From Pseudobutyrivibrio ruminis AD2017 (GTDB lineage: Bacteria > Bacillota > Clostridia > Lachnospirales > Lachnospiraceae), in assembly GCF_000424305.1 (NCBI RefSeq), contig NZ_AUJQ01000010.1, positions 1 to 64,000 of the forward strand: a stretch of DNA of 64,000 nt. Reading direction: 5' to 3'. Both the position numbers and the translations under genes were made by a program. Below the pieces are notes generated by a model that saw nothing but the letters and a program-made list of their open reading frames with translations, was not told the origin of the DNA and made no database searches. Each line of letters opens with the position of its first letter. Position 1 is the first letter of the stretch. Of this stretch, positions 1 through 64,000 are shown one piece after another.

Positions 1-95
1 CTTCTTCTGGTCTTATATAGATGATTTGGATTAATAAGGTAAAAGGATAAATGATATTGCCCTTTAGAGGATAAATCATATTACCTTTAGACATA
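1..95. repeat. 95-bp perfect direct repeat, left copy (transposon left end)
   Basis: Bases 1-95 are identical to 20,918-21,012 in the same orientation. The copies diverge after GACATA. The left copy may extend beyond the window start. It contains the candidate TnsB sites at 45 and 69, so it carries left-end transposon sequence rather than plain target DNA. Confidence 0.95.
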
Positions 96-138
96 GTAGT
101 TCTTAAATCATTTGTTTTTGGGATAAATAGGATTCATG
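45..138 (+). promoter_or_regulatory. Candidate TnsB-binding sites at the left end
   Basis: Three related motifs start with GGATAAAT, at 45-62 (ending GCCC), 69-86 (ending ACCT) and 121-138. The first two are exactly 24 bp apart, and a weaker GGATTAAT lies at 28. Repeated transposase sites of this spacing are typical of Tn7-type ends. The inverse motif GGGCAA-N6-TTATCC occurs near the right end at the same 24-bp spacing. Binding itself is inferred. Confidence 0.65.
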
Positions 139-214
139 AAATGGAGTCTTGTATAGCGGAATAAGTAAAGTCAGAGAAATATCTCCGTAGATGGGAGGTG
201 TGAAAATAATACGG

Positions 215-255
215 ATTTGGGAGATATTTGGGATATATTTGGGAAGGATTTGGGA
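215..255 (+). repeat. Four 11-bp tandem ATTTGGGA repeats upstream of tnsA
   Basis: ATTTGGGA occurs at 215, 226, 237 and 248, exactly 11 bp apart, so each copy lies about one helical turn from the next. The block ends 46 bp before the preferred tnsA start codon and would lie in its leader or promoter. It may be a regulator-binding iteron block; no regulator can be assigned. Confidence 0.8.
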
Positions 256-301
256 GCCGTTAAGGAAAAGGTGTTGTCAACGGAAAAGGAGGTCTCAGTT
301 A

Positions 302-649
302 GTGAGAAAAAGGAATTATAAGGGGAGATGCACAAAGAAAACGCTTCCTAAATGCCAAGATGTCTGTCGAACTTATGATGCGTTACAGGAAGTATACGCA
401 GAAGTATTGTCTCAATCAGAAGATATTAAGGAATTCCGATGCAACGTTTATTTGGAAGGTTTGAAAGAAGGAGATTATACAAGTGATTTTGTTTGTACTA
501 AGCAAGATGGCTCAATAATGGTTAGAGAGTGCGTTTATAGAAGCCGATTAACAAAACCAATGAATTATAAGCTTTTGGAAGCTTCAAGGGAGTATTGGAG
601 ACATAGAGGAGTCTTGGATTGGGGGATTATTATAAATGCAGAAAAATGA
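302..649 (+). CDS. tnsA: TnsA-like transposon endonuclease subunit, short form
   Basis: TnsA cuts the 5' ends of Tn7-type elements next to the TnsB transposase. This 115-residue product keeps the core pattern SDF, then VRE, then a helix with SREYWRHRG and DWGIIINAE, which matches the family end (REYW..RG..DWGIV). The GTG start at 302 is preferred because AAGGAGG lies nine bases upstream. An in-frame ATG at 191 would add low-complexity residues encoded by the 11-bp repeats. The usual QxK catalytic pair is not evident after the SDF aspartate (ECV instead), so activity is uncertain. It overlaps tnsB by 14 bases, consistent with translational coupling. Function rests on the motif remnant plus context. 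Confidence 0.7.
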   Translation: MRKRNYKGRCTKKTLPKCQDVCRTYDALQEVYAEVLSQSEDIKEFRCNVYLEGLKEGDYTSDFVCTKQDGSIMVRECVYRSRLTKPMNYKLLEASREYWRHRGVLDWGIIINAEK

Positions 650-2468
650 AGTATATAGAAACCACACCAATATATATAGAATTCTTCAAATACAAGATGA
701 AAGAGCTCTAGTTATTGATTGTGTGAAAAAGACTATGCCTACATGGAAGCTTATTTCAGAATTAGACAGGTTCTCTTTGATTGATGAAGAAACCTTATTT
801 GAAGAATTAGGCTATACCATTGAGGATATTAATGAGGTAGAGGCAGATAGAAAAAAGGTTATGTATCAAAGGTATTTTAATATATCTGGCATTGTACCAT
901 TCATTGGCTGTAAGCAAAGAAGGAATGAAATAATAAGTGCTATGGCATTAGAATCAGGCTTATCTAAGCAAACATTGCGTTCCTACTTATGTGAGTACCT
1001 TGTTTTTCAAAGCATAAATGCTCTATTACCTAGAAAGAAAAAACATTTAACAAAAAATCTATCTGAAGATGAGAAAAATATGAGATGGTCTTTAAATAAG
1101 TATTTTTATACCCATAAGAAAAACTCTTTGAGAACAGCATATACAATGATGCTAAAAGAAAAATACTGTAATAGTGATGGTTTGTTATTTGATAAATATC
1201 CATCTTTCTATCAATACAGATATTTTTATCGTAAGACTAGGAAAATGCAGAATTATTATATATCTAGAAATGGACTGACCTCATACCAGAGAAACAATCG
1301 TCCTTGTGTTGGCGATGGAGTTCATAGTTTCGCTAATACAATTGGAACAGGCATGGTAGATTCAACCGTTTGTGACATATATCTTGCAAATGAGCATGGT
1401 CAAGTGATTGGAAGACCTATATTAACAGCATGTGTTGATACTTTTTCGGGAATTTGTTATGGATATTCGTTAGGTTGGGAAGGTGGTGTATATAGTCTCA
1501 GAGAAATGTGCCACATGATTATTACCAATAAAGCTGATTATTGTAAGAAATATGGCATTGAGATTCAAGAGGATGAATGGGATGTATCAGTGTTACCTTT
1601 TAGGATTGTATCGGACCAAGGAGCCGAATATGTTGGAAGTACATTTGAACAACTATCTGAATTGGGGATTACTATAGTAAATCTTCCAGCATATAGACCT
1701 GAGCTAAAAGGACCAGTTGAAAAGTTCTTTGATACCATTCAATCCTCATACAAAAAATATCTTAAAGGCTATGGTGTTATTGAGACTGATTACCAAGAGA
1801 GAGGTGCTCATGATTATCGAAAGGATGCCATTCTAACATTAGATAAGTTTTCAAAAATTGTGCTTAGATGTGTATTACATTACAATGGCAGCCATGTTTT
1901 GGAGAATTATCCATTTACCGAGGAGATGTTAGCAAATGGAGTTAAGCCTTATGCAAATGCTATCTGGAATTATGAAAAGGCTAATACATGTTGCAGTGGG
2001 ATATCTGTTTCAAAGGAAAAACTAACATTATGTCTATTGCCACGAACAACAGGCAGATTTACTAGATTTGGTCTTATCGTTAACCAAATGAGATATCATA
2101 ATTCTTCCTATACTGAAAAATATTTAACAGGTGGAGAAGTGATTGTAGCTTTTGATGAAGATTCGGTATCAAATGTTTGGTTAGTAGAAGAGGGAAACTA
2201 CATTCGGTTTAAACTAATAGAAACCAGATATGACGGGAAAAATCTTAATCAAGTAAGAAGAATCAAAGGAGAAACTAGGCGACTAATAAGTGAAGAGTCT
2301 AAAGTATCGTTACAGGCAGAAATAGACCTTGCTAATGATATACAGGTGGTAGTTAATGATTGCAAGTCTGAGAGAGTTCCCGAAATAAAGCATATACGTC
2401 AACATAGAGATAAAGAGAAAGCAAAGAATCATACACGTTTCGCAGAGGAGGTAGGATTACATGACTAA
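636..2468 (+). CDS. tnsB: TnsB-like DDE transposase
   Basis: This 610-residue protein is the strand-transfer transposase, which binds the end repeats and joins 3' ends to the target. It has an N-terminal helical DNA-binding part (to about 230), then an rve/RNase H fold with D242 (MVDSTVCD), D327 (IVSDQGAEY) and E362 (PELKGPVEKFF), a D-35-E spacing. A Mu-transposase C-terminal beta-barrel region follows (about 430-560), and a basic tail may contact TnsC. Length matches the family (about 600-700). It is the second gene of the tns operon and overlaps tnsC by eight bases. All three catalytic acids are present, so it looks active. Confidence 0.93.
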   Translation: MQKNEVYRNHTNIYRILQIQDERALVIDCVKKTMPTWKLISELDRFSLIDEETLFEELGYTIEDINEVEADRKKVMYQRYFNISGIVPFIGCKQRRNEIISAMALESGLSKQTLRSYLCEYLVFQSINALLPRKKKHLTKNLSEDEKNMRWSLNKYFYTHKKNSLRTAYTMMLKEKYCNSDGLLFDKYPSFYQYRYFYRKTRKMQNYYISRNGLTSYQRNNRPCVGDGVHSFANTIGTGMVDSTVCDIYLANEHGQVIGRPILTACVDTFSGICYGYSLGWEGGVYSLREMCHMIITNKADYCKKYGIEIQEDEWDVSVLPFRIVSDQGAEYVGSTFEQLSELGITIVNLPAYRPELKGPVEKFFDTIQSSYKKYLKGYGVIETDYQERGAHDYRKDAILTLDKFSKIVLRCVLHYNGSHVLENYPFTEEMLANGVKPYANAIWNYEKANTCCSGISVSKEKLTLCLLPRTTGRFTRFGLIVNQMRYHNSSYTEKYLTGGEVIVAFDEDSVSNVWLVEEGNYIRFKLIETRYDGKNLNQVRRIKGETRRLISEESKVSLQAEIDLANDIQVVVNDCKSERVPEIKHIRQHRDKEKAKNHTRFAEEVGLHD

Positions 2469-3690
2469 AGACTTATTTCACATGCCTGCTGAATTACTAT
2501 CGGGTGATTCGCTTATTAATTCTTTACAGGATTTACCTGACTATAATGAAGGAATTAGAGAGGCAGATGAAGCAACAAGGCTGATGCAATCAACTGATAT
2601 ATACAAGGTATATTATCCTTCGGTGATGTCTATTGAAATATATAATAAGCTTTATCTTGCTACGGCTTTATCATTAAAGAAAAAGAATAGTAGATTGGCA
2701 ACTATACAGAAGAATGTTAACTATTCATCAATACATGAACAAAGTGCATATAGAGGGATTATAGGTGGTGCTGATTCATTTTCAATAATAGGAACATCAG
2801 GTATTGGTAAATCTTCAGCTATACAAAAGGCGATAGAGTTAATATCACCGCATAGATATATAGAGTTTGAGAATTCTAAAATAATACCTTGCTTACAGGT
2901 TCAATGTCCTTTTGATGCGTCACCGAAAGGAATGTTGTTATCTGTGCTTAAGTCCGTTGATGATTGTATTGGAACTGATTATTATAAGCGGTCTCAAAGA
3001 ACTAGTATAACGACAGATATACTTATTGGGACGGTGGGGCAAGTATGTATAAATCATATTGGGCTGTTGATAATAGATGAAATTCAGCATGTGTCAGGTC
3101 AGAAGAATGGTGTAACACTTATTAATTTAATTACGCAATTGATTAATATTTCAGGAGTTTCAATTTGTATGGTAGGTACAGAAGAGAGCGTAATCTTTTT
3201 CGAAAAAGCCCAGCAACTAGCTAGAAGAACGCTTGGAATGAGGTATGGACAAATACCATATGATGATTATTTTAAGAAGTTGTGCGAGATTCTTTATTCA
3301 TACCAATACACTAGGAAATATACTGAGCTAACTGATGTTACAATCCGTTGGTTGTATGAGCATACTGGCGGAATAATATCAGTCTTGGTATCTATTATCC
3401 ATGATGCTAATGAAATAGCTATTTTGAGTGGTAAGGAGCAACTTAGTATAGAAGTGTTATCAGAAGCCTACGATAAGAGAATTACAATGCTACACAGCTA
3501 TATCATGACCGATAGGGTGAAACATGCAAGAACAAGACGCGCTCTTGTTAAAACAGAACCTTTAAGTGACTATATTGAAACAGCAGAATATAAAACACTT
3601 CCAGAAATGGTATTACTGGCTAAAAACCAGGGCGTTGATGCTGTTAAACTAATCAGTAAATACATAACCATAGAGGAGGTGGAATGCTAA
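2461..3690 (+). CDS. tnsC: TnsC/TniB-like AAA+ target-selection ATPase
   Basis: This 409-residue ATPase would link the TniQ target selector to the transposase. Walker A is GTSGIGKSS (111-119) and Walker B is LLIIDEIQH (202-210). A sensor-like GTEES follows (about 240). The length and the TnsB-TnsC-TniQ gene order fit the family. The ATG overlaps the end of tnsB and the stop overlaps the start of tniQ, so the three genes are translationally coupled. The C-terminal 60 residues are less conserved and may contact TnsA or TnsB, as in Tn7. Confidence 0.92.
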   Translation: MTKDLFHMPAELLSGDSLINSLQDLPDYNEGIREADEATRLMQSTDIYKVYYPSVMSIEIYNKLYLATALSLKKKNSRLATIQKNVNYSSIHEQSAYRGIIGGADSFSIIGTSGIGKSSAIQKAIELISPHRYIEFENSKIIPCLQVQCPFDASPKGMLLSVLKSVDDCIGTDYYKRSQRTSITTDILIGTVGQVCINHIGLLIIDEIQHVSGQKNGVTLINLITQLINISGVSICMVGTEESVIFFEKAQQLARRTLGMRYGQIPYDDYFKKLCEILYSYQYTRKYTELTDVTIRWLYEHTGGIISVLVSIIHDANEIAILSGKEQLSIEVLSEAYDKRITMLHSYIMTDRVKHARTRRALVKTEPLSDYIETAEYKTLPEMVLLAKNQGVDAVKLISKYITIEEVEC

Positions 3691-5099
3691 TGATTGGATT
3701 CTTACCTGAGTTATACCCTGACGAGCTTATATATAGTCTATTTGCAAGATATTATGCCTATTCTGGTTATGCTGCGTATATAGATGCTGCTCATGACATT
3801 TATAGCAATTGCAGAACTAGACCTGTTCCAGAATTTATTAATTCCATAAATGAATGTGTAAAAGGATATCTACTTAAAAGTCAAACGATGGAGGAACTGG
3901 TTGAGAATCATACCATGTTTCCTGCATATTCTAGGTTTATCCCGTTAGACAGACGAAAAAAGGCATTTGAAGCCTTAGTTCATACAGAGGGGAATTACAA
4001 CAATTATTTATATATTCCAGTTAGGGAAATAAGAAATAAGTATTTAAGGTGGTGTCCAATTTGTGCGAAAGAAGACAGGGAAAATTATGGTGAAACTTAT
4101 TGGCATAGATGTCATCAAATTGATGGAGTAGATATATGTTATAAACATTATTGTCTGCTTTTTAACAGTTCAGTTTGCAAAGAAAAATCATCACCGATGT
4201 TGATATCAGCAGAATATGAGGTGCCTCAAGAAGCCAAAATTTACCCCTGTAAGGACGATTTGATTATTAGTCTTACAGATTATATAGTCCATGTTTTTAA
4301 TCGCCCAAATGACCTAAAATGCGACTATAACACTGGCTTGATATTAGCTGATAGGCTTGATACGAAAAAGTATCATTATGATTCCAGTTGGATGCGAAAG
4401 AATGAAGAAATCTACGAAGACTACTGTTCATTTTATAGAGATATGCCTGATAGCTTGATGAATATTGATACGATGAAAAAAATCTTTGGTGGTGGAATTG
4501 CTGCAATGAGGTATTTTTGCCAACTTGCGTTATTTGAAGATGTTAGTGAAGAAGAATTGTTTTTGCCAAATGTAAGCAGTCTACAGAGTAAAATCATATT
4601 TCAAAGAATTGCAAGAGAACTAAATGAACCTGAGGATGTGGTTATACGTATAGGATTAGCTGTTATTAAGGCATACTCATCATCTAATGAATTATCGAAA
4701 CAAACTGGGAGAAATAGAGCTAGGTGGGAGGACGTGGATTTAAAGCTTCTTCCAACCGTTAAAGAATGTACCAAAAAGCTGTACGGTCAAGGGGATGAGC
4801 GCCCTAAAAAGGTTACGATAAAGGCTGTATGTAGAACATTAAACTTACCTGATAAGCGATTTGACTATCTTCCAACCTGTAAGGCAGAAATAATGAGATG
4901 GCATGAGACACAAGAACACTATTGGGCAAGAGAGGTTCTATGGGCCTATAATAGGCTGAAAAATGGTAATGAAATCATTAATTGGAAAAAGATTAGAACA
5001 CTAACTAATATACGAAAAAACAACCTTGAAGCATGCTTAAAGGACTTGGAACAGATTGCCGATAAGGATACTTATATCTTCATATTAGAGTTACTGTAA
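3684..5099 (+). CDS. tniQ: TniQ/TnsD-type target-site selection protein
   Basis: TniQ/TnsD proteins recognise the insertion site and recruit TnsC. The N-terminus has the family signature GFLPELYPDELIYSLFARY. A zinc-ribbon set follows: C124, C127, H141, C143, H144, C152, H155. The 471-residue length is that of a TnsD-class protein, longer than minimal TniQ, so a sequence-specific C-terminal DNA-binding part is likely. That would suit insertion at a fixed chromosomal site. ATG 3684 has GGAGG at good spacing and overlaps tnsC. A terminator at 5,107 ends the operon. Confidence 0.88.
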   Translation: MLMIGFLPELYPDELIYSLFARYYAYSGYAAYIDAAHDIYSNCRTRPVPEFINSINECVKGYLLKSQTMEELVENHTMFPAYSRFIPLDRRKKAFEALVHTEGNYNNYLYIPVREIRNKYLRWCPICAKEDRENYGETYWHRCHQIDGVDICYKHYCLLFNSSVCKEKSSPMLISAEYEVPQEAKIYPCKDDLIISLTDYIVHVFNRPNDLKCDYNTGLILADRLDTKKYHYDSSWMRKNEEIYEDYCSFYRDMPDSLMNIDTMKKIFGGGIAAMRYFCQLALFEDVSEEELFLPNVSSLQSKIIFQRIARELNEPEDVVIRIGLAVIKAYSSSNELSKQTGRNRARWEDVDLKLLPTVKECTKKLYGQGDERPKKVTIKAVCRTLNLPDKRFDYLPTCKAEIMRWHETQEHYWAREVLWAYNRLKNGNEIINWKKIRTLTNIRKNNLEACLKDLEQIADKDTYIFILELL

Positions 5100-5106
5100 A
5101 AAGAAA

Positions 5107-5128
5107 GAGTGGGGCATTTGCTCCACTC
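5107..5128. terminator. Bidirectional terminator between tniQ and the rep gene
   Basis: A nine-bp stem GAGTGGGGC/GCTCCACTC with ATTT loop lies between the converging tniQ and replication genes. One G-T wobble is present. An A-run precedes it, which gives a T-run on the minus strand. Confidence 0.75.
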
Positions 5129-6362
5129 ATATTAGATTATTGTAATTAGCTGACAGTTCTTGTTGTATAGCAGTATAATAAGCTTCGTAGATTGTAGAAA
5201 GGTTAACCAGATAAGTCCCAATTTTTTTATCCATAACGGGATTGTTGTTCGAATCTAGTATTATTCTACTCTTGGGAATAGTAATTGGACTTATGCCTAA
5301 ACTTTTTATATCTTTTAAATAGGTATTAAAAGTTGATTCAGTATAGGTGGTAGTTTTTCCTTGTTTGACTAAATCAAGTGATTTTTCAATACCGCCGTGT
5401 ATGTTAATAAAATAGATAAAATCTTTTAGTCGTTTTCGTTTTGAAGGTTTAAAATTAGGACACTCATCTATAATATTCCTTGCGGACTCTAATGTGAGGT
5501 GAATACCGGTACCAAGACGAGCATTTAAAGAAGAGGACAAGAAATAATGTTCAACTTCTGGAGTTGCCAAGTCTAGTATGTCTAGACCATTAAGACCTAA
5601 TTTTTCCTTTATATAATATAGTTTTCTTCTTTTAACTTGGCATTCAAATCTTAAAAAATCATATTTCTCATAATCCTTAGGTAAAGTTTTTTTATTTCTC
5701 ATAGCATAAGCCTTGTTATAAATATTTAGATTATAAGATTTGCATTTATAATATAGATATTTGGGGGTAGGTGGGATAATCTCATCTGAATCATACTCGA
5801 ATTTGTCATCTTTATTATTCTGAGTATTATCATTAGAATAGGTAGCAGACTCTAATTTAGGTATATAGTATCCTCTTTTTATGATATCTAGATATACATC
5901 ACAATTGTTCTTAATATCAAAGGCAAAATCGATTCTTTTAACTGTAAAAGTATTGGCATTGTACCACTTCTTTTGGGAATCAATATCATTTACATTTCTT
6001 AGGTTAGGGAATATCTCTAATGATGGGAGAATATCATAAATTTGAGATAAAATCTTATATGCTAAACATGATGAAAAATCGTATGTACATGATGAAAAGT
6101 TTTTATCTCCTCCAAACATCTGTAGAGGATTAATAATTAAAGAAATATTGTAATAATAAATTGAATTTGGATAATCAGGGGCTATTCTTTCTCGCTTTGT
6201 TTTTAACAACGTAATTCTGGAGAGACCTTTTTCTTTGTACATATAAGTAACATGGAAGCTACTATTGTATTTGTTAATCCTTTGTATACCTGACAATGAG
6301 TTATTTAGCTCATAGAAGTTTTTTGCGGTTATAGTTTTTGACAATTCAAAAGTGTGAATCAT
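5127..6362 (-). CDS. Phage/plasmid replication initiator (gene II/X-like)
   Basis: This 411-residue protein resembles rolling-circle initiators of the phage/plasmid replication II/X group. The segment KYDFLRFECQVKRRKL (about 235-250) and the downstream lysine-rich helical part are typical. The start has AGGAGGTGAT 11 bases upstream. It runs opposite to the tns operon and is followed upstream by a 290-bp non-coding stretch with a strong hairpin (6,443-6,476) that could be its origin. A replication gene is unusual in a Tn7-like element and suggests an integrated plasmid or phage component. The catalytic tyrosine cannot be assigned by eye. Confidence 0.6.
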   Translation of the reverse strand: MIHTFELSKTITAKNFYELNNSLSGIQRINKYNSSFHVTYMYKEKGLSRITLLKTKRERIAPDYPNSIYYYNISLIINPLQMFGGDKNFSSCTYDFSSCLAYKILSQIYDILPSLEIFPNLRNVNDIDSQKKWYNANTFTVKRIDFAFDIKNNCDVYLDIIKRGYYIPKLESATYSNDNTQNNKDDKFEYDSDEIIPPTPKYLYYKCKSYNLNIYNKAYAMRNKKTLPKDYEKYDFLRFECQVKRRKLYYIKEKLGLNGLDILDLATPEVEHYFLSSSLNARLGTGIHLTLESARNIIDECPNFKPSKRKRLKDFIYFINIHGGIEKSLDLVKQGKTTTYTESTFNTYLKDIKSLGISPITIPKSRIILDSNNNPVMDKKIGTYLVNLSTIYEAYYTAIQQELSANYNNLI

Positions 6363-6442
6363 AGGTTAAATATCACCTCCTCTTTATTATATTATGACAC
6401 TCTTTTATATAGTATTCAAGATGAGGTTTTTGGAAACGGTAT

Positions 6443-6476
6443 GCCAATAAACCTTGAAAAATCAAGCTTTATTGGC
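6443..6476. other. Hairpin near rep gene, candidate replication origin
   Basis: GCCAATAAA and TTTATTGGC arms enclose an inner CTTGA/TCAAG stem around an AAAA loop, a nearly perfect 14-bp stem. It lies 80 bases upstream of the replication initiator start. The stretch 6,363-6,654 holds no gene. Rolling-circle double-strand origins often use such cruciforms, so the role is an inference from position. Confidence 0.4.
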
Positions 6477-6589
6477 TTGCAATGGGGAGAAACACTTCGA
6501 GTTTGTAAAGATATATTATAAAATATATTAGGGGCGATATATCATAGAGAGTGATATTATTTCACTTCCAGTTTAAAGTATAAAAAAAT

Positions 6590-6631
6590 GTAAAACAATG
6601 TATTGCAAAAGTAAAACAATGAGAGTATCAT
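6590..6631 (+). promoter_or_regulatory. Promoter and repeated operator of the dinJ-yafQ operon
   Basis: TTGCAA (6,603) and TATCAT (6,626) are separated by 17 bp, a good sigma-A promoter. The 11-mer GTAAAACAATG occurs at 6,590 and 6,611, 21 bp or two helical turns apart, with the second copy inside the promoter spacer. That placement fits autorepression by the antitoxin complex. Confidence 0.6.
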
Positions 6632-6654
6632 ATGCTTAGAAGGAGGTATAGCTT

Positions 6655-6951
6655 ATGGCAACTACAGCAATTAAAGATACAAACTTCAACATGAGAATGA
6701 ACAAGCAGAAAAAGGTAAGCCTTGAAGATTTATATGGTAATTTGGGCATGACTTTAGCAGAAGCAGTAAATATATTTTTTGAAAAGTCACTAATGGTTGG
6801 TGGTATACCTTTTGATGTCAGAATGCCAAAGTATAATAAAGAGACAGAAGATGCAATGCAGGAAGCAAGAGACATCATTGCTGGAAAGGCACAAGCAAAA
6901 AGCTATTCTTCGGCTACAGAATTATTTGCTGAGCTTGATGAGGAAGAATGA
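6655..6951 (+). CDS. dinJ: RelB/DinJ family antitoxin
   Basis: This 98-residue antitoxin would neutralise YafQ and repress its own operon. Its N-terminal ribbon-helix-helix region carries the DinJ pattern NMRMNKQKK...LYGNLGMTLAEAVNIFFEKS (about 11-46), and the acidic C-terminus (TELFAELDEEE) should wrap the toxin. An AGGAGGT site lies upstream. The stop overlaps the toxin ATG by four bases. It would help keep the element in the cell. Confidence 0.9.
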   Translation: MATTAIKDTNFNMRMNKQKKVSLEDLYGNLGMTLAEAVNIFFEKSLMVGGIPFDVRMPKYNKETEDAMQEARDIIAGKAQAKSYSSATELFAELDEEE

Positions 6952-7229
6952 AATATACTTTAAAACCTACCACCAAATTTAAGAAGGACTATAAAAGGTG
7001 TAAAAAACGTGGCTACGATATGAAGCTTCTTGAGGATATAATCAATACTTTGCTTGAAGGCAAAGAGTTAGATTCCAAGTATTATGACCATCCTCTGCAT
7101 GGTAACTATGAAGGGTTCAATGAATGTCATATTTTGTCAGACTGGCTTTTAATTTACACCAAAAGTGAAACTGAATTAGTTCTTACTGCTACTAGAACAG
7201 GAACACATAGTGATGTATTTGACGAATAA
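6948..7229 (+). CDS. yafQ: YafQ-family mRNA interferase toxin
   Basis: This 93-residue RelE/ParE-superfamily toxin cuts mRNA on the ribosome. Family residues are visible: KYTLKPTTKFKKDYKRCKKRG at the start, DHPLHGNY (about 44-51), ECHILSDWLLIY (about 56-67) and the terminal RTGTHSDVF holding the catalytic histidine. It directly follows and overlaps dinJ, and a terminator follows at 7,228. All expected active-site positions seem intact, so the toxin is probably functional. Confidence 0.92.
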   Translation: MKYTLKPTTKFKKDYKRCKKRGYDMKLLEDIINTLLEGKELDSKYYDHPLHGNYEGFNECHILSDWLLIYTKSETELVLTATRTGTHSDVFDE

Positions 7230-7255
7230 CCATCTCTTTTTGAGGTGGTTTTTTG
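7228..7255 (+). terminator. Terminator after yafQ
   Basis: AACCATCTC and GAGGTGGTT pair around a TTTTT loop, with a T-run after the stem. It begins at the yafQ stop codon. Confidence 0.85.
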
Positions 7256-7308
7256 TATATAAAAAGCCAACATAATTACACATTAGCTGTAGTGTATCAC
7301 ATTGGCCA

Positions 7309-7737
7309 TCATTTCTTACGAGCTTTAATTTTTGTAAATTCTATAATTTCTTTTTTATCTTCTATGCTAATTCTTTCGAAATAGAACAATAATTCCTTTT
7401 CTAAGTTATTTAGATGCTTGAGTTTATTGACATTACTAGGAGAATTGGTAAACTCAAGATATTTTTCAATTTCAACAGATTCTTCAGATGGTGCAGGAGC
7501 ATCAAAATAAGTATTTCTATCTAAACTGATAACGAGGTACATTAAATCGTCAATTGATATTTCATATAAACCAGCAAGTTTATATAGCATTTCTGAACTA
7601 GGTGTTCTTTTACCAGTTTCGTAGTGACTATATGTCTGTCTAACGATACCTAATGTTTCTGCTACATAATCCTGAGTGTACGAGTGTGCTTTTCTTAACT
7701 CCTTGAGTTTTGTTGCTAGACGATTACCTTCATTCAT
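7309..7737 (-). CDS. XRE-family transcriptional regulator
   Basis: This 142-residue protein has an N-terminal helix-turn-helix (LKELRKAHSYTQDYVAETLGI...YSHYETGKRTPSSEMLYKLAGLY, about residues 9-55) and a helical tail. ATG 7737 is chosen because AAAGGAG lies upstream; an in-frame ATG at 7,761 lacks a site. It is transcribed away from the chaperone/AAA operon, and three TTGTAGCG repeats fill the divergent gap. It is therefore the likely repressor of that operon, in the manner of element-borne control genes. Confidence 0.85.
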   Translation of the reverse strand: MNEGNRLATKLKELRKAHSYTQDYVAETLGIVRQTYSHYETGKRTPSSEMLYKLAGLYEISIDDLMYLVISLDRNTYFDAPAPSEESVEIEKYLEFTNSPSNVNKLKHLNNLEKELLFYFERISIEDKKEIIEFTKIKARKK

Positions 7738-7794
7738 AGTCTTATTCTCCTTTAGTAACATTTTAGTTAATTTTTTGTGAATAAATGCAACGCC

Positions 7795-7867
7795 TTGTAG
7801 CGTTTATAACTGAAAGATGTTATACTATTGTAGCGAAATCATATAATTGAATATACAATTTGTAGCG
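7795..7867. promoter_or_regulatory. Three TTGTAGCG operator-like repeats in the divergent promoter
   Basis: TTGTAGCG occurs at 7,795, 7,828 and 7,860, spaced 33 and 32 bp (three helical turns). A -10-like TATACT lies at 7,821, between the first two. The first copy is part of a short palindrome AACGC-N6-GCGTT. This lies between the XRE gene and the chaperone operon and is a probable binding region for the XRE protein. Confidence 0.6.
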
Positions 7868-7875
7868 GAGGGATT

Positions 7876-8112
7876 ATGAATATTCAAGATGCTATTAATG
7901 ATGCTGTTGGTTATAAGCCATTAGCGATAAATACATTTAATGGGAAAGTAAAAAGTGTTTTCGAAGGACTGCCGGTTCATCATGTCAGTCCACATTACGT
8001 ACAGTCACACTTCAGAAAGGGAAAATATATTTCTGGATATTGGCGCGATGGCGATGGAGATACAAGAGTAGATACATTTATGGGTTACTATGCAAGAAAT
8101 CCGCGACGTTAG
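7876..8112 (+). CDS. Small basic protein heading the chaperone/AAA operon
   Basis: This 78-residue protein is not assigned to a family. Its C-terminal half (VHHVSPHYVQSHFRKGKY, then GYWRDGDGDTR) resembles the short His/Arg-rich repeats around phrases such as V..H.RKG.YV.GY.R found in small element-borne proteins. GGAGGG precedes the ATG. It is first in the operon, directly behind the TTGTAGCG region, and 20 bases before the AAA gene. It could be an adaptor or a regulator. Confidence 0.6.
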   Translation: MNIQDAINDAVGYKPLAINTFNGKVKSVFEGLPVHHVSPHYVQSHFRKGKYISGYWRDGDGDTRVDTFMGYYARNPRR

Positions 8113-8132
8113 CGGTATGTGGGGAGCATACA

Positions 8133-9197
8133 ATGAGAAGGAATGACATTAGTAACATCTCTTTAGGATTTTATGAAAAACAGTTTCAAATAAAGGGAAG
8201 GAACTGCTCAATTATTCTTGAGGATGCGCAATATGGAGATTATAAAGGGCAGAAGGAACTGTTGGATAAAACAATAGTTGATGACATGTTCAAAGACATA
8301 GCCAAGGTGCTAGCTAACAGCTGTACCAAATACAATGATATTCCATCGGTTGTAAGTATAAGCCATGGTAATGAAACAAAAGAAATAGATGTTAAAAAAG
8401 AACTGTACCAAGTTATGGAACCTGATGAAACCATAGATGAGGTTATTCTTTCAGATGAAGTGAAAAAGCAGATAGATATTGTTTTAGCTGCAATTAACAA
8501 TCAAAAAAAACTTATAGAAGAATGGGAATTATCTGGGTTTGGGTTAGATAATAGAGCATTGGTATTAAACTTTTATGGACCACCAGGAACCGGAAAGTCA
8601 AAATGTGCCAGGGCTATAGCAAATAAGCTTAATAGAAAGCTCATTCAGGTTAATTACAGTGAATTAGAATCAAAGTATGTAGGGGAGACGCCTAAGAATA
8701 TTACCAATGTGTTTCGTGAAGCGAAAGAAAATGATGCTGTTCTGGTTTTTGATGAAGCGGATTCCTTTTTAAGTAAAAGACTTACAAGTATCACTCAAGC
8801 AGCAGATTATGGTGTAAATATCACTAGAAGTGTAATGCTTATGGAACTGGAGAGATTTGAAGGTATTGTGGTATTTACAACAAATCTTATTGCCAACTAT
8901 GATACAGCATTTAAAAGGAGGATATTAGCCAGCATTAGATTTGAATTGCCAGATGTCAATGCAAGACTAAAAATATGGAAACTGCATCTTCATAAAATGC
9001 CGTTAAAAGATATTAGTGTGGAAGAACTGGCAGAAAAGTTTGAGGGGATTTCAGGAGCTGATATAAAGGACATCATATATTATGCAGCACTCATAGCATT
9101 ACAGGATAACAAAGAGCAGGTTGAGTTATTGGATTTTCAAAAGGCATACGAATATGTTGTTGCACGATATGATGTTGATAATGGTGAAGAAAAATGA
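8133..9197 (+). CDS. AAA+ ATPase of the chaperone cluster
   Basis: This 354-residue protein has a non-AAA N-terminal part (1-110) and one AAA+ module. It shows Walker A GPPGTGKSK (149-157), Walker B VLVFDEAD (203-210), the second region VVFTTNLIANYDTAFKRR with arginine finger candidates R262/R263, and a C-terminal lid (to 354). The pattern is closest to single-module FtsH/spastin-type ATPases that unfold or remodel proteins; no protease domain is fused. ATG 8133 is chosen for the GGGGAG site; a longer frame starting at 8,040 overlaps the upstream gene. Its stop overlaps the next start. Confidence 0.85.
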   Translation: MRRNDISNISLGFYEKQFQIKGRNCSIILEDAQYGDYKGQKELLDKTIVDDMFKDIAKVLANSCTKYNDIPSVVSISHGNETKEIDVKKELYQVMEPDETIDEVILSDEVKKQIDIVLAAINNQKKLIEEWELSGFGLDNRALVLNFYGPPGTGKSKCARAIANKLNRKLIQVNYSELESKYVGETPKNITNVFREAKENDAVLVFDEADSFLSKRLTSITQAADYGVNITRSVMLMELERFEGIVVFTTNLIANYDTAFKRRILASIRFELPDVNARLKIWKLHLHKMPLKDISVEELAEKFEGISGADIKDIIYYAALIALQDNKEQVELLDFQKAYEYVVARYDVDNGEEK

Positions 9198-9832
9198 TTA
9201 TTGGGAAGGCTGTAGATATATACAGAAAGCTTCAGATGGACATGATTGGAAAGCTCTCTGTAGAAAATGAAGACATTATTAATGAGTGCCCGTTTTTTGA
9301 TGAGGGGTATATAAGTGCTCAAATTGAACGTCTAAAAAAAGAGCATGAACGACTTCTTATAGAATTGAATGCATCTAAACAGGTAGATACTGAATATGAA
9401 ATAAAAAGAAGTGCCACATTAAACAATCAAATTAATGCTGTTGAAGTCAAAATAATACATTACGCTGTAAACAGTTTTTCAGCTTTACCTTTATGTAAAA
9501 AATTAGCGGATGGTAAGGGGTTAAAGATTGAAAAACTAATACTGGCTTTAGATGAATATAAAGCTGGAAAGATTGATAGCTCGCAAAAATTATTTGCAGA
9601 ATATTTTGGAAGCAGCAATATCGAAGCAGGTTATTTCTTAGGAAATAAAATATATGGTCACATACTAATAGAAGCTGGAAAAACGAGAGAAGGTTTGGCA
9701 CATTTGGAACATGCCGTTCAGCTACGAGTTAATGATATTGAACTTCTAGCTTGGCTGAAAGAGGTATATGAGACTCTTGATATGCGTTTTGAATCGGACA
9801 GAGTTGAGGAGGCAATGAAAATATTAGGATAG
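9194..9832 (+). CDS. Helical protein of the chaperone cluster, unknown
   Basis: The product has 212 residues. Residues 40-80 look coiled coil (RLKKEHERLLIELNASKQ). The C-terminal half (about 120-205) reads like two tetratricopeptide-like hairpins (ALDEYKAGKIDSSQKLFAEYFG..., EAGKTREGLAHLEHAVQL). The start overlaps the AAA stop in an ATGA arrangement, so the two proteins are probably made together. A scaffold or substrate adaptor for the AAA or Hsp70 partner is a reasonable guess. No catalytic motif is visible. Confidence 0.6.
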   Translation: MIIGKAVDIYRKLQMDMIGKLSVENEDIINECPFFDEGYISAQIERLKKEHERLLIELNASKQVDTEYEIKRSATLNNQINAVEVKIIHYAVNSFSALPLCKKLADGKGLKIEKLILALDEYKAGKIDSSQKLFAEYFGSSNIEAGYFLGNKIYGHILIEAGKTREGLAHLEHAVQLRVNDIELLAWLKEVYETLDMRFESDRVEEAMKILG

Positions 9833-9844
9833 GGGACTTCTTAT

Positions 9845-10621
9845 ATGATTAATAAATCAAATTATCAGCATGTTGGGACTGATGATGCCTTTAATAGTTA
9901 TAAGAAGGAAATAGGCATCGAAGGCGACATAGCAGACATATATAAATCAATTGAAGCAAAAATGAAGAAGCCAGATTTATTAGGTAAAACATTAAAGGTG
10001 TCAGAGCGGCAGTTTCAAGAAGTAAATAACATAGTTGATAGTATTGCTGTAAAGTTAAATATGGAAAAACCTGCTGTATATGTTTTCGAAGATTTTTTCT
10101 ATGGAATTGAAAGCTATGGTATGGGGGAATACTGGATTGAGATTTCGGCAAAAACAATAAGGGATTTCACTCCAAAGGAGTTAGAGTTTCTTTTTGCTAG
10201 AGAGTTTTACAAGATTAAAGATGAGGTCACATATCAAACAGCTTTAGTGAATCAACTAACAGAAATTTATGCGGCTGTTCCGACTGTTGGAACAATTATT
10301 AGTAAGGCTGCAAGAAACAAGTTTTACCATTGGTGTAGATTAGAAAATTATACAGCTGATAATTTTGCATATCTTTATTGTAAAGACTTAAGTGCTAGTA
10401 TTAATGCAATTGTAGCAATGGTACTAAACAGTAAAGCATTACTAGAGCAGGTGGATATGAGAGCTTTTGTTGAACAGGCATCAGAAATAACAAGATTAGA
10501 TGATACTGTTTACAATTATACGAAAGCAGATGAAATGATGCCTTATGCACCGATGCGAGTTGAAAGTTTAATAGCTTTTTCGGTTTCAAAAAGAGGAATG
10601 CAGGTCCGAAAGGAGTTTTAG
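9845..10621 (+). CDS. M48-like protein with lost metalloprotease motif
   Basis: The 258-residue protein follows the layout of small M48 peptidases: beta strands with PAVYVFEDFFYGI...YWIEIS, then FTPKELEFLFAREFYKIKDEV, where the helix normally carries HExxH. Here that segment is REFYK (119-123), so both zinc-binding histidines are missing. A later helical part includes YTADNFAYLYC, which resembles the E-x-x-x-D region of M48 (ENYTADNFA). It is probably a pseudo-protease used for binding. The stop codon directly abuts the next ATG. Confidence 0.6.
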   Translation: MINKSNYQHVGTDDAFNSYKKEIGIEGDIADIYKSIEAKMKKPDLLGKTLKVSERQFQEVNNIVDSIAVKLNMEKPAVYVFEDFFYGIESYGMGEYWIEISAKTIRDFTPKELEFLFAREFYKIKDEVTYQTALVNQLTEIYAAVPTVGTIISKAARNKFYHWCRLENYTADNFAYLYCKDLSASINAIVAMVLNSKALLEQVDMRAFVEQASEITRLDDTVYNYTKADEMMPYAPMRVESLIAFSVSKRGMQVRKEF

Positions 10622-10966
10622 ATGAGTTTAATATTAGCGGCAGCTGCTGTGGCAGCTTTAACAGTTTTGGCATATGCATATTGGGATAGGATAAAGCAAT
10701 GGATAGAAACGATTTTGGCGGATAGGGTGGAACGAGTTTTAGGATATGGTGCAAGAAAACGTCTTCATCATGTTGTATCTATAGCAGATAAAACAGCAAG
10801 AGGCATCAGAAACCGCGTTTATGTTTATGTAAATAAAATAACTGGTAAAGGTTATGAAAAAATGGAAGAAAAAAGATTAGATGATATTTCTGTAGTTGAA
10901 GAAGACATTATCAAGGAAATCGATGAGAAGGGGCCAATAATACAAGAATTTAAATATGAGGAGTAG
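10622..10966 (+). CDS. Membrane-anchored small protein of the chaperone cluster
   Basis: This 114-residue protein starts with a hydrophobic helix (residues 2-20, LILAAAAVAALTVLAYAYW) followed by a basic amphipathic stretch (RVERVLGYGARKRLHHVV) and an acidic tail. No known family was recognised. It sits with no gap after the M48-like gene and seven bases before the GrpE-like gene. Together with the J protein's C-terminal membrane helices it suggests that the whole complex works at the membrane. Confidence 0.6.
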   Translation: MSLILAAAAVAALTVLAYAYWDRIKQWIETILADRVERVLGYGARKRLHHVVSIADKTARGIRNRVYVYVNKITGKGYEKMEEKRLDDISVVEEDIIKEIDEKGPIIQEFKYEE

Positions 10967-10972
10967 AGTGAC

Positions 10973-11512
10973 GTGAGAAGCATATTTAATAAAAAGGACG
11001 ATAACTCGGATAATCAGGTAGTAGATAAAGAACCATTCGATGCAAAAGAATTGATTGAAAAGAATGATGCCATATTACATAAAATCGAAGAGCTTGCAGA
11101 GAAGGTAGATTTTATTGACAAAAATAATAAGAAGTTTTTAATGACTGCGTCTATGAATAAGTTAGATGTACAGGAGAAGAAGATTAAGAACATGAAACTG
11201 TCAGTAATCGATATTCTTGATAATGTTGACGTATTGCTTAATCAGGTGGAGAAATTAGAGAATGATACGTTAAATGAAGGTATTGGTATGATATCAAAAG
11301 GCATTTTAGATAGTCTTTCAGATATAGACTTGGAAGTAATCCCAACAGCTGTTGGAGATGTCTTTAATCCTGCTATACATAACTGTATAGAAACAGGGCA
11401 TAAGGAAGATATAGCAGAAGATACTATTTTAGCGATTAATAAGAAGGGCTATAAAGATTTAGAAAATGGATTAGTTATTCGAACTACAGAAGTTGTTGTT
11501 AATAAAAAGTAG
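10973..11512 (+). CDS. GrpE-like nucleotide exchange factor, divergent
   Basis: The 179-residue product has the GrpE plan: a long alpha-helix (about 22-110) and a C-terminal beta-wing. Wing signatures are VGDVFNPAIHNCIETG (127-142) and ILAINKKGYKDLENGLVIRTTEVVV (152-176), which match the GrpE endings (FDP..HEAV, V...GY...RV.RPA.V.V). GrpE releases ADP from Hsp70. Start is GTG with GAGGAG nine bases upstream. It precedes the Hsp70 gene by 14 bases, so it surely serves that protein rather than the housekeeping DnaK. Confidence 0.8.
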   Translation: MRSIFNKKDDNSDNQVVDKEPFDAKELIEKNDAILHKIEELAEKVDFIDKNNKKFLMTASMNKLDVQEKKIKNMKLSVIDILDNVDVLLNQVEKLENDTLNEGIGMISKGILDSLSDIDLEVIPTAVGDVFNPAIHNCIETGHKEDIAEDTILAINKKGYKDLENGLVIRTTEVVVNKK

Positions 11513-11526
11513 AGGGGTTAACTAAG

Positions 11527-13251
11527 ATGGGAAGAATAGTCGGTATTGACTTAGGTACAACCACATCGGAAATTGCATATATAAATAATGGAGAACCAGA
11601 AGTGATAAAGAATGGCTATTCATCTATTACACCTTCTGTTGTTGGCTTAGATAAAAATTATAACGTTATTGTCGGAGAAAAAGCCAAAGACCAAATATTA
11701 AATGCAAGTGACAGAACTGTTGTAGAAGTTAAAAGGAAGATGGGGACGAACGACCTTGTTATTTTAGGTGGAAAAAAGTTTACCCCTACCCAGATATCAT
11801 CGGAAATATTAAAAGAATTAAAGCGAGTTGGCGAACAGTATCTACAGGAGGAAATAACAGAAGCGGTTATAACAGTTCCTGCAAATTTTAATGATGCTCA
11901 AAGGCAAGCCACAAAAGAAGCTGGTGAAAAAGCTGGATTAATAGTAAATCAAATTATCAATGAGCCTACTGCTGCTGCGTTAGCTTTTGGAATTAATAAC
12001 CTTGGTACAGAAGGTAATGTCCTAGTTTATGATATTGGTGGAGGAACTTTTGATGTAACAGTACTAGAAATGATTGAGGGTTCATTGGATGTAAGGGCAA
12101 GCCGTGGTATTAATAGACTTGGTGGTAAAGACTTTGATGAAAAAATAGTTGAAGAAATCATATCAGCATTAAAAAGTAATTACTCTTTTGATTTATATAA
12201 TGATGTCCAAGGAAATGAGAAACTAAATATATTAGGAAGAATAAAAGCAGAAGCTGAGAAAACAAAAATTGCGTTAAGTTCTATACAGGTTGTAGATATT
12301 CAGTTGCCATTTCTTGCACAAAAAGATGGTGAAATCATTAATTTTGAGATGGAAATCTCAAGAAGTAGGTTTGATGAGCTTATTTCAGATTATGTTTCTC
12401 AAACAATGGACACAGTGAATGAAGCCTTGCAGGCGGCAAAACTCACTGCTGCTGACATTGATATTGTGCTTCCTATTGGTGGTTCAAGCAGAGTTCCTGC
12501 AATATATGAAAATTTAAAAAACATCTTTGGTAATAAGATAAGAGGTAAAGTCAATCCAGACGAGGCAGTTGCTTTAGGAGCCGCTGTTCAGGCTGGAATT
12601 AATAAAAATGAAATAGTTGGAAATAATTCAATAGCAATATTTGATGTATGTAATCATTCTCTGGGTACAGAAGTAGTAAGAGATACTGCTAACGGTTATA
12701 AGGATGGTTTTTATGACAGGCTTATTCTTAGAGATACTCATTTGCCATTTTCAAGAACGAATCGCTACAATACAACGAGTGATTATCAAGAGAGCGTAAT
12801 AGTTGGAATATATCAAGGGGAGGATAATCTAGTAGAAAACAATATAAAATTAGGAGAGTTGGAGGTAAATGGCATCCCAGCAAATAAAGCAGGAGAGGAA
12901 TGCGTTGATGTAACATTTAAATACAATATTAATGGCATTTTGGAAGTATCAGTTATTGTAGTTAGTACAGGTAAAGAAGCATCAACTACTATTAACATGT
13001 TTAATTATGATGCGCCTAAAACGAAATCCGAGGAAAAAATTGATGATTTTATGAGTGGTGCATGGACTCAAGCTAGTGAGATACAAACGACTGTAATGCT
13101 ATATAAAAGCCGTAGGTCTAATCTTCCAGAAGAAGCTCAAAAACAGGCAGATGCCTTAATAAAAAAATTAAAAGAAGCAGTTATAAATAATGATTATGAC
13201 AAAATGGATTACTATGATGACAATTTAACAGCGTTGCTGTTTGAATACTAG
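11527..13251 (+). CDS. Hsp70 (DnaK-like) chaperone, element-borne
   Basis: This is a full-length but divergent Hsp70 of 574 residues (DnaK is about 600-640). Nucleotide-binding motifs are intact: GIDLGTTTSE (6-15), VPANFNDAQRQATKEAGEKAGL (117-138), NEPTAAALAFG (145-155), DIGGGTFDV (169-177), GGSSRVP (318-324) and NPDEAVALGAA (343-353). The substrate domain (about 375-500) and a short helical lid follow. The usual linker LLLDV is replaced by AIFDV. It lies between GrpE-like and J-like genes, giving a self-contained Hsp70 machine distinct from the chromosomal dnaK. Confidence 0.9.
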   Translation: MGRIVGIDLGTTTSEIAYINNGEPEVIKNGYSSITPSVVGLDKNYNVIVGEKAKDQILNASDRTVVEVKRKMGTNDLVILGGKKFTPTQISSEILKELKRVGEQYLQEEITEAVITVPANFNDAQRQATKEAGEKAGLIVNQIINEPTAAALAFGINNLGTEGNVLVYDIGGGTFDVTVLEMIEGSLDVRASRGINRLGGKDFDEKIVEEIISALKSNYSFDLYNDVQGNEKLNILGRIKAEAEKTKIALSSIQVVDIQLPFLAQKDGEIINFEMEISRSRFDELISDYVSQTMDTVNEALQAAKLTAADIDIVLPIGGSSRVPAIYENLKNIFGNKIRGKVNPDEAVALGAAVQAGINKNEIVGNNSIAIFDVCNHSLGTEVVRDTANGYKDGFYDRLILRDTHLPFSRTNRYNTTSDYQESVIVGIYQGEDNLVENNIKLGELEVNGIPANKAGEECVDVTFKYNINGILEVSVIVVSTGKEASTTINMFNYDAPKTKSEEKIDDFMSGAWTQASEIQTTVMLYKSRRSNLPEEAQKQADALIKKLKEAVINNDYDKMDYYDDNLTALLFEY

Positions 13252-13268
13252 GTGAGGGGCGCCTATCT

Positions 13269-14969
13269 ATGGGCAATGAGAATTTCTACGAGATACTTGG
13301 TTTGAATTCAAGTGGAGCAGCTACACAGGATGAAATAAAACGAGCTTATGTAAAAAAACGTAAAGAATACCAAGGAAATGAGGAGAAAACCTCGTTATTA
13401 AATGAAGCTTATTCTGTCCTTGCTGATGAGGAAAAACGAAGGAACTATGATTATGATATAGAGAAGTCGATAGTCATGGAAGAATTGGATAATGTAAAAA
13501 ATTTCGAGGAAAGAAAAGAGGCTTTATGTAAGCTAAAAAAGGTATGTGAAAAGCATTTAGGTCACGATGATGAAAGAGACTTATCAGAATATCAAACATT
13601 AATTGAAATTGAAAGGTCTATTGGAAATGATGACGTTGTCCCATATTTAGATAAAATGTGGCAAATACTAGACGGAAAAATGGAGGTACCAGAACATTAC
13701 GAATGGTATGAGTATGTAGGAAATAATTATTATCTTTATGATGATGTTGATGGGGCTATAAAAGCCTATTTTCAGATTTATAAAGTAGCTGTCCCTAAAT
13801 ACGAGATTACAGAAAAATTAATATCTCTGTTATGTAATGAAAAGAAGAAGCCAAAAACTGCTATAAAAATACTTAAGGATTGTATTGATAGAAGTGATAT
13901 TCAAAATCATAAATGCTTTTATCTATGCAAAGCGTATGAAGTAGTAGTAAATCTACAGGACAAAACATTTGATAAAGTTAAGCAGGTATTAAAAAGCAAG
14001 ATATCTGTAGTGGTTAGTGCAGACCAGCCGGATGAGTTGACATTACGTGCTTTGTGTGACCTTTTTATATGGATGGCCTATGCATTGGAAAATAAGTCTA
14101 TTGCAGCATATCATGACTTAGAACAGATTTATTTGTCTAAAGGTACAGATAATCCAGACCTAAAAAATCTGTACAGTATGATAAAGCAGTTTGAGGTTGT
14201 AATTGCAAACAATAAGCGACATGAATGTATCGAATTAATGCAGGAAGATTCGCTAACTGATAAGATGCGGCAAAAAATCGAGGATTATTTAATCAACGAT
14301 GCAGATAGTGTAATGGACTCGTTGAATTACATCAAAGAAAATGCACCGTTGCTTGTTGAACAAGAAAAAGAAGCATACGATTTTATTGATAGTGTAGTTA
14401 CTCAACAATATAAGGCACTAAAAGAATATTCACAGTTTATTAAGGATTCTCATTTTGGAGGTGCAATTAAAACTATACTTAGAAGGTATCTGTTCAAAGA
14501 TGTTATTAGGTATGCAACGATTGAAGATGATTTTAACAAGGCTATTAATCAGTTTTATGATGATAATAACTTGAACCAAACAAGGGAAGAAATCAGGATG
14601 CTGGATAGATTGTATCCTAACTGTTACAAATTACTTGCTGAGTATCTTTTTGATGGGCAATCTGTAGTTGAGTTGTTGGGGGATGATGAGTTAGGGCAAA
14701 CAGATTCTTCACGTTCAGTGGCAAATAATAAAGCAATTGTGGATTATCCTCATGCAAGAAAAGGATACGAAAATCGACCATTCTATAGTGGTTTTCTTGA
14801 AATGATAATAATATTAGTGGCAACTGTTATATTTCCACCGACTTTACCTATAGTGTTAGTGATTAAGACTTTTAATAGATATACAAAAATTATTATAAAG
14901 GTTGCAATTGGAATTATAGTGGCTGTTGCATTATTGCTGATTATTTCTTCAATCAGTAGTCTGTTTTGA
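13269..14969 (+). CDS. Membrane-anchored J-domain-like protein without HPD
   Basis: The 566-residue protein begins with a J-domain fold (NFYEILGL at 5-12, DEIKRAYVKKRKEYQG, LLNEAYSVLADEEKRRNYDYD to about 63), but the essential HPD is replaced by QGN (35-37), so it should not stimulate ATPase in the classical way. A long helical middle (70-480) resembles TPR-like repeats. Two hydrophobic helices lie in the last 62 residues (about 510-530 and 542-564), placing it in the membrane with the J region in the cytoplasm. It closes the operon 18 bases after the Hsp70 gene. Confidence 0.8.
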   Translation: MGNENFYEILGLNSSGAATQDEIKRAYVKKRKEYQGNEEKTSLLNEAYSVLADEEKRRNYDYDIEKSIVMEELDNVKNFEERKEALCKLKKVCEKHLGHDDERDLSEYQTLIEIERSIGNDDVVPYLDKMWQILDGKMEVPEHYEWYEYVGNNYYLYDDVDGAIKAYFQIYKVAVPKYEITEKLISLLCNEKKKPKTAIKILKDCIDRSDIQNHKCFYLCKAYEVVVNLQDKTFDKVKQVLKSKISVVVSADQPDELTLRALCDLFIWMAYALENKSIAAYHDLEQIYLSKGTDNPDLKNLYSMIKQFEVVIANNKRHECIELMQEDSLTDKMRQKIEDYLINDADSVMDSLNYIKENAPLLVEQEKEAYDFIDSVVTQQYKALKEYSQFIKDSHFGGAIKTILRRYLFKDVIRYATIEDDFNKAINQFYDDNNLNQTREEIRMLDRLYPNCYKLLAEYLFDGQSVVELLGDDELGQTDSSRSVANNKAIVDYPHARKGYENRPFYSGFLEMIIILVATVIFPPTLPIVLVIKTFNRYTKIIIKVAIGIIVAVALLLIISSISSLF

Positions 14970-15059
14970 CGTACAATGTAAATTAGCTTCACAGGGGAAG
15001 GAGTAAATATTGTTTAGTGAAGCGATGAAAACTCTTAGCAATATCAAGGAGGGCTTATT

Positions 15060-15875
15060 ATGCAAAAGAAAGTTTTTAGTTTATTTTTAGCACTATCAAC
15101 TGTATTTATGTTATTTTCTAATTCAAGTGTATCTAAAGCTTATAATTTAGAAGATTCTTCAAATTATGAATATTATAGACCTTATGTTGTACATGGTACA
15201 GATTATTGGCTTTATGAACAACTTTTAAAAGGTGGTTATGTTGAAGAAGCACAACAATATTATAGAGATTGGTTTCCTCAATATGAAGAAGAATATGAAT
15301 TTCTAAAATTTGATGATGGAACTCCTATGCCTGGAATGCAATGCGTATCGGGTAATTATGTAATTGTACCTAAAGATTCTATTTGCGCTAAAAGAATTAT
15401 TAATGGTGAGGTAGGAGATAAATCTAGACTAGGTCAATTAGATATGACAGGAGATTATATATTCTATCCAGGTCTAGGTGTACCAGATTCTGTTCCTGTA
15501 ACATATGAATCTACACCCATAACAGATACTACTTCTGAGGTACAACAAAATCAGATAGCTCCATCTTCAGAGACAGGTGTAGTCCAACAACCATCTCAGG
15601 TGGCAAATGAGACTAATGCAGACGTAGTAAATGGTGAAGGCTACAGTATCACTTTAAAATCAAAAGGTGCTACAGTGAAATTTGATGCTAAGAATAACTA
15701 TAGTGTAAAGGTAGAAGGCGTCGGTTTCCAGTATTATCAATTGTATTCTATAGCTGGAGATACGATTAACATTTCACATTTAATTCCTAATTTACAATAC
15801 AGTATTACTGTAGGCGTTAATCCAAATTACGAGGGAACACAGTGGAAAGCACCAATAACAATTACAGCAAAATAA
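15060..15875 (+). CDS. Secreted protein, unknown
   Basis: A 271-residue protein with a clear signal peptide (KKVFSLFLALSTVFMLFSNSSVSKA, cleavage near residue 27). A tyrosine-rich globular part follows (about 30-135), then a Thr/Ser/Gln-rich linker (145-185) and a C-terminal beta-rich domain (190-271) that looks fibronectin-III-like. AAGGAGGG precedes the ATG. It starts 90 bases after the J-protein gene and may or may not share its transcript. No enzyme motif was recognised. Confidence 0.75.
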   Translation: MQKKVFSLFLALSTVFMLFSNSSVSKAYNLEDSSNYEYYRPYVVHGTDYWLYEQLLKGGYVEEAQQYYRDWFPQYEEEYEFLKFDDGTPMPGMQCVSGNYVIVPKDSICAKRIINGEVGDKSRLGQLDMTGDYIFYPGLGVPDSVPVTYESTPITDTTSEVQQNQIAPSSETGVVQQPSQVANETNADVVNGEGYSITLKSKGATVKFDAKNNYSVKVEGVGFQYYQLYSIAGDTINISHLIPNLQYSITVGVNPNYEGTQWKAPITITAK

Positions 15876-15921
15876 TTATTTGAGCCCATTATAGAACAAA
15901 AAATATGAAAAAATTTTTAAG

Positions 15922-15975
15922 GGGGGGGTAGTTACTTATACATAAATACTTAATTTATCGTTATTACCCCCACCC
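15922..15975. other. G8-tract inverted repeat between cargo blocks
   Basis: A run of eight G (15,923-15,930) followed by TAGT pairs with ATTACCCCCACCC about 40 bases downstream. The interval 15,876-16,108 has no gene. Near 16,022-16,050 a short GAACA/TGTTC stem followed by seven T may be a terminator. Confidence 0.5.
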
Positions 15976-16108
15976 TCTCAAAAAACTGTAATCATAAGAA
16001 ACTTAATAAAGAAATTGACCTGAACAAGTCGTTAAACTGTTCTTTTTTTATGCTTATTTTTAAGCAAAGACAACTGAATAGAGCTATGAAAAGAAAGGAG
16101 GTGAGCTC

Positions 16109-16180
16109 ATGGATGCAACATTTATTACAGCAATTCTAGTGATTGTTATAGTGATACGCATATTTTCAAACAACAAATAA
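16109..16180 (+). CDS. 23-residue single-helix membrane peptide
   Basis: ATG at 16,109 follows AAAGGAGGTGAG at near-ideal spacing. The peptide is almost all hydrophobic (FITAILVIVIVIRIF) with a short polar basic tail ending NNK. This size and layout fit a type I toxin or a small membrane regulator. The strong ribosome site argues for real translation. It sits 43 bases before the DUF5688 gene and 60 bases after a possible terminator. No antisense RNA could be identified by eye. Confidence 0.5.
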   Translation: MDATFITAILVIVIVIRIFSNNK

Positions 16181-16223
16181 TGCGGCAAGTTAGTAGTTTT
16201 TGATTTTTGAAAGGAGCTTAGGT

Positions 16224-16931
16224 ATGAGTATTTTGAAAATTGATGATTCAAATGTAAAAGGATTTGATGTGGATTTAATTTGTGACTTTGAAAGAGTTAA
16301 GAATCAGGTGTGTTTTAGACTGATAAATCTAGACAGGAATAAAGATTATCTCAAGGACAAGCCATATGTTATCGTTCAGGATTTAGCTGCGGTATTCTTT
16401 GTTGTGCTTAATCCAGAGTCAGTTGATTCAGTGGTAGTAGTTGATAATAAACTGATGGATTTATGGAAAGTTGATGATTTAGAGGCTTTATTTGAAATAG
16501 CCAAAGAGAATTCTTCTAGAATATTGAGGGCATCTGTAAATGATATTTTCCTGGAGATTCTTATTTATTTGGACCAAGTCAATAATGAGGATATAGCTAA
16601 AATATGTGATTACGATATTTTTGATATGCAGGCAAATAAAGAATCCAAAATCTTTGTAGCGACAAACAGTAAGAAGTTATTCGGAAGTGCTGTATTGATG
16701 TATGATGGACTGCTAGCTAAGTTTTCTCAAATAGTAGGTGGAGACTTTTTTATAATTCCATGCTCAGTCCATGAACTTATATTTGTGCCTTGCATAGAGG
16801 CTGATAGTAATGTTAAGGAACTTCAAGAGATGGTTGCGCATGTAAATGCCACCGAAATATCTGAGAAAGATTTTTTGAGCAATAATGTTTATAAATATAA
16901 TTCACTAAGTGACTCTTTGGAAATTATTTAA
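16224..16931 (+). CDS. DUF5688-like protein
   Basis: The 235-residue product has the layout of DUF5688 proteins, common in Lachnospiraceae conjugative elements and prophage-like islands: central NSKKLFGSAVLMYDGLLAKFSQIVGGDFFIIPCSVHELIFVP (about 152-195), then ELQEMVAHVNATEI. Function is unknown. ATG 16224 is chosen for the AAAGGAG site; an upstream TTG at 16,200 in the same frame lacks one. Gene context is the recombination block. Confidence 0.75.
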   Translation: MSILKIDDSNVKGFDVDLICDFERVKNQVCFRLINLDRNKDYLKDKPYVIVQDLAAVFFVVLNPESVDSVVVVDNKLMDLWKVDDLEALFEIAKENSSRILRASVNDIFLEILIYLDQVNNEDIAKICDYDIFDMQANKESKIFVATNSKKLFGSAVLMYDGLLAKFSQIVGGDFFIIPCSVHELIFVPCIEADSNVKELQEMVAHVNATEISEKDFLSNNVYKYNSLSDSLEII

Positions 16932-16969
16932 TTCCAGAGAGCTTTTTTATTTTCAGGAGGTGATAACAG

Positions 16970-17158
16970 ATGTGTATGTTGCAAGGATGTAGGGTTACAC
17001 CAGAAATGCCGGGGATCTGTAGAAATTGTTCGCTGTATCTAAATACTTGTATGCCAGTGATTGATAATGGGTTCCTGTTTGGAGAGTGTGACAATGATTT
17101 TTGTGTGTACTGTCCATGCTATGAAGAGTGTGGAGAGTATAGTCAGGAGGTATTTTAA
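16970..17158 (+). CDS. Cysteine-rich small protein
   Basis: A 62-residue protein with 11 cysteines in CxxC-like and C-x2-C clusters (GCRVTPEMPGICRNCSLYLNTC, FCVYCPCYEEC). It could bind one or two zinc ions or an iron-sulfur cluster. AGGAGGTGA precedes the start. The stop lies two bases before the ArdC-like start, so it is in the same operon. No family was recognised. Confidence 0.65.
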   Translation: MCMLQGCRVTPEMPGICRNCSLYLNTCMPVIDNGFLFGECDNDFCVYCPCYEECGEYSQEVF

Positions 17159-17160
17159 CA

Positions 17161-18024
17161 ATGAATAAGAATCAAGAAAAAATAAAAGCAGCCCTCAAGA
17201 AGATAGATGAGAGTTTAGAGACAATATCTACTGATGAGGACTGGCTTAAGTATTTGTACTTTCAGTCTAAATTCTACAACTACTCATTTGGGAATACAAT
17301 GCTCATATATTTCCAGAATAGAAATGCATCGTATGTTAAGGGCTATAAATCTTGGAATGATTTAGGCAGGTTTGTTCGCAAGGGTGCAAAAGGGCTTGCA
17401 ATATTAGCACCATATATTAGAAAGCAGGAATTAGTTAAGGATGATGAAGATGTAGAAAGAAAGGAGGTGAGAAAGGTTCTTACAGGATTTAGGATTGTGT
17501 ATGTTTATGACATTGCAGATACTGAAGGTGATGATAGTAAGCTCCCAGTTCTTGTTACTGGTTTAGCAGGTAATAGTGCAGAGGAAAAGAAAATTTATGA
17601 AAGTTTGTACAAAATAATATCAAGCAAGCATATTGTGCAGGAGGTGACAGGAACTGCATCTAAAGGCAGTTTCAATTTGGAAACAAAAGTTATTTCAGTT
17701 AGAGCAGATATGGATTATATACAAAAAGTTAAAACTATTCTACATGAGTATAGTCATCTAATTGATTTTGAAATGAATCCAGATGAGAGTATCAGTAGAA
17801 ATAGAAGGGAACTAGTGGCTGAATCATGTGCTTTTGTTGTGTCTGCAAGACTTGGACTTGATACCAGCAGATACAGCATGAGTTACATCCAGTCTTGGTT
17901 AAAAGATAAGGATGAACTAAGAATTATTGCAGATACGGTTCAAAAAATATCATACAAAATTATCACAGAGATAGCAGAGTCTTCAGATTCTGCTTTTTCT
18001 ATTTTAGGTGAAAGTGAGGAATAG
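17161..18024 (+). CDS. ArdC-like antirestriction protein with metallopeptidase domain
   Basis: This 287-residue protein joins an N-terminal ssDNA-binding-like domain (LYFQSKFYNYSFGNTMLIYFQN...GYKSWNDLGRFVRKGAKGLAIL, about 31-82) to a C-terminal zinc metallopeptidase with HEYSH (195-199) and E221 in RRELVAES. ArdC of broad-range plasmids protects entering DNA from restriction. All metal ligands are present. Presence beside exonuclease and annealase genes suggests an early-entry module of a plasmid or conjugative ancestor. Confidence 0.85.
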   Translation: MNKNQEKIKAALKKIDESLETISTDEDWLKYLYFQSKFYNYSFGNTMLIYFQNRNASYVKGYKSWNDLGRFVRKGAKGLAILAPYIRKQELVKDDEDVERKEVRKVLTGFRIVYVYDIADTEGDDSKLPVLVTGLAGNSAEEKKIYESLYKIISSKHIVQEVTGTASKGSFNLETKVISVRADMDYIQKVKTILHEYSHLIDFEMNPDESISRNRRELVAESCAFVVSARLGLDTSRYSMSYIQSWLKDKDELRIIADTVQKISYKIITEIAESSDSAFSILGESEE

Positions 18025-18027
18025 AAT

Positions 18028-18963
18028 ATGAATGCAAATATATTAGTAGAAACAGAGAATCTGTCAAAAGTAGAATGGCTAGCATATCGAAGAAAAGGTA
18101 TCGGTGGTTCAGATGTTAGTAGTCTTTTAGGAATTAATAAGTGGAAGTCAGAGCTTGAACTATGGCTAGATAAAACAGGACAGAGTGAAGACTCTACAAC
18201 TGATAATGAGTCAATGATGTGGGGAACAATATTAGAACCAGTAGTTAGAAATCATTTTGCCAAAGTGACTAATAAGAAGGTTGTTGAAGTTAAGGCTATG
18301 CTACAGCATCCTAGGTACTCATTTATGCTTGCTGATGTAGATGGAGTTACTGTTGATGATGAAGGTAATCCAGCTATTCTTGAGATTAAAACAGCCTCAG
18401 AGTACAAGCGAAATGAGTGGGAATCAGAAGTCCCAACTTACTATCAGACACAGGTACAACATTATCTTTTGGTTACAGGCTTAAAGAAAGCGTATGTTGC
18501 TGTACTGATAGGAGGAAATACCTTCAAAATATATGAAATAGATGCTGATGAAACAATCCATAATATGCTCATAAAAGTAGAGGAAAACTTTTGGAACAAG
18601 GTAGTAAACGGTATTAGACCTGAAATAGATGGTTCAGATGCAGCAAAGAACCTGCTAGATGGTTTATATTCTGGTGGTTTGAAAGAAGAATTCACTTTGC
18701 CAGAAGTAGCAGAAGAATATGTAAATATGTACCTTGAGGCAAGTGCTAAAGAGGGTGATGCTAAAGCAAAGAAACAAGAAGCAGCAAACCATCTTAAAGA
18801 ATTGATGGGAAATCATGAAGTTTGTAGTTGCTCAAACCATAGTATTACATGGAAAACTGTGATATCTGAAAGATTAGATTCTAAAGAATTAAAAGCTGAT
18901 GAGCCAGACCTTTATGACAAGTATACCAAGACCAGTGAAAGTAGAAGATTTATGGTTAAGTAA
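18028..18963 (+). CDS. YqaJ-type viral recombinase / lambda-exonuclease-like nuclease
   Basis: The 311-residue protein has the YqaJ signature EWLAYRRKGIGGSDVSSLLG (about 14-33), with W.SELELWLDKTG after it. The nuclease core carries MMWGTILEP..R, FMLADVDG and AILEIKTASEY, giving the PD-(D/E)XK acids and lysine (D..EIK). These 5'-3' exonucleases make 3' overhangs for an annealase. The next gene is a probable annealase, 14 bases downstream, so the two form a recombination pair. Confidence 0.88.
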   Translation: MNANILVETENLSKVEWLAYRRKGIGGSDVSSLLGINKWKSELELWLDKTGQSEDSTTDNESMMWGTILEPVVRNHFAKVTNKKVVEVKAMLQHPRYSFMLADVDGVTVDDEGNPAILEIKTASEYKRNEWESEVPTYYQTQVQHYLLVTGLKKAYVAVLIGGNTFKIYEIDADETIHNMLIKVEENFWNKVVNGIRPEIDGSDAAKNLLDGLYSGGLKEEFTLPEVAEEYVNMYLEASAKEGDAKAKKQEAANHLKELMGNHEVCSCSNHSITWKTVISERLDSKELKADEPDLYDKYTKTSESRRFMVK

Positions 18964-18977
18964 AGGAGTGATTATAT

Positions 18978-19802
18978 ATGAATAAGAAAATAGATTTAAA
19001 AGAATTATTGGAAAGCAAGATGAATACACTAGAGCCAAAGCAAGATACAGCAGTTATAGATGCAGCAAATAGTTTTGTGCCTAAAAATCTTATGTTTAGT
19101 TCTGAAAGTGGCGAGTTTAAACCAGAGACTAGACCTGTAACTGCTTCAAGTGTAAGAAATATAACCGTTGAAGAGGCTAAATTATTTGATGATGAGATGA
19201 ATAGATTCATTGATACAGTTCTTGTCTCAGGAAGTGACTATGGTGTAATTCCACATTGTAATAAACCAACATTACTCAAGTCTGGAGCTGAAAAGATTAT
19301 GAACTATTTAGGACTTATTGCAAGAACAGAAATAGTTAATCGTGTTGAAGACTATGCCCAAGGATTCTTTAGCTATGAGGTCAAAGTGTTTCTGATTGAT
19401 TATAACGGAGTAGTTAAAGGCGAAGGAATTGCAACTGCAAATACCAAAGAAAGCAAGTATGCTAAGCAAAATGGTTTCTCAGTTCAAAATGTTGTTCTTA
19501 AAATGGCAAAGAAGAGAGCTCTTGTAGATGGAATACTTAATGTTGGAAACCTGAGTGCAAGATTCACTCAGGATATGGAAGATTTGAGTATTGGACAAGA
19601 CAAAGAACAATCATATAGTAGCTCTACTGTTAAGCCAGCAAGTACGAAGCAGATTAAGTATTTAGAATCATTGATGGCACAGAATAATACATCAGCAGAA
19701 GTCATGAATAAATATTTGAAATCAAATTATGGTGTTGAAGACTATAATAAACTTTCAGCTTTTCAGATTTCTGAAATCATTGAGAAGTACATCAAATCAT
19801 AA
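18978..19802 (+). CDS. Probable single-strand annealing protein
   Basis: This 274-residue protein contains the phage/plasmid pattern SGSDYGVIPHCNKPTLLKSGAEKIMNYLGL (about 85-114) and a KMAKKRALVDGIL helix near 175-187, a region shared by Rad52/Erf-like annealases and relatives. A C-terminal helical tail (215-274, KQIKYLESLMAQNN...) resembles small DNA-binding end domains seen in such proteins. The pairing with a YqaJ exonuclease strongly supports an annealase role. The exact family (Erf, Rad52 or other) cannot be fixed by eye. Confidence 0.65.
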   Translation: MNKKIDLKELLESKMNTLEPKQDTAVIDAANSFVPKNLMFSSESGEFKPETRPVTASSVRNITVEEAKLFDDEMNRFIDTVLVSGSDYGVIPHCNKPTLLKSGAEKIMNYLGLIARTEIVNRVEDYAQGFFSYEVKVFLIDYNGVVKGEGIATANTKESKYAKQNGFSVQNVVLKMAKKRALVDGILNVGNLSARFTQDMEDLSIGQDKEQSYSSSTVKPASTKQIKYLESLMAQNNTSAEVMNKYLKSNYGVEDYNKLSAFQISEIIEKYIKS

Positions 19803-20118
19803 TATGTAATTCCTGTTGTTCTATTTGGCAGAAAGAAGTGCAGGAAGTCAATTCTTAGATGAAATAATATGGTCATTTAGGTTTTGGCTTCCTGTAAAAA
19901 TTTCTATATCTTTTTACATTAATAGAAGAGATATTCTTGCCAGAGGGGGTACTAGGAAATATAGGTTAAATAAGGAGTATGTAAATAAATTTTGTAACAA
20001 TCAAGATATCAGAATAAAAATAATATTGGTATATAACTATACTATAGTGAAATTTTGCGAAATCAGTATTTGTAAATTTAATTTCTATAGTTATTTCTAT
20101 GCTAAGGAGGTATTAATC
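19803..20118. other. 316-bp AT-rich gap before the XRE gene
   Basis: No gene with a ribosome site was found here. A frame open from 19,816 into the next gene is not credible: no ribosome site and atypical residues. Promoter-like TATAAC/TATACT lies near 20,031-20,043 and probably drives the XRE gene. Confidence 0.5.
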
Positions 20119-20628
20119 GTGGTGAATACAGAAAGTATTTTAGCAACTAATTTGAAAAGGGTTCGCATCAAGAAAGGCTGGAGTCAAGCGTATGTTACTA
20201 GGCAGTTAGGAATATCAATTAGGACATTATCTAAAGCTGAAACTGGCAAAGGTATATCTAATAAAAATCTTGATAAGCTTTGTATGTTTTATGGAATTAA
20301 TTCTAAGTCATTGTTTGATAGTGAGTTGATAAGGAAATCTTCTAAACCAAGAAATGTACTATCTGAGGAGGAGATTCTTAGAATCATTAGAAATAACTCT
20401 TTTGTAGAAGATATTGAGCAGGTAGCAATTCATAAATATACAGATAGGCTTTTAAGAGAACTTAGATTAGATAGAGTTGAAATAGAAGATATTATTAATT
20501 CAGTTACAGATAAAGAAGCCAATTTTAAATTATCTGATGTTATATGGTGCTGTATGGCAGTGAATATGAAAACATTAGAGTCTATTTCTAAATTATCCTT
20601 AGAGACTGCAAATCAAATAGTGGAATAA
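20119..20628 (+). CDS. XRE-family regulator
   Basis: The 169-residue product has an N-terminal helix-turn-helix (LATNLKRVRIKKGWSQAYVTRQLGISIRTLSKAETGKGISNKNLDKLCMFYGI) and a helical C-terminal part of unknown role. The GTG at 20,119 (or the adjacent GTG at 20,122) is chosen because AAGGAGG lies eight bases upstream. It is the last gene of the island before the right-end sites and may control the recombination block. Confidence 0.75.
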   Translation: MVNTESILATNLKRVRIKKGWSQAYVTRQLGISIRTLSKAETGKGISNKNLDKLCMFYGINSKSLFDSELIRKSSKPRNVLSEEEILRIIRNNSFVEDIEQVAIHKYTDRLLRELRLDRVEIEDIINSVTDKEANFKLSDVIWCCMAVNMKTLESISKLSLETANQIVE

Positions 20629-20721
20629 ATTAATATAACTAGTGTTTCAGTAGTTTTACCTTGAAGCTTAGGGATGAAGATATTATAATGGGTGGCACAA
20701 GGTCTACGATACTATGTTAAC

Positions 20722-20763
20722 GGGCAACGGAAATTATCCCTTCGGGGGCAAATTCTGTTATCC
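20722..20763 (-). promoter_or_regulatory. Candidate TnsB sites at the right end
   Basis: GGGCAA-N6-TTATCC occurs at 20,722-20,739 and 20,746-20,763, spaced 24 bp. It is the reverse complement of the left-end GGATAA...GCCC motif (14 of 18 positions match for the second site). The same 24-bp spacing appears at the left end. This marks the right end of the transposon, with the tip probably within the next 100 bp. Confidence 0.6.
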
Positions 20764-20784
20764 AGTATTAATTGAATATAAAAT

Positions 20785-20844
20785 AAAAGAAGACCTTTGG
20801 CATGAGCCGTATTATACGCTCATCAAAGGTCTTCTTTTATTTTC
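20785..20844 (+). terminator. Strong terminator near the right end
   Basis: A 15-bp arm AAAAGAAGACCTTTG pairs with CAAAGGTCTTCTTTT, extended inside by ATGAG/CTCAT after a two-base bulge, and followed by a T-rich run. The flanking A-run makes it usable on both strands. It lies between the right-end sites and the second 95-bp copy, so it could be element or host DNA. Confidence 0.75.
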
Positions 20845-20917
20845 TCGTATCAAAAAGACCTTGGAAAATCATTATGTTGATAATACCTATAAGAGAATAA
20901 ATTGGTCTTCTTGTATT

Positions 20918-21012
20918 CTTCTTCTGGTCTTATATAGATGATTTGGATTAATAAGGTAAAAGGATAAATGATATTGCCCTTTAGAGGATAAATCATATTA
21001 CCTTTAGACATA
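20918..21012. repeat. 95-bp perfect direct repeat, right copy
   Basis: Identical to bases 1-95, including the two left-end TnsB-like motifs (at 20,962 and 20,986), in direct orientation. It is joined to chromosomal DNA at TATTATTAG. A left-end fragment on the right side is not expected from simple transposition and suggests a past tandem insertion or recombination. Confidence 0.95.
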
Positions 21013-21019
21013 TTATTAG

Positions 21020-21060
21020 AATCCCGGAACATTGCATTTGTAATGATTCCGGGTTTTTTC
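21020..21060 (+). terminator. Terminator just right of the island
   Basis: CCCGGAA and TTCCGGG pair, with inner CATT/AATG, followed by six T. No gene lies directly upstream on this side, so it probably served the chromosomal gene that the island displaced beyond the left edge. Confidence 0.85.
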
Positions 21061-21202
21061 TTTTTAAAAGAAAATATAGCGTCATATAGAAGAAAGTGCT
21101 GTTATCCAATTTGTATCATACTTTTTTAACAATATAAAAATAGTTAAATGGTAAAATGTAATATATTATATTGTATAACTATTTGGCGTTAGCGGGGATT
21201 AG

Positions 21203-23620
21203 TTGTTGAAGAAACGATACGTTATCATCATTAATATTTTGATAGCAGGTTTGATTCTGCTTATCATTGTGAAATATGCCAATGATAGAGCGGTTGAATC
21301 AAATCAGTCTTCACTTGCGTCTTTTGAGAAAATGACAACCACTACGGAGCAGATTGTTGTCAATTATCTTGAGGATGAACAGCATCTGTGCGACATTTGG
21401 GCAAACTATATTAATGGTTCGGCGGAGGCAGGTGCTCCAATGACTGTTGATGAGGCTATTTCGTATATTAGAAAAGCAAAAATTTCTCCTGAAATCTCAG
21501 GGCATCTTATTTTCATAGATGATGATTCCATGGCGGGCATTTCCACTACCGCTAGGTCTACCGATTCGTCGGATTACTCGGTTAATTATTCCAATATAAA
21601 AATTTTTGACGACTTAGAGATTAGTAATGTTGAGGGTGTTGTAAATCTGACTAGGGCATATACAAATCCTTTAAACGGCGTTCAATCCATAGCTTTTTTG
21701 AATAATGTAAAGGTTTTGGATAATGAAACAGGAGCTTTACGTTCAGGGCTCCTTATGCGTGTTGTGCCTGTAAGCCGACTTGAGCAGAAGCTGGTGTTTT
21801 TGAAGGGTGAATATGAAAATGTGGAGATTGCCCTGGTTGATTGGGATGGGGATTACATGATTCATGGAAAATCTCTCAAAAATAGCAATTTCTTTGAATA
21901 CTTTAAATCATATAATCCTATGTCCGCTCAGGAATATAACCAGGTGATAGATACAATTCATACAGATGTAGGTTCTATGCATATCTATAATTACAAGGAC
22001 GAGGATTGTGTGATAGCTTATACTCCTTTAAGTGGTTTGGAATCATGGTTCCTTGTTTCCTATATTCCGGCCAGTGAGCTAATGCTGAATAGGTCCATAG
22101 ACTGGCTGATTCTTGGAGTTGTTGTTGTAGGACTTTTGATTCTACTTCATTTTAATTTGATAATTCTACTTAATTTTAACAGGAAGCTTACAGCGGCGGC
22201 CGAGGCCTCAAACCAGGCAAATGAGGCAAAATCATATTTCCTGTCCACCATGTCACATGATATCAGAACTCCAATGAATGCAATCATTGGAATGAATGAA
22301 ATGATTCTAAGAGATAGTAACAATGAGGAAATTCGCATGTATGCCGAAAACATCAGGGCGTCTGGAAAGACCTTGCTTGGAATCATAAATGATATTCTTG
22401 ATTTTTCAAAGATTGAAGCGGGAAAGATGGAAATCATTGAAGTGGACTATAATTTCGCATCACTTCTAAATGATATTGTAAATATGGTTCAAAGAAAGGC
22501 CGATGAAAAGAATCTGGAATTCAACCTGGAAATTGATGAGAACATTCCACGATGCTTACGTGGCGATGAAATCAGAATTAAGCAGGTAATTATAAACATA
22601 CTTTCAAATGCTGTTAAATACACAAACGAAGGTGGCGTAGTATTTTCGATTAAGAGCAACAAATGTGAGGATGAGCCTGATTATGTTAATCTTCACGTTA
22701 GCGTAAAGGATACGGGAATTGGAATCAGGCAGGAGGATTTGGATAAGCTGTTTGTTGCTTTTGAAAGAATAGATGAAAAGATTAATCGAAATATAGAAGG
22801 AACAGGCCTTGGAATGGCGATTGCCCAGAGCTTTCTTAGCATGATGGGAAGCACTATAAATGTGGAAAGTGAATATGGCAAAGGCTCAGAGTTTTACTTT
22901 GACTTGAAGCAGAAGGTGGTAAATCAGGAGCCAGTTGGTGAGTACAATGTGGCTTATAAGCATTTTCTTTTGGAGAAGGAGCAGTACAAGGTCCAGTTTG
23001 TAGCGCCTGATGCAAAGATTTTGGTGGTGGATGACAACGAAATCAACCTGAAGGTATTTGTAAATCTTTTAAGAGATACAAGAATTCAGATTGATACCGC
23101 ATTAAGCGGCGATGCTTGCATCGATTTATATAAGCGCAATCACTATGATGTGATTTTCCTTGATCACATGATGCCTAACAAGGATGGAATCGATACATTA
23201 AAAGATATGAAAGCCTGTGCTGATACGCCAAATCAAAATACGCCAATCATCTGCCTTACCGCCAACGCTGTGATAGGAATGCGTGAAAAGTATATAAATG
23301 CAGGCTTTGACGACTATTTAACTAAGCCTATTGATACAGCATTGTTGGAGGAGATGCTGATTAAATATCTTGATTCGGATTTAGTGACCAGGACAGAGGA
23401 TATTGAGCCTGAAAGGAAGCAGCGAATTCTTGTGGTTAATGAGGATATTGATTTCCTGAGAAAGGCTACCTCAACGCTGTCGGAAAGATACGATGTTGCG
23501 GTTGCCAAATCCATGGAGCAAGCCACTTCATTTTTACATAAACATGAAGTAGATTTAATTGTCATGGATTATCGTATTTATACTGATTTAGCAGATATGG
23601 AAAGGAGCCAGCATGAATAA
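21203..23620 (+). CDS. Hybrid sensor histidine kinase with truncated second receiver
   Basis: An 805-residue membrane kinase. TM1 is 6-24, the extracellular Cache-like sensor about 30-295, TM2 301-325. HisKA follows with H352 in MSHDIRTP, the ATPase domain has N469 and DTGIG (503-507), and a receiver has D654 (IFLDHMM). A second receiver begins at 741 (RILVVNEDID) but stops 16 residues after its D789, so it is incomplete. Start is TTG (21,203 or 21,206) after a GGGG site. The end overlaps the next gene, a solute-binding lipoprotein, by eight bases; that protein may present a sugar to the sensor. Confidence 0.88.
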   Translation: MLKKRYVIIINILIAGLILLIIVKYANDRAVESNQSSLASFEKMTTTTEQIVVNYLEDEQHLCDIWANYINGSAEAGAPMTVDEAISYIRKAKISPEISGHLIFIDDDSMAGISTTARSTDSSDYSVNYSNIKIFDDLEISNVEGVVNLTRAYTNPLNGVQSIAFLNNVKVLDNETGALRSGLLMRVVPVSRLEQKLVFLKGEYENVEIALVDWDGDYMIHGKSLKNSNFFEYFKSYNPMSAQEYNQVIDTIHTDVGSMHIYNYKDEDCVIAYTPLSGLESWFLVSYIPASELMLNRSIDWLILGVVVVGLLILLHFNLIILLNFNRKLTAAAEASNQANEAKSYFLSTMSHDIRTPMNAIIGMNEMILRDSNNEEIRMYAENIRASGKTLLGIINDILDFSKIEAGKMEIIEVDYNFASLLNDIVNMVQRKADEKNLEFNLEIDENIPRCLRGDEIRIKQVIINILSNAVKYTNEGGVVFSIKSNKCEDEPDYVNLHVSVKDTGIGIRQEDLDKLFVAFERIDEKINRNIEGTGLGMAIAQSFLSMMGSTINVESEYGKGSEFYFDLKQKVVNQEPVGEYNVAYKHFLLEKEQYKVQFVAPDAKILVVDDNEINLKVFVNLLRDTRIQIDTALSGDACIDLYKRNHYDVIFLDHMMPNKDGIDTLKDMKACADTPNQNTPIICLTANAVIGMREKYINAGFDDYLTKPIDTALLEEMLIKYLDSDLVTRTEDIEPERKQRILVVNEDIDFLRKATSTLSERYDVAVAKSMEQATSFLHKHEVDLIVMDYRIYTDLADMERSQHE

Positions 23621-24962
23621 ACAAATAAAGACAATGATTTCCACCACATTTGCCGCCATGCTAATGCTTGGTTTGGTGGGCTGCGGGCAGACTGATGCTG
23701 AAGTACCAAATCAAAGTGAAGATATAGGTATTCAACAGGAAAAGATAACAGATGCTTTCGCTCCAAAATATTCATCAGACACAGAGTATAAGCTGTCAGT
23801 TGCTGGCACTTATTCCAACTTTGAATCCTTGGAGAGCACCATCGATAGATTCTATGATTACTATCCAAACGGTGAGATTGAGTACAAATATCTTGATGAT
23901 TACAGAAATACTATCAGCCTGGCTTTGGCAGGGCAGGAGCCACCAGATATTTATGTCATACAGCCATGGATGTATGGTGATGAGCAGTTTAGTTCATTGT
24001 TTGATGGGGCCGAGGTTTTGTCTGCCACTGAGCTTGAAATCAATTTAGACTGCATCCGTCCTAGCGTTAAATGGGAGATGGATGATGGAGAAATCCGCAC
24101 ACTGCCTGTATTTGCCACTTCCTATGGAATGCTTGTGAATATGGATATTTTTGAAAAGGAAGGCCTTGAGGTTCCGACCACATTTGCGGAATTGAAGGCT
24201 GTATGCGAACGGCTGAAGGCAGCAGGCTATGAATCTCCAGTTATGGGCGCAAATACCACAACTACACCGGGTATCGGATATGCGTTTTCATATCCAATGT
24301 TCGCAAAAACAGTGAAGGATGATAGAAGCGTGGAGGCAGATTTGAATAATCTTGTGCCAGCCGCTGGTGAGGCCATGCGACCATCCCTTACAAGGTTGAA
24401 GGAGCTGGTTGATAACGGTTGTATAGATGTTGATAAATGCACTGAGGAAATAGAGGACGACTACAACGCTGTCATCTTAAGATTTTTTGAGGGCGATGTT
24501 CCAATGATGCTTTGCTCCGGAGATGTTGTATCAGGAACAAAAAAGCGTGAGAGCCAGTCAGAAGCCTTCATCGAAAAGCCTTTCAAATATGAGTTTTACA
24601 TAGCTCCATCCGGTGATGATGGTGGTTACTACATGGATTCAGTTTCTATCCTGTTTAGTGCAAACAAAAACAGTGCAAATATGGATATGACAAATGAATT
24701 CATGCGATTCTTAACAAGCGAAAAAGAGCTTGGATTGATGGCAGCAGAAAAGAGATTGATAACACCTACCAAGGACTATTCTTTGGACGAAGTTTATGCC
24801 TCTCTTTCGGATTTCCCAGAAGAAAGAACTGTTAATTTTAGGGATATAGAAATACTTGATACCGCAGTAAAACAGTACAGAGCGGCAGCCTACGCTGTTA
24901 TTAATGGAGATATGACAGTGGATGAGGCGGTGGAAAAATACGGTTCAATTCCTACGGATTAA
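23613..24962 (+). CDS. Extracellular solute-binding lipoprotein
   Basis: A 449-residue ABC-type family 1 (sugar) binding protein. The signal peptide ends with lipobox LVGC (cysteine about residue 24), so it is anchored outside the membrane. The mature part has typical binding-protein segments (PPDIYVIQPWMYGDEQF, LPVFATSYGMLVNMDIFEKEGLEVPTTFAELK, FEGDVPMMLCSGDV). No permease or ATPase gene is nearby; it overlaps the hybrid kinase. It more likely acts as a sensory partner of the kinase than in uptake. Confidence 0.88.
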   Translation: MNKQIKTMISTTFAAMLMLGLVGCGQTDAEVPNQSEDIGIQQEKITDAFAPKYSSDTEYKLSVAGTYSNFESLESTIDRFYDYYPNGEIEYKYLDDYRNTISLALAGQEPPDIYVIQPWMYGDEQFSSLFDGAEVLSATELEINLDCIRPSVKWEMDDGEIRTLPVFATSYGMLVNMDIFEKEGLEVPTTFAELKAVCERLKAAGYESPVMGANTTTTPGIGYAFSYPMFAKTVKDDRSVEADLNNLVPAAGEAMRPSLTRLKELVDNGCIDVDKCTEEIEDDYNAVILRFFEGDVPMMLCSGDVVSGTKKRESQSEAFIEKPFKYEFYIAPSGDDGGYYMDSVSILFSANKNSANMDMTNEFMRFLTSEKELGLMAAEKRLITPTKDYSLDEVYASLSDFPEERTVNFRDIEILDTAVKQYRAAAYAVINGDMTVDEAVEKYGSIPTD

Positions 24963-24968
24963 TAAGGA

Positions 24969-25550
24969 TTAGAGAGTGCCTAGTATTTTCAGGGCTTGCT
25001 CCTTGGCCTCATCGTAATCCAGATTTGAAACCAGCTTATTTAATTTTTCCAGGTCCCTTAATAGGCTATCATCCCAGTCATAAGCAAAAAGCTGCTTGGT
25101 AGCATTTTCTGCGGTGGCTAAATCAAAGTCATTTATTGCAGCAATGAGCTTGTTTAAAAGGGATGAAACAGCCTTCTTGTCAAAGCTGTGTTTTACGGTT
25201 TCATCATTGATGGCAAAAGGCTCAAGGCAAGGCTTTAGAGCTTTGAAGGAGTTTAAAACATCTGGCGTAAGTTTTTTGATTTGCTCTAAGTTGTTATCTT
25301 TGCCTAGCTGTTCAAGGGCAAAGAATTCTTCCCCAAGCTCCATGGCGCCAATCATGCGGCAGGTGGTTTTCAGGGAATGGACCTCAACAGTATAGTTTGG
25401 CAGGTCTTCTTGTGAAAGGTAGGATTCTACAAGATTGATTTTTCCATCCATCAGCTTGTAGACATCTGCCAATAGCTCAAGGAAAAGCTCCTCAGAACCA
25501 GAATTTTTGATAGCTTTTTCAACATCAACGCCAGGTATATAAATATTCAT
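24969..25550 (-). CDS. Hpt phosphotransfer protein
   Basis: The 193-residue protein carries an N-terminal Hpt domain with the phospho-acceptor in VHSLKTTCRMIGA (H58). Surrounding helices (EELFLELLADVYKLMDGKINLVESYL, ELGEEFFALEQLGK) fit. The C-terminal half is an extra helical region. It converges with the solute-binding gene and diverges from the HD-GYP regulator, so it probably passes phosphate from the hybrid kinase to that regulator. Confidence 0.85.
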   Translation of the reverse strand: MNIYIPGVDVEKAIKNSGSEELFLELLADVYKLMDGKINLVESYLSQEDLPNYTVEVHSLKTTCRMIGAMELGEEFFALEQLGKDNNLEQIKKLTPDVLNSFKALKPCLEPFAINDETVKHSFDKKAVSSLLNKLIAAINDFDLATAENATKQLFAYDWDDSLLRDLEKLNKLVSNLDYDEAKEQALKILGTL

Positions 25551-25646
25551 AAATAAGCCCCTCCATATTGTGAGTATACCACTATTGAAAAGTTGAATAA
25601 ACTGGTATAACTTATGATATGTGTGGCTTATCCAGTGGAGGTTAAC

Positions 25647-26639
25647 ATGATTTCACAGATTTTAATTGTAGATGATGACCCTATAATTTTAAAAAGAGCC
25701 TGGAATACCCTTACAAGTGCGGGATTTAAGGTGGTGGTTTTGAAATCTGGAAAGGCGCTTTTAGAGTACACCATGGAAAATACGGCACCAGATCTTATCC
25801 TTATGGATATCAGTATGCCCGAAATGGATGGCTTTGAGGTGGTTGAGGAGCTGAGAAAGTGTGAGAGCAATTGGCGGGATACCCCTGTGATTTTTTTGAC
25901 TGCTAATGAAGATGAGGACACCGAAACTAAAGGACTTTCTCTTGGAGCAATGGATTTTATAAGAAAGCCATTTGTGCCTAGCGTGCTAGTGCTTAGAGTG
26001 AAGCACGCCGTTGAGCTTGTCCGACTTCAGAAAGATTTAGAGACCATGGTGGAAGAAAAAACAAAGGAAAATGAGAATTTGTTTATCCATGTCGTCGAGA
26101 GTCTTGCTGATGCTATCGATGCCAAGGACAATTACACAAAAGGTCATTCCGGACGTGTCGCAGTTTATTCAAAGGAGATTGCGCGAAGATATGGCTATGA
26201 TGAAAAGCAGCAGGAGCAGATTTTCATGATGGGGCTTCTTCATGATGTTGGAAAAATCGGAGTGCCTGATGAGGTTATAAATAAGCCTGGAAGGCTTACA
26301 GACGAGGAGTTTGCCAAGATAAAAAAGCACCCTGGTATTGGTGGAAAGATTCTTGGAAATATAAAGGAGATGCCGGAACTTGCAGCAGGCGCAAAATGGC
26401 ATCACGAAAGGTATGATGGAAAAGGTTATCCGGAGGGGCTATCTGGCGATGATATATCTGAGGAAGCCCGAATCATCGCAGTTGCCGATGCTTATGATGC
26501 CATGACCAGTAACCGTAGCTACAGGGGCGCTCTGCCAGTTGAAGTGGTCCGCGGAGAGATAGAAAAGGGCAAGGGCTCCCAGTTTGACCCTAGGTTTGCG
26601 GATATAATGTTAGAAATGATTGATGAAGGGATTACATAA
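25647..26639 (+). CDS. Response regulator with HD-GYP c-di-GMP phosphodiesterase domain
   Basis: The 330-residue protein has a receiver (D54 in ILMDISMP, K107) and an HD-GYP domain: HSGR (167-170), HD at 199-200 in LLHDVGKIGVPD, HHERYDGKGYP (252-262) and the DAYDAMTSNRSYR stretch. HD-GYP enzymes hydrolyse c-di-GMP. The variant YDGKGYP keeps the usual G-Y-P. Start 25,647 is chosen for GTGGAGGT; an upstream ATG at 25,614 has no site. With the kinase and Hpt genes it forms a phosphorelay output. Confidence 0.93.
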   Translation: MISQILIVDDDPIILKRAWNTLTSAGFKVVVLKSGKALLEYTMENTAPDLILMDISMPEMDGFEVVEELRKCESNWRDTPVIFLTANEDEDTETKGLSLGAMDFIRKPFVPSVLVLRVKHAVELVRLQKDLETMVEEKTKENENLFIHVVESLADAIDAKDNYTKGHSGRVAVYSKEIARRYGYDEKQQEQIFMMGLLHDVGKIGVPDEVINKPGRLTDEEFAKIKKHPGIGGKILGNIKEMPELAAGAKWHHERYDGKGYPEGLSGDDISEEARIIAVADAYDAMTSNRSYRGALPVEVVRGEIEKGKGSQFDPRFADIMLEMIDEGIT

Positions 26640-26693
26640 TATAAAGATAGCCAGTGGGGGAGTATATTGTTTTTTAGTTAGGAAATTTTCTAG

Positions 26694-26722
26694 TTGACAA
26701 ATGCCACGTCGAACGTTATATT
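26694..26722 (+). promoter_or_regulatory. Consensus promoter reading into hairpin array 1
   Basis: TTGACA (26,694-26,699), a 17-bp spacer and TATATT (26,717-26,722) make a nearly perfect sigma-A promoter. It lies 114 bases upstream of the first hairpin and 450 bases before the nuclease start, so the array would be transcribed in a long 5' leader. Confidence 0.75.
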
Positions 26723-26835
26723 ATCATCTGAGTAATGAAAAATAATCTATTTTTATCACTTTATGGCAGGGTAGTTCATTTCGCCATAGTTATCCCATTG
26801 TGATTTTTTATTTTTCTGGTGTGTTTTTTTGATTA

Positions 26836-27146
26836 ATGCAACCCAAAGGGGATTTTTTCTACTGAGGGATGATTCTAAGATTTTAAGTATGCATCCCATT
26901 CGCAGGAAAAACATATTTGGGATGTATAGCCGAATAAGCTGAATCATCCCATTTGGAAAAACGTGCTAATTGGGATGATTTCTGCGATACTTGAGCAATG
27001 TTGTAGAGGGGGGATAAGAGGTTTTTCTGGTAAACACTTGAAAAACATGCATCCCAAAAGCACAAAAAGTGCATATGGGATGCATAGTGAGAAAATAAAA
27101 TATTTTTCAATCATCCCAAAAAACAAAAAACGCTGATAGGGATGAT
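26836..27146 (+). repeat. Five-hairpin array 1 (leader of nuclease gene)
   Basis: Five imperfect hairpins of about 38-40 nt start at 26,836, 26,889, 26,943, 27,047 and 27,110. Arms are ATGCATCCC/GGGATGCAT, or in units 3 and 5 ATCATCCC/GGGATGAT with both arms changed together. Loops are A-rich, often with GC/GC or GCAC/GTGC inner pairs. A 66-bp spacer with GTAGAGGGG separates units 3 and 4. The array ends 24 bases before the nuclease start. The stretch 26,640-27,170 has no other gene. Confidence 0.9.
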
Positions 27147-27170
27147 TTTAGAAAGGAATTAAAGGAAATA

Positions 27171-27968
27171 TTGAGAAATTATAGGAAAGAGCTAGAGGCT
27201 CAGTTGAAAGAACTGGATGGTTTGATAAAAGAAAATGGGAAGAACCTGGCAAAACTAAAGAATCTACCAGAGTTTGGAGTAAAAGCATCTACTGCGCGTG
27301 GCAGTCATCAATATTATTTGGTAGATAAAGAAACTGGGAAGCGAGAATATGCTGGCTTTGCAAAAGCAAAGCTTGTTAATAGATTGATTCAGAGGGATTA
27401 TGCTATCGCAGTAGATAAGAAATTAGTTGAATTAAGAAAGAAACTAAGTAAATTTATTGCAAATTATGATATAGCCGAGATTGATGATTTATATGAGAAA
27501 TTGTCTGCGGCGAGAAGGAGTTTGGTAGTTCCTATAATAGAGCCAATTGATGTGTATATTCAAAATTGGTTAGAACAACATCCAGGCCAGCAGAATTCAT
27601 ATCCAGAAGAAGGAATATATCGTGCAAACAAAGGTGAGATGGTTCGTTCTAAATCAGAGAAGATTATTGCCGATGCATTGTCAAAGTATAATGTACCATA
27701 TCAATACGAGCCTATGCTTGAATTAGGATATAACACCATATATCCTGATTTTGTAGCCCTTAATGTTAGGACACGTAAGACAATTTATTGGGAACACCTA
27801 GGAATTGTTTCAGATATAGAGTATGCTACGAAGAACTTTAAGAAGGTACAGGATTATGAGAAAAATGGTTACATACTTGGTAGAGATCTGATTACGACTA
27901 TGGAGTCGGCTGATTCACCAATTGATGTAAAGCTAGTTGAAGAAAAAATAAAAGAGTTTTTGCTGTAG
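27171..27968 (+). CDS. PD-(D/E)XK-like nuclease, unassigned family
   Basis: A 265-residue protein. The N-terminus is helical/coiled coil (1-30), then a small beta part (HQYYLVDKETGKREYAGF, 46-63) and another helical part. The C-terminal domain looks like a restriction-endonuclease fold: SKSEKIIAD (E163), YPDF (D193) and IYWEHLG (E208, with H209 where lysine is usual). The start is TTG with AAAGGAA upstream. It has a close paralogue at 46,525 in operon with RecQ. Here it stands alone behind hairpin array 1. Role unknown; a repair or defence nuclease is plausible. Confidence 0.65.
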   Translation: MRNYRKELEAQLKELDGLIKENGKNLAKLKNLPEFGVKASTARGSHQYYLVDKETGKREYAGFAKAKLVNRLIQRDYAIAVDKKLVELRKKLSKFIANYDIAEIDDLYEKLSAARRSLVVPIIEPIDVYIQNWLEQHPGQQNSYPEEGIYRANKGEMVRSKSEKIIADALSKYNVPYQYEPMLELGYNTIYPDFVALNVRTRKTIYWEHLGIVSDIEYATKNFKKVQDYEKNGYILGRDLITTMESADSPIDVKLVEEKIKEFLL

Positions 27969-27990
27969 TTTTGATGCTACAGCTTTTTTA
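27962..27990 (+). terminator. Terminator after nuclease gene
   Basis: GCTGTAG/CTACAGC stem with an eight-base loop followed by seven T. It overlaps the stop codon. Confidence 0.85.
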
Positions 27991-28109
27991 TTTTAAATCG
28001 GAGGAAGCATAATATTGGTGGACAACATAATACTTTTGTTGTTTAGATAGGTGCTATTTGTTAGAATGTCGTTAGGACAGGCGGAGAGTTTATTGAAAGG
28101 GAAAACTAT

Positions 28110-28592
28110 ATGCGAGTAATCGAAAAAGCTACAACAAAAGACAAAGACGAAATTCTTAAACTATATAAATCCCAGCTGGGTAGAAAATATTGCCCATGGA
28201 ATGAAGACTATCCTTCAATGGAAACAATCGATTTTGATTTATCTAGAGATGCGTTACTTGTAATGCGAGAAGAGGGCAAGATAATTGCTGCAATATCTGT
28301 TGATGACGATGAAGAGATTAATAATTTAAAGTGTTGGACATCTGAATTACAACCTGGCGGAGAACTTTCACGTCTTGCAGTTAGCCCTGATTGTCAAAGT
28401 AAGGGCTTAGCAAAAGAAATGATAGAAAAAGGCTTGGAAGAGCTTAAAGACAGAAGCTACAAAAGCCTGCATTTCTTGGTAAATAGACATAATTTAAAAG
28501 CACTTAAATGTTATGCTGCCTTTCCATTTAACAAGGTTGGCGAGTGCGAGATATATGAGCAGCCAATGCTTTGCTATGAGATGGAATTGTAA
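28110..28592 (+). CDS. GNAT-family N-acetyltransferase
   Basis: A 160-residue acetyl-CoA transferase. The GNAT core has ALLVMREEGKIIAAISVDDDEE (strands 2-3), then ELSRLAVSPDCQSKGLAKEMIEKGL (about 91-115), which holds the acetyl-CoA loop Q-x-x-G-L-A, and NLKALKCYAAFPFNKVGE near the end. The substrate is unknown. A GAAAGGG site precedes the ATG. It is a single gene with no clear partners. Confidence 0.88.
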   Translation: MRVIEKATTKDKDEILKLYKSQLGRKYCPWNEDYPSMETIDFDLSRDALLVMREEGKIIAAISVDDDEEINNLKCWTSELQPGGELSRLAVSPDCQSKGLAKEMIEKGLEELKDRSYKSLHFLVNRHNLKALKCYAAFPFNKVGECEIYEQPMLCYEMEL

Positions 28593-28674
28593 TGGATATC
28601 AGGGATAGTGGGCTTATTAAAACGCAAGATATGAGTTAGCAGCAGAATGGATTTGAAGAAAGGAGAAAAATGTT

Positions 28675-29358
28675 TTGGAGGGTAGGCCAATTACTACTTT
28701 GTTTATGCTAATGTCGGTTGATGGCAAGATTAGTCCGGGGGCATCTGATGATTTAGATGTGGATAAGGACTTTCCTAACATCACAGGCTTGAAAGAGGGA
28801 CTGCCTCAGTATTATGAGATAGAGCAGACAACTGATTTATGGTCATTTAATACAGGAAGGGTTCAGGCGAAAATGGGGGTTAATGAAAAGTCCATGCCTG
28901 AGAAGACACCTGTTTCATTTGTGCTATTAGATAACAATCATTTGACAGAACATGGGGTAAAGTATTTTTGCGCGAAGTCAAAAGAGTTTGTATTGATAAC
29001 AACAAATAAGGATCATCCGGCTTTCGATGTCAGCGAAGAGAACCTTCAAATCATCTATCAGGACTCATTATCTCTTGAAGATGCGCTGATAGAACTTAGA
29101 GAAAAATATGGATGTGAGCGAATTACAATCCAAAGTGGAGGAACTGTTAATGGAATGTTCCTTCGCCAAAAACTGTTTGATTATGTTGATATTGTTGTAG
29201 CGCCAGTACTGATTGGTGGAAAAGAGACATCTACACTGATAGATGGAAGTTCTATAGTAAAAGAAGATGAACTTGATAAATTGGGTGTGTTAAGTTTCAT
29301 TGGATGCGATGTGCTTAAAAATTCATATATTAGGCTTAGATATAAGGTGGTTTCATGA
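28675..29358 (+). CDS. RibD C-terminal / dihydrofolate reductase-like protein
   Basis: A 227-residue protein with the RibD_C fold: RPITTLFMLMSVDGKISPG (4-22), IQSGGTVNGMFLRQKLFDYVDIVVAPVLIGGKETSTLIDG (about 156-196). Such proteins reduce pyrimidine or related substrates with NADPH. The start is TTG with AAAGGAG nine bases upstream; an ATG six bases earlier is out of frame. It lacks the deaminase half of RibD, so it is probably a stand-alone reductase of unknown substrate. Confidence 0.8.
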   Translation: MEGRPITTLFMLMSVDGKISPGASDDLDVDKDFPNITGLKEGLPQYYEIEQTTDLWSFNTGRVQAKMGVNEKSMPEKTPVSFVLLDNNHLTEHGVKYFCAKSKEFVLITTNKDHPAFDVSEENLQIIYQDSLSLEDALIELREKYGCERITIQSGGTVNGMFLRQKLFDYVDIVVAPVLIGGKETSTLIDGSSIVKEDELDKLGVLSFIGCDVLKNSYIRLRYKVVS

Positions 29359-29423
29359 GGTTGAAAAACACAAGGACATTATTGGTTAGAACAAACAAGC
29401 CAGTAGAAAAATTGAGGTTTTAA

Positions 29424-30236
29424 ATGTTGATTAACATAGGAGAATTTGATTGTACTGAGTGTTGGGATGGTGTCTTTTACAAAAAGCTCGCCAACTACCC
29501 TTATATTACAGAATGGGAAATTCAAACCATATTGGATTTTGAAAGTTATGAGCAAAGGAATGGCAGGGAGTGCACTATAGAAGCAACTGATTCCATAGTC
29601 AGAGCTATTGATAATTATAGGTCAATTTACGAGGCGGGCGAGCGTGTAGCAGTTCCAAAAAAGATTACAGAATGTGTAGCCTGCCCAAGGTATAAAGGAT
29701 GTATGACGGATTTCGTTTGCCATACGGCACCTATTGAAAATGCTGTAAAGATTTTTGAATGTGGGGCTTTACAAGCACCTACCAAATGGAGAGGTGTTTC
29801 GGCATCGGTATTAAAAGCAGAAAGCAGTAATGCAGCAAATGACCCAGAAGATTATTTTGATTATGTAATGTTTGCATGGGGAAACTGTCAGGCCGGGGAC
29901 CGATTGGTTATGGAGAGGAAGCTGAAACATTTTCCTACAGAAGAAGATTTAAGCACATACTTTACACCAGGAGTAAGATTTTTCTTTCGGTATGATGAAA
30001 TTGTAAAACATCCAAATGCAACATTTGAGGGCGTATTACCACTAAAGATTAAGGAAGAAGTAAAATTGTCTGATTGGATTGATACTATTATTATTTCATC
30101 GGCTGAAAGAGCAGTGTTTGAAGCAATCATTCCATATGATTTGGAGAGTAGGACATTTTATTTAGACAATGATTGTACGGACATATGGGGATGGTCAGAA
30201 AAGGTATACGAGTTTGTGAAAAGCCGAGAACATTGA
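29424..30236 (+). CDS. Uncharacterised protein, possible ADP-ribosyltransferase-like fold
   Basis: A 270-residue protein conserved-looking but not assigned. The middle has a cysteine pair region (ECVACPRYKGCMTDFVCHTAPIENAVKIFECGAL, about 93-126). The phrase CHTAPIENAVKIFECGAL loosely resembles the H-T-x-x-N-x-x-x-I-x-x-x-G-x-L opening of DarT-type ADP-ribosyltransferases. YVMFAWGNCQAGDRLVMERKL follows. This similarity is weak. Four cysteines (95, 98, 104, 110) could bind zinc. It is the last gene before hairpin array 2. Confidence 0.5.
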   Translation: MLINIGEFDCTECWDGVFYKKLANYPYITEWEIQTILDFESYEQRNGRECTIEATDSIVRAIDNYRSIYEAGERVAVPKKITECVACPRYKGCMTDFVCHTAPIENAVKIFECGALQAPTKWRGVSASVLKAESSNAANDPEDYFDYVMFAWGNCQAGDRLVMERKLKHFPTEEDLSTYFTPGVRFFFRYDEIVKHPNATFEGVLPLKIKEEVKLSDWIDTIIISSAERAVFEAIIPYDLESRTFYLDNDCTDIWGWSEKVYEFVKSREH

Positions 30237-30269
30237 AAATGTATCTAGGATTAGTTTGATTTTGTTAAA

Positions 30270-30579
30270 ATGCAACCTAAATGAGGTTTTTTAAGTTTCA
30301 GGATGATTGTGATATTTTAGGAATGCAACCCATTTGTTTAAAAACCTTGTTTGGGATGCATAGTCGAATTAGTAGATGCATCCCATATGCGAAAAAAAGC
30401 TAATAGGGATGATTCCTGCGGTGCTTAAGTGGTTTTGTAGAGGGGAAATCAGAAACTTTCTTGATAAATACATGAAATGTATGCAACCCAAAAGCATAAA
30501 AAGTGCAAATGGGATGCATAGCGAAAAAATAAAAAATTTTTCATGCATCCCAAAAGTAAAAAAATGCTCAGAGGGATGA
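30270..30579 (+). repeat. Five-hairpin array 2
   Basis: Five hairpins start at 30,270, 30,323, 30,376, 30,481 and 30,543, offsets matching array 1 within a base. Arms are ATGCAACC or ATGCATCCC with GGGATGCAT/GGGATGAT. Both the 66-bp spacer (TTGTAGAGGGG) and the 3' tail (GGAATTAAAGGA then ATATTG) are homologous to array 1, but the next gene is a GNAT acetyltransferase rather than the nuclease. No promoter as good as that of array 1 was seen. Confidence 0.88.
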
Positions 30580-30624
30580 CTTTGAAACGGAATTAAAGGA
30601 GAAATATTGGGAGGAGACATGCAA

Positions 30625-31110
30625 ATGAGTGATAAAATACGTATTGAAGAAATACCGGTCAGCAAGATAGATGATTTTTGGAAAATCCATATTAAGTATC
30701 TCGTTGATGACGACATCATAAGTGACGAAGAAGACATAGATTATTTTTCAGGAGAAGAATATCGTGGAATCATAAAGGAACATATGGAGCGAGCTGTTGA
30801 TAAGCATCATATGATTTACTTTGTGAGTGAAGAAAAGAAGATAGGTGCCGCACAATATAACACATATTCAAGTGAAGATGGTAAGTGTTTTATTCTGGAT
30901 TTTTGGGTGTTCCCGGAATTCAGAAATAAGGGATTGGGCCATGAATGTTTTAAAGCTTTGGAGCAATATACAAAGCAGGATGGTGCGGTTTACTATGAAA
31001 TCAACAGTACGAAAGAAGATTCGGTACGATTCTGGAAATCTCTTGGATTTATAGAGAATGGAAAAGATGAGTATGATATGCCACTGTACATAAAGAAAAT
31101 GGAGGGGTAA
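30625..31110 (+). CDS. GNAT-family N-acetyltransferase
   Basis: A 161-residue acetyltransferase: YFVSEEKKIGAAQYNTY, FILDFWVFPEFRNKGLGHECFKAL (R-N-K-G-L-G acetyl-CoA loop, about 92-103) and YYEINSTKEDSVRFWKSLGF. ATG 30625 is chosen with GGGAGGAG eight bases upstream; ATG 30619 is too close to that site. Its leader is array 2, with a 5' region homologous to the nuclease leader. The stop abuts the next ATG. Confidence 0.88.
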   Translation: MSDKIRIEEIPVSKIDDFWKIHIKYLVDDDIISDEEDIDYFSGEEYRGIIKEHMERAVDKHHMIYFVSEEKKIGAAQYNTYSSEDGKCFILDFWVFPEFRNKGLGHECFKALEQYTKQDGAVYYEINSTKEDSVRFWKSLGFIENGKDEYDMPLYIKKMEG

Positions 31111-31989
31111 ATGCATTTCGTAAATGCGAAGGGGATATTAACTTCAAATAATGGCCGATGCGGCATGAACATATATCGTGGCTGCACCCACGGCTGCATT
31201 TATTGTGATAGCAGAAGCAAATGCTATCAGTTTACCCATGCCTTTGAGGATATTGAGGTGAAGAGCAATGCCCCAGAGCTTTTGGAAGCCGCCCTTAAAT
31301 CCAAAAGAAAGAAATGTATGATTGGCACAGGCTCCATGTCTGACCCGTATATGCCCTGTGAAGAGCAGCTAAAGCTTACAAGACAGTGCTTAGAAATCAT
31401 TTCAAGATATGAATTTGGCATCGCTATTCAGACCAAGTCGGACAGGATTCTTAGAGATATTGATTTGCTGGATGAAATCAATCAGAAGGCCAAGGCTGTA
31501 GTGCAGATGACATTGACCACTTACGACGATGACTTGTGCGCTATTATAGAACCAAATGTCTGCAACACAAAGCGCAGAATACAGGTGCTAGAGGAGATGC
31601 AAAAACATGGTATTCCTACAGTGGTTTGGCTGACACCAATTCTTCCTTTTATAAACGATACAGAAGAAAACGTAAATGCGATACTTGAAGAATGCATCCG
31701 AGTGGGTGTGAAGGGCATTATATGTTTTGATATGGGCGTGACCCTGAGGGAAGGTGACAGGGAATATTTTTATGAGGCATTGGATAAAAATTTTCCAGGA
31801 CTAAAAGAAAAATACATTAAAACTTATGACAACTCATATAATGTACCTAGCCCTAATAATTCAAAGCTTATGCGACTTTTTGAGGATACCTGTAAAGCTC
31901 ATAACATCCTTTATAAGCCTAATGATTGCTTCAGATTTATGAATGATTTGCCTGAGAGATATGAACAGCTGACGCTGGATTTGCTATAA
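31111..31989 (+). CDS. SplB-like radical SAM protein
   Basis: The 292-residue enzyme has the radical SAM cluster CTHGCIYC (CxxxCxxC, about 25-32) preceded by MNIYRGC, and MIGTGSMSDPYMPCEE typical of the spore photoproduct lyase-related group. It has the generic layout of SPL-family radical SAM proteins of unknown substrate rather than true SplB. A GGAGGGG site lies in the end of the acetyltransferase gene, so the two are coupled. Confidence 0.85.
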   Translation: MHFVNAKGILTSNNGRCGMNIYRGCTHGCIYCDSRSKCYQFTHAFEDIEVKSNAPELLEAALKSKRKKCMIGTGSMSDPYMPCEEQLKLTRQCLEIISRYEFGIAIQTKSDRILRDIDLLDEINQKAKAVVQMTLTTYDDDLCAIIEPNVCNTKRRIQVLEEMQKHGIPTVVWLTPILPFINDTEENVNAILEECIRVGVKGIICFDMGVTLREGDREYFYEALDKNFPGLKEKYIKTYDNSYNVPSPNNSKLMRLFEDTCKAHNILYKPNDCFRFMNDLPERYEQLTLDLL

Positions 31990-32028
31990 TCAAATGAGGA
32001 GTTAGTTGGCAATCATTGGAGGGATAAA

Positions 32029-32709
32029 ATGGAAATAAATACGCAGAAGCTTTTTTGTTCAGCACTAATTAAATTTTTCGCAGGCGTAATATTAGTAGGA
32101 TTATTGCTATTTCCAGCGGCAGGAAGCTTTGCATTTTGGCAGGCTTGGCTTTTTATGGGAGTACTTTTTATCCCTATGTTTGTGGCGGGGCTTATATTGA
32201 TGAAGAAAAATCCTTCTCTTTTGCGAAAGCGATTAAACGCAAAGGAAGAGCAGATGGAGCAAAAAGAGGTGGTTTTGTTCAGCGGACTGATGTTTTTAGC
32301 TTCATTTGTAGTGGCAGGTTTAAATTTCAGATTCGCTTGGATTGTGCTACCAGCTTGGGTAACGATTGTAGGCACAGTGTTTTTCCTAATTGCGTATGTG
32401 CTGTACGCTGAGGTGCTTAGGGAAAATGAATATCTTTCAAGAACAATAGAAGTGCAGGAAGGCCAAAAGGTGGTAGACACAGGGCTTTATGGAATCGTGC
32501 GCCATCCTATGTATATGGCAACAATTTTTTTGTTCCTTTCTATGCCAATTATTCTCGGCTCTATTGTTTCATTTCTGATAATGCTCTTATATATTCCAAT
32601 AATTGCAAAGCGCATTAGAAATGAGGAAAAGGTCCTAGAAGAGGGGCTTGATGGATACAAGCTGTACAAAGAGAAGGTAAAATATAGGATTATTCCATTT
32701 GTGTGGTAA
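32029..32709 (+). CDS. Isoprenylcysteine carboxyl methyltransferase-family membrane protein
   Basis: A 226-residue protein with about five membrane helices and the family C-terminal signature GIVRHPMYMATIFLFLSMPIILGS (about 155-178), then RIRNEEKVLEEGLDGYKLYKEKVKYRIIPF. These bacterial ICMT relatives are SAM-dependent or of unknown activity. A GGAGGG site precedes ATG. It overlaps the frame of the next gene, whose better start is 12 bases further. Confidence 0.85.
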   Translation: MEINTQKLFCSALIKFFAGVILVGLLLFPAAGSFAFWQAWLFMGVLFIPMFVAGLILMKKNPSLLRKRLNAKEEQMEQKEVVLFSGLMFLASFVVAGLNFRFAWIVLPAWVTIVGTVFFLIAYVLYAEVLRENEYLSRTIEVQEGQKVVDTGLYGIVRHPMYMATIFLFLSMPIILGSIVSFLIMLLYIPIIAKRIRNEEKVLEEGLDGYKLYKEKVKYRIIPFVW

Positions 32710-32720
32710 AAGGGGGATTA

Positions 32721-33350
32721 ATGAAAACTAGAGAAGAAGCGTTAAGCTACGGTCTTACATTTCCATATACCTATCAGGAGGCGCCATTTCACGATCCAAA
32801 CTGGCAGCTGATTAGGGTGAAGCCCAGCAAAAAGGCTTTCCTTTGGTCCTACGAAAAGGATGGGCAGATTTGTCTAAATCTGAAATGTGACCCGGAGTGG
32901 CGTGATTTCTGGAGACGCACCTACGAAGCCGTAATTCCTGGTTATCACCAGAACAAGGAGCATTGGAACACTGTGATTTTGGACGGTAGCATCCCAGATG
33001 AGGATGTGAAACGTATGATTGCAGAAAGCTATGATTTGGTGACAGATTCTCCTACAAAACGTATATACGAAGCAGTGAAACACATTCCTCAGGGAAAGGT
33101 TGCTACCTACGGTCAGGTGGCCACTATGGCGGGCAATCCTAAAATGAGCCGTGCTGTAGGAAATGCCCTTCACAAGAATCCCGATTTTGAAAACATTCCT
33201 TGCTATCGAGTGGTAAATTCTAAAGGCGAGCTTGCTGGCGAGTACGTGTTTGGCGGCGCCTGGGCCCAGAAGGAGCTGTTGGAAGCTGATGGAATCGTTG
33301 TTGAAAACGGGAAGGTAGATTTGACTAAATATGGAATGGAAATCGAATAA
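32721..33350 (+). CDS. MmcQ/YjbR and alkyltransferase fusion protein
   Basis: This 209-residue protein joins an N-terminal MmcQ/YjbR domain (SYGLTFPYTYQEAPFHDPNWQLIRV..KKAFLW, about 8-110) to a C-terminal O6-alkylguanine alkyltransferase-like DNA-binding domain (KRIYEAVKHIPQGKVATYGQVA, then IPCYRVVNSKGELAGEY). The motif is PCYRV rather than PCHRV: the acceptor cysteine is present but the histidine is tyrosine. It may bind alkylated DNA with limited transfer. ATG 32721 follows GGGGG; an upstream GTG at 32,703 is less likely. Confidence 0.85.
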   Translation: MKTREEALSYGLTFPYTYQEAPFHDPNWQLIRVKPSKKAFLWSYEKDGQICLNLKCDPEWRDFWRRTYEAVIPGYHQNKEHWNTVILDGSIPDEDVKRMIAESYDLVTDSPTKRIYEAVKHIPQGKVATYGQVATMAGNPKMSRAVGNALHKNPDFENIPCYRVVNSKGELAGEYVFGGAWAQKELLEADGIVVENGKVDLTKYGMEIE

Positions 33351-33837
33351 GGAAAAATTTATTACACATATAAAAAATATTATCGGGATTATCATAAAGT
33401 ATTTAAAATACTCCATCATCGATGGCATCATTATTGGAGTTGTAAACTATCTTTTTATGCTCTATATGGAAATGCCATGGAAGATAGGGATTTCTATTTT
33501 GATGGGAATTACAAATCTGATTCCAAGTGTAGGACCTGTTATTGGTGCAATAATTGGTGGTGTGGTTCTAGCCTTTTATGATATTAAGCAGGCGCTGTGG
33601 CTGTTGACATTTACAGTTGTCCTCCAAACAATCGATGGCCTTATTATTAAGCCAAAACTATTTGGAGATAGCTTTGGAATCTCAGGCGTATGGATGCTGA
33701 TTGCTATGATTGTCGGTGGCGGAGTGTTTGGTGTTTTAGGAATCATTTTTGTGGTACCTGTAGTTGCAATAGTGAAATATTTGATAAAAAATGTTTACTT
33801 GCCATACAAACATAAGGAAGATTTCAAGAAAGATTAA
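33331..33837 (+). CDS. AI-2E family transporter, N-terminally truncated
   Basis: The 168-residue product matches only the C-terminal half of AI-2E-type permeases: ILMGITNLIPSVGPVIGAIIGGVVLAFYD (about 50-78), then VLQTIDGLIIKPKLFGDSFGISGVWMLIAMIVGGGVFGVLGIIFVVPVVAIVKYL. Intact members have about 350 residues. The frame opens inside the end of the previous gene (20-base overlap) with no visible ribosome site. It is probably a decayed remnant, though a small four-helix product could be made. Confidence 0.7.
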   Translation: MEWKSNKEKFITHIKNIIGIIIKYLKYSIIDGIIIGVVNYLFMLYMEMPWKIGISILMGITNLIPSVGPVIGAIIGGVVLAFYDIKQALWLLTFTVVLQTIDGLIIKPKLFGDSFGISGVWMLIAMIVGGGVFGVLGIIFVVPVVAIVKYLIKNVYLPYKHKEDFKKD

Positions 33838-33845
33838 AAAAGGTG

Positions 33846-33876
33846 TTGACCTTGCCCTTGGGGCAGCCCTTAACAT
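33846..33876 (+). promoter_or_regulatory. MerR-type promoter with 19-bp spacer
   Basis: TTGACC (33,846) and TAACAT (33,871) are 19 bp apart, the overlong spacing typical of MerR-controlled promoters. The spacer holds a GC-rich partial dyad CTTGCCC-N2-GGGGCAG. It drives the MerR fusion gene that follows, so the protein is likely autoregulated. Confidence 0.75.
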
Positions 33877-33915
33877 AAGACTCAACAAGAAAACACTTAA
33901 GAAATGGAGGGCATT

Positions 33916-35097
33916 ATGAAAGAAAAAATGACATCAGGAGAAATTGCAAAGCAGGCAGGGGTATCACCTAAGGCACTTCGTATATACGATGAGAAAGGAC
34001 TTCTAAAGCCTGTTGATATTTCCGAAGGAAATTACAAGCTTTATGACAAGAGCTCACTTATTATTTTAGAAAAAATCATAGCACTCAAGCACATTGGATT
34101 TAGTTTGGAAGAGATTAAGACTAATCTGGAAAATGATGATTTGAGTTCCATCAAGGAGATACTTGAAAATCAGCTTGAAATGATGAATCAGAAAATATAT
34201 GAGCTTGAAAAATCAGCTGGGTGTATCAAATCTGCACTTGCCAGATTAGACGAGAATCCTGACTGGGATGATATCGCGGACATTATCAAGAAGATGGAAA
34301 TGAGCCAAGGCGCAGACGAACGCAGATGGTATGCCGCAGATCACGCTGCTGACGGAATAGAGTGGTACGAGAAAATTTTCAATTCTATGTCTTTCAAGGA
34401 ATCGGATACGGTCCTTGATCTTGGCTGTAGCTATGGTCTTTTGTGGAGAAAGAATTGGAAGCGCATCCCTTCAAATTTCAGCGTTGAAGGCTACGACATA
34501 CATGGAAATTGGGCTGATGATTTATATGAATATCTTAATGAAAATCGAGCTTCACTTCCAAAAGGGTCTGATATTCAAGTGATTTTTAGCAACCTTGAAA
34601 AGAGCGAGACTTGGGAAAAGATTAAGGCAAAGAAGTATTCTAAGATTATTGCTCATTACCTTTTATCGTATCTAAATGATGAAAAGACTTTTATCGCAAA
34701 TGTGGCTCAGGTTCTTGCAAAAGGTGGGATGTTTTCGGTTAATCACTATGGCGAAGCTGCAAAAGAATATGATTACTGGGAAAAGGTATTAGATGAAGTG
34801 GGGGTAGATAAGCAGTTTGCTTTGAAAAAGCGCGCAGAGAGAAGACAGATGGATGTAGAGTTTGAGGCACTTCTCTCAGAGCATTTTGAGAGATTTGAAA
34901 AAATATCATTGCCAGGTCCGCTCATATTTGAAAGTGCTGAGGCCCTCTTCGATAGAATGCTTAAGAAATATCCGGAAGGGAAAAGGTATCTAGAAGATAA
35001 CAGGAATAAAATCGAGGAATACTTTGATAGAGTAGTTCTTAAGGATGGACCAGTTACTGTGGATATGGATAGTGTGTTTTATCATTGTTTCAAATAA
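33916..35097 (+). CDS. MerR regulator fused to SAM-dependent methyltransferase
   Basis: A 393-residue fusion. Residues 1-70 are a MerR helix-turn-helix (MTSGEIAKQAGVSPKALRIYDEKGLLKP), 75-105 a dimer coiled coil, and 125-390 a class I methyltransferase with motif I VLDLGCSYGLLW. ATG 33916 is chosen with GGAGGG; an ATG at 33,904 is upstream of that site. The C-terminal enzyme domain replaces the usual effector domain and could bind SAM or a small molecule. A second methyltransferase follows 12 bases later. Confidence 0.88.
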   Translation: MKEKMTSGEIAKQAGVSPKALRIYDEKGLLKPVDISEGNYKLYDKSSLIILEKIIALKHIGFSLEEIKTNLENDDLSSIKEILENQLEMMNQKIYELEKSAGCIKSALARLDENPDWDDIADIIKKMEMSQGADERRWYAADHAADGIEWYEKIFNSMSFKESDTVLDLGCSYGLLWRKNWKRIPSNFSVEGYDIHGNWADDLYEYLNENRASLPKGSDIQVIFSNLEKSETWEKIKAKKYSKIIAHYLLSYLNDEKTFIANVAQVLAKGGMFSVNHYGEAAKEYDYWEKVLDEVGVDKQFALKKRAERRQMDVEFEALLSEHFERFEKISLPGPLIFESAEALFDRMLKKYPEGKRYLEDNRNKIEEYFDRVVLKDGPVTVDMDSVFYHCFK

Positions 35098-35109
35098 TAG
35101 GGGGATGTT

Positions 35110-35895
35110 ATGCAGATAGGGAGTTCAAATGATGCTGCCGCAGTGAAAGAGCAGTACAAAACATCAGCGGGTTTGGATACAAGGATATCCTTTCACGACA
35201 AGTATTCTACCAATAAGCTGGGATACGGTAATTGGATTTTTTCTAATTTTGATTTTAGCAAAGGAATGAAGGTTTTAGAGATTGGATGTGGCACAGGAAG
35301 CCTTTGGATAGGGCATGACGATATAATAGCAGAGCTTGATAGTCTGGTCCTGACAGATTTATTACAGGGGATGCTTGAAACTGCCGAAGCCAATCTTGGC
35401 AAGTCAAGTAACGTAAAATATCAGCTTGCAGATATTCAGGATTTACCATTTGAGGATGGCTCCTTTGACATAATAATTGCCAATTCCATGCTCTATCATG
35501 TTCCAGATTTAGGTAAAGGACTCAGTGAGGTGCGCAGAGTTCTTAAGGGTGACGGGAGATTCTACTGCGCCACACTAGGAGAGAATAATTTTATGGAGGA
35601 AATTGCCAAGTGGTTTAAGCTAGGAGGGGAATCTTTCACGCCTAACTATAATTTCACTATGCAAAATGGAAAGAGTAAGCTGCAAACTGTTTTCTCAGAT
35701 ATAGAGGCAAGATTATACGATGACTCTCTTCACATAACAGACATTGATGATTTGGTAACATATCTAAGCAGCCTGTCATCACTGAAGATGCTAAATGAAG
35801 TTCCGCTTGAAAAAATAAGGGAGATAATAAAGTATCACGCAATAGATGGGGTGGTGGACTTGCCTAAGGAATATGGCATGTTCATTGCTAGCTGA
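35110..35895 (+). CDS. Class I SAM-dependent methyltransferase
   Basis: A 261-residue methyltransferase with motif I VLEIGCGTGSLW (about 55-66), motif II-like ADIQDLPFEDGSFDIIIANSMLYHV and motif III-like VRRVLKGDGRFYCATLG. It belongs to the UbiE/methyltransferase-11 group. A GGGGG site precedes ATG. It is in operon with the MerR-methyltransferase fusion and is probably its regulatory target. Confidence 0.9.
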   Translation: MQIGSSNDAAAVKEQYKTSAGLDTRISFHDKYSTNKLGYGNWIFSNFDFSKGMKVLEIGCGTGSLWIGHDDIIAELDSLVLTDLLQGMLETAEANLGKSSNVKYQLADIQDLPFEDGSFDIIIANSMLYHVPDLGKGLSEVRRVLKGDGRFYCATLGENNFMEEIAKWFKLGGESFTPNYNFTMQNGKSKLQTVFSDIEARLYDDSLHITDIDDLVTYLSSLSSLKMLNEVPLEKIREIIKYHAIDGVVDLPKEYGMFIAS

Positions 35896-36122
35896 GAATA
35901 GTAGAAATATGGAAGGAGTTAGTTTGGATAAGAAGACTACATACAGTGATTTTGTAATTGTTTTATAAAAACACTGCTTTACTTAAAGATGTTAATGGAG
36001 AGCCTGCTTTAAATCACTTCATATGCCTGAGTTTGATGAATATAGCAGCAGAGATATTGAATTCGCAATGTATATGTAGTGTACGAATTTCCACTAATAA
36101 GCTGGGGTATAATAATTAACAA
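35896..36122 (+). pseudogene. Decayed gene fragment upstream of array 3
   Basis: Short broken reading segments remain, such as HMPEFDEYSSRDIEFAMYM (about 36,022-36,080) in a frame different from the nearby MEGVSLDKKTTYSDFVIV opening (from 35,911), which has AAGGAG within it. This looks like a gene with frameshifts. The family was not recognised. Confidence 0.35.
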
Positions 36123-36434
36123 ATGCATCCCAAATGTAGGAAATGTAATTTGGGGATGATTATAAAATTTTAACTATGCATCCCATTTGAGAAAACATTG
36201 TTTTAGGGATGCATTGTACAAATGGTAAATGCATCCCAAATTGGCAATTGTGCTTTATGGGATGCATTGTTAATTATTTAGTGCTGTTACTTAGTGAATA
36301 ATTAGCAGGAAAATTGCCAAAACAATGAAATTCATGCATCCCAAAATAGAAAAAAGTGCATATGGGATGCATGACTTCAAAATGAGAATTTTTTCATGCA
36401 TCCCAAAAACATAAAATGCCTATTAGGGATGCAT
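36123..36434 (+). repeat. Five-hairpin array 3
   Basis: Hairpins start at 36,123, 36,176, 36,229, 36,334 and 36,396: offsets 0, 53, 106, 211, 273, as in arrays 1 and 2. Arms are ATGCATCCC/GGGATGCAT in nearly all. Spacer and tail sequences have diverged from the other arrays while length is held (312 bp). A TATAAT lies at 36,108 without a clear -35. No gene follows in this direction; pgeF ends 74 bases later on the other strand. Confidence 0.9.
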
Positions 36435-36507
36435 AATGACTTGAAAGATGTTCTTTAGCCTAATCTTAATTAATAGAAATATACCATAGATTAGGTATAA
36501 TCGATAT

Positions 36508-37329
36508 TTATAAAGATATAAACGCAGCCAGGCCTCCTCTATTAGCACCCATAATCCTATGAGAATAGAAAAGTTTAGGATTGCAGCGGGTGCAGTAATC
36601 CGTAATTTCGATATGTTCATCTGGTATGCAAGCCTCTAGGAATACTAAGCGGCAGGCTGCCCACAAATCCAGCATATATTTGTCTTTGTCGTCTGGATTA
36701 AAGATGGATGGGCGAAGCAGCTCTGACTTATGAGATTCGCCAAAGGCTTTTATAAATTCTTCAGCCACATCAGCACTAACTTCATAGCAATCCTTGCAGA
36801 TACTAGGTGCAATTCCACATAAAATATCAGAAGGCTCGCAGCCGAATGCTTCGTGCATTTTTTCAATGGTTACTTTTCCGATTTTTCCTACAGTACCACG
36901 CCATCCTGAATGGGACAAGGCCACCACTTCCTGTACAGGATCATAGAAGAATAGGGGAACGCAGTCAGCATAAAAGGTAACTAGTGGCATGTCTTTTACA
37001 TTTGTGATTAATCCGTCCACATCATCGTATGGTAAAGGCTTGGTTAATCCATTTCCAGCATCCTTCTCATCCACAATGATTACGTTTGTAGTGTGAGTCT
37101 GCTTTGACAGACACATGCGCTCATAATTAATATCAAGGGCAGAGGCAATTCTGTGATAGTTTTCGCGCACGTTCTCATCTGAATCGCCGCGGTTAAAGCC
37201 AAGATTTAGCGAGTCAAACACGCCTTCACTAACACCGCCGATTCTAGTGGAAAAGCCGTGCTTAACCCCAGCAGTCTTAAATGAATTAAAAGTTAAAAAA
37301 GATACATTATTTCGAGTCTCTAAATTCAT
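36508..37329 (-). CDS. pgeF: Peptidoglycan editing factor PgeF (YfiH, laccase-domain)
   Basis: The 273-residue protein has the YfiH/laccase-domain fold: HGFSTRIGGVSEGVFDSLNLGFNRGD (25-50), KQTHTTNV (metal site His), YADCVPLFFYDP (Cys), ALSHSGWRGTVGKI (His) and the end YSHRIMGANRGGLAAFISL. PgeF removes mis-inserted serine from peptidoglycan precursors; relatives act on purine nucleosides. Zinc ligands H, C and H are all present. A HAD phosphatase gene lies 15 bases upstream in the same operon. A damaged copy of its 3' end lies at 45,909. Confidence 0.92.
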   Translation of the reverse strand: MNLETRNNVSFLTFNSFKTAGVKHGFSTRIGGVSEGVFDSLNLGFNRGDSDENVRENYHRIASALDINYERMCLSKQTHTTNVIIVDEKDAGNGLTKPLPYDDVDGLITNVKDMPLVTFYADCVPLFFYDPVQEVVALSHSGWRGTVGKIGKVTIEKMHEAFGCEPSDILCGIAPSICKDCYEVSADVAEEFIKAFGESHKSELLRPSIFNPDDKDKYMLDLWAACRLVFLEACIPDEHIEITDYCTRCNPKLFYSHRIMGANRGGLAAFISL

Positions 37330-37344
37330 AAGTACTATTGCTCC

Positions 37345-37962
37345 CTAAGCTTCCTGTTGTAAAAGTTCTTCTAATCCTGCAACTGCAATATCATGGTTTC
37401 TGTCCTTGGCATGTACGGCGTAGAGGCCGCATTCTCTAGCACCGATGACATTTCGCTCAGAATCATCGATAAATACACACTCGCTAGGATTTAAATTGTA
37501 CTTTTCTAAAATGCGCTGGTAGATGGCATGGTCAGGCTTGATAAGCTTTTCCTCGCAGGAGAATACACCACCATCTAATAATGGCAAGAAATCCAGCTGC
37601 TTTGCCGCCTGCTCCTTAAGATGATATGACCAGTTCGAAAGGAAGAGCACCTGATAGCCGCGAGCCTTAAGCTCCTTAATCCAGTCTTTTGTAAAATCAA
37701 ACTGCCACAAAGCATTGCCGCAGGTCTCCCAGAAATGAGTGATTTCATTCTTAATGTCGGGAGCATCTTTTGTGAAGGATGCAAGCAATTCATCGTTAGT
37801 TAAAACACCTCTGTCAACCTCATCCCACTTGTGATTTCCAAATACGTTTTCTTTTATTCTTTCAACCAGCTTTTCATCGCCATTGAACTCCTTCATCATA
37901 TAGGCAGTCCAGTCATAGCCAATGAGAACTCCACCAATATCAAAAATAATAGTTTTAATCAT
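37345..37962 (-). CDS. HAD-family hydrolase
   Basis: A 205-residue subfamily IA haloacid dehalogenase-like phosphatase: FDIGGVLIGYD (7-17, with G in place of the usual second aspartate position, DIGG), VLFLSNWSYHL (motif II, S/N) and LIKPDHAIYQ (K, motif III), ECVFIDDSERNV (DD, motif IV). The form IxxFDIGGVL is usual in YihX-like and epoxide-hydrolase-linked members. It is first in the operon with pgeF. The substrate is unknown, probably a sugar phosphate. Confidence 0.88.
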   Translation of the reverse strand: MIKTIIFDIGGVLIGYDWTAYMMKEFNGDEKLVERIKENVFGNHKWDEVDRGVLTNDELLASFTKDAPDIKNEITHFWETCGNALWQFDFTKDWIKELKARGYQVLFLSNWSYHLKEQAAKQLDFLPLLDGGVFSCEEKLIKPDHAIYQRILEKYNLNPSECVFIDDSERNVIGARECGLYAVHAKDRNHDIAVAGLEELLQQEA

Positions 37963-38119
37963 TTCGTAACCTCTTTTCTTATGGGATTATTTTTAGAAAA
38001 TCCATTTGTAAGTCTAGCAAAATCAGCTGGGAAAAACAAATGCAATGGAAGAGTTCTGTTTAATGCTATGCAACAATTATAAGGTTTAGTATACTAAAGC
38101 TATTAGGAGGGCAAGGATT

Positions 38120-38473
38120 ATGATTAAAGTTTATTGTTACGAAAGATGCACAACCTGCAAAAAGGCACTGAAGTGGCTTGATGATAATAAAATCAAATAT
38201 GAGCTCATAGATATTAAGGGGAGCAACCCAGACAAAGCTACTATAAAGTCAGCTTATGAAAAGAGTGGTCAACCTCTTAAGAAATTCTTTAATACAAGCG
38301 GTCAGCTTTACAGAGGGATGGAGCTTTCAAAGAAGCTTCCTGATATGAGCGAGGATGAGCAGCTGAATCTATTAGCTTCAGATGGAATGCTTGTAAAGCG
38401 CCCACTTGTCATAGGAGACAGCTTTGTATTGTTGGGCTTTAAGGAAGCTGATTGGCAGGAAAATCTTAAATAA
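38120..38473 (+). CDS. ArsC/Spx-family protein (arsenate reductase-like)
   Basis: A 117-residue thioredoxin-fold protein with CTTCKKALKWL (first cysteine C10, CxxC C10/C13), SGQLYRGMELSKKLPDMSEDE and MLVKRPLVIGDSFVLLGFKEADW. The RPL(V)I..G ending fits ArsC/YffB. A CxxC pair is more usual in Spx and related proteins, but the length and context cannot separate the two. GGAGGGC precedes ATG. Confidence 0.88.
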   Translation: MIKVYCYERCTTCKKALKWLDDNKIKYELIDIKGSNPDKATIKSAYEKSGQPLKKFFNTSGQLYRGMELSKKLPDMSEDEQLNLLASDGMLVKRPLVIGDSFVLLGFKEADWQENLK

Positions 38474-38541
38474 TTAGTATTGCTTATAGTTATAGTTTTG
38501 GTTATAATCATTAAAACTCAAAACCGACAAAGTGAGGTAAT

Positions 38542-38609
38542 AATGAAAAAACGAGACAATTACTCGGTGCAGTTATAATGCTGACAGCAGGTTGTACCGA
38601 GGTTAATTA
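38542..38609 (+). pseudogene. Broken lipoprotein gene remnant
   Basis: ATGAAAAAA begins at 38,542, but the frame ends after 11 codons. Reading one base differently through the A-run gives KTRQLLGAVIMLTAGCTEVN and then a stop: a signal peptide with lipobox LTAGC, cut short. A single-base loss in the A-run and truncation explain both. The stretch 38,474-38,690 holds nothing else. Confidence 0.45.
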
Positions 38610-38690
38610 GGATTATAATTGCTGTCAAATAACTGCGCCTACAAATATAAAAATGGGAAACGACTAAAAAGTATTTGAAAAGGAGCAGAT

Positions 38691-39467
38691 ATGAACACAA
38701 ATAGAATAAATGAATTAAGAAAAGAATGGGAAGCTGAGGAGAAAATTGCCCATATTCACGGATGGGATTTTTCTCATATCCATGGCAGATATGAGGAGGA
38801 AGAGGATTTGCCTTGGGACTATGAGGCCATTATCAGAGAAAACTTGACTGACAACATACAACTTATGGACTTTGACACAGGTGGCGGCGAGTTTCTACTT
38901 TCACTGAAGCACCCATACGAAAATACAGCAGCAACAGAAGGATATCCACCAAATGTAGAGCTCTGCAAGGAGACATTACTTCCTCTTGGAATAGATTTTA
39001 GGGCTTGCGATGATGCTAAAAATGTTCCATTTGCAGATGAATACTTTGATATGCTTATCAATCGACATGGTGATTTTGATGCAAAGGAAGCAGGTCGCCT
39101 GCTACGCCAAGGAGGCTTGTTCATAACTGAGCAGGTAGGAGCAAATAATGATAGAGACCTTGTTGAAATGGTACTTCCAGATTTTCCAAAGCCATTTCCA
39201 GAATTAGAGCTTGCTATCCAGCAGAAGAAATTCCAGGACGAGGGATTTGAAATCTTAAGAGCTGAAGAGGTTTACAGACCAATTCGTTTTTACGATATAG
39301 GAGCATTTGTGTGGTTCGCTCACATCATTGAGTGGGAGTTCCCAGGGTTCTCTGTTGAAAAATGCTTTGATAAGCTTTTAAAAATGCAGGAAATAATCGA
39401 CAGAGATGGCTTTGTAGAAGGAACCATTCACAGATATCTTATTGTTGCAAAGAAAAGACGATTGTAA
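38691..39467 (+). CDS. Class I SAM-dependent methyltransferase
   Basis: A 258-residue enzyme. Motif I is altered (LMDFDTGGGEFLLSL, about 57-71), with DTGGGE in place of DxGxGxG; motif II-like region includes DDAKNVPFADEYFDMLINRHGDFDAKEAGRLLRQGGLFITEQVG. This form, with an N-terminal AHIHGWDFSHIHGRY, occurs in a conserved Firmicute methyltransferase group of unknown substrate. AAAGGAG precedes ATG. Confidence 0.85.
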   Translation: MNTNRINELRKEWEAEEKIAHIHGWDFSHIHGRYEEEEDLPWDYEAIIRENLTDNIQLMDFDTGGGEFLLSLKHPYENTAATEGYPPNVELCKETLLPLGIDFRACDDAKNVPFADEYFDMLINRHGDFDAKEAGRLLRQGGLFITEQVGANNDRDLVEMVLPDFPKPFPELELAIQQKKFQDEGFEILRAEEVYRPIRFYDIGAFVWFAHIIEWEFPGFSVEKCFDKLLKMQEIIDRDGFVEGTIHRYLIVAKKRRL

Positions 39468-39469
39468 TA

Positions 39470-39495
39470 GGGCAGGTGTACACAAGCACCTGCCC
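39470..39495 (+). terminator. Stem-loop after the methyltransferase
   Basis: GGGCAGGTG pairs perfectly with CACCTGCCC around an eight-base loop. The following T-run is short, so it may act as a processing or weak termination site. Confidence 0.6.
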
Positions 39496-39531
39496 ATTGT
39501 TTAACATATTTACGAGCAGGAGGATGACGAC

Positions 39532-40080
39532 GTGAGCACAAAAACAAGCTATTTATTTGAGACAGAAAGATTAGGCTTTCGCCATTGGAGAGAGGATGAT
39601 GCGGAGGTTTTATTTAGCATGGCAAAAGAAAAAGAGGTTGGAAGTCCTTGCGGATGGCCTGCTCATAAGACAATAGAAGAAAGCATCAACGTGATAAATA
39701 ACGTATTTACGAATCCTGAAAATTATGCCATTTGCTTAAAGAAGACAGGGGAGCCAATCGGCACCGCTGATTTGACGTTTCATTATGAAAATAAGGATGA
39801 GTGCGAGCTAGGTTATTGGCTGGGAAAGCCTTACTGGGGGCAGGGCATTATGCCTGAGGCCTGCGCACTTCTCTTAAAAAGAGCCTTTGAGGATTTGAAT
39901 GTTTCAAAGGTTTGGTGTGGATATTTTGAAGGAAATGAAAAGTCAAAACGTGTTCAAGAAAAGCTTGGATTCAAGTATAATAGAACAGATGAAAATGTAA
40001 AGGTGCCACTCTTAGATGAGATTAGGACAAATGTGGTAAATCTTATGACAAAAGAGGATTGGGAACAGCTTAACAACTAA
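39532..40080 (+). CDS. RimJ/RimL-like GNAT acetyltransferase
   Basis: A 182-residue GNAT: ETERLGFRHWREDDAEVLFSMA (10-31), CELGYWLGKPYWGQGIMPEACALLLKRAFEDLNVSKVWCGYFEGNEKSKRVQEKLGFKY (about 92-150). The Q-G-x-M-P-E loop binds acetyl-CoA, and the N-terminal ERL pattern marks the ribosomal-protein acetyltransferase branch, though many members have other targets. The start is GTG with CAGGAGG upstream. Confidence 0.9.
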   Translation: MSTKTSYLFETERLGFRHWREDDAEVLFSMAKEKEVGSPCGWPAHKTIEESINVINNVFTNPENYAICLKKTGEPIGTADLTFHYENKDECELGYWLGKPYWGQGIMPEACALLLKRAFEDLNVSKVWCGYFEGNEKSKRVQEKLGFKYNRTDENVKVPLLDEIRTNVVNLMTKEDWEQLNN

Positions 40081-40127
40081 TCTGTAGGGCTAGCAAAGCC
40101 CAATTTTAAAGTAAGTAGAGATATTTG

Positions 40128-41051
40128 ATGGAAAATAAAACGATATTAAAAAACAAAATTGTAGTATGCGGCCTGGCAATACTTTGCTGCCTGCTGTGGG
40201 GTAGCGCATTTCCAAGCATTAAAATAGGATATAGATTATTTGAAATAGGCTCCGGCGATAGCATGTCCCAGATCCTTTTTGCAGGAATCAGATTTTTCCT
40301 GGCAGGGATATTGGCAATCATTTTCGGTAGCCTTCTTCAGGAAAAGGTATTGTTTCCCAAAAAGGATTCCTGGGGAATGGTTTGCAAGCTCAGCATCTTC
40401 CAGACTGTCCTTCAATATTTCTTTTTCTACATGGGACTTGCGCACTCATCAGGAGTGAAATCATCCATTATTAATGGCATGAGCACTTTCTTCGCAATCC
40501 TGATGGCTTCCCTTGTGAGGAAACAGGAAAAACTCACTACCAATAAGATGGTAGGCTGCGTGCTGGGAGCTGCAGGTGTGATATTGGTTAGCTTAGCTGG
40601 CGGAGACATGGGCGCAGGCTTTGCAATAAATGGCGAAGGCTTTATCCTTATAGCTTCAGTATCCTATGCTATTTCATCAGTACTTATTAAGGAATATTCT
40701 CTCAGGGAAAATCCTGTCACGCTCAGCGGATATCAGTTTATTATTGGCGGTCTTATAATGATAATCGTAGGAATACTGGCTGGTGGCAGACTTCACATGA
40801 CATCCCCTGCCGGCATTCCACTCATTATCTATATGGCTTTGATATCATCAGTGGCTTATTCCATCTGGGGCGTGCTACTAAAGTACAATCCAGTATCATC
40901 AGTCACCATATACGGATTTACGAATCCAATTTTTGGAGCAATCCTTTCAGCAATATTCCTGTCAGAGTGGCAGACAATTACTTTAAAGTACTTGGTGGCG
41001 CTAGTGCTTGTGAGTCTTGGAATATTTATTGTTAATAGGGCGAAAAATTAG
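40128..41051 (+). CDS. EamA/DMT-family transporter
   Basis: A 307-residue membrane protein with ten hydrophobic helices in two EamA repeats. The first repeat opens VVCGLAILCCLLWGSAFPSIKIGYRLF (about 9-35), and the second contains GFILIASVSYAISSVLIKEYSLRENPVTLSGYQFIIGG. Members export amino acids or other metabolites; the substrate is unknown. ATG 40128 is chosen over the adjacent TTG. It ends 12 bases before the peptidase gene. Confidence 0.9.
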   Translation: MENKTILKNKIVVCGLAILCCLLWGSAFPSIKIGYRLFEIGSGDSMSQILFAGIRFFLAGILAIIFGSLLQEKVLFPKKDSWGMVCKLSIFQTVLQYFFFYMGLAHSSGVKSSIINGMSTFFAILMASLVRKQEKLTTNKMVGCVLGAAGVILVSLAGGDMGAGFAINGEGFILIASVSYAISSVLIKEYSLRENPVTLSGYQFIIGGLIMIIVGILAGGRLHMTSPAGIPLIIYMALISSVAYSIWGVLLKYNPVSSVTIYGFTNPIFGAILSAIFLSEWQTITLKYLVALVLVSLGIFIVNRAKN

Positions 41052-41063
41052 GAGAATTAGAAA

Positions 41064-41906
41064 ATGAAAGTGGGATTATCAGCTTGCTCAAATGGACATA
41101 GTAAGGAGTGGGCATATCAAATAGATGAGTTAGAAGAAGTCCTTGATAGCATGGGGGTTGAAACGGTTAGAGCCCCTCATATTGTGTCAGAGATTGATGA
41201 ATTTAGTGGGACAGATGAAGAGAGAGCCGCTGATTTAATGAGTTTTTATAAGGATGATTCTATAGAAGCTATTTATGATATTTCAGGTGGCGATTTAGCT
41301 AATGGGGTTCTGAAATATCTTAATTTTGATCTGATAGCACAGTCCAATAAGACATTTTGGGGCTATAGTGATTTAACTACCATCCTAAACGGGATATATG
41401 CAATGACTGGAAAATCATCGGTATTATATCAGGTGAAAAATATGGTTTATTCTGATGATGCGCTGCTTAAAGATAGATTTCAGGAATATTTAAATGGTGA
41501 TGCCTCCAAGCTGTTTAACTTGAATTACAAATTCCTTCAGGGAAACTCAATGGAAGGCGTTGTGGTTGGAGGAAATATCAGATGCTTCACTAAGCTTGCA
41601 GGTACAAAGTATTGGCCAGATATGAAAGGAAAAGTATTGTTACTGGAATCATACGGAGGAGGCTCGGGCCAGATAGCTACCCTTTTTGCTCAGCTTGAGC
41701 AGATTGGAGTATTTGATGAAGTGGAAGGAGTGTTACTTGGCACATTTACAAATTATGAAAAGGAAAATCTTCAATTGACAGTTTATGATTTATTAAAAAT
41801 GCACATTAGTGAGGATTTACCAGTTGCCTCAACAAGAGAAATTGGACATGGGTTTGACTCTAAGGCAATTGTCATCGGCGGAGAAATAAGGCTAGAGAAA
41901 GAATGA
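41064..41906 (+). CDS. S66-family LD-carboxypeptidase (MccF/LdcA-like)
   Basis: A 280-residue serine peptidase: YDISGGDLANGVLKYLNF (about 72-89), GYSDLTTILNGIYAMTGKSSVLYQ with the nucleophile serine in YSD, VVVGGNIRCFTKLAGTKYWPDMKGKVLLLE and GFDSKAIVIGG. The family removes the terminal D-alanine of tetrapeptides or inactivates microcin C-type compounds (MccF). GGAGAA precedes ATG. Confidence 0.87.
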   Translation: MKVGLSACSNGHSKEWAYQIDELEEVLDSMGVETVRAPHIVSEIDEFSGTDEERAADLMSFYKDDSIEAIYDISGGDLANGVLKYLNFDLIAQSNKTFWGYSDLTTILNGIYAMTGKSSVLYQVKNMVYSDDALLKDRFQEYLNGDASKLFNLNYKFLQGNSMEGVVVGGNIRCFTKLAGTKYWPDMKGKVLLLESYGGGSGQIATLFAQLEQIGVFDEVEGVLLGTFTNYEKENLQLTVYDLLKMHISEDLPVASTREIGHGFDSKAIVIGGEIRLEKE

Positions 41907-41914
41907 GGTGCAAT

Positions 41915-42526
41915 ATGAACCAAAAGGAGAGAATGCTTGCTAATCTTCCATACAAGGCTTGTCTGGATGGGCTTAGCGAGGAGCGATTGGAAAACAAAAA
42001 GAGGATTTTCAAGTACAATAATATGGATCCAGGCGACACAGCTGGAAAGGACAAATTAATCAAGGAAATTCTTGGCAAAACTGGAAACACAGTATGTATA
42101 GAATCACCTTTTCACTGCGACTATGGCTACAACATAGAAGTGGGCGAAAACTTCTTTGCCAACTATAATCTGGTTATACTTGATGTTGGCAAGGTCAAAA
42201 TTGGTGACAACGCCCAGATAGCACCAAACGTTGCTATTTACACTGCAGGGCATCCTATTCATCCTGATTCCCGCAATACAGGCTACGAATATGGAATTGA
42301 CATCACTATTGGTGATAATGTATGGATTGGCGGAAACACCTGCATCATGCCAGGGGTAACAATTGGAAATAACGTAGTCATCGGTGGAGGAAGCGTGGTA
42401 ACCAAAGATCTTCCAGATAACGTAATTGCGGTAGGAAATCCTTGCAGGATAGTGAGAGAAATCACTGAGGACGACAGAGATTATTATTTTAAAGATAGAA
42501 AATTTGATGTAGAAGATTACAAGTAG
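41915..42526 (+). CDS. Maltose/galactoside O-acetyltransferase-like protein
   Basis: A 203-residue left-handed beta-helix acetyltransferase. N-terminal ERMLANLPYKACLDGL is the maltose acetyltransferase cap; hexapeptide repeats follow (IEVGENFFANYNLVILDVGKVKIGDNAQIAPNV, DNVWIGGNTCIMPGVTIGNNVVIGGGSVVTKDLPDNVIAVGNPCRIVR), with the catalytic His in YTAGHPIHP. ATG 41915 follows GAGGTG; an ATG at 41,903 overlaps the previous stop and is less likely. Confidence 0.92.
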   Translation: MNQKERMLANLPYKACLDGLSEERLENKKRIFKYNNMDPGDTAGKDKLIKEILGKTGNTVCIESPFHCDYGYNIEVGENFFANYNLVILDVGKVKIGDNAQIAPNVAIYTAGHPIHPDSRNTGYEYGIDITIGDNVWIGGNTCIMPGVTIGNNVVIGGGSVVTKDLPDNVIAVGNPCRIVREITEDDRDYYFKDRKFDVEDYK

Positions 42527-42607
42527 AAGGATTTGCAATATAATTCTATTCATGGACATCCCAAAGATGGTTAGAAACTATTGTATATAGATAAAAGGAG
42601 AATTGTC

Positions 42608-42910
42608 ATGGTAAAACACATTATTTTATGGACACTTAAGGACGAGCTTTCAGCAGAGGAAAAGGAGCAGGTAAAGCAAGGCATTAAAGAAGGATTAGAA
42701 GGTCTTGCAGGAAAGATTCCTGGAATGGTCGATATCAAGGTTAACATCAACGGACTTGCCAGCTCAAATGCTGATTTGATGCTTGATTCTACTTTTGAAA
42801 ATGAAGAGGCTTTAAAGGGCTACGCAGTTCACCCAGACCATGTTGCAGTAGCAGATGGAAAGGTTAGACCTTACACAAAAATCAGAAGCTGTTTAGACTT
42901 TGAAGTATAG
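42608..42910 (+). CDS. Dabb (stress-responsive barrel) family protein
   Basis: A 100-residue protein opening with VKHIILWTLKDELSAEEKEQVKQGIKEGLEGL and containing the family end HPDHVAVADGKVRPYTKIRSCLDFEV (H-P-x-H). Dabb proteins form dimers with an alpha/beta barrel; most have no known enzyme activity. ATG 42608 follows AAAGGAG. The stop codon lies at the base of the first of four adjoining hairpins. Confidence 0.88.
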   Translation: MVKHIILWTLKDELSAEEKEQVKQGIKEGLEGLAGKIPGMVDIKVNINGLASSNADLMLDSTFENEEALKGYAVHPDHVAVADGKVRPYTKIRSCLDFEV

Positions 42911-43028
42911 ATTCATGTTTTTCATCAGAAAAACATGAATCGTAAATACCATGAAAATAGATTTATCTATTTTCATGTCCTGCAAAGCAGGATTCTTGCT
43001 GACAATTTCATTGTTGGGTCAGCAAGAA
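42910..43028 (+). ncRNA. Four adjoining perfect hairpins, candidate structured RNA
   Basis: In the gap between the Dabb and nfo genes lie 42,910-42,941 (13-bp stem GATTCATGTTTTT), 42,950-42,977 (13 bp, CATGAAAATAGAT, two-base loop), 42,978-42,992 (TCCTGC/GCAGGA, AAA loop) and 42,993-43,028 (11 bp, TTCTTGCTGAC). The last three abut without a gap. None is followed by a T-run, so ordinary termination is not the obvious explanation. Confidence 0.55.
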
Positions 43029-43054
43029 GTCATAATTTAATAACGAGGTAATAC

Positions 43055-43885
43055 ATGATATATATAGGCTGTCACTTATCAGTGACAAATGGTTACGAAG
43101 CAATGGGACGCCAGATGACAGAATTTGGTGGAAATACCTTTGCATGGTTTACAAGAAATCCAAGAGGTGGAAAAGCGAAGGATATTGAGCCTGCTGATGT
43201 TGAAAAGCTTCAGGCAATCCTTGAAAAAGAAAAGTTTGGAACACTTGTGGCACACGCAAGCTACACGATGAATCTTTGCTCGGCAAAGCCAGAGACTAGA
43301 GCGAATGCCCTAGATATGCTTCAGCAGGATTTGCAGCGTATGGAGCAGGTTCCACATCAGTACTATAATTTCCATCCAGGCTCCCACACTGGCCAGGGAA
43401 CAGAGACTGGAATTCAGCAGATTGCAGATGGACTTAATCAATCTCTATGGGAGGATATGAACACCACAGTCCTTCTTGAAACCATGGCGGGCAAGGGCTC
43501 AGAGGTGGGAAAGACCTTTGAGGAGCTTCGAGAAATAATTGACCGCACCACATTAAATGACAAGCTTGGTGTTTGTCTGGACACCTGCCATATCTGGGAT
43601 GGAGGCTATGACATCGTCAATGATTTAGACGGTGTGCTGACCAAGTTCGATAAGATAATCGGCTTGGACAGACTTAAGGCAATCCATTTCAATGATAGCA
43701 AAAACGAATGCGGTGCCGCAAAGGACCGCCACGAAAAGCTGGGGCAGGGCTACATCGGAATGGATGCAATGAAAAGAATTGCCATGCATCCAGTTACACA
43801 GAATCTTCCATTCATTCTGGAAACACCAAACGATGATAAGGGATACATGGAAGAAATCGCAATTGTTAACAGCTGGATGAGCTAG
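43055..43885 (+). CDS. nfo: Endonuclease IV (deoxyribonuclease IV)
   Basis: A 276-residue AP endonuclease of the Nfo/AP2 family. It opens IGCHLSVTNGYEAMGRQMTEFGGNTFAWFTRNPRG and shows VAHASYTMNLCS, YNFHPGSHTGQG, VLLETMAGKGSEVG, GVCLDTCHIWDGGYD, HFNDSKNECGAAKDRHEKLGQGYIG and ILETPND; these carry the three-zinc ligands H, E, D and H. It repairs abasic and oxidised sites. Length is normal (about 280). The start follows AACGAGG. Confidence 0.95.
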   Translation: MIYIGCHLSVTNGYEAMGRQMTEFGGNTFAWFTRNPRGGKAKDIEPADVEKLQAILEKEKFGTLVAHASYTMNLCSAKPETRANALDMLQQDLQRMEQVPHQYYNFHPGSHTGQGTETGIQQIADGLNQSLWEDMNTTVLLETMAGKGSEVGKTFEELREIIDRTTLNDKLGVCLDTCHIWDGGYDIVNDLDGVLTKFDKIIGLDRLKAIHFNDSKNECGAAKDRHEKLGQGYIGMDAMKRIAMHPVTQNLPFILETPNDDKGYMEEIAIVNSWMS

Positions 43886-43909
43886 TTAACACATAGTAGG
43901 AGGAGTCAA

Positions 43910-44527
43910 ATGAAGGTATTAATTATTAACGGTAGTCCACGTAAGGACGGAAATACATCAGTTGCATTAAATGAAATGACCAAAATCTTTGAGGAGCAAG
44001 GAATTGAGGCTGAGGTTGTTCAGATTGGAAATAAGGATGTTAGGGGCTGCATTGCCTGCGGCTCATGTGCTACAAAGGGAAAATGCGTTTTTGATGATGT
44101 TGTAAATGAGCTTGCCCCTAAATTCGAAGAGGCAGATGGTTTGGTTGTAGCATCACCGGTTTATTATGCTTCAGCCAATGCAACACTTATCGCTTGCCTT
44201 GATAGATTGTTCTACAGCACAGGCTTTGACAAGACAATGAAGGTGGGAGCCAGCGTGGTAGTGGCACGTAGAGGCGGTCTTTCAGCTACATACGATGAAT
44301 TAAACAAATACTTTACAATTTCTGGCATGCCTGTAGCATCCAGCCAGTACTGGAATAGCGTTCATGGTAGACTTCCAGGAGAGGCAGCTTCTGATGAAGA
44401 GGGACTACAGACACTTAGAGTTTTAGCTAGAAACATGTCTTTCTTAATGAAGAGTATCGCTCTTGGAAAAGAGCAGTTTGGTTTACCAGAAAAGGAAGAG
44501 CATATTTTTACTAATTTTGTTAAATAA
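43910..44527 (+). CDS. Flavodoxin-family NAD(P)H-dependent FMN reductase
   Basis: A 205-residue flavoprotein: VLIINGSPRKDGNTSVAL (3-20, FMN phosphate loop) and GCIACGSCATKGKCVFDDVVNE (about 46-67), a cysteine-rich segment usual in iron-sulfur flavoprotein-like and NADPH-dependent FMN reductases of anaerobes. VVASPVYYASANATLIACLDRLFYS and VVVARRGGLSAT follow. The electron acceptor is unknown. GGAGGAG precedes ATG. Confidence 0.9.
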   Translation: MKVLIINGSPRKDGNTSVALNEMTKIFEEQGIEAEVVQIGNKDVRGCIACGSCATKGKCVFDDVVNELAPKFEEADGLVVASPVYYASANATLIACLDRLFYSTGFDKTMKVGASVVVARRGGLSATYDELNKYFTISGMPVASSQYWNSVHGRLPGEAASDEEGLQTLRVLARNMSFLMKSIALGKEQFGLPEKEEHIFTNFVK

Positions 44528-44594
44528 TAAAATGATGTGACATCAGGGGTTACTAAATAAAATTACTATTAAGAAAATATGGTGAACACATAAA

Positions 44595-45905
44595 ATGAAT
44601 AATATGTTTGATGATGAATCGATAAATATTGATGAATATAAACCAGATAGCAGGGGCGTTGAGCTTGCAAAGAAATATCTCTTAAGCAGAAGAATTGTTT
44701 TGCTGTATTGCTTAGCTTGCTTGTTTTTAGTTTATTATTGGTTTATAAAGAAAGATTTCTTTGGCCTCTATCTGGTTAAAGCGGCTTATGTTTACATAGC
44801 ACTAGAAATCCTAGTTTTAAGTAGTGGAATTTTGGCGCTCATTAATTATCATTTTTCTAAAAAGCATAATGATTTTAGCGACCAGGAAAAATTTGATTTT
44901 AACTACTTCATTTATTACAAAGCAAAGCTTAAAACTAAATTCTTAAAAAACAGGCATCTCGTTCACATGGCTATGAACTGTGCCTTGATGGGAGACAAAG
45001 CTAAATGCCGCGAAGCTCTTAGCCAGGTTACAGGCAACTATCAGCCCAACGCTCTTAAAATACTGCAGGAATGGCTGGATTCTGAGGAAGCTTCAATAGA
45101 CAGGGAAAAGCTTTTGGCTGAAAAGAGAAAGCCACAGGGCGTTAGACTTTTATTTGTATATGTAATTGTAATAATAGCTTTAATGGCGGCTTGTATCGAT
45201 TACACAATGCTTATTGCCTATGGATTTTCTAAAACAACCATTTTATTATTTGGTTTTTTGCAGGCAATAGGTTTTGGCATTATTCTTATGAGCATTGTTA
45301 TTTCTATCTGCATGTTTGTAAAAAGAAATAAATCCTTAGACCTGCAGGCTCCGATAAATAAACCATTAAGACTGATAATTGCTATAGTTATAGCGATTGC
45401 TGTTGTTTTCTCAAATGATGCTCTCAGGTACGGACTAAGCAGTGATGAAACCGAAGTCAGTGACGATTACGAAACTGATGAGTATTATGATTATAGCGAC
45501 AGCTATGATGACTACAGCGATGATGACTACAGTGATTATTCTGAGGATGATTACTACGATGATTCTTATCCATCAGAGCTGGATATTATGAATAAAATGA
45601 TTGTGCTGTGCAACTATTTGCAGAAGGACGGTGTCATCGATGATTTCTCCGTGGAATTAGGCTACACAGCCAAGGGTTACGTCAAGGGCACAGTGGCCCA
45701 GGACGATGACTACGTATACATCCTTTATGACAACGGCACAAAGGACGACGACAGCGGCAATAGCTGCATTGAGCTTGTCCTAGAAGCAGAGCCTCTAGAT
45801 GAAAACGGCAATTCCCTAGGCCAATCCGAAGCCAAGCTAATGGGCTTCTACCTAGTCAACCTGGAGACCGATGAAGTTATTGATGAGCACAAAACACATT
45901 GGTAA
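44595..45905 (+). CDS. Membrane protein with acidic Asp/Tyr repeat, unknown
   Basis: A 436-residue protein with about five membrane helices: two near 33-90, two near 185-250 and one near 262-277. A low-complexity stretch follows (about 285-325), made almost only of D, Y, S and E, in the cell wall-side or cytoplasmic tail, and then a C-terminal soluble domain (330-436) with EL DIMNKMIVLCNYLQKDG. The N-terminus has a cysteine-free soluble helix part. No family was recognised. The ribosome site is weak (GGTGAACAC). Confidence 0.7.
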   Translation: MNNMFDDESINIDEYKPDSRGVELAKKYLLSRRIVLLYCLACLFLVYYWFIKKDFFGLYLVKAAYVYIALEILVLSSGILALINYHFSKKHNDFSDQEKFDFNYFIYYKAKLKTKFLKNRHLVHMAMNCALMGDKAKCREALSQVTGNYQPNALKILQEWLDSEEASIDREKLLAEKRKPQGVRLLFVYVIVIIALMAACIDYTMLIAYGFSKTTILLFGFLQAIGFGIILMSIVISICMFVKRNKSLDLQAPINKPLRLIIAIVIAIAVVFSNDALRYGLSSDETEVSDDYETDEYYDYSDSYDDYSDDDYSDYSEDDYYDDSYPSELDIMNKMIVLCNYLQKDGVIDDFSVELGYTAKGYVKGTVAQDDDYVYILYDNGTKDDDSGNSCIELVLEAEPLDENGNSLGQSEAKLMGFYLVNLETDEVIDEHKTHW

Positions 45906-45908
45906 ATT

Positions 45909-46011
45909 TTATAAAGAAATAAATGCATCGAGACTACCTCTGTTTGCACCAGTAATTCTATGAAATTTGAAGCTTAGGATTACTGTGAATGCAATAGTTG
46001 GTGGTCTCGCT
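45909..46011 (-). pseudogene. Frameshifted fragment of a pgeF 3' end
   Basis: On the minus strand the bases read ETTNYCIHSNPKL and then, after a frameshift and a stop, RITGANRGSLDAFISL-stop. This matches the pgeF C-terminus (EITDYCTRCNPKL, HRIMGANRGGLAAFISL). Only the last 35 or so codons remain. It is diverged from the intact copy at 36,508, so it is an old fragment or came from another strain's gene. Confidence 0.8.
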
Positions 46012-46524
46012 GTGTTTTTTAGGTGGTAAAGCTAGATTTCTGGGAATACAGTTATGCAGTGTTATGAGAAAACGTGTTTAATCAAAAATACAATATAAAT
46101 ATAACAGATACCTTGACTAAACGAATACATAAAAGTATATTAATAGAGCGTTATTAATGTATGTCTGTGAATTTAGTACATAAGAACGCAAATTATTGTC
46201 TAATTTTCCGTAAGATTTTTTCAATCTTATAATTCCTATTACATAAAAGTTGACGATATTGAAAGTTATTAGGTAAATATCGCGAACTATAATCCACACA
46301 AATTAATAATTGGTAATAAATGAAATCTGCAATAGTGGTTACGCATCAGTTATTACATGAAAAATAGTGTATACGAAAAGTTTAATGTATATCTATATAG
46401 CAGCTGATGTAGCAATGTACGGTAAAACCAATGTGGTAATTCTGATTTCCGTAATTTATCGCCCCAAATAGGTATGTTAAATAGTTTATTTTTTAATAGT
46501 TAAGAAAAGCAAGGAGATATTTCG
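46012..46524 (+). other. Gene-free leader before the nuclease-recQ operon
   Basis: No credible gene. TACATAA-like motifs recur at 46,126, 46,177, 46,240 and 46,354 (last TACATGAAA). Imperfect hairpins include CGATATT/AATATCG (46,254-46,283), GTAATAA/TTATTAC (46,311-46,356) and TACGGTAAA/TTTCCGTA (46,418-46,453). The region is very AT-rich, so some hairpins may be chance. Confidence 0.45.
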
Positions 46525-47322
46525 ATGATTGAAGATATTAGTAGTCTATTAATAGAGCAGCTTGGAGAAATTCAAGCTCTGCTTAAAAAATCAAATAAAA
46601 ATATGATTAAATATAAAGATGTTCCTAAAAAACATATATATATTTCTAAATGTAATGGAACCTATCAATATTATGAAGCAATTAATGGTGAACGAAAATA
46701 TTTAGCTAAGAAGGATGTAAAGAATTACACCAAATATTTGCAACGTGATTACGAAGAAAAAGAAAATAGACTTTTATTGAAGCTTGAAAAATCAATAAAA
46801 ACATTCGCTAAAAATTATGATGTCAAAGCTATTAACAATATTTATGAAAACTACAATGAAGAGAAAAGAAATGTGATAGTTCCCATTGTGGAAACAGACG
46901 ATATGTTCATTTCCAGATGGCAAAGTGAAATGCATGGAGATCAAAATAAATTTTACGAGAAGGGAAACTTTAAAACTCGACGAGGAGAATATGTTAGATC
47001 CAAATCAGAAATGATTATAGCGGATTATTTTAATGAATATGGTTTAGATTATGTATATGAACCTGAATTGAAGCTTTCAGAGGATAATGTCATCTATCCA
47101 GATTTTGCAATATTGAATGTTCGAAAAAAGAAGACTATATATTGGGAACATCTAGGTATGATTGATGATGGTGAGTATGCAAGTAAAAACTTCAATAAGC
47201 TAAGAGAATATGAGAGGGCAGGTTATACCATAGGAAATAACATTGTCTTTTCAATGGAATCAATGGAGCGACCATTGGACATAGAAGAAATAGAAAAGAA
47301 AATAAAGGAATATTGTGTTTAG
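46525..47322 (+). CDS. PD-(D/E)XK-like nuclease, paralogue, recQ partner
   Basis: A 265-residue paralogue of the nuclease at 27,171 with the same length and layout: N-terminal coiled coil (1-30), CNGTYQYYEAINGERKYL beta part, and C-terminal SKSEMIIAD (E162), YPDF (D193), IYWEHLGM (E208, H209). The catalytic lysine position again holds histidine. AAGGAG precedes ATG. The recQ gene follows 12 bases after the stop, so the pair is cotranscribed and probably acts jointly on DNA (unwinding plus cutting). Defence or repair is inferred. Confidence 0.7.
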   Translation: MIEDISSLLIEQLGEIQALLKKSNKNMIKYKDVPKKHIYISKCNGTYQYYEAINGERKYLAKKDVKNYTKYLQRDYEEKENRLLLKLEKSIKTFAKNYDVKAINNIYENYNEEKRNVIVPIVETDDMFISRWQSEMHGDQNKFYEKGNFKTRRGEYVRSKSEMIIADYFNEYGLDYVYEPELKLSEDNVIYPDFAILNVRKKKTIYWEHLGMIDDGEYASKNFNKLREYERAGYTIGNNIVFSMESMERPLDIEEIEKKIKEYCV

Positions 47323-47334
47323 TTGGGAGAAATA

Positions 47335-49194
47335 ATGAATAATATAAATGAACCTATAAGTATTTTAAAGAAGTATTATGGCTATGATGATTTTAGAGAA
47401 GGACAAGAAGCTGTCATCAATACTATTTTAGAAGGAAATGATTGTTTGGCAATTATGCCTACGGGAGCAGGTAAATCGATATGTTATCAAATACCAGCAT
47501 TAATGTTTGATGGTATTACAATTGTGATTTCGCCATTAATATCACTTATGCAAGATCAGGTGAAGGCGCTAAAAAGCGCTCAGATAGAAGCCTGCTATAT
47601 AAATTCTTCTCTGACAGATTTGGAAATAGCTAAAGTTTTCGCAGATGTTTCAGCTGGAAAATACAAAATAATGTATGTTTCACCAGAAAGGTTAGATAAC
47701 GTAAAATTTTGGGAATATTGCAGGTCGTTAAACATTTCTATGGTTACAGTAGATGAAGCCCATTGTCTTTCACAATGGGGCCAGGATTTTAGACCAAGCT
47801 ATCTTAGAATTTCAGAATTTGTAAAAAGATTACCAAAAAGACCAGTATTAAGTGCATTTACAGCCACGGCAACTGCTGCTGTTAAAAATGACATTATTGA
47901 AAGATTAGAATTAATAAATCCGCAAATAACCAGTACAGGCTATGATAGAACTAATCTATATTATCGAGTGGAAGCAACTACAAAAAAAGAGAAATACGTT
48001 GTTGATTACATACTTCAACACCAAAATCAGGCTGGCATTATATATTGCGCAACAAGAAAAAATGTAGAAAAAATATACGAAGCTTTAATAAAGGCGGACA
48101 TTAATGCAACTATGTATCATGCTGGTTTAAGCAATAGCAATAGAAAAAAGAATCAAGATGACTTTATTTATGATAGAAAAGATATTATTGTTGCAACTAA
48201 TGCTTTTGGAATGGGAATAGATAAATCTAATGTTAGATTTGTAATTCATTATAATATGCCACAAAGCATTGAAAACTACTATCAGGAAGCAGGACGAGCT
48301 GGTAGAGATGGTGAAGAAGCTGAGTGTACATTGTTGTTTTCATCCCAGGATATAGTGATAAATAAGTTTTTGCTTGAAAATAAGGATTTTAGTAATGTAT
48401 CACCCGAAGATGTAGAGCTTGTAAAGCATAATGACTCGTTGAGATTAAAATCTATGATTGAATATTGTCAAACAACAAGTTGTTTAAGAGACTATATTTT
48501 GACCTACTTTGGTGAAAATAAAAAAGGGGATTGCAATAAATGTGGCAATTGCAGTAGAGAATACAAAGTTGCTGATATGAAAGAACAGGCAAAATGGGTT
48601 ATTAATTGTGTTGCCGAAACAAAGGGAAGCTACGGAATAAATGTTGTAATAAAAACTCTTAGAGGCGCAAGAAGCTCAAAACTAATAGATATTGGAACTG
48701 TAAATTACAAGTCTTATGGGCAGCTTAAGGATGAAACAGAAGTTAATCTGCGAACTTTAATTAATCAAATGATTTGTGACGGCCTGCTAGTTCAAACAGA
48801 TAGTAAATATAGTGTTCTTCGAATGGGAAATATTGATAGATTGAAGCAAGCAGAGCCATATAATGTAAAGCAGTGCAAAAGTGTTAAGAAAAAAGCTCCT
48901 AGCAATAATATTAAAGATAAGAAAGATAAGAAAGATGAGACTTTATTTGAATTGCTTAGAAAACTTAGGTTGAGATTAGCAAAAGAAGAGGGGATGCCTC
49001 CTTATATCGTATTTAGCGATAAGACTTTAGTTGATATGGTTAATAAATGTCCAAAGACAATAGATGAGTTCCTGGATGTATCAGGTGTTGGCCAAGCGAA
49101 AGCAGAAAAATATGGAGATGAGTTCATAGGCGCAATAGTTGAATATAGCAGAAACAGCTCTAAGAATATGAATTTACATGAAAATGACTGCTAA
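47335..49194 (+). CDS. recQ: RecQ-family ATP-dependent DNA helicase
   Basis: A 619-residue 3'-5' helicase. Walker A MPTGAGKS (41-48), DEAHCLSQWGQDFRPSY (140-156), TATAT, and the second RecA lobe with QEAGRAGRDGEEAECTLLF are present. A zinc site (CLRDYILTYFGENKKGDCNKCGNC, about 378-401), a winged helix, and a C-terminal HRDC domain (about 535-610) complete the plan. ATG 47335 follows GGGAGA; a TTG at 47,323 is also in frame. The cluster with a nuclease suggests a dedicated RecQ, perhaps separate from a housekeeping copy. Confidence 0.93.
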   Translation: MNNINEPISILKKYYGYDDFREGQEAVINTILEGNDCLAIMPTGAGKSICYQIPALMFDGITIVISPLISLMQDQVKALKSAQIEACYINSSLTDLEIAKVFADVSAGKYKIMYVSPERLDNVKFWEYCRSLNISMVTVDEAHCLSQWGQDFRPSYLRISEFVKRLPKRPVLSAFTATATAAVKNDIIERLELINPQITSTGYDRTNLYYRVEATTKKEKYVVDYILQHQNQAGIIYCATRKNVEKIYEALIKADINATMYHAGLSNSNRKKNQDDFIYDRKDIIVATNAFGMGIDKSNVRFVIHYNMPQSIENYYQEAGRAGRDGEEAECTLLFSSQDIVINKFLLENKDFSNVSPEDVELVKHNDSLRLKSMIEYCQTTSCLRDYILTYFGENKKGDCNKCGNCSREYKVADMKEQAKWVINCVAETKGSYGINVVIKTLRGARSSKLIDIGTVNYKSYGQLKDETEVNLRTLINQMICDGLLVQTDSKYSVLRMGNIDRLKQAEPYNVKQCKSVKKKAPSNNIKDKKDKKDETLFELLRKLRLRLAKEEGMPPYIVFSDKTLVDMVNKCPKTIDEFLDVSGVGQAKAEKYGDEFIGAIVEYSRNSSKNMNLHENDC

Positions 49195-49583
49195 TTAATA
49201 GATTTACCGTAAGAGCAAAAACATTAAGGACTAAAAAATACATAAAAAAGCCTTCCCTAAAGAAAAATGCCGTAGTGATTTGCTTTGACCAAATTGAATA
49301 CTACGGTAAAACAAATAAAGCTTATAATTCTTATGTAACAGCAATAATCTGGATATATAAGAATTTACGGAAAAATGTGATGCTATTCTAGATTTTATGT
49401 ATGTAGACGAGAATAGAAAAAAATGTGATACGTTAAAAATAGGGAATTTAACAGATTTACCGTAACATTAACCAAAATGCTGGGACAAACTTCCAGATTT
49501 AAGATGAAATATGCCATAACATCTAATGTTTGGTATAATACATTAGGATGACAGACAAGAGGAAGATAAAGAAGGAGCGCAAA
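49195..49583. other. Gene-free region after recQ with TTTACCGTA hairpins
   Basis: AGATTTACCGTAA occurs twice (49,200 and 49,453). A hairpin at 49,268-49,308 has arms TGCCGTAGT/ACTACGGTA and an inner ATTTG/CAAAT stem. TTTACGGAA lies near 49,363, next to an AATTCTTAT/ATAAGAATT inverted repeat. Related TACGGTAAA and TTTCCGTAA motifs occur upstream of the operon (46,204; 46,418; 46,446). No gene is visible. Confidence 0.55.
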
Positions 49584-50459
49584 ATGAACCAAATAATTGA
49601 AAACCAGAAGCTAAAGCTAACTGTTTCAGATCATGGAGCTGAGATAAAGTCATTAGTGCGTAAAAGCGATGATAGAGAGATGATGTGGCAGGCGGATGCT
49701 GCGTTTTGGGGAAGAACATCGCCAGTGTTGTTTCCAGTGGTAGGCTGCTACTATCAGAAAAAGTCAATTTATGAGGGCAACATATATGAGATGGGCCAGC
49801 ATGGATTTGCAAGAGATATGGATTTCACATTTGTTGCAAAAGAGGATAACAAGCTTACCTATGAGTTGACCTCAAATGAGGAGACTCACGAGAAGTATCC
49901 ATTCGATTTCAAGCTTACAATCAGCTATATATTAGAGGATTCTACAGTTAAGGTATGCTGGAAGGTGGAAAATACTGATTATAGAAGAATTCATTTTTCA
50001 ATTGGAGCTCACCCTGCATTTAACTGCAGCCTGGATACAGATTATTTATTATTCGAAAAGGCTGGCAAGCCTGTAGAGGCAATTACTGCAAATGTTATTG
50101 CAAACGATGGCAGCGGATGTCTTTCAGATGGGCAGGATATATACAAACTAGAGGATGGTGTCTTAAAGATGTCTGATGAGGTATTTTCCAAGGATGCCCT
50201 TGTAATAGAAGATAAGCAGGCTGATATGGTTACAATACTTGATAGCGATAAGAAGCCATTTGTCAAAGTTACATGCCCAACTCCATTATTTGGTGTTTGG
50301 TCACCAGTGGGCAAGCATGCACCATTTGTATGCATCGAGCCATGGTATGGAAGATGTGATAGAGTAGGCTTCAACCAGATGCTTGAGGAGAGAGAGTACG
50401 GTAACAGCCTAAATCCAAAGGATGAATTCAATAGTGTTTACGAAATAACAGTTTGCTAA
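49584..50459 (+). CDS. Aldose 1-epimerase family protein
   Basis: A 291-residue galactose-mutarotase-like protein: LTVSDHGAEIKSLV (10-23), MWQADAAFWGRTSPVLFPVVG, MGQHGFARDMDFT (catalytic His region), FSIGAHPAFNC (second His) and CIEPWYGRCDR (acid in E-P-W). It fits the LacX/YeaD-like branch, which acts on sugar or hexose phosphate anomers. ATG 49584 follows AAGGAG; an upstream ATG at 49,548 is not supported. Confidence 0.9.
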   Translation: MNQIIENQKLKLTVSDHGAEIKSLVRKSDDREMMWQADAAFWGRTSPVLFPVVGCYYQKKSIYEGNIYEMGQHGFARDMDFTFVAKEDNKLTYELTSNEETHEKYPFDFKLTISYILEDSTVKVCWKVENTDYRRIHFSIGAHPAFNCSLDTDYLLFEKAGKPVEAITANVIANDGSGCLSDGQDIYKLEDGVLKMSDEVFSKDALVIEDKQADMVTILDSDKKPFVKVTCPTPLFGVWSPVGKHAPFVCIEPWYGRCDRVGFNQMLEEREYGNSLNPKDEFNSVYEITVC

Positions 50460-50471
50460 TAAACTAATAAC

Positions 50472-50508
50472 AAAGGCGCAAGAAATTCAATATTTCCTGC
50501 GCCTTTTC
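50472..50508 (+). terminator. Terminator after epimerase gene
   Basis: AAAGGCGCA pairs with TGCGCCTTT, extended by GAAAT/ATTTC inside, then TTTT. Confidence 0.85.
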
Positions 50509-50587
50509 ACAATTTTGAACATTTTTTATGATATGCTTTAAAATGTATTATTGTTCACAAAATTAGTATGTAGATTGAGGGAAGCTT

Positions 50588-51739
50588 ATGATAGAAGTCG
50601 AAAGCTGGGTAACGCTTAATTTCTTCACATCAATACTTTTAATACTACTATTAATATTTCAGAATAAATCTTCCAGGTTGCAAAAAGGCAAGAACTATTC
50701 TGCTATTCTTAAATGCACCCTTATTTTGTTACTTTCAGAGTCCATCGGACGAATTGGAGAACAATACCCCAATAAATATTTATTCCTGGCTCAAATTGGA
50801 TACTTTTTGATTTTCTTATTAGACCCATTAGATATCTTGTATGCAATCTACTATATGGATGGTTGGATGGATGATGGAAATAAAAGGGCCAGAGTAATCT
50901 TTAGAATATCTTTTGAGCTTTTTGCAATTACAAATATTGTATTAGTAGCTATTGCAGCTATATGGAAAAAGAGGTGGTTCTTTTATTTTGAGGATGGTAT
51001 TTACTACCGCGGAAGCCTGTTTTATCAAAGGGCAATTTTTTTGATGATTTTTATTTGCCTTTTATTGGTATATGCGGTTGTCTTTAGAAATAATTTTGAG
51101 AGCGAATATAAGCAGATGATACTATTCTTGCCGGGGCTGTCATTTGTTGGTTCTGTACTACAGGTATTTTTAGCCAATCTTGATACTACCTATGCCGGTA
51201 TATCTTTAGGATGCCTGATACTGTTTTTCTTCTACCAAAGCAAGGATGTTAATATTGATTATCTTTCAGGCGTGCTTAATAGGCGCGGACTTGATATTAA
51301 GCTGCAACAGATGGTAAAGAATTCGATAGCTTTAGGAAAAGATTTTTGCGCAGTAATGATAGATATTGATAATTTCAAAGATATCAATGACAGCTTGGGC
51401 CATGCTGCAGGCGATAAGGCTATTAAAGTGGTCGCAGATAATTTGGTGGATATTTTTGGTGCTGACAGTTATATTGGCCGATTTGGTGGAGATGAATTCT
51501 GTGTTGTAGTGGAAGACATGACTAAAGCTGAGGTTTCCAAAAAGGTAGAAACCTTCAAGGGTAGCATAACGAAGGCTAAAAGAAGATATAACTGGCCAAA
51601 GAATGTGGGTGTAAGCTGTGGTTATGAAGAATACAATCATGGAAGCGGTCTTGATCTTATGGAATTCCAGCAGACCATCGATAGATTGATGTATATAGAA
51701 AAGCAAAAACATCATAACAAAAGCTTAAAGTATGACTGA
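50588..51739 (+). CDS. Membrane diguanylate cyclase (GGDEF)
   Basis: The 383-residue protein has about seven N-terminal membrane helices (10-215) and a GGDEF domain (220-383): DYLSGVLNRRG, MIDIDNFKDINDSLGHAAGDKAIKVV and active-site RFGGDEF (about 297-303). The GGDEF motif is canonical, so it should make c-di-GMP. It may oppose the HD-GYP regulator encoded 24 kb upstream. No inhibitory RxxD is evident. GAGGGAAG precedes ATG. Confidence 0.93.
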   Translation: MIEVESWVTLNFFTSILLILLLIFQNKSSRLQKGKNYSAILKCTLILLLSESIGRIGEQYPNKYLFLAQIGYFLIFLLDPLDILYAIYYMDGWMDDGNKRARVIFRISFELFAITNIVLVAIAAIWKKRWFFYFEDGIYYRGSLFYQRAIFLMIFICLLLVYAVVFRNNFESEYKQMILFLPGLSFVGSVLQVFLANLDTTYAGISLGCLILFFFYQSKDVNIDYLSGVLNRRGLDIKLQQMVKNSIALGKDFCAVMIDIDNFKDINDSLGHAAGDKAIKVVADNLVDIFGADSYIGRFGGDEFCVVVEDMTKAEVSKKVETFKGSITKAKRRYNWPKNVGVSCGYEEYNHGSGLDLMEFQQTIDRLMYIEKQKHHNKSLKYD

Positions 51740-51815
51740 ACTTGTGACATGAGTTAAAGTTAGGTATAATTATCGTATATGCAATATTGATGCAAATATG
51801 GAGGGGGTGCAGTTT

Positions 51816-52160
51816 ATGATTATTAGTGAGAGAATTTTCATGTTAATGGAAGAAAAAGGGGTTACACAGCTTGAATTGGCTGAACGTACAGGGATTGCTC
51901 AAAGCACAATCAGTGATTGGAAAAGAAAAAAGACCAATCCTTCAGCAGACAAGATTATGTCAATCTGTGATGTTTTAGACGTTTCACCATTTGAGGTCTT
52001 GCAGGATACTATTCCTTCTAAGGGGGCAGGAGAGATAGATTTTCTTATCGCAAGCGAAGGCACCGCAGAATACGATGTGCTTAAGAAAATGGAGAAGCTT
52101 AATAAGAAAACAAAGGAGGAGCTTAAGACTTACGTTAAGAATCTTAAGAACAAAAAATAG
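51816..52160 (+). CDS. XRE-family transcriptional regulator
   Basis: A 114-residue regulator with helix-turn-helix ERIFMLMEEKGVTQLELAERTGIAQSTISDWKRKKTNPSADKIMSICDVLDVS (5-57) and a charged helical tail (TKEELKTYVKNLKNKK). ATG 51816 is chosen with GGAGGGGGTG; an ATG at 51,798 precedes that site. It lies six bases before the cation efflux gene and may control it. Confidence 0.88.
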   Translation: MIISERIFMLMEEKGVTQLELAERTGIAQSTISDWKRKKTNPSADKIMSICDVLDVSPFEVLQDTIPSKGAGEIDFLIASEGTAEYDVLKKMEKLNKKTKEELKTYVKNLKNKK

Positions 52161-52166
52161 TTTGTT

Positions 52167-53273
52167 ATGGAACGTGGTAAAAAGATAATTCAGACAAGTA
52201 TTATTGGTATCGGCGCTAACGTTTTACTGGCAGGTTTCAAAGCTTTTGTTGGAACGGTAACAGGCTCTATTGCTATCGTACTTGATGCCGTTAACAACTT
52301 AAGCGATGCCTTGTCATCCGTAATTACGATAATAGGAACAAAGATTGCTGGCAAGGAGCCAGATAAAAAGCATCCATTAGGTCATGGAAGAGTTGAATAT
52401 ATCAGTGCTGCCATGATAGCAATCATCGTTTCTTATGCAGGTATTACATCATTGGTTGAATCTGTTAAAAAGATTTTTAACCCAGTGACTCCTGAATACA
52501 ATTTAACCAGCCTTATTATTGTGGCAGTTGCAGTTATCGTAAAGATTATTCTTGGAACCTATGTCAAAAAGGTTGGAACTGAGGTTAATTCAGATTCGTT
52601 AGTTGCCTCTGGTGAGGATGCTAAACTTGATTCTATTATTTCAGCATCAACACTTCTTGCTGCTATTATCTTTTTGGTTTCGGGACTTAGTTTAGAGGCA
52701 TGGCTTGGTGCTATCATTTCCATAGTCATTATCAAATCTGGTTATGAAATGATTACTGATACAATTTCCCATATTTTGGGCGAAAGAATTGAAATGCAGC
52801 TAAGCCACGATGTAAAAAGAGTAATAGTGGGCTTTGACGAGGTACTTGGTGCTTACGATTTAAGCCTTCATAATTACGGACCAGAGCGTTATGTTGGCTC
52901 GGTTCATATAGAAGTTGATGAAGACATGAATATGTCCCAACTTGACCAACTTCAGCGAGCAATTGCTTTCAAGGTATTGGAAGAAACTGGAGTAGGTCTT
53001 GAGGGAATCGGCATTTATTGCAAAAACAAAAAGGATTCCGAAGCAGACAAGCTTAGAAAAGAATTTTCTAAGTTTGCCAAAAAGCATGAGTATGTTAAAC
53101 AAATCCATGGATTTTATTATGATAATGTAGAACAGATAGTTAGCTTTGATTTAGTTATCAGCTTTGATGCTAAAAATAGAAAGTCGCTATTTAACACAAT
53201 TGTTGATGAGTTCAAAAAAGAATATCCACAATATACATTCCATATTAACATGGATATTGATTTATCAGATTAA
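52167..53273 (+). CDS. Cation diffusion facilitator transporter
   Basis: A 368-residue CDF protein: six membrane helices (10-210), with metal-site VLDAVNNLSDALSSV (about 37-51; D, N/H, D) and KKHPLGHGRVEYISA (HxxxH), and SGEDAKLDSIIS in helix V. A cytoplasmic ferredoxin-like domain follows (GAYDLSLHNYGPERYVGSVHIEVD). It would export zinc, manganese or iron. The start has only a weak site and probably relies on coupling to the XRE gene. Confidence 0.92.
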   Translation: MERGKKIIQTSIIGIGANVLLAGFKAFVGTVTGSIAIVLDAVNNLSDALSSVITIIGTKIAGKEPDKKHPLGHGRVEYISAAMIAIIVSYAGITSLVESVKKIFNPVTPEYNLTSLIIVAVAVIVKIILGTYVKKVGTEVNSDSLVASGEDAKLDSIISASTLLAAIIFLVSGLSLEAWLGAIISIVIIKSGYEMITDTISHILGERIEMQLSHDVKRVIVGFDEVLGAYDLSLHNYGPERYVGSVHIEVDEDMNMSQLDQLQRAIAFKVLEETGVGLEGIGIYCKNKKDSEADKLRKEFSKFAKKHEYVKQIHGFYYDNVEQIVSFDLVISFDAKNRKSLFNTIVDEFKKEYPQYTFHINMDIDLSD

Positions 53274-53290
53274 AGTTTTAGGAGGTAGTA

Positions 53291-54985
53291 ATGGACTACA
53301 AAGCAAGATACAACGAATGGCTTGAAAAGCTTGAGAGCAATGACCCATTAAAGGCAGAGCTTGAGGCAATTAAAAACGACGAAAAGGATATAGAAGATAG
53401 ATTTTATCAGGACCTTTCATTTGGTACAGCAGGCTTACGTGGTAAGGTTGGTGCTGGTACTAACCGTATGAATTTCTTTACAGTTGGAAAGGCTACACAG
53501 GGTGTTGCTGATTTCATCGTTTCAAAGGGACAGGATGCCATGGATAAGGGTGTTGTAATCGCTCACGATCCAAGACATTTCTCAAAGGAATTCTCACAGC
53601 TTGCAGCAGGCATTTTTGCAGCAAATGGAATTAAGGTTTATGTGTTCCCAGATTTAAGACCAACACCTGAGCTTGCATACATGATTAGAAGACTTGGAAC
53701 AGTTTCAGGTATCAACATCACAGCCAGCCACAATCCAAAGGAATACAACGGCTACAAGGCATACTGGGATGACGGATGCCAGGTTTCATCTGAAATCGCA
53801 GATGGTATGACAGATTGCATTAACGCAGTTGATATGTGGAATGGCGTTAAGAAGGCTGATTTTGATGAGTGCGTAAAGGCTGGCAAAATCACAGTTCTTG
53901 GTGCAGAATATGACAGAGAATACTTAGATAAGATTGAGTCTCTTGCAATTCACGAAGGAGACGAGCTTGACCTTAGCATTCCTCTTGTTTACACACCACT
54001 TAACGGCTGCGGTTCTATCCCATTTAGACAGATGCTTACAGACAGAGGCTTCTCTAACTGGACAATCGTACCTGAGCAGGAGAATCCAGACCCAGATTTT
54101 AAGACTGTAGGATATCCTAATCCAGAGGACCCTAAGGCATTCAAGCTTTCTGAGGAATATGGACGCAAGTTTGGTGCAGAGCTTCTTATGGCTACTGACC
54201 CAGATTCAGACAGATTTGCTATTGAGATTCGCGATAGCGAGGGTAACTACGTACCTCTTAACGGTAACCAGACAGGCTACCTTCTTGTAAACTATGTACT
54301 TGAAGGACACAAGGATGCTGGCACACTTCCTGCTAAGGGTGCAATGGTTAAGTCTATCGTTACATCTACACTTTCTACAATCATGGCAAAGGCTTATGGT
54401 GTGGAAATGTTTGAAACTCTTACAGGATTTAAGAACATTTGTGGAAAAATCCCATATCTTCACGAGAATGGTTACACATATCTCTTCGGATATGAGGAGT
54501 CAGTTGGATATGCTATCTGCGAAGACATCCGTGACAAGGATGGTATTTCAGCAGGTATGATGGTTGCTGAGGCAGCTGCATATTATCGCAAGCAGGGAAA
54601 GACACTTTGGGATGTTCTTCAGGAAATCTACGCTAAGTACGGTTTCTTCGCAGAGGACGAGCCAAACATCATTTTAGAGGGAATTCCTGGGGCACAGCGT
54701 ATTCAGCGTATGATGAAGTGGTTCAGAGAGAACCTTCCAACAGAGGTTGCTGGCGCAAAGGTTGAAAAGGTTATTGATTACATTAACGGATATGAAGATA
54801 TCCCAGCACAGAATGCAATCCGCCTATTCTTAGACAACGGCTCATGGTTTGCAATCAGACCTTCAGGAACAGAACCTAAGATTAAGTTCTACTTCTATTC
54901 AAACCGTGATTCACGCGAGAACGCACTTGCAACAAACAAAGCTATCAAAGAAGAGATTTTCGCATTAATCAATTCTGTAGAATAA
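53291..54985 (+). CDS. Phosphoglucomutase/phosphomannomutase
   Basis: A 564-residue phospho-sugar mutase. The phosphoserine loop is TASHNPKEYNGYK (about 142-154), the metal site MATDPDSDRFAIEIR (about 302-316), the sugar loop GYEESVGYAI (about 398-407) and the phosphate site RPSGTEPKIKFY (about 523-534). Length fits the PgcA-type alpha-phosphoglucomutase of Firmicutes. It would link glucose-1-phosphate and glucose-6-phosphate, next to the glycogen debranching gene 2 kb away. AGGAGGT precedes ATG. Confidence 0.95.
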   Translation: MDYKARYNEWLEKLESNDPLKAELEAIKNDEKDIEDRFYQDLSFGTAGLRGKVGAGTNRMNFFTVGKATQGVADFIVSKGQDAMDKGVVIAHDPRHFSKEFSQLAAGIFAANGIKVYVFPDLRPTPELAYMIRRLGTVSGINITASHNPKEYNGYKAYWDDGCQVSSEIADGMTDCINAVDMWNGVKKADFDECVKAGKITVLGAEYDREYLDKIESLAIHEGDELDLSIPLVYTPLNGCGSIPFRQMLTDRGFSNWTIVPEQENPDPDFKTVGYPNPEDPKAFKLSEEYGRKFGAELLMATDPDSDRFAIEIRDSEGNYVPLNGNQTGYLLVNYVLEGHKDAGTLPAKGAMVKSIVTSTLSTIMAKAYGVEMFETLTGFKNICGKIPYLHENGYTYLFGYEESVGYAICEDIRDKDGISAGMMVAEAAAYYRKQGKTLWDVLQEIYAKYGFFAEDEPNIILEGIPGAQRIQRMMKWFRENLPTEVAGAKVEKVIDYINGYEDIPAQNAIRLFLDNGSWFAIRPSGTEPKIKFYFYSNRDSRENALATNKAIKEEIFALINSVE

Positions 54986-54995
54986 GCAAAAAAAT

Positions 54996-55031
54996 AGCAC
55001 TTACAGGCATTTGTCTGTAAGTGCTTTTATT
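54996..55031. terminator. Bidirectional terminator between phosphoglucomutase and carboxypeptidase genes
   Basis: AGCACTTACAG pairs perfectly with CTGTAAGTGCT around an eight-base loop. T-rich sequence follows on the plus strand and an A-run precedes it, serving the converging genes. Confidence 0.88.
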
Positions 55032-55032
55032 T

Positions 55033-56166
55033 TTAGTAATTTGCGAAGCCTAAGTTAATTAGTCGATTGGTTTCTGCATAGCGCATGGATACTCTATAAC
55101 CGTCAAACATGGTTCGGTTGGTAGCTCCAAGAACAACAGATATAACTGTTTTGCCTTGTGCCTGGGCTACAGATACTAGACATTGTCCTGCACGATTTGC
55201 AGAACCTGTTTTGCCGCCGATTACAGTAGGATTATAGTAGCTGCTAGTTACGTCCATAAGAGAATCGGTGTTTGTCAGGACTCTAGGTGTTGCACAAAGG
55301 TTTGTTGCAGGAAGCACTGCGGTCCCCTTATTAAAATACTGGTTAAACAATGGATGAGCTATTGCATTAAGTGTAATGGCATATAGTGAATAAGCATTTG
55401 TATACATTTTTTCATCAGGATAACCAGATGGATTTGTGAAATTAGTGTCTACGCAACCTATTGCAGCAGCCTTGGTATTCATCATAGCAACAAAGTTTGG
55501 AACAGAGCCTGCAACAAGTTCAGCTAAAACATTGCAAGCCTGACAGTCCGAGCTAACCATCATGGCTGTAAGCAGCTGGTCTACGTTTAAAACTTCTCCC
55601 GCAGCAAGTCTTGGCTTAACGTGACTGGCATCTGATGGCAAAGATGCAAGAGCAGTGTTTGAAACCATTACTGGTGTTTCAAGGGATATCTGGCCCGATT
55701 CGATAGCTTCAATTACTAAAAGAGCAGTCATTATTTTGGTGGTGCTGGCTGGCTCCAGTTTGTCCAAAGCACCCTGAGTGTATATCAGCTTTCCATTTGA
55801 AGCGTTTGCCACCAGCGCTGCCTTTGCGTCAAAGGATGTTAGCTTGTAGGCAGTGGTGTTTGGCGATGTGGACAATGCCTGCTGAGAAATATAATAAGGC
55901 GTGCCATTTACATCTACCTGCCAAAATCCATTAGTTGTACGACCAATAACATTAACAGGTGTGTTTGATTTAATGGTAGTAACATAAGTGGCTGGGTCTG
56001 CATCCGAAAAAACCTCGGTTCCTACGCAGGATAGCAGTACCCCTGATTCTGGTGTGACAGAATAAGCAGCGGCCTTTGCAGTTGTAGATGATAATAACAG
56101 AGCTGATGTGACGGAAAATACCATCATAGAATTAACAAGAATTCGCCGAATAAATATTGATTTCAT
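55033..56166 (-). CDS. D-alanyl-D-alanine carboxypeptidase-family protein
   Basis: A 377-residue secreted low-molecular-weight PBP. After a signal peptide (to about 32) comes an SH3b-like part (residues about 45-105), then the transpeptidase fold with SxxK (PASTTKI), SxN-equivalent SDC (SSDCQA), and KTG (GGKTGSANRAG). The asparagine of the second motif is replaced by cysteine, which may lower or change activity. ATG 56166 follows GGGAGGGGG; an ATG at 56,196 lies before that site. It would trim cell-wall stem peptides. Confidence 0.87.
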   Translation of the reverse strand: MKSIFIRRILVNSMMVFSVTSALLLSSTTAKAAAYSVTPESGVLLSCVGTEVFSDADPATYVTTIKSNTPVNVIGRTTNGFWQVDVNGTPYYISQQALSTSPNTTAYKLTSFDAKAALVANASNGKLIYTQGALDKLEPASTTKIMTALLVIEAIESGQISLETPVMVSNTALASLPSDASHVKPRLAAGEVLNVDQLLTAMMVSSDCQACNVLAELVAGSVPNFVAMMNTKAAAIGCVDTNFTNPSGYPDEKMYTNAYSLYAITLNAIAHPLFNQYFNKGTAVLPATNLCATPRVLTNTDSLMDVTSSYYNPTVIGGKTGSANRAGQCLVSVAQAQGKTVISVVLGATNRTMFDGYRVSMRYAETNRLINLGFANY

Positions 56167-56253
56167 TAAGAACCCCCTCCCCCTAAATTGATTCACTTAA
56201 GATTTTATCAAATAGTAAGTCCAAAAAAAATATAAAAAAATAAAAATTAGGTA

Positions 56254-56314
56254 TTGACAAACAAAATTCAATTGCGTACAATCAAAATATAAAATAGATT
56301 GCACACAATTGAAT
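56254..56314 (+). promoter_or_regulatory. Sigma-A promoter with two inverted MarR/OhrR-like operators (GPx)
   Basis: TTGACA (56,254) and TACAAT (56,277) are 17 bp apart. A half-operator ATTCAATTGCGTACAATC (56,266-56,283) overlaps the promoter, and its inverted near copy GATTGCACACAATTGAAT lies at 56,297-56,314. Each core (ATTG-N4-CAAT) is itself a dyad. This suits a redox-responsive MarR/OhrR repressor. Confidence 0.7.
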
Positions 56315-56351
56315 TATAAATTATTAAGTAAATTATCAAGGAGGAATTGAG

Positions 56352-56894
56352 ATGGGATTTTATGATTTAACAGTAGAGAAAACAAATGGCGAGCAGCAGG
56401 CTATGAAGGATTATGAAGGCAAGGTAGTCATGGTTGTTAACACAGCTACAGGCTGCGGCTTCACACCTCAGTACAAGGATATCGAAAGCATCTACGAAGC
56501 ATATCATGACAAGGGTCTTGAGATTGTAGATGTTCCATGTAACCAGTTTGCGGGACAGACACCTGGAACAGATGAGGAGATTCACGAGTTCTGCTCACTT
56601 CACTACAATACACAGTTCCCACAGATGAAGAAGGCTGATGTAAACGGTGATACAGCTATTGAACTTTTCAAGTATCTTAAGTCACAGAAGACCTTCGAAG
56701 GCTTTGGTAAGGGACCTAAGGCTCTTGCTATGAGCGCAATGCTTAAGAAGATAGACAAAGACTATAAGAACAACTCAGAAATCAAATGGAACTTCACAAA
56801 ATTCATCGTTGACCGTCAGGGTAACGTGGTTGCCAGATTCGAGCCAACAGCCAGCATGAAGGATGTTGAGGACTGCGTTGCTTCTCTTATTTAA
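56352..56894 (+). CDS. Glutathione peroxidase-like thiol peroxidase
   Basis: A 180-residue GPx-fold enzyme. The active cysteine is in VNTATGCGFTPQY (C36), followed by LEIVDVPCNQFAGQTPGTDEEIHEFC (Q and conserved PCNQF) and KWNFTKFIVDRQG (W, N). Cysteine replaces selenocysteine, as in most bacterial forms, and C90-like cysteines make a thioredoxin-linked cycle likely. It reduces peroxides. AAGGAGG precedes ATG. The double operator upstream fits peroxide control. Confidence 0.95.
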   Translation: MGFYDLTVEKTNGEQQAMKDYEGKVVMVVNTATGCGFTPQYKDIESIYEAYHDKGLEIVDVPCNQFAGQTPGTDEEIHEFCSLHYNTQFPQMKKADVNGDTAIELFKYLKSQKTFEGFGKGPKALAMSAMLKKIDKDYKNNSEIKWNFTKFIVDRQGNVVARFEPTASMKDVEDCVASLI

Positions 56895-56929
56895 TTCATT
56901 ATATTTTACTCCTATATTTGGGATTAGGC

Positions 56930-56960
56930 TTATGGCCTAATCCCCTTTTTATTGTAAGAA
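56930..56960 (+). terminator. Terminator after GPx gene
   Basis: GGGATTAGGC pairs with GCCTAATCCC around a five-base loop and is followed by a T-run. Confidence 0.9.
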
Positions 56961-57050
56961 ATAGTGGCAAGTTTTTTCTTTATTAGTTTTTATAATTTAG
57001 ACATATTGTGTATAATAGGAAATAGTGAAGAATAAAGATGGAGAATAAAA

Positions 57051-59156
57051 ATGGGTTTTGAGATTGTTTTTGACAAGTTAAATAATTATAAAACTAGTTT
57101 AAGTAAGGAATGGGTGCTTACAAATGGAATCGGAGGATATGCTGGTTCTTCTATAATCGGAGCACATTCCAGAATGCATCATGGATATCTAATTGCAAGT
57201 CTACATCCGCCAGTGGAACGATTTCTTGTATTTTCAAAAACAAATGAAAGATTAGTGTGTGGAAGCCGTATATACGATTTAACTACTGCTCAGCACAAGG
57301 GGCCATATACAAGCGAATTTAATCAGGGCAACATGCATTTGAAAAGCTTTAAATACGATGGCAACATCACATACGTATACGAAGCAGGTGGAATGCGACT
57401 TACTAAGACAATTTCATTGGTACAGGGAAAGAATCAATGTACTATCGCATATACGTTAGAAAACAATGGTCCAGCAGCAGGTGTGGTTATAACACCTCTT
57501 ATGAATTATCGTGACCATGGTGAACATATGACAATAGATGATTTGCGCTGGGAGCTTCCAGTGGAAATCTTCAAGGAATACAGAAATGAAGATGCAGGCA
57601 ATGTAGGCTTTTACTACACACCTGTTAGCAATTCAAAGGTTAGAATATCCCTTATTGCTGCAGGATGTGAAATGGTTAAGCGTAACAATGTTTACGATGA
57701 AAACATGGAGCTGCAGTTTGAAATTGATAACGAGGCAGATGGACTTGATTGTCATCTTAAGCCTTATGATTTTGTTATGGAGGTTGCTGAAGGTGGGGTA
57801 TCTAAGGCATCCTTTGTATGTACAGTAGAGGTTAACGATTCTACTGGAAGAAAAAAGGAAAGCTGGAAGGCATTTCCAGTTGTTGAAAAGGATACAGCAT
57901 TTATCGAAGTAGAAAAGAACAAGGCCAGAATCTCTAAGCTTATTGAGAAGGCTGGCTTTGATGAGGATGATGATTTTGCTCAACTTCTTACAGTGGCAGC
58001 TGACCAGTTTATAGTTGACAGAAAATCAACCGGAAGAAAAACAATCATAGCAGGCTATCCTTGGTTTACAGACTGGGGCAGAGACACCATGATTTCATTT
58101 ACAGGGCTTTGCCTTGAAACAGGCCGATTTGATGATGCTAAATCAATCCTGTTATCCTTTGCTAAATACATCAAAAACGGTCTTGTCCCAAACATGTTCC
58201 CAGATGATGGAAAGGACCCATTATATAACACAGCAGATGCATCACTTTGGTATTTCTATGCTGTCTACAATTACCTTAAATATGTGGATACAGACGAGGC
58301 TTGGAAGTTTGTAGAGGATGAAATCTATCCTGGACTTCAGGAGATTATGGGGGCCTACAGAAAGGGCACATTGTTCTCAATAGGTATGGACGATGATGCT
58401 TTGATGCGCGCTGGCGGCGGATTAGATCAGGTTACCTGGATGGATGTGCGCATAGGAGATGAGGTTATCACACCTAGACATGGTAAGCCAGTAGAAATCA
58501 ACGTTTTGTGGTACAACGCACTTATGACCATGGAGGAGATTTCCAGAGGTATTGCAAGACGTACCCATAACAAGCCTGAAAACTATCTGGCTTATGCAGG
58601 CGGCTGCAGTCAGTTGGCTATGTGGGTTAAGGAAGCCTTCAATTCAGAGTTTTGGTACGAAGAGGGCGGATATTTATACGATGTAATTGATGATGAATCT
58701 AAGGATGCAACACTTAGACCGAACCAGATTTTTGCAGTAAGTCTTCCATTTACAATGCTTGACCCTGAAAAGGAAAAGTCAGTGGTACGTGTAGTGAAGG
58801 AAAGACTGTATGTTGGGGTAGGACTTCGTTCCTTAGATGTGGATGATGAACAGTATCACGGTATTTACCAGGGAGCATTGGAAAAACGTGACCATGCATA
58901 TCACCAGGGAACAGCATGGGGCTTCTTGCTTGGGGCATTTATCGAGGCATATCTTAAAACAGGTGGCCACACAGCTCAGGCTATCGAAGAGGCAAAGGCT
59001 ATGTTTGCTCCTGTAGAGAAGCATCTGTTTGAAGGATGTATAGGAACCATCTCTGAGATTTTCGACGGAGATGAACCACACACAGCCCGCGGCTGCTACG
59101 CCCAGGCCTGGTCCGTAGGCGAAGTACTCCGCGCGTACGCGTTATTACTAAAGTAA
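57051..59156 (+). CDS. Glycogen debranching enzyme (archaeal type, amylo-alpha-1,6-glucosidase)
   Basis: A 701-residue protein with an N-terminal GDE_N domain (WVLTNGIGGYAGSSIIGAHSRMHHGYLIAS, 20-49) and a C-terminal (alpha/alpha)6 catalytic domain: AGYPWFTDWGRDTMISFTGL (about 331-350), LYNTADASLWYFYAVY, LRPNQIFAVSLP and YHQGTAWGFLLGAFIEA. It removes alpha-1,6 branches from glycogen or maltodextrin. With the phosphoglucomutase gene it points to glycogen use. GGAGAA precedes ATG. Confidence 0.93.
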   Translation: MGFEIVFDKLNNYKTSLSKEWVLTNGIGGYAGSSIIGAHSRMHHGYLIASLHPPVERFLVFSKTNERLVCGSRIYDLTTAQHKGPYTSEFNQGNMHLKSFKYDGNITYVYEAGGMRLTKTISLVQGKNQCTIAYTLENNGPAAGVVITPLMNYRDHGEHMTIDDLRWELPVEIFKEYRNEDAGNVGFYYTPVSNSKVRISLIAAGCEMVKRNNVYDENMELQFEIDNEADGLDCHLKPYDFVMEVAEGGVSKASFVCTVEVNDSTGRKKESWKAFPVVEKDTAFIEVEKNKARISKLIEKAGFDEDDDFAQLLTVAADQFIVDRKSTGRKTIIAGYPWFTDWGRDTMISFTGLCLETGRFDDAKSILLSFAKYIKNGLVPNMFPDDGKDPLYNTADASLWYFYAVYNYLKYVDTDEAWKFVEDEIYPGLQEIMGAYRKGTLFSIGMDDDALMRAGGGLDQVTWMDVRIGDEVITPRHGKPVEINVLWYNALMTMEEISRGIARRTHNKPENYLAYAGGCSQLAMWVKEAFNSEFWYEEGGYLYDVIDDESKDATLRPNQIFAVSLPFTMLDPEKEKSVVRVVKERLYVGVGLRSLDVDDEQYHGIYQGALEKRDHAYHQGTAWGFLLGAFIEAYLKTGGHTAQAIEEAKAMFAPVEKHLFEGCIGTISEIFDGDEPHTARGCYAQAWSVGEVLRAYALLLK

Positions 59157-59182
59157 GTAATACTAAAAAAAGAAGGCAAAAG

Positions 59183-60922
59183 ATGATAAAGACTAGGTTG
59201 CTTAAAATGTTAAAGAGGGGCACTAGATATGTATTGCTAGAGGTAGTCTGGCAGTGGCTTGCTTTAGTTGCCCAAATCATTGTAGTGGGCTGTATAGCCC
59301 GCGTCTTTTCTGATGCCTACAATCAAAAAATAGAAGTCAAGCAGCTACTTATATATCTAGGAGTAGCTCTTTTTTCTATATCTTGCAGAATTGTTTTTGA
59401 CAGATTATATACAGAAGCATCATTTGAAGCCAGTGTAGATGTAAAAAGAGTAATCCGTGAGGAAATCTACGCAAAGCTACTGCGACTTGGTAGCGGATAT
59501 CGTAAATACGTATCAACAGCTCAGATAACACAGATGATGGGGGAGGGAGTAGAGCAGTTAGAGGTATATTTTGGAAAATATATCAGTCAGTTCGTATATG
59601 CGTTACTTGCTCCTATCACATTATTTCTGTTTTTATTTAGATATGACCTGAAGGCTGCAGCGGTTCTACTTGCAGCAGTACCACTTATTCCTATTGTAAT
59701 TATGGTGGTTATGAAGGTGGCAAGAAAGCTGCTTGATAAATACTTTAAGATTTATTACGGCTTAGGAGATACCTTCCTTGAAAAGCTTCATGGTATGACA
59801 ACTCTTAAGATATATGAGGCTGACGAACAGGCTTTAGAGGAAATGGACGAGGAATCTGAAAATTTCAGAAAAATCACCATGAAGGTATTATCTATGCAGC
59901 TTAACAGCACAATTGTTATGGATATTGTGGCATATGCAGGGGCAGCTGTTGGAATAGCAGTCACTATAAATGAGTTTGCGGCCCGTCAGCTTAATCTTGA
60001 AGAAGCCATAATGTTTTTACTATTATCAGCGGAATTTTTCCTTCCAATGAGATTGCTAGGTTCGTATTTTCACATTGGCATGAACGGAATGAAAGCAGCT
60101 GATAAGATGTTTGAATTTCTTGATATAAAAGAGACGGGGCAGGGCAAAGAAGTATTAAATGGCAGCTCTTACGATATCGCTATAAAAAACATGTCATTTT
60201 CCTACGATAAGAAGCCTGTATTAAATCAGATAAATATGAATATCAACACTGGAAAGCTGATTTCCATTGTTGGTGTTTCCGGTTCTGGCAAATCCACTAT
60301 TGCAGCAATCCTTAGAAGACAGCTTAAGGGCTACGAGGGTAGCATAGTTATCGGTGGCAAGGAGCTAAAAAATATAAAAGAAGATTCACTGATGTCGGCC
60401 ATTACAGCTGTATCTCTTAACAGCTACATTTTTCCAGGTACTGTTCGGGAAAACCTGTTACTTGGTAATGGAAAGGCCAGTGATAAGAGACTTAATGGTG
60501 CTCTTAAGATTATGAATCTTTTAGAAGAATTGCAGCCAATGGGAGGACTTGACCTTAAGCTACAAGAAGGGGGAAGCAATTTGTCAGGAGGCCAAAGACA
60601 GCGTTTGGCACTGGCTAGAGCGTTACTGAAAAACAGTCCCATCTATATTTTTGATGAGGCCACAAGCAATATTGATGTGGAATCAGAAGAAATCATCATG
60701 AAGGTAATCAGACAGCTTTCAAAGGATATGGGAAAGACCATCATCCTTATATCACATAGACTTGCAAATGTGGTTATGTCTGATGAAATCTACATGCTTA
60801 ATGATTGTGAGATAGTTGAACAGGGAAGCCATACTCAGCTTATGGCAAAGAAGGGCTATTATGCCAAAGTGTTTAATGCACAGCAGGCCTTGGAAAACTA
60901 TGCAGGAGGTGAATCATTATGA
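59183..60922 (+). CDS. ABC transporter permease/ATPase, CydD-like
   Basis: A 579-residue half-transporter: six membrane helices (about 15-290) with the CydD-like stretch MMGEGVEQLEVYFGKYISQF...LFRYDLKAAAVLLAAVPLIPI, then an ATPase (335-579) with Walker A VGVSGSGKSTI, ABC signature LSGGQRQRLALARALL, and Walker B IYIFDEATSNID. CydDC exports cysteine and glutathione for cytochrome bd assembly, but no cydAB is nearby; a redox-thiol or drug exporter is equally possible. It overlaps the partner gene by four bases. Confidence 0.9.
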   Translation: MIKTRLLKMLKRGTRYVLLEVVWQWLALVAQIIVVGCIARVFSDAYNQKIEVKQLLIYLGVALFSISCRIVFDRLYTEASFEASVDVKRVIREEIYAKLLRLGSGYRKYVSTAQITQMMGEGVEQLEVYFGKYISQFVYALLAPITLFLFLFRYDLKAAAVLLAAVPLIPIVIMVVMKVARKLLDKYFKIYYGLGDTFLEKLHGMTTLKIYEADEQALEEMDEESENFRKITMKVLSMQLNSTIVMDIVAYAGAAVGIAVTINEFAARQLNLEEAIMFLLLSAEFFLPMRLLGSYFHIGMNGMKAADKMFEFLDIKETGQGKEVLNGSSYDIAIKNMSFSYDKKPVLNQINMNINTGKLISIVGVSGSGKSTIAAILRRQLKGYEGSIVIGGKELKNIKEDSLMSAITAVSLNSYIFPGTVRENLLLGNGKASDKRLNGALKIMNLLEELQPMGGLDLKLQEGGSNLSGGQRQRLALARALLKNSPIYIFDEATSNIDVESEEIIMKVIRQLSKDMGKTIILISHRLANVVMSDEIYMLNDCEIVEQGSHTQLMAKKGYYAKVFNAQQALENYAGGESL

Positions 60923-62613
60923 AAAATGAAAAATCTTCTGGATTAAAAATAATGGCTCGTTTGATTATATTGGTCAAGCCTCTTACAGCAGTAATGCTTC
61001 TTGGAATTTTGCTTGGAACACTGGGGCATTTGTGCGCAATCTTCGTTACTGTAATTGGTGCTGAAGGCATTGCCATTGTGGCCACAAACATTGATAACCC
61101 AGTGATTTTGAAGAGTGTAAAGAGATTTTTTGGAGTTCTTGTGGCACTTGGAATTTTGCGAGGATTGCTTCATTACGGCGAGCAATATTGTAATCACTAT
61201 ATAGCTTTTAGAATCCTTGCAATCATTCGTCATAAGGTTTTTGATAAGCTAAGAATCCTTTGCCCAGCTAAGCTAGAAGGTAAAGAAAAAGGTAATCTGA
61301 TTACCATGATTACCACTGATATCGAGCTTTTGGAGGTGTTTTTTGCACATACTATTTCGCCTATCGCAATTGCAGTTTTGGTATCGGTTTTAATGTCCAT
61401 TTTCATCGGCATGCAGTATCCTACCGCTGGTATTATTGCAGCCATTGCCTATGTGACTGTTGGAGGAATTATACCTGTTGCAAATGAAGTAGAATCTGCA
61501 GAAGCAGGACTAGATTTTAGAAGTTTATTTGGAAAAATGAATAGCTTTATTCTTGGCGCTACATATGGAATAGATGAAACTATTCAGTTTAAGACAGGTA
61601 AAGCTACATTAAAACAATTAAATGAAAAGTCAGATGAACTAAAAAGTACAAGGGAAGAACTGGTAGGCTTTGAGAAGAATCAAAAAAGCCTTACTAATCT
61701 TTCCATACATGTATTTTCATTAATAATATTAGGTGTGATGGTATACGCCTACAGTAAGCAAAAAGTTGGCTTTGAGCAGGTGATTATTGCAACGGTAGCC
61801 ATGATGAGTTCCTTCGGACCAGTGGTGGCGCTTGCATCACTTTCTAATAATCTTAATCAGACACTTGCCTGCGGCAAACGCGTGCTTGATTTGTTAGATG
61901 AAAAGCCTCAGGTAAAAGAGGTTTATGATGGAATAAATATTGAAATGGTGGCAAATTCCAAGGGGAATGTTGCTTCTGTAAATAACGTGTCATTTTCTTA
62001 TGATGATGCCCAGGTGCTGAAGGACGTTTCTGTAGATATTAAAAAGGGACAAATCCTTGGAATACATGGACCTAGTGGAAGTGGCAAATCCACATTACTG
62101 CGTCTTCTTATGAGATTTTGGAAGATAGATGCAGGTCAGATTCACTATTATGACAAGGTGGATGGACCGATTGAAATAGATTTTATCAACACCGCTTCTC
62201 TTAGAGAAAATCAGTCCTTCGTAACTCAGGAAACATGGATGAGCCACGATACAATTGCAAAAAATATTGCAGTGGGTAAGCCTGATGCATCAATGGATGA
62301 GATTGTTGAGGCAGCTAAAAAAGCTAGCATTCATGATTTTATCACTGGATTATCACATGGATATGATACTGTAGTTGGCGAGCTTGGATCTACCATATCG
62401 GGAGGAGAAAAGCAGAGAATCGGAATCGCCAGAGCCTTTTTACACGGCGGTAATATGATGCTTTTAGATGAGCCTACCAGTTCACTGGATTCTTTGAACG
62501 AGGGCATCATACTTAAGTCACTTAAGGAGGAGGCAAAGGATAAAACCGTAGTGCTTGTATCGCACAGAAAATCCACCATGGGAGTGGCGGATTCAGTAAT
62601 AGATTTTGAGTGA
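60919..62613 (+). CDS. ABC transporter permease/ATPase, CydC-like partner
   Basis: A 564-residue half-transporter forming a heterodimer with the upstream CydD-like protein. Six membrane helices precede an ATPase with Walker A GPSGSGKSTLL, signature ISGGEKQRIGIARAFL and Walker B MMLLDEPTSSLD. The stretch TDIELLEVFFAHTISPIAIAVLVSVLMSIF is CydC-like. The ATGA overlap with the first gene implies coupled translation. A lipoprotein gene follows five bases after. Confidence 0.9.
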   Translation: MKNEKSSGLKIMARLIILVKPLTAVMLLGILLGTLGHLCAIFVTVIGAEGIAIVATNIDNPVILKSVKRFFGVLVALGILRGLLHYGEQYCNHYIAFRILAIIRHKVFDKLRILCPAKLEGKEKGNLITMITTDIELLEVFFAHTISPIAIAVLVSVLMSIFIGMQYPTAGIIAAIAYVTVGGIIPVANEVESAEAGLDFRSLFGKMNSFILGATYGIDETIQFKTGKATLKQLNEKSDELKSTREELVGFEKNQKSLTNLSIHVFSLIILGVMVYAYSKQKVGFEQVIIATVAMMSSFGPVVALASLSNNLNQTLACGKRVLDLLDEKPQVKEVYDGINIEMVANSKGNVASVNNVSFSYDDAQVLKDVSVDIKKGQILGIHGPSGSGKSTLLRLLMRFWKIDAGQIHYYDKVDGPIEIDFINTASLRENQSFVTQETWMSHDTIAKNIAVGKPDASMDEIVEAAKKASIHDFITGLSHGYDTVVGELGSTISGGEKQRIGIARAFLHGGNMMLLDEPTSSLDSLNEGIILKSLKEEAKDKTVVLVSHRKSTMGVADSVIDFE

Positions 62614-62618
62614 TATAT

Positions 62619-63017
62619 ATGAAAAGATTTACATTGATTTTACTAACATGCTGTATGGTATTTACACTGTCGGCTTGTGGAAAAAAGAATAAGGTAAGTG
62701 ACGTGGATGTGGATTTGACCACCATGTCATCTACAATGGTGTACTCGTATGTGTATGATATGTTGTCACATCCTGATAATTATAAGGGAAAGATGGTTAA
62801 GATGGATGGAGATAGCAATACCACACACGGCGGCACCCATTCCTGTATTGTGTATGATGCATTAGGATGTTGCACAGAAGGAATCGAATACCTTTTGCCA
62901 GAGGGCGAAGACACATACCCAGATGACGGCACCAAAATCACTGTAGTAGGTCGCTTCGCAACCTACACCAAAGGCGAAGGCACATACTTCGTATTGGTAG
63001 ATTCCGTGCTAGAATAG
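62619..63017 (+). CDS. Lipoprotein, unknown
   Basis: A 132-residue lipoprotein with signal peptide KRFTLILLTCCMVFTLSAC (lipobox LSAC, cysteine about 20) and a compact beta domain (VYDMLSHPDNYKGKMVKMDGDSN...HSCIVYDALGCCTEGIEYLLPEG...KITVVGRFATYTKGEGTYFVLVDSVL), an OB-like layout. It follows the ABC pair closely and may be their outer partner. ATG 62619 is preferred to GTG 62610. No family name was recognised. Confidence 0.8.
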   Translation: MKRFTLILLTCCMVFTLSACGKKNKVSDVDVDLTTMSSTMVYSYVYDMLSHPDNYKGKMVKMDGDSNTTHGGTHSCIVYDALGCCTEGIEYLLPEGEDTYPDDGTKITVVGRFATYTKGEGTYFVLVDSVLE

Positions 63018-63038
63018 CTATTATGGGATGAGGCGGTA

Positions 63039-63103
63039 GGTAACAAATATTTATCTTACTCAAGGAGCAATCCCGCGACGGAGTAAGATAAATGTTTGTT
63101 GCC
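63039..63103. other. Long inverted repeat between the lipoprotein and alarmone synthetase genes
   Basis: A 23-bp arm at 63,039-63,061 (ending ATTTATCTTACTC) pairs, with two mismatches, with 63,081-63,103 around a 19-base loop. It has no T-run, so it is not a standard terminator. It could be a small mobile palindrome or an RNA processing signal. Confidence 0.75.
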
Positions 63104-63128
63104 GTAACCTGTACAATAAGGAGAATTC

Positions 63129-63716
63129 ATGGAAGAATCAATTTATGGAAATCATAGGGATGCCATGATAGATGTTATGAATATTATCTTGGGTTCTATA
63201 GATGAGCTTAGGGCAAATATGACCGAAGAAAATGGCAACGACCCAGTGGAACACTGCAGAGCTCGAATCAAATCAGAGGAAAGTATGCGAGAAAAATGTA
63301 GAAGGCAGAATCTACCTGAAACAACCCAGTCGGCCCTTGAAGTTATTCATGACGCTATTGGTATCAGAGTTGTGTGTGCATTTATCAGCGATGTATACAC
63401 TGTAAAGGAGCATCTTATCAACATGGATAAGGTGGAGCTGGTAGAAGAAAAGGATTATATCAAGCATGCAAAGCCAAACGGCTACCGCAGTCTTCATCTG
63501 ATTTTGAAATATGATGATAAGTATTTTGTGGAGATTCAGCTTAGAACAATATCCATGGACACATGGGCTGCCTTGGAGCACCACATTCATTACAAGAAAG
63601 AAGTGGGTGAGCAGGATAAGCTGATTATTGCAGAGCTTAAAAGATGCGCAGATGAGCTGGCATCTACCGATATGTCAATGCAGACAATCAGGGAAATGAT
63701 TAAAAACAATTTATAG
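63129..63716 (+). CDS. Small alarmone synthetase (RelQ/SasB-like GTP pyrophosphokinase)
   Basis: A 195-residue (p)ppGpp synthetase with no hydrolase domain: RARIKSEESMREKCRRQN (45-62), DAIGIRVVCAFISDVYTV (about 76-93), HAKPNGYRSLHLILK (G-loop and pyrophosphate-binding) and VEIQLRTISMDTWAALEHHIHYK (about 135-157). Small synthetases respond to cell-wall and other stress. AAGGAG precedes ATG. An OmpR-type regulator begins eight bases after the stop. Confidence 0.93.
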   Translation: MEESIYGNHRDAMIDVMNIILGSIDELRANMTEENGNDPVEHCRARIKSEESMREKCRRQNLPETTQSALEVIHDAIGIRVVCAFISDVYTVKEHLINMDKVELVEEKDYIKHAKPNGYRSLHLILKYDDKYFVEIQLRTISMDTWAALEHHIHYKKEVGEQDKLIIAELKRCADELASTDMSMQTIREMIKNNL

Positions 63717-63724
63717 AGGTTTAT

Positions 63725-64000
63725 ATGAAAATATTACTTGCAGAAGATACTGTAGATTTAAATAAGGTTATTAGTCAGATGCTTGAAATGCAAGGATTTG
63801 ACGTTGATAGTACATTTGATGGACAGATGGCTTTAGAAAAAGCCCTAAGTAATGGCTATGATGGTATTGTGCTTGATATCATGATGCCTAAGATGTCTGG
63901 TCTTCAGGTACTAAAAGAGATTAGAAAAAGAAATATCGTTACTCCAGTTTTGATGCTTACAGCAAAGGCCGAGGTCGATGACAGAGTTGAAGGCTTAGAT
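63725..64000 (+). CDS. OmpR-type response regulator, cut by the window edge
   Basis: Ninety-two codons of an N-terminal receiver are visible: ILLAEDTVDLNK (acidic pocket E7, D8), phospho-acceptor D51 in IVLDIMMPKMSG, and LMLTAKAEVDDRVEGLD. This is the usual OmpR-family receiver, so a winged-helix DNA-binding domain and a kinase gene are expected beyond 64,000. The ribosome site GAGGT lies in the gap after relQ. Confidence 0.88.
   Translation, partial: MKILLAEDTVDLNKVISQMLEMQGFDVDSTFDGQMALEKALSNGYDGIVLDIMMPKMSGLQVLKEIRKRNIVTPVLMLTAKAEVDDRVEGLD

Follow-up and report, generated by a model that had tools for sequence, protein, structure and literature searches.

A mobile AAA+ and Hsp70 operon in Pseudobutyrivibrio: a four-gene core beside a chaperone set with an altered Hsp70-J contact

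Eight genes in the window analysed here, a 64,000-nucleotide stretch of the Pseudobutyrivibrio ruminis AD2017 genome, place an AAA+ ATPase next to an Hsp70 set (7876-14969, + strand), which raises the question of what such an operon does. The eight genes named in an earlier sequence-only reading were confirmed, and their order is conserved between two species. The first gene encodes an accessory 78-aa protein (7876..8112, +) with no Pfam match, 69% identical in L010 and 51% in L040, and not clearly related to an 82-89 aa protein of six loci. It is followed by a single-domain ATPase of the classical AAA+ type (8133..9197, +; Pfam AAA 4e-27, plus lid), a 212-aa protein with a C-terminal TPR region recognised by profile (9194..9832, +), a pseudo-M48 protein that by motif and fold comparison has lost its zinc site (9845..10621, +), a 114-aa protein, aligned with its relatives as a set of six, that has a single predicted TM segment at its N-terminus (residues 1-19; 10622..10966, +), a divergent GrpE with a GTG start (10973..11512, +; Pfam 7e-19), a short Hsp70 of 574 aa (11527..13251, +; Pfam 3e-134) and a J-like protein (13269..14969, +; DnaJ 2.5e-11). 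The middle region of the J-like protein had no Pfam match, while its two predicted C-terminal TM segments agree with the membrane anchor read previously. An XRE-type HTH regulator, also seen in that reading, is encoded upstream and faces away from the operon (7309..7761, - strand; HTH_3 7e-16; 74% identical in the L010 copy). Three TTGTAGCG sites, possible operators, lie in between (7795..7867, +; starts at 7795, 7828 and 7860); this sequence occurs seven times in the 64 kb, three of them upstream of the operon, and in L010 a single exact copy occupies the corresponding position.

As had been suspected, a genuine Tn7-like element carries the operon; its insertion point lies directly 3´ of guaA. 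TnsA-like, TnsB-like, TnsC/TniB-like and TniQ/TnsD-like genes are all present at 191..5099 (+), with Pfam matches to TniB (2e-12) and TniQ (4e-16), a Mu-transpos_C match of 22.0 bits for the TnsB-like protein (cut-off 21.7) and a Tn7_TnsA-like_N match for the TnsA-like protein that falls just under the cut-off (24.8 versus 26.5 bits). The part of the element within this contig spans 1..21010 and ends in ACA at 21010, followed by TATTA, the junction reading TTTAGACA and then TATTATTAG. Its left end is on contig G000:C2, 3´ of guaA (identified by NCBIfam, 754 bits), where the guaA stop is followed by AATATTA and then TGTTAACGG; we infer that C2 adjoins the window contig and completes the element. 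With the left side read from C2, a 5-bp target duplication, TATTA, flanks an element with TGT/ACA ends, marks typical of Tn7. A megablast search of the element against plasmids gave no match.

The proposal that the eight genes form one conserved unit did not hold; the operon is a composite of a core and a GrpE-Hsp70-J set. Genes for the rare core AAA, TPR-type, pseudo-M48 and one-TM proteins occur in a fixed order at nine loci, eight in Bacillota genomes and one on a viral contig (L022), whereas GrpE-Hsp70-J lies beside this core at two of the nine, both of them the Tn7-like copies, which have the same neighbours. (The genome-collection scan used two short peptide patterns as query, and L011 and L020, being one contig, were counted once.) No chaperone match was detected in the sequence stretches examined at the other seven loci. 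The core was found in 3 of 195 relatives searched and is patchy even within the genus (2 of 29 genomes). Since core and trio are joined in a single lineage, two elements of the same genus, their pairing may be a single chance event. At the seven loci lacking the trio the neighbouring partner gene varies, with SH3, Ig-like, ankyrin, TPR or TM parts: TM-SH3_3 at L011 and L018 (the latter with an additional MORN match below threshold), TPR-TM-Ig-like at L019, ankyrin at L041, three TM segments at L022 and, divergently placed, at L040, and at L017 a protein with two related ORFs nearby. The contigs of L011, L018 and L019 end within ~1.1 kb past the partner gene, and additional genes may therefore have been cut off there. 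At L022 the core is followed, 26 bases on, by MkoA-like (9e-107) and MkoB-like (6e-16) genes.

Several candidate relatives were set aside. M48 matches L012-L016 were dropped from the core count because they have no AAA neighbour and keep HExxH; L042 has no AAA neighbour, L021 is a 3.7-kb locus without AAA, and the sole M48 match on plasmids, from Bernardetia, has HExxH and no AAA-gene match nearby. The AAA scan of viral contigs gave eight loci, of which three, L022-L024, were inspected, with the core in L022 only. The TM-protein scan of these contigs returned L022 again, plus L074, a short stretch of a 756-aa protein amid phage-like genes and for that reason probably a chance match. Neither the pseudo-M48 nor the J protein had a relative in the viral contigs, and at E 0.001 pseudo-M48 had no match in phage records and the J protein none in plasmid records. 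A Planktothrix plasmid carries an AAA relative (39% identity) that we count in favour of the AAA+ machine proposed below: its neighbours too are an Hsp70-TPR protein and small proteins, and a TM segment is present in four of five. A relationship of the small proteins beside AAA on the Planktothrix and Streptomyces plasmids to the 114-aa family found no support (hhalign probabilities of 1.3% and 0.4%, respectively), while membership of a Moraxella small protein beside AAA is plausible (hhalign 85%, E 6e-6).

By sequence, the core proteins would suit a remodelling machine with a catalytically dead protease fold. All nine core AAA proteins retain the full motif set expected of an active ring ATPase of the classical AAA+ type (p97/PAN clade): Walker A/B, an aromatic residue in the pore loop, sensor 1 and the Arg fingers are intact in each; the profile is nearest CDC48/p97 chains and the structural model nearest proteasomal Rpt/PAN chains. 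A profile of six TPR-type proteins matches designed TPR chains (6e-10). The pseudo-M48 protein has an M48 fold resembling HtpX/Ste24, with HExxH and the third-ligand Glu in none of the nine core copies versus six of six comparison proteins.

The trio had been described as a complete but divergent Hsp70 machine. GrpE, Hsp70 and J are indeed present; the machine is not complete, however, as HPD is replaced by YQG in both J proteins. On the Hsp70 side, the equivalent of DnaK R167, the partner of the Asp of HPD, is Gln in both operon copies and Arg in all 15 other Hsp70s compared, and that of Y145 is Asn in both copies and otherwise Tyr (14 of 15) or, once, Trp. The D35-R167 contact is described as critical, and DnaK Y145A as raising ATPase activity with or without DnaJ (PMC13012618; see also PMC8215388). 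At the level of these residues, the contact that switches on Hsp70 through J is missing from both partners. The ATP-binding motifs DLGTT, DIGGGT and GGSS are conserved, and a degree of J-like binding may survive, since the equivalents of Q378 and P419 are still present. The housekeeping DnaK-DnaJ-GrpE set of the same genome shares domain order and ATP-binding motifs with the operon trio and differs in its Hsp70 (41% identity; 632 aa, the operon protein having a shorter C-terminus) and in retaining the HPD, R167 and Y145 equivalents. Short-Hsp70 operons of other Bacillota (L056-L060) also link a GrpE-like protein, an Hsp70 (572-579 aa) and a J-TPR-SEC-C protein, and the Hsp70 tree groups them with the operon Hsp70 at modest support (82/78). 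In contrast, their J motif is PPD (four) or PPE (one), R167 and Y145 are kept, none of the five J proteins has a TM segment, and no match to the operon AAA or pseudo-M48 protein was found in the stretches read. By identity the operon Hsp70 is no closer to this short family (40-43%) than to DnaK of its own genome (41%) or a 635-aa Hsp70 of G1071 (43.5%).

What could such a composite do? The core recurs with a range of repeat or membrane proteins as neighbours, the slot here holding GrpE, Hsp70 and the TM-bearing J-like protein, and a modular AAA+ machine with a sensor slot is likely on this sequence pattern. In the fuller account, the TM protein and the J-like protein would tether the complex to the membrane, and the dead M48 fold would be an adaptor that grips clients and passes them to the AAA pore. 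The J-like protein would act as a tether and not as an ATPase trigger. Hsp70 would cycle without a J signal, because Y145 loss raises DnaK ATPase activity and the R167/HPD contact is gone, and its state would therefore report client load. Infection or envelope damage might then flood Hsp70 with clients so that it releases the tether, and the AAA ring, no longer restrained, could attack a target in the membrane or from the phage, with the XRE protein holding operon expression low until then. We hold this account of a membrane-bound remodelling machine, its client chosen by the exchangeable module and its switch included, tentatively, at somewhat below even odds; the exact switch mechanism is a guess. 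Phage defence and membrane protein control are our leading guesses for the job, and chances of a conflict or defence role look about even: the Mokosh-type pair after the core at L022 favours it, whereas the surroundings of three other core loci look metabolic. Bacterial chaperones can join phage sensing, as bNACHT25 needs DnaJ (PMC12169576).

The strongest competitor, unlikely but to be taken seriously, is envelope or membrane-protein quality control, in which a p97/FtsH-HtpX-like machine extracts or refolds misfolded membrane proteins with no anti-phage role. A p97/PAN-type AAA protein, an HtpX/Ste24-like fold and GrpE with Hsp70 would all suit it, as would those partner proteins in which an SH3_3 or Ig-like domain follows a TM segment. 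Three core loci (L018, L040 and L041) have neighbours that by inspection look like ordinary metabolism, and the possible Hsp70 kin in other Bacillota sit in small operons, near which the sole mobile-element gene noticed, by inspection and a partial Pfam scan, was a DDE transposase-like ORF at L056. Against this, the core is rare, patchy and transposon-borne at two loci, its partner slot is variable, one copy adjoins Mokosh genes, and a dead protease cannot itself degrade.

On the features compared, none of the known systems considered here accounts for the operon. As in the sequence-only reading, no named defence system was recognised, PADLOC giving no system-level match for ten operon-region proteins; there were single-protein matches of the XRE protein to several HTH profiles, of Hsp70 to one profile (0.004) and of the AAA protein to profiles for TRIP13 and IetA, the best being IetA (1e-38). 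On two tested features the operon is nevertheless not IetAS: its AAA protein scores 122.8 bits on the NCBIfam equivalog NF042959 against a cut-off of 510, and no serine protease family, as expected of IetS, was found in the ten proteins with Pfam at E ≤ 1 (for the AAA protein, among the best 25 matches) or PADLOC at E ≤ 0.1. Mokosh, whose genes directly follow the core at L022, is a separate helicase/PLD pair absent from the window operon, and the M48-type peptidase gene of an EPEC defence island, described as coding for a predicted zinc peptidase, belongs to another set of genes (PMC12255303). The terms Hsp70, DnaK and chaperone do not occur in the main text of Benler et al. 2021 on Tn7-like cargo, and no paper describing this gene set was recognised in the text sampled from the open-licence literature (preprints excluded).

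The GAP1-N2 systems (Kaur et al. 2020, PMC7159879) come closer, with HSP70, GrpE and DnaJ-domain genes by an NTPase core, membrane and wall-binding parts, and firmicutes among their hosts. The operon unites the same three chaperone genes (Pfam) with membrane features in Bacillota, and at L017 a GTPase-like gene, matching a LeoA profile at 3e-13, lies ~8 kb away from the core, so that a variant in which the GTPase was swapped for an AAA ATPase deserves mention, if at long odds. There, however, the core is a GTPase with GAP1, accompanied by a protein with FNIII repeats that is typically a fusion with DnaJ or TPR (PMC7159879), whereas here it is AAA+. Pfam found neither a GTPase family nor fn3 in the 24 element ORFs scanned, and even at E ≤ 1 neither the J nor the TPR-type protein matched fn3; the term M48 does not occur in the main text of PMC7159879. 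On the GTPase and FNIII features, the operon is not itself a GAP1-N2 GTPase system.

We consider it similarly improbable that the AAA/Hsp70 set helps the element by remodelling transposase or replication complexes. ClpX remodels Mu complexes, and both Hsp70-bearing copies are in Tn7-like elements with the same neighbours; but a tblastn search (E 0.01) with the four tns proteins of the window found nothing in the available sequence of the seven remaining core loci, of which three are short contigs, and TM segments fit poorly with a job on DNA complexes. That the lost HPD, R167 and zinc site mark decaying or neutral cargo is very improbable: active or contact sites have degenerated in three separate places, and J and GrpE, at 40% and 44% identity, are fast-evolving, but dN < dS in all six operon genes where computable, zinc-site loss is common to all nine loci and YQG to both J proteins, and the AAA and Hsp70 ATP motifs are intact.

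Returning to the AAA+ machine with an exchangeable module, it might represent a new class of modular immune machine, with a membrane-bound p97-like ring, a dead M48 adaptor and a plug-in slot, the Tn7-like version using an Hsp70 uncoupled from J with client load as signal, though we regard this as doubtful, at roughly one chance in four. It would be a new design for an AAA machine to have a mobile Hsp70 set of its own. The paired loss of HPD and R167 is an experiment of nature on whether Hsp70 functions when its J partner is unable to trigger it, and the core module, known from nine loci, is compact enough to be tested as a unit.

The eight genes lie on one strand (7876-14969) with a divergent XRE gene ahead of them, consistent with the compact operon proposed by the sequence-only reading. 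We obtained Pfam matches for four of the eight proteins (AAA with its lid, GrpE, HSP70 and DnaJ) and none above the cut-offs for the other four. By profile, the 212-aa protein matched TPR chains; the 258-aa protein, hereafter pseudo-M48, aligned with M48 peptidases without an HExxH motif. The expected membrane proteins are also predicted, with a single N-terminal hydrophobic segment in the 114-aa protein (TM protein) and two C-terminal ones in the J protein. TTGTAGCG occurs seven times in the window, with three occurrences clustered in 73 bases of the gap between the XRE gene and the operon, and one exact copy is found at the matching position in a second Tn7-like copy of the operon (L010, genome G003). 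These sites are candidate operators and no more than suggestive of the XRE control proposed earlier.

The operon is composite. A pseudo-M48 search of 195 relatives gave eight matches, three of them (the window's genome, G003 and G136) with an adjoining AAA gene; the remaining five were all read and have no AAA gene alongside. Searches of class, family and phylum sets (391, 397 and 398 genomes; like the relatives, each includes the window's genome, with partial overlap) gave two, two and four matches, respectively. A core of AAA, TPR-type, pseudo-M48 and TM protein genes was present in the window's genome for the class set, where the other match was read over 3.7 kb only, in both family matches, and in two of the three phylum matches examined, being absent from the third. 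A scan of genome contigs for two peptide patterns gave four loci, one being the G136 contig again, and an AAA search gave one viral contig with the core. All searches combined, there are nine distinct core loci: the window, L010, L011, L017 (Clostridium carboxidivorans), L018 (Ureibacillus manganicus), L019 (a Herbinix MAG), L022 (a viral contig of 114 kb, on which MkoA- and MkoB-like genes come straight after the core module, 9944-19457), L040 and L041. The gene order AAA, TPR-type, pseudo-M48, TM protein and the AAA motifs are found in all nine, and the zinc site is lost from all nine pseudo-M48 proteins, in contrast to six of six comparison M48 proteins that keep it. An 82-89 aa protein precedes pseudo-M48 at six loci, replaced in the window, L010 and L040 by the 78-aa type ahead of AAA.

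What stands beside the core, the partner slot, varies between loci. GrpE, Hsp70 and the J protein fill it in the two Tn7-like elements and had no tblastn match (E 0.01) at the other seven loci, at three of which (L011, L018 and L019) the contig stops at most about 1.1 kb past the partner gene. At these seven the slot holds a TM-SH3_3 protein (L011; L018, with an additional sub-threshold MORN match), a TPR-TM-Ig-like protein (L019) or an ankyrin protein (L041); in L017 it is filled by a protein that has no Pfam match and two related ORFs nearby, and in L022 and L040 by one with three TM segments, divergently placed in L040. Conservation of the eight-gene order, raised in the sequence-only reading, holds for the two Tn7-like elements; the order shared by all nine loci is that of the core.

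Carriage by a Tn7-like element was borne out. TnsA-, TnsB-, TnsC- and TniQ-like genes occupy 191-5099 (Pfam; TnsA barely below and TnsB barely above the respective cut-off). The right end is at 21010, with ACA followed by TATTA; the left end was located on a different contig of this genome, at the contig's end and immediately downstream of the guaA stop codon (guaA is named GMP synthase by NCBIfam), with TATTA followed by TGTTAACGG. In G003, a second species, a related element is likewise beside guaA, with identical operon gene order and several flanking genes also in the same order. A near-palindromic 296-bp unit ends the element on the right, and its first and last parts recur, in the same orientation, at the left end. 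These units form direct repeats flanking the element (window 1-93 and 20715-21010; also loci L070, L048 and L049); the unit starts with TGT, ends with ACA and contains paired GGATAA...TTGCCC-type sites as well as a long hairpin at its centre. The G003 element has a similar unit of different sequence at both ends.

Other genes accompany the operon. A 411-aa protein (5127-6362, minus strand) has no Pfam match at 0.001 and 31% identity to the protein at the equivalent place in L010. A RelB/YafQ-type toxin-antitoxin pair (6655-7229) was unmatched in the G003 stretches read, and the G003 element has a resolvase-type gene near its XRE gene (Pfam 7e-23). After the J gene comes a fast-evolving gene (15060-15875; 25% identity to its L010 counterpart and, from an uncertain alignment, dN/dS near 0.9) with, by eye, an apparent signal peptide at its start. 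DUF5688, ArdC-N and YqaJ genes and a 274-aa gene with neither a Pfam nor an NCBIfam match (16200-19802) keep their order in L010.

Protein identities between the two elements run from Hsp70 (79%) through pseudo-M48 (70%), the 78-aa protein (68%), AAA (66%), the 212-aa and 114-aa proteins (56% each) and GrpE (44%) to the J protein (40%). All six operon genes with estimable dS have dN below dS, the ratios being rough because dS is high (1.7-4.0); in the other two, encoding the 212-aa and 114-aa proteins, dS is saturated, and third positions differ most often.

The Hsp70 machine, previously described as complete, is not so in its J contact. Both operon J proteins have YQG in place of HPD. At DnaK-equivalent positions, assigned by motif, both operon Hsp70s have Gln at R167 (Arg in 15 of 15 others) and Asn at Y145 (Tyr in 14, Trp in one), with the Q378 and P419 equivalents retained. 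According to PMC13012618, the D35-R167 contact is critical and DnaK Y145A raises ATPase activity with or without DnaJ; according to PMC8215388, D35 bonds to R167 and Q378. From these residues we infer that the operon Hsp70 would not be triggered in the usual way by its J partner. As both species share one lineage, the loss counts as one evolutionary event, not two.

Among 299 phylum genomes, seven had an Hsp70 better than E 1e-122: the window's own and six others. Five of the six, also five of 299 at the threshold used, encode Hsp70s of 572-579 aa (L056-L060, in other Bacillota) adjoined by GrpE-like and J-TPR-SEC-C genes. SEC-C, TPR and DnaJ were matched by Pfam in all five J-TPR-SEC-C proteins, which have PPD (four) or PPE (one) in the HPD place, the Hsp70s keeping R167. 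BLAST against the window GrpE reaches E 0.01 for two of the five GrpE-like proteins, the others being called by alignment, and in four of the five operons a small TPR-type gene follows Hsp70 (Pfam tested on two). The sixth relative (G1071) is 635 aa. A 17-sequence tree placed the window and L010 Hsp70s beside the five short ones with modest support (82/78), nine DnaK-type sequences apart (100/99) and G1071 between on a long branch. Such kinship is a tentative lead: by plain identity the window Hsp70 is equally far from all compared (40-43% to the five, 41% to the genome's own DnaK, 43.5% to G1071).

A defence role for the operon would fit its carriage as transposon cargo, its patchy distribution within the genus (2 of 29 genomes), the XRE gene, the variable partner of the core and the L022 module running into MkoA- and MkoB-like genes. 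Against it, neighbours at L018, L040 and L041 look metabolic by inspection, and ten window proteins gave no PADLOC match at system level. PADLOC was also run on ten proteins from L022, L017, L018, L011 and L040: two gave the Mokosh matches, one L017 gene matched LeoA (3e-13), and the other seven gave nothing at 1e-5. More distant AAA relatives (39-45% identity) occur on a Streptomyces plasmid, beside a CHAT-domain gene; on a Planktothrix plasmid, near Hsp70-TPR and HerA-type genes; and at the end of a Moraxella phage record. The Planktothrix locus (L034, 1876-9635) reads, in a row, Hsp70-TPR, five small proteins (four with TM segments), the AAA relative and a DUF87/HerA-type gene. Our literature search recognised no paper describing this gene set, and with the PADLOC result the earlier statement that no named defence system is known to have it still stands. 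The closest idea already described is the pairing of HSP70, GrpE and DnaJ with GAP1-N2 GTPase systems, which differ in their NTPase and in their FNIII-DnaJ protein. We file the operon, whose role in defence is putative, under the broad kind of conflict-type systems built on NTPases and chaperones.
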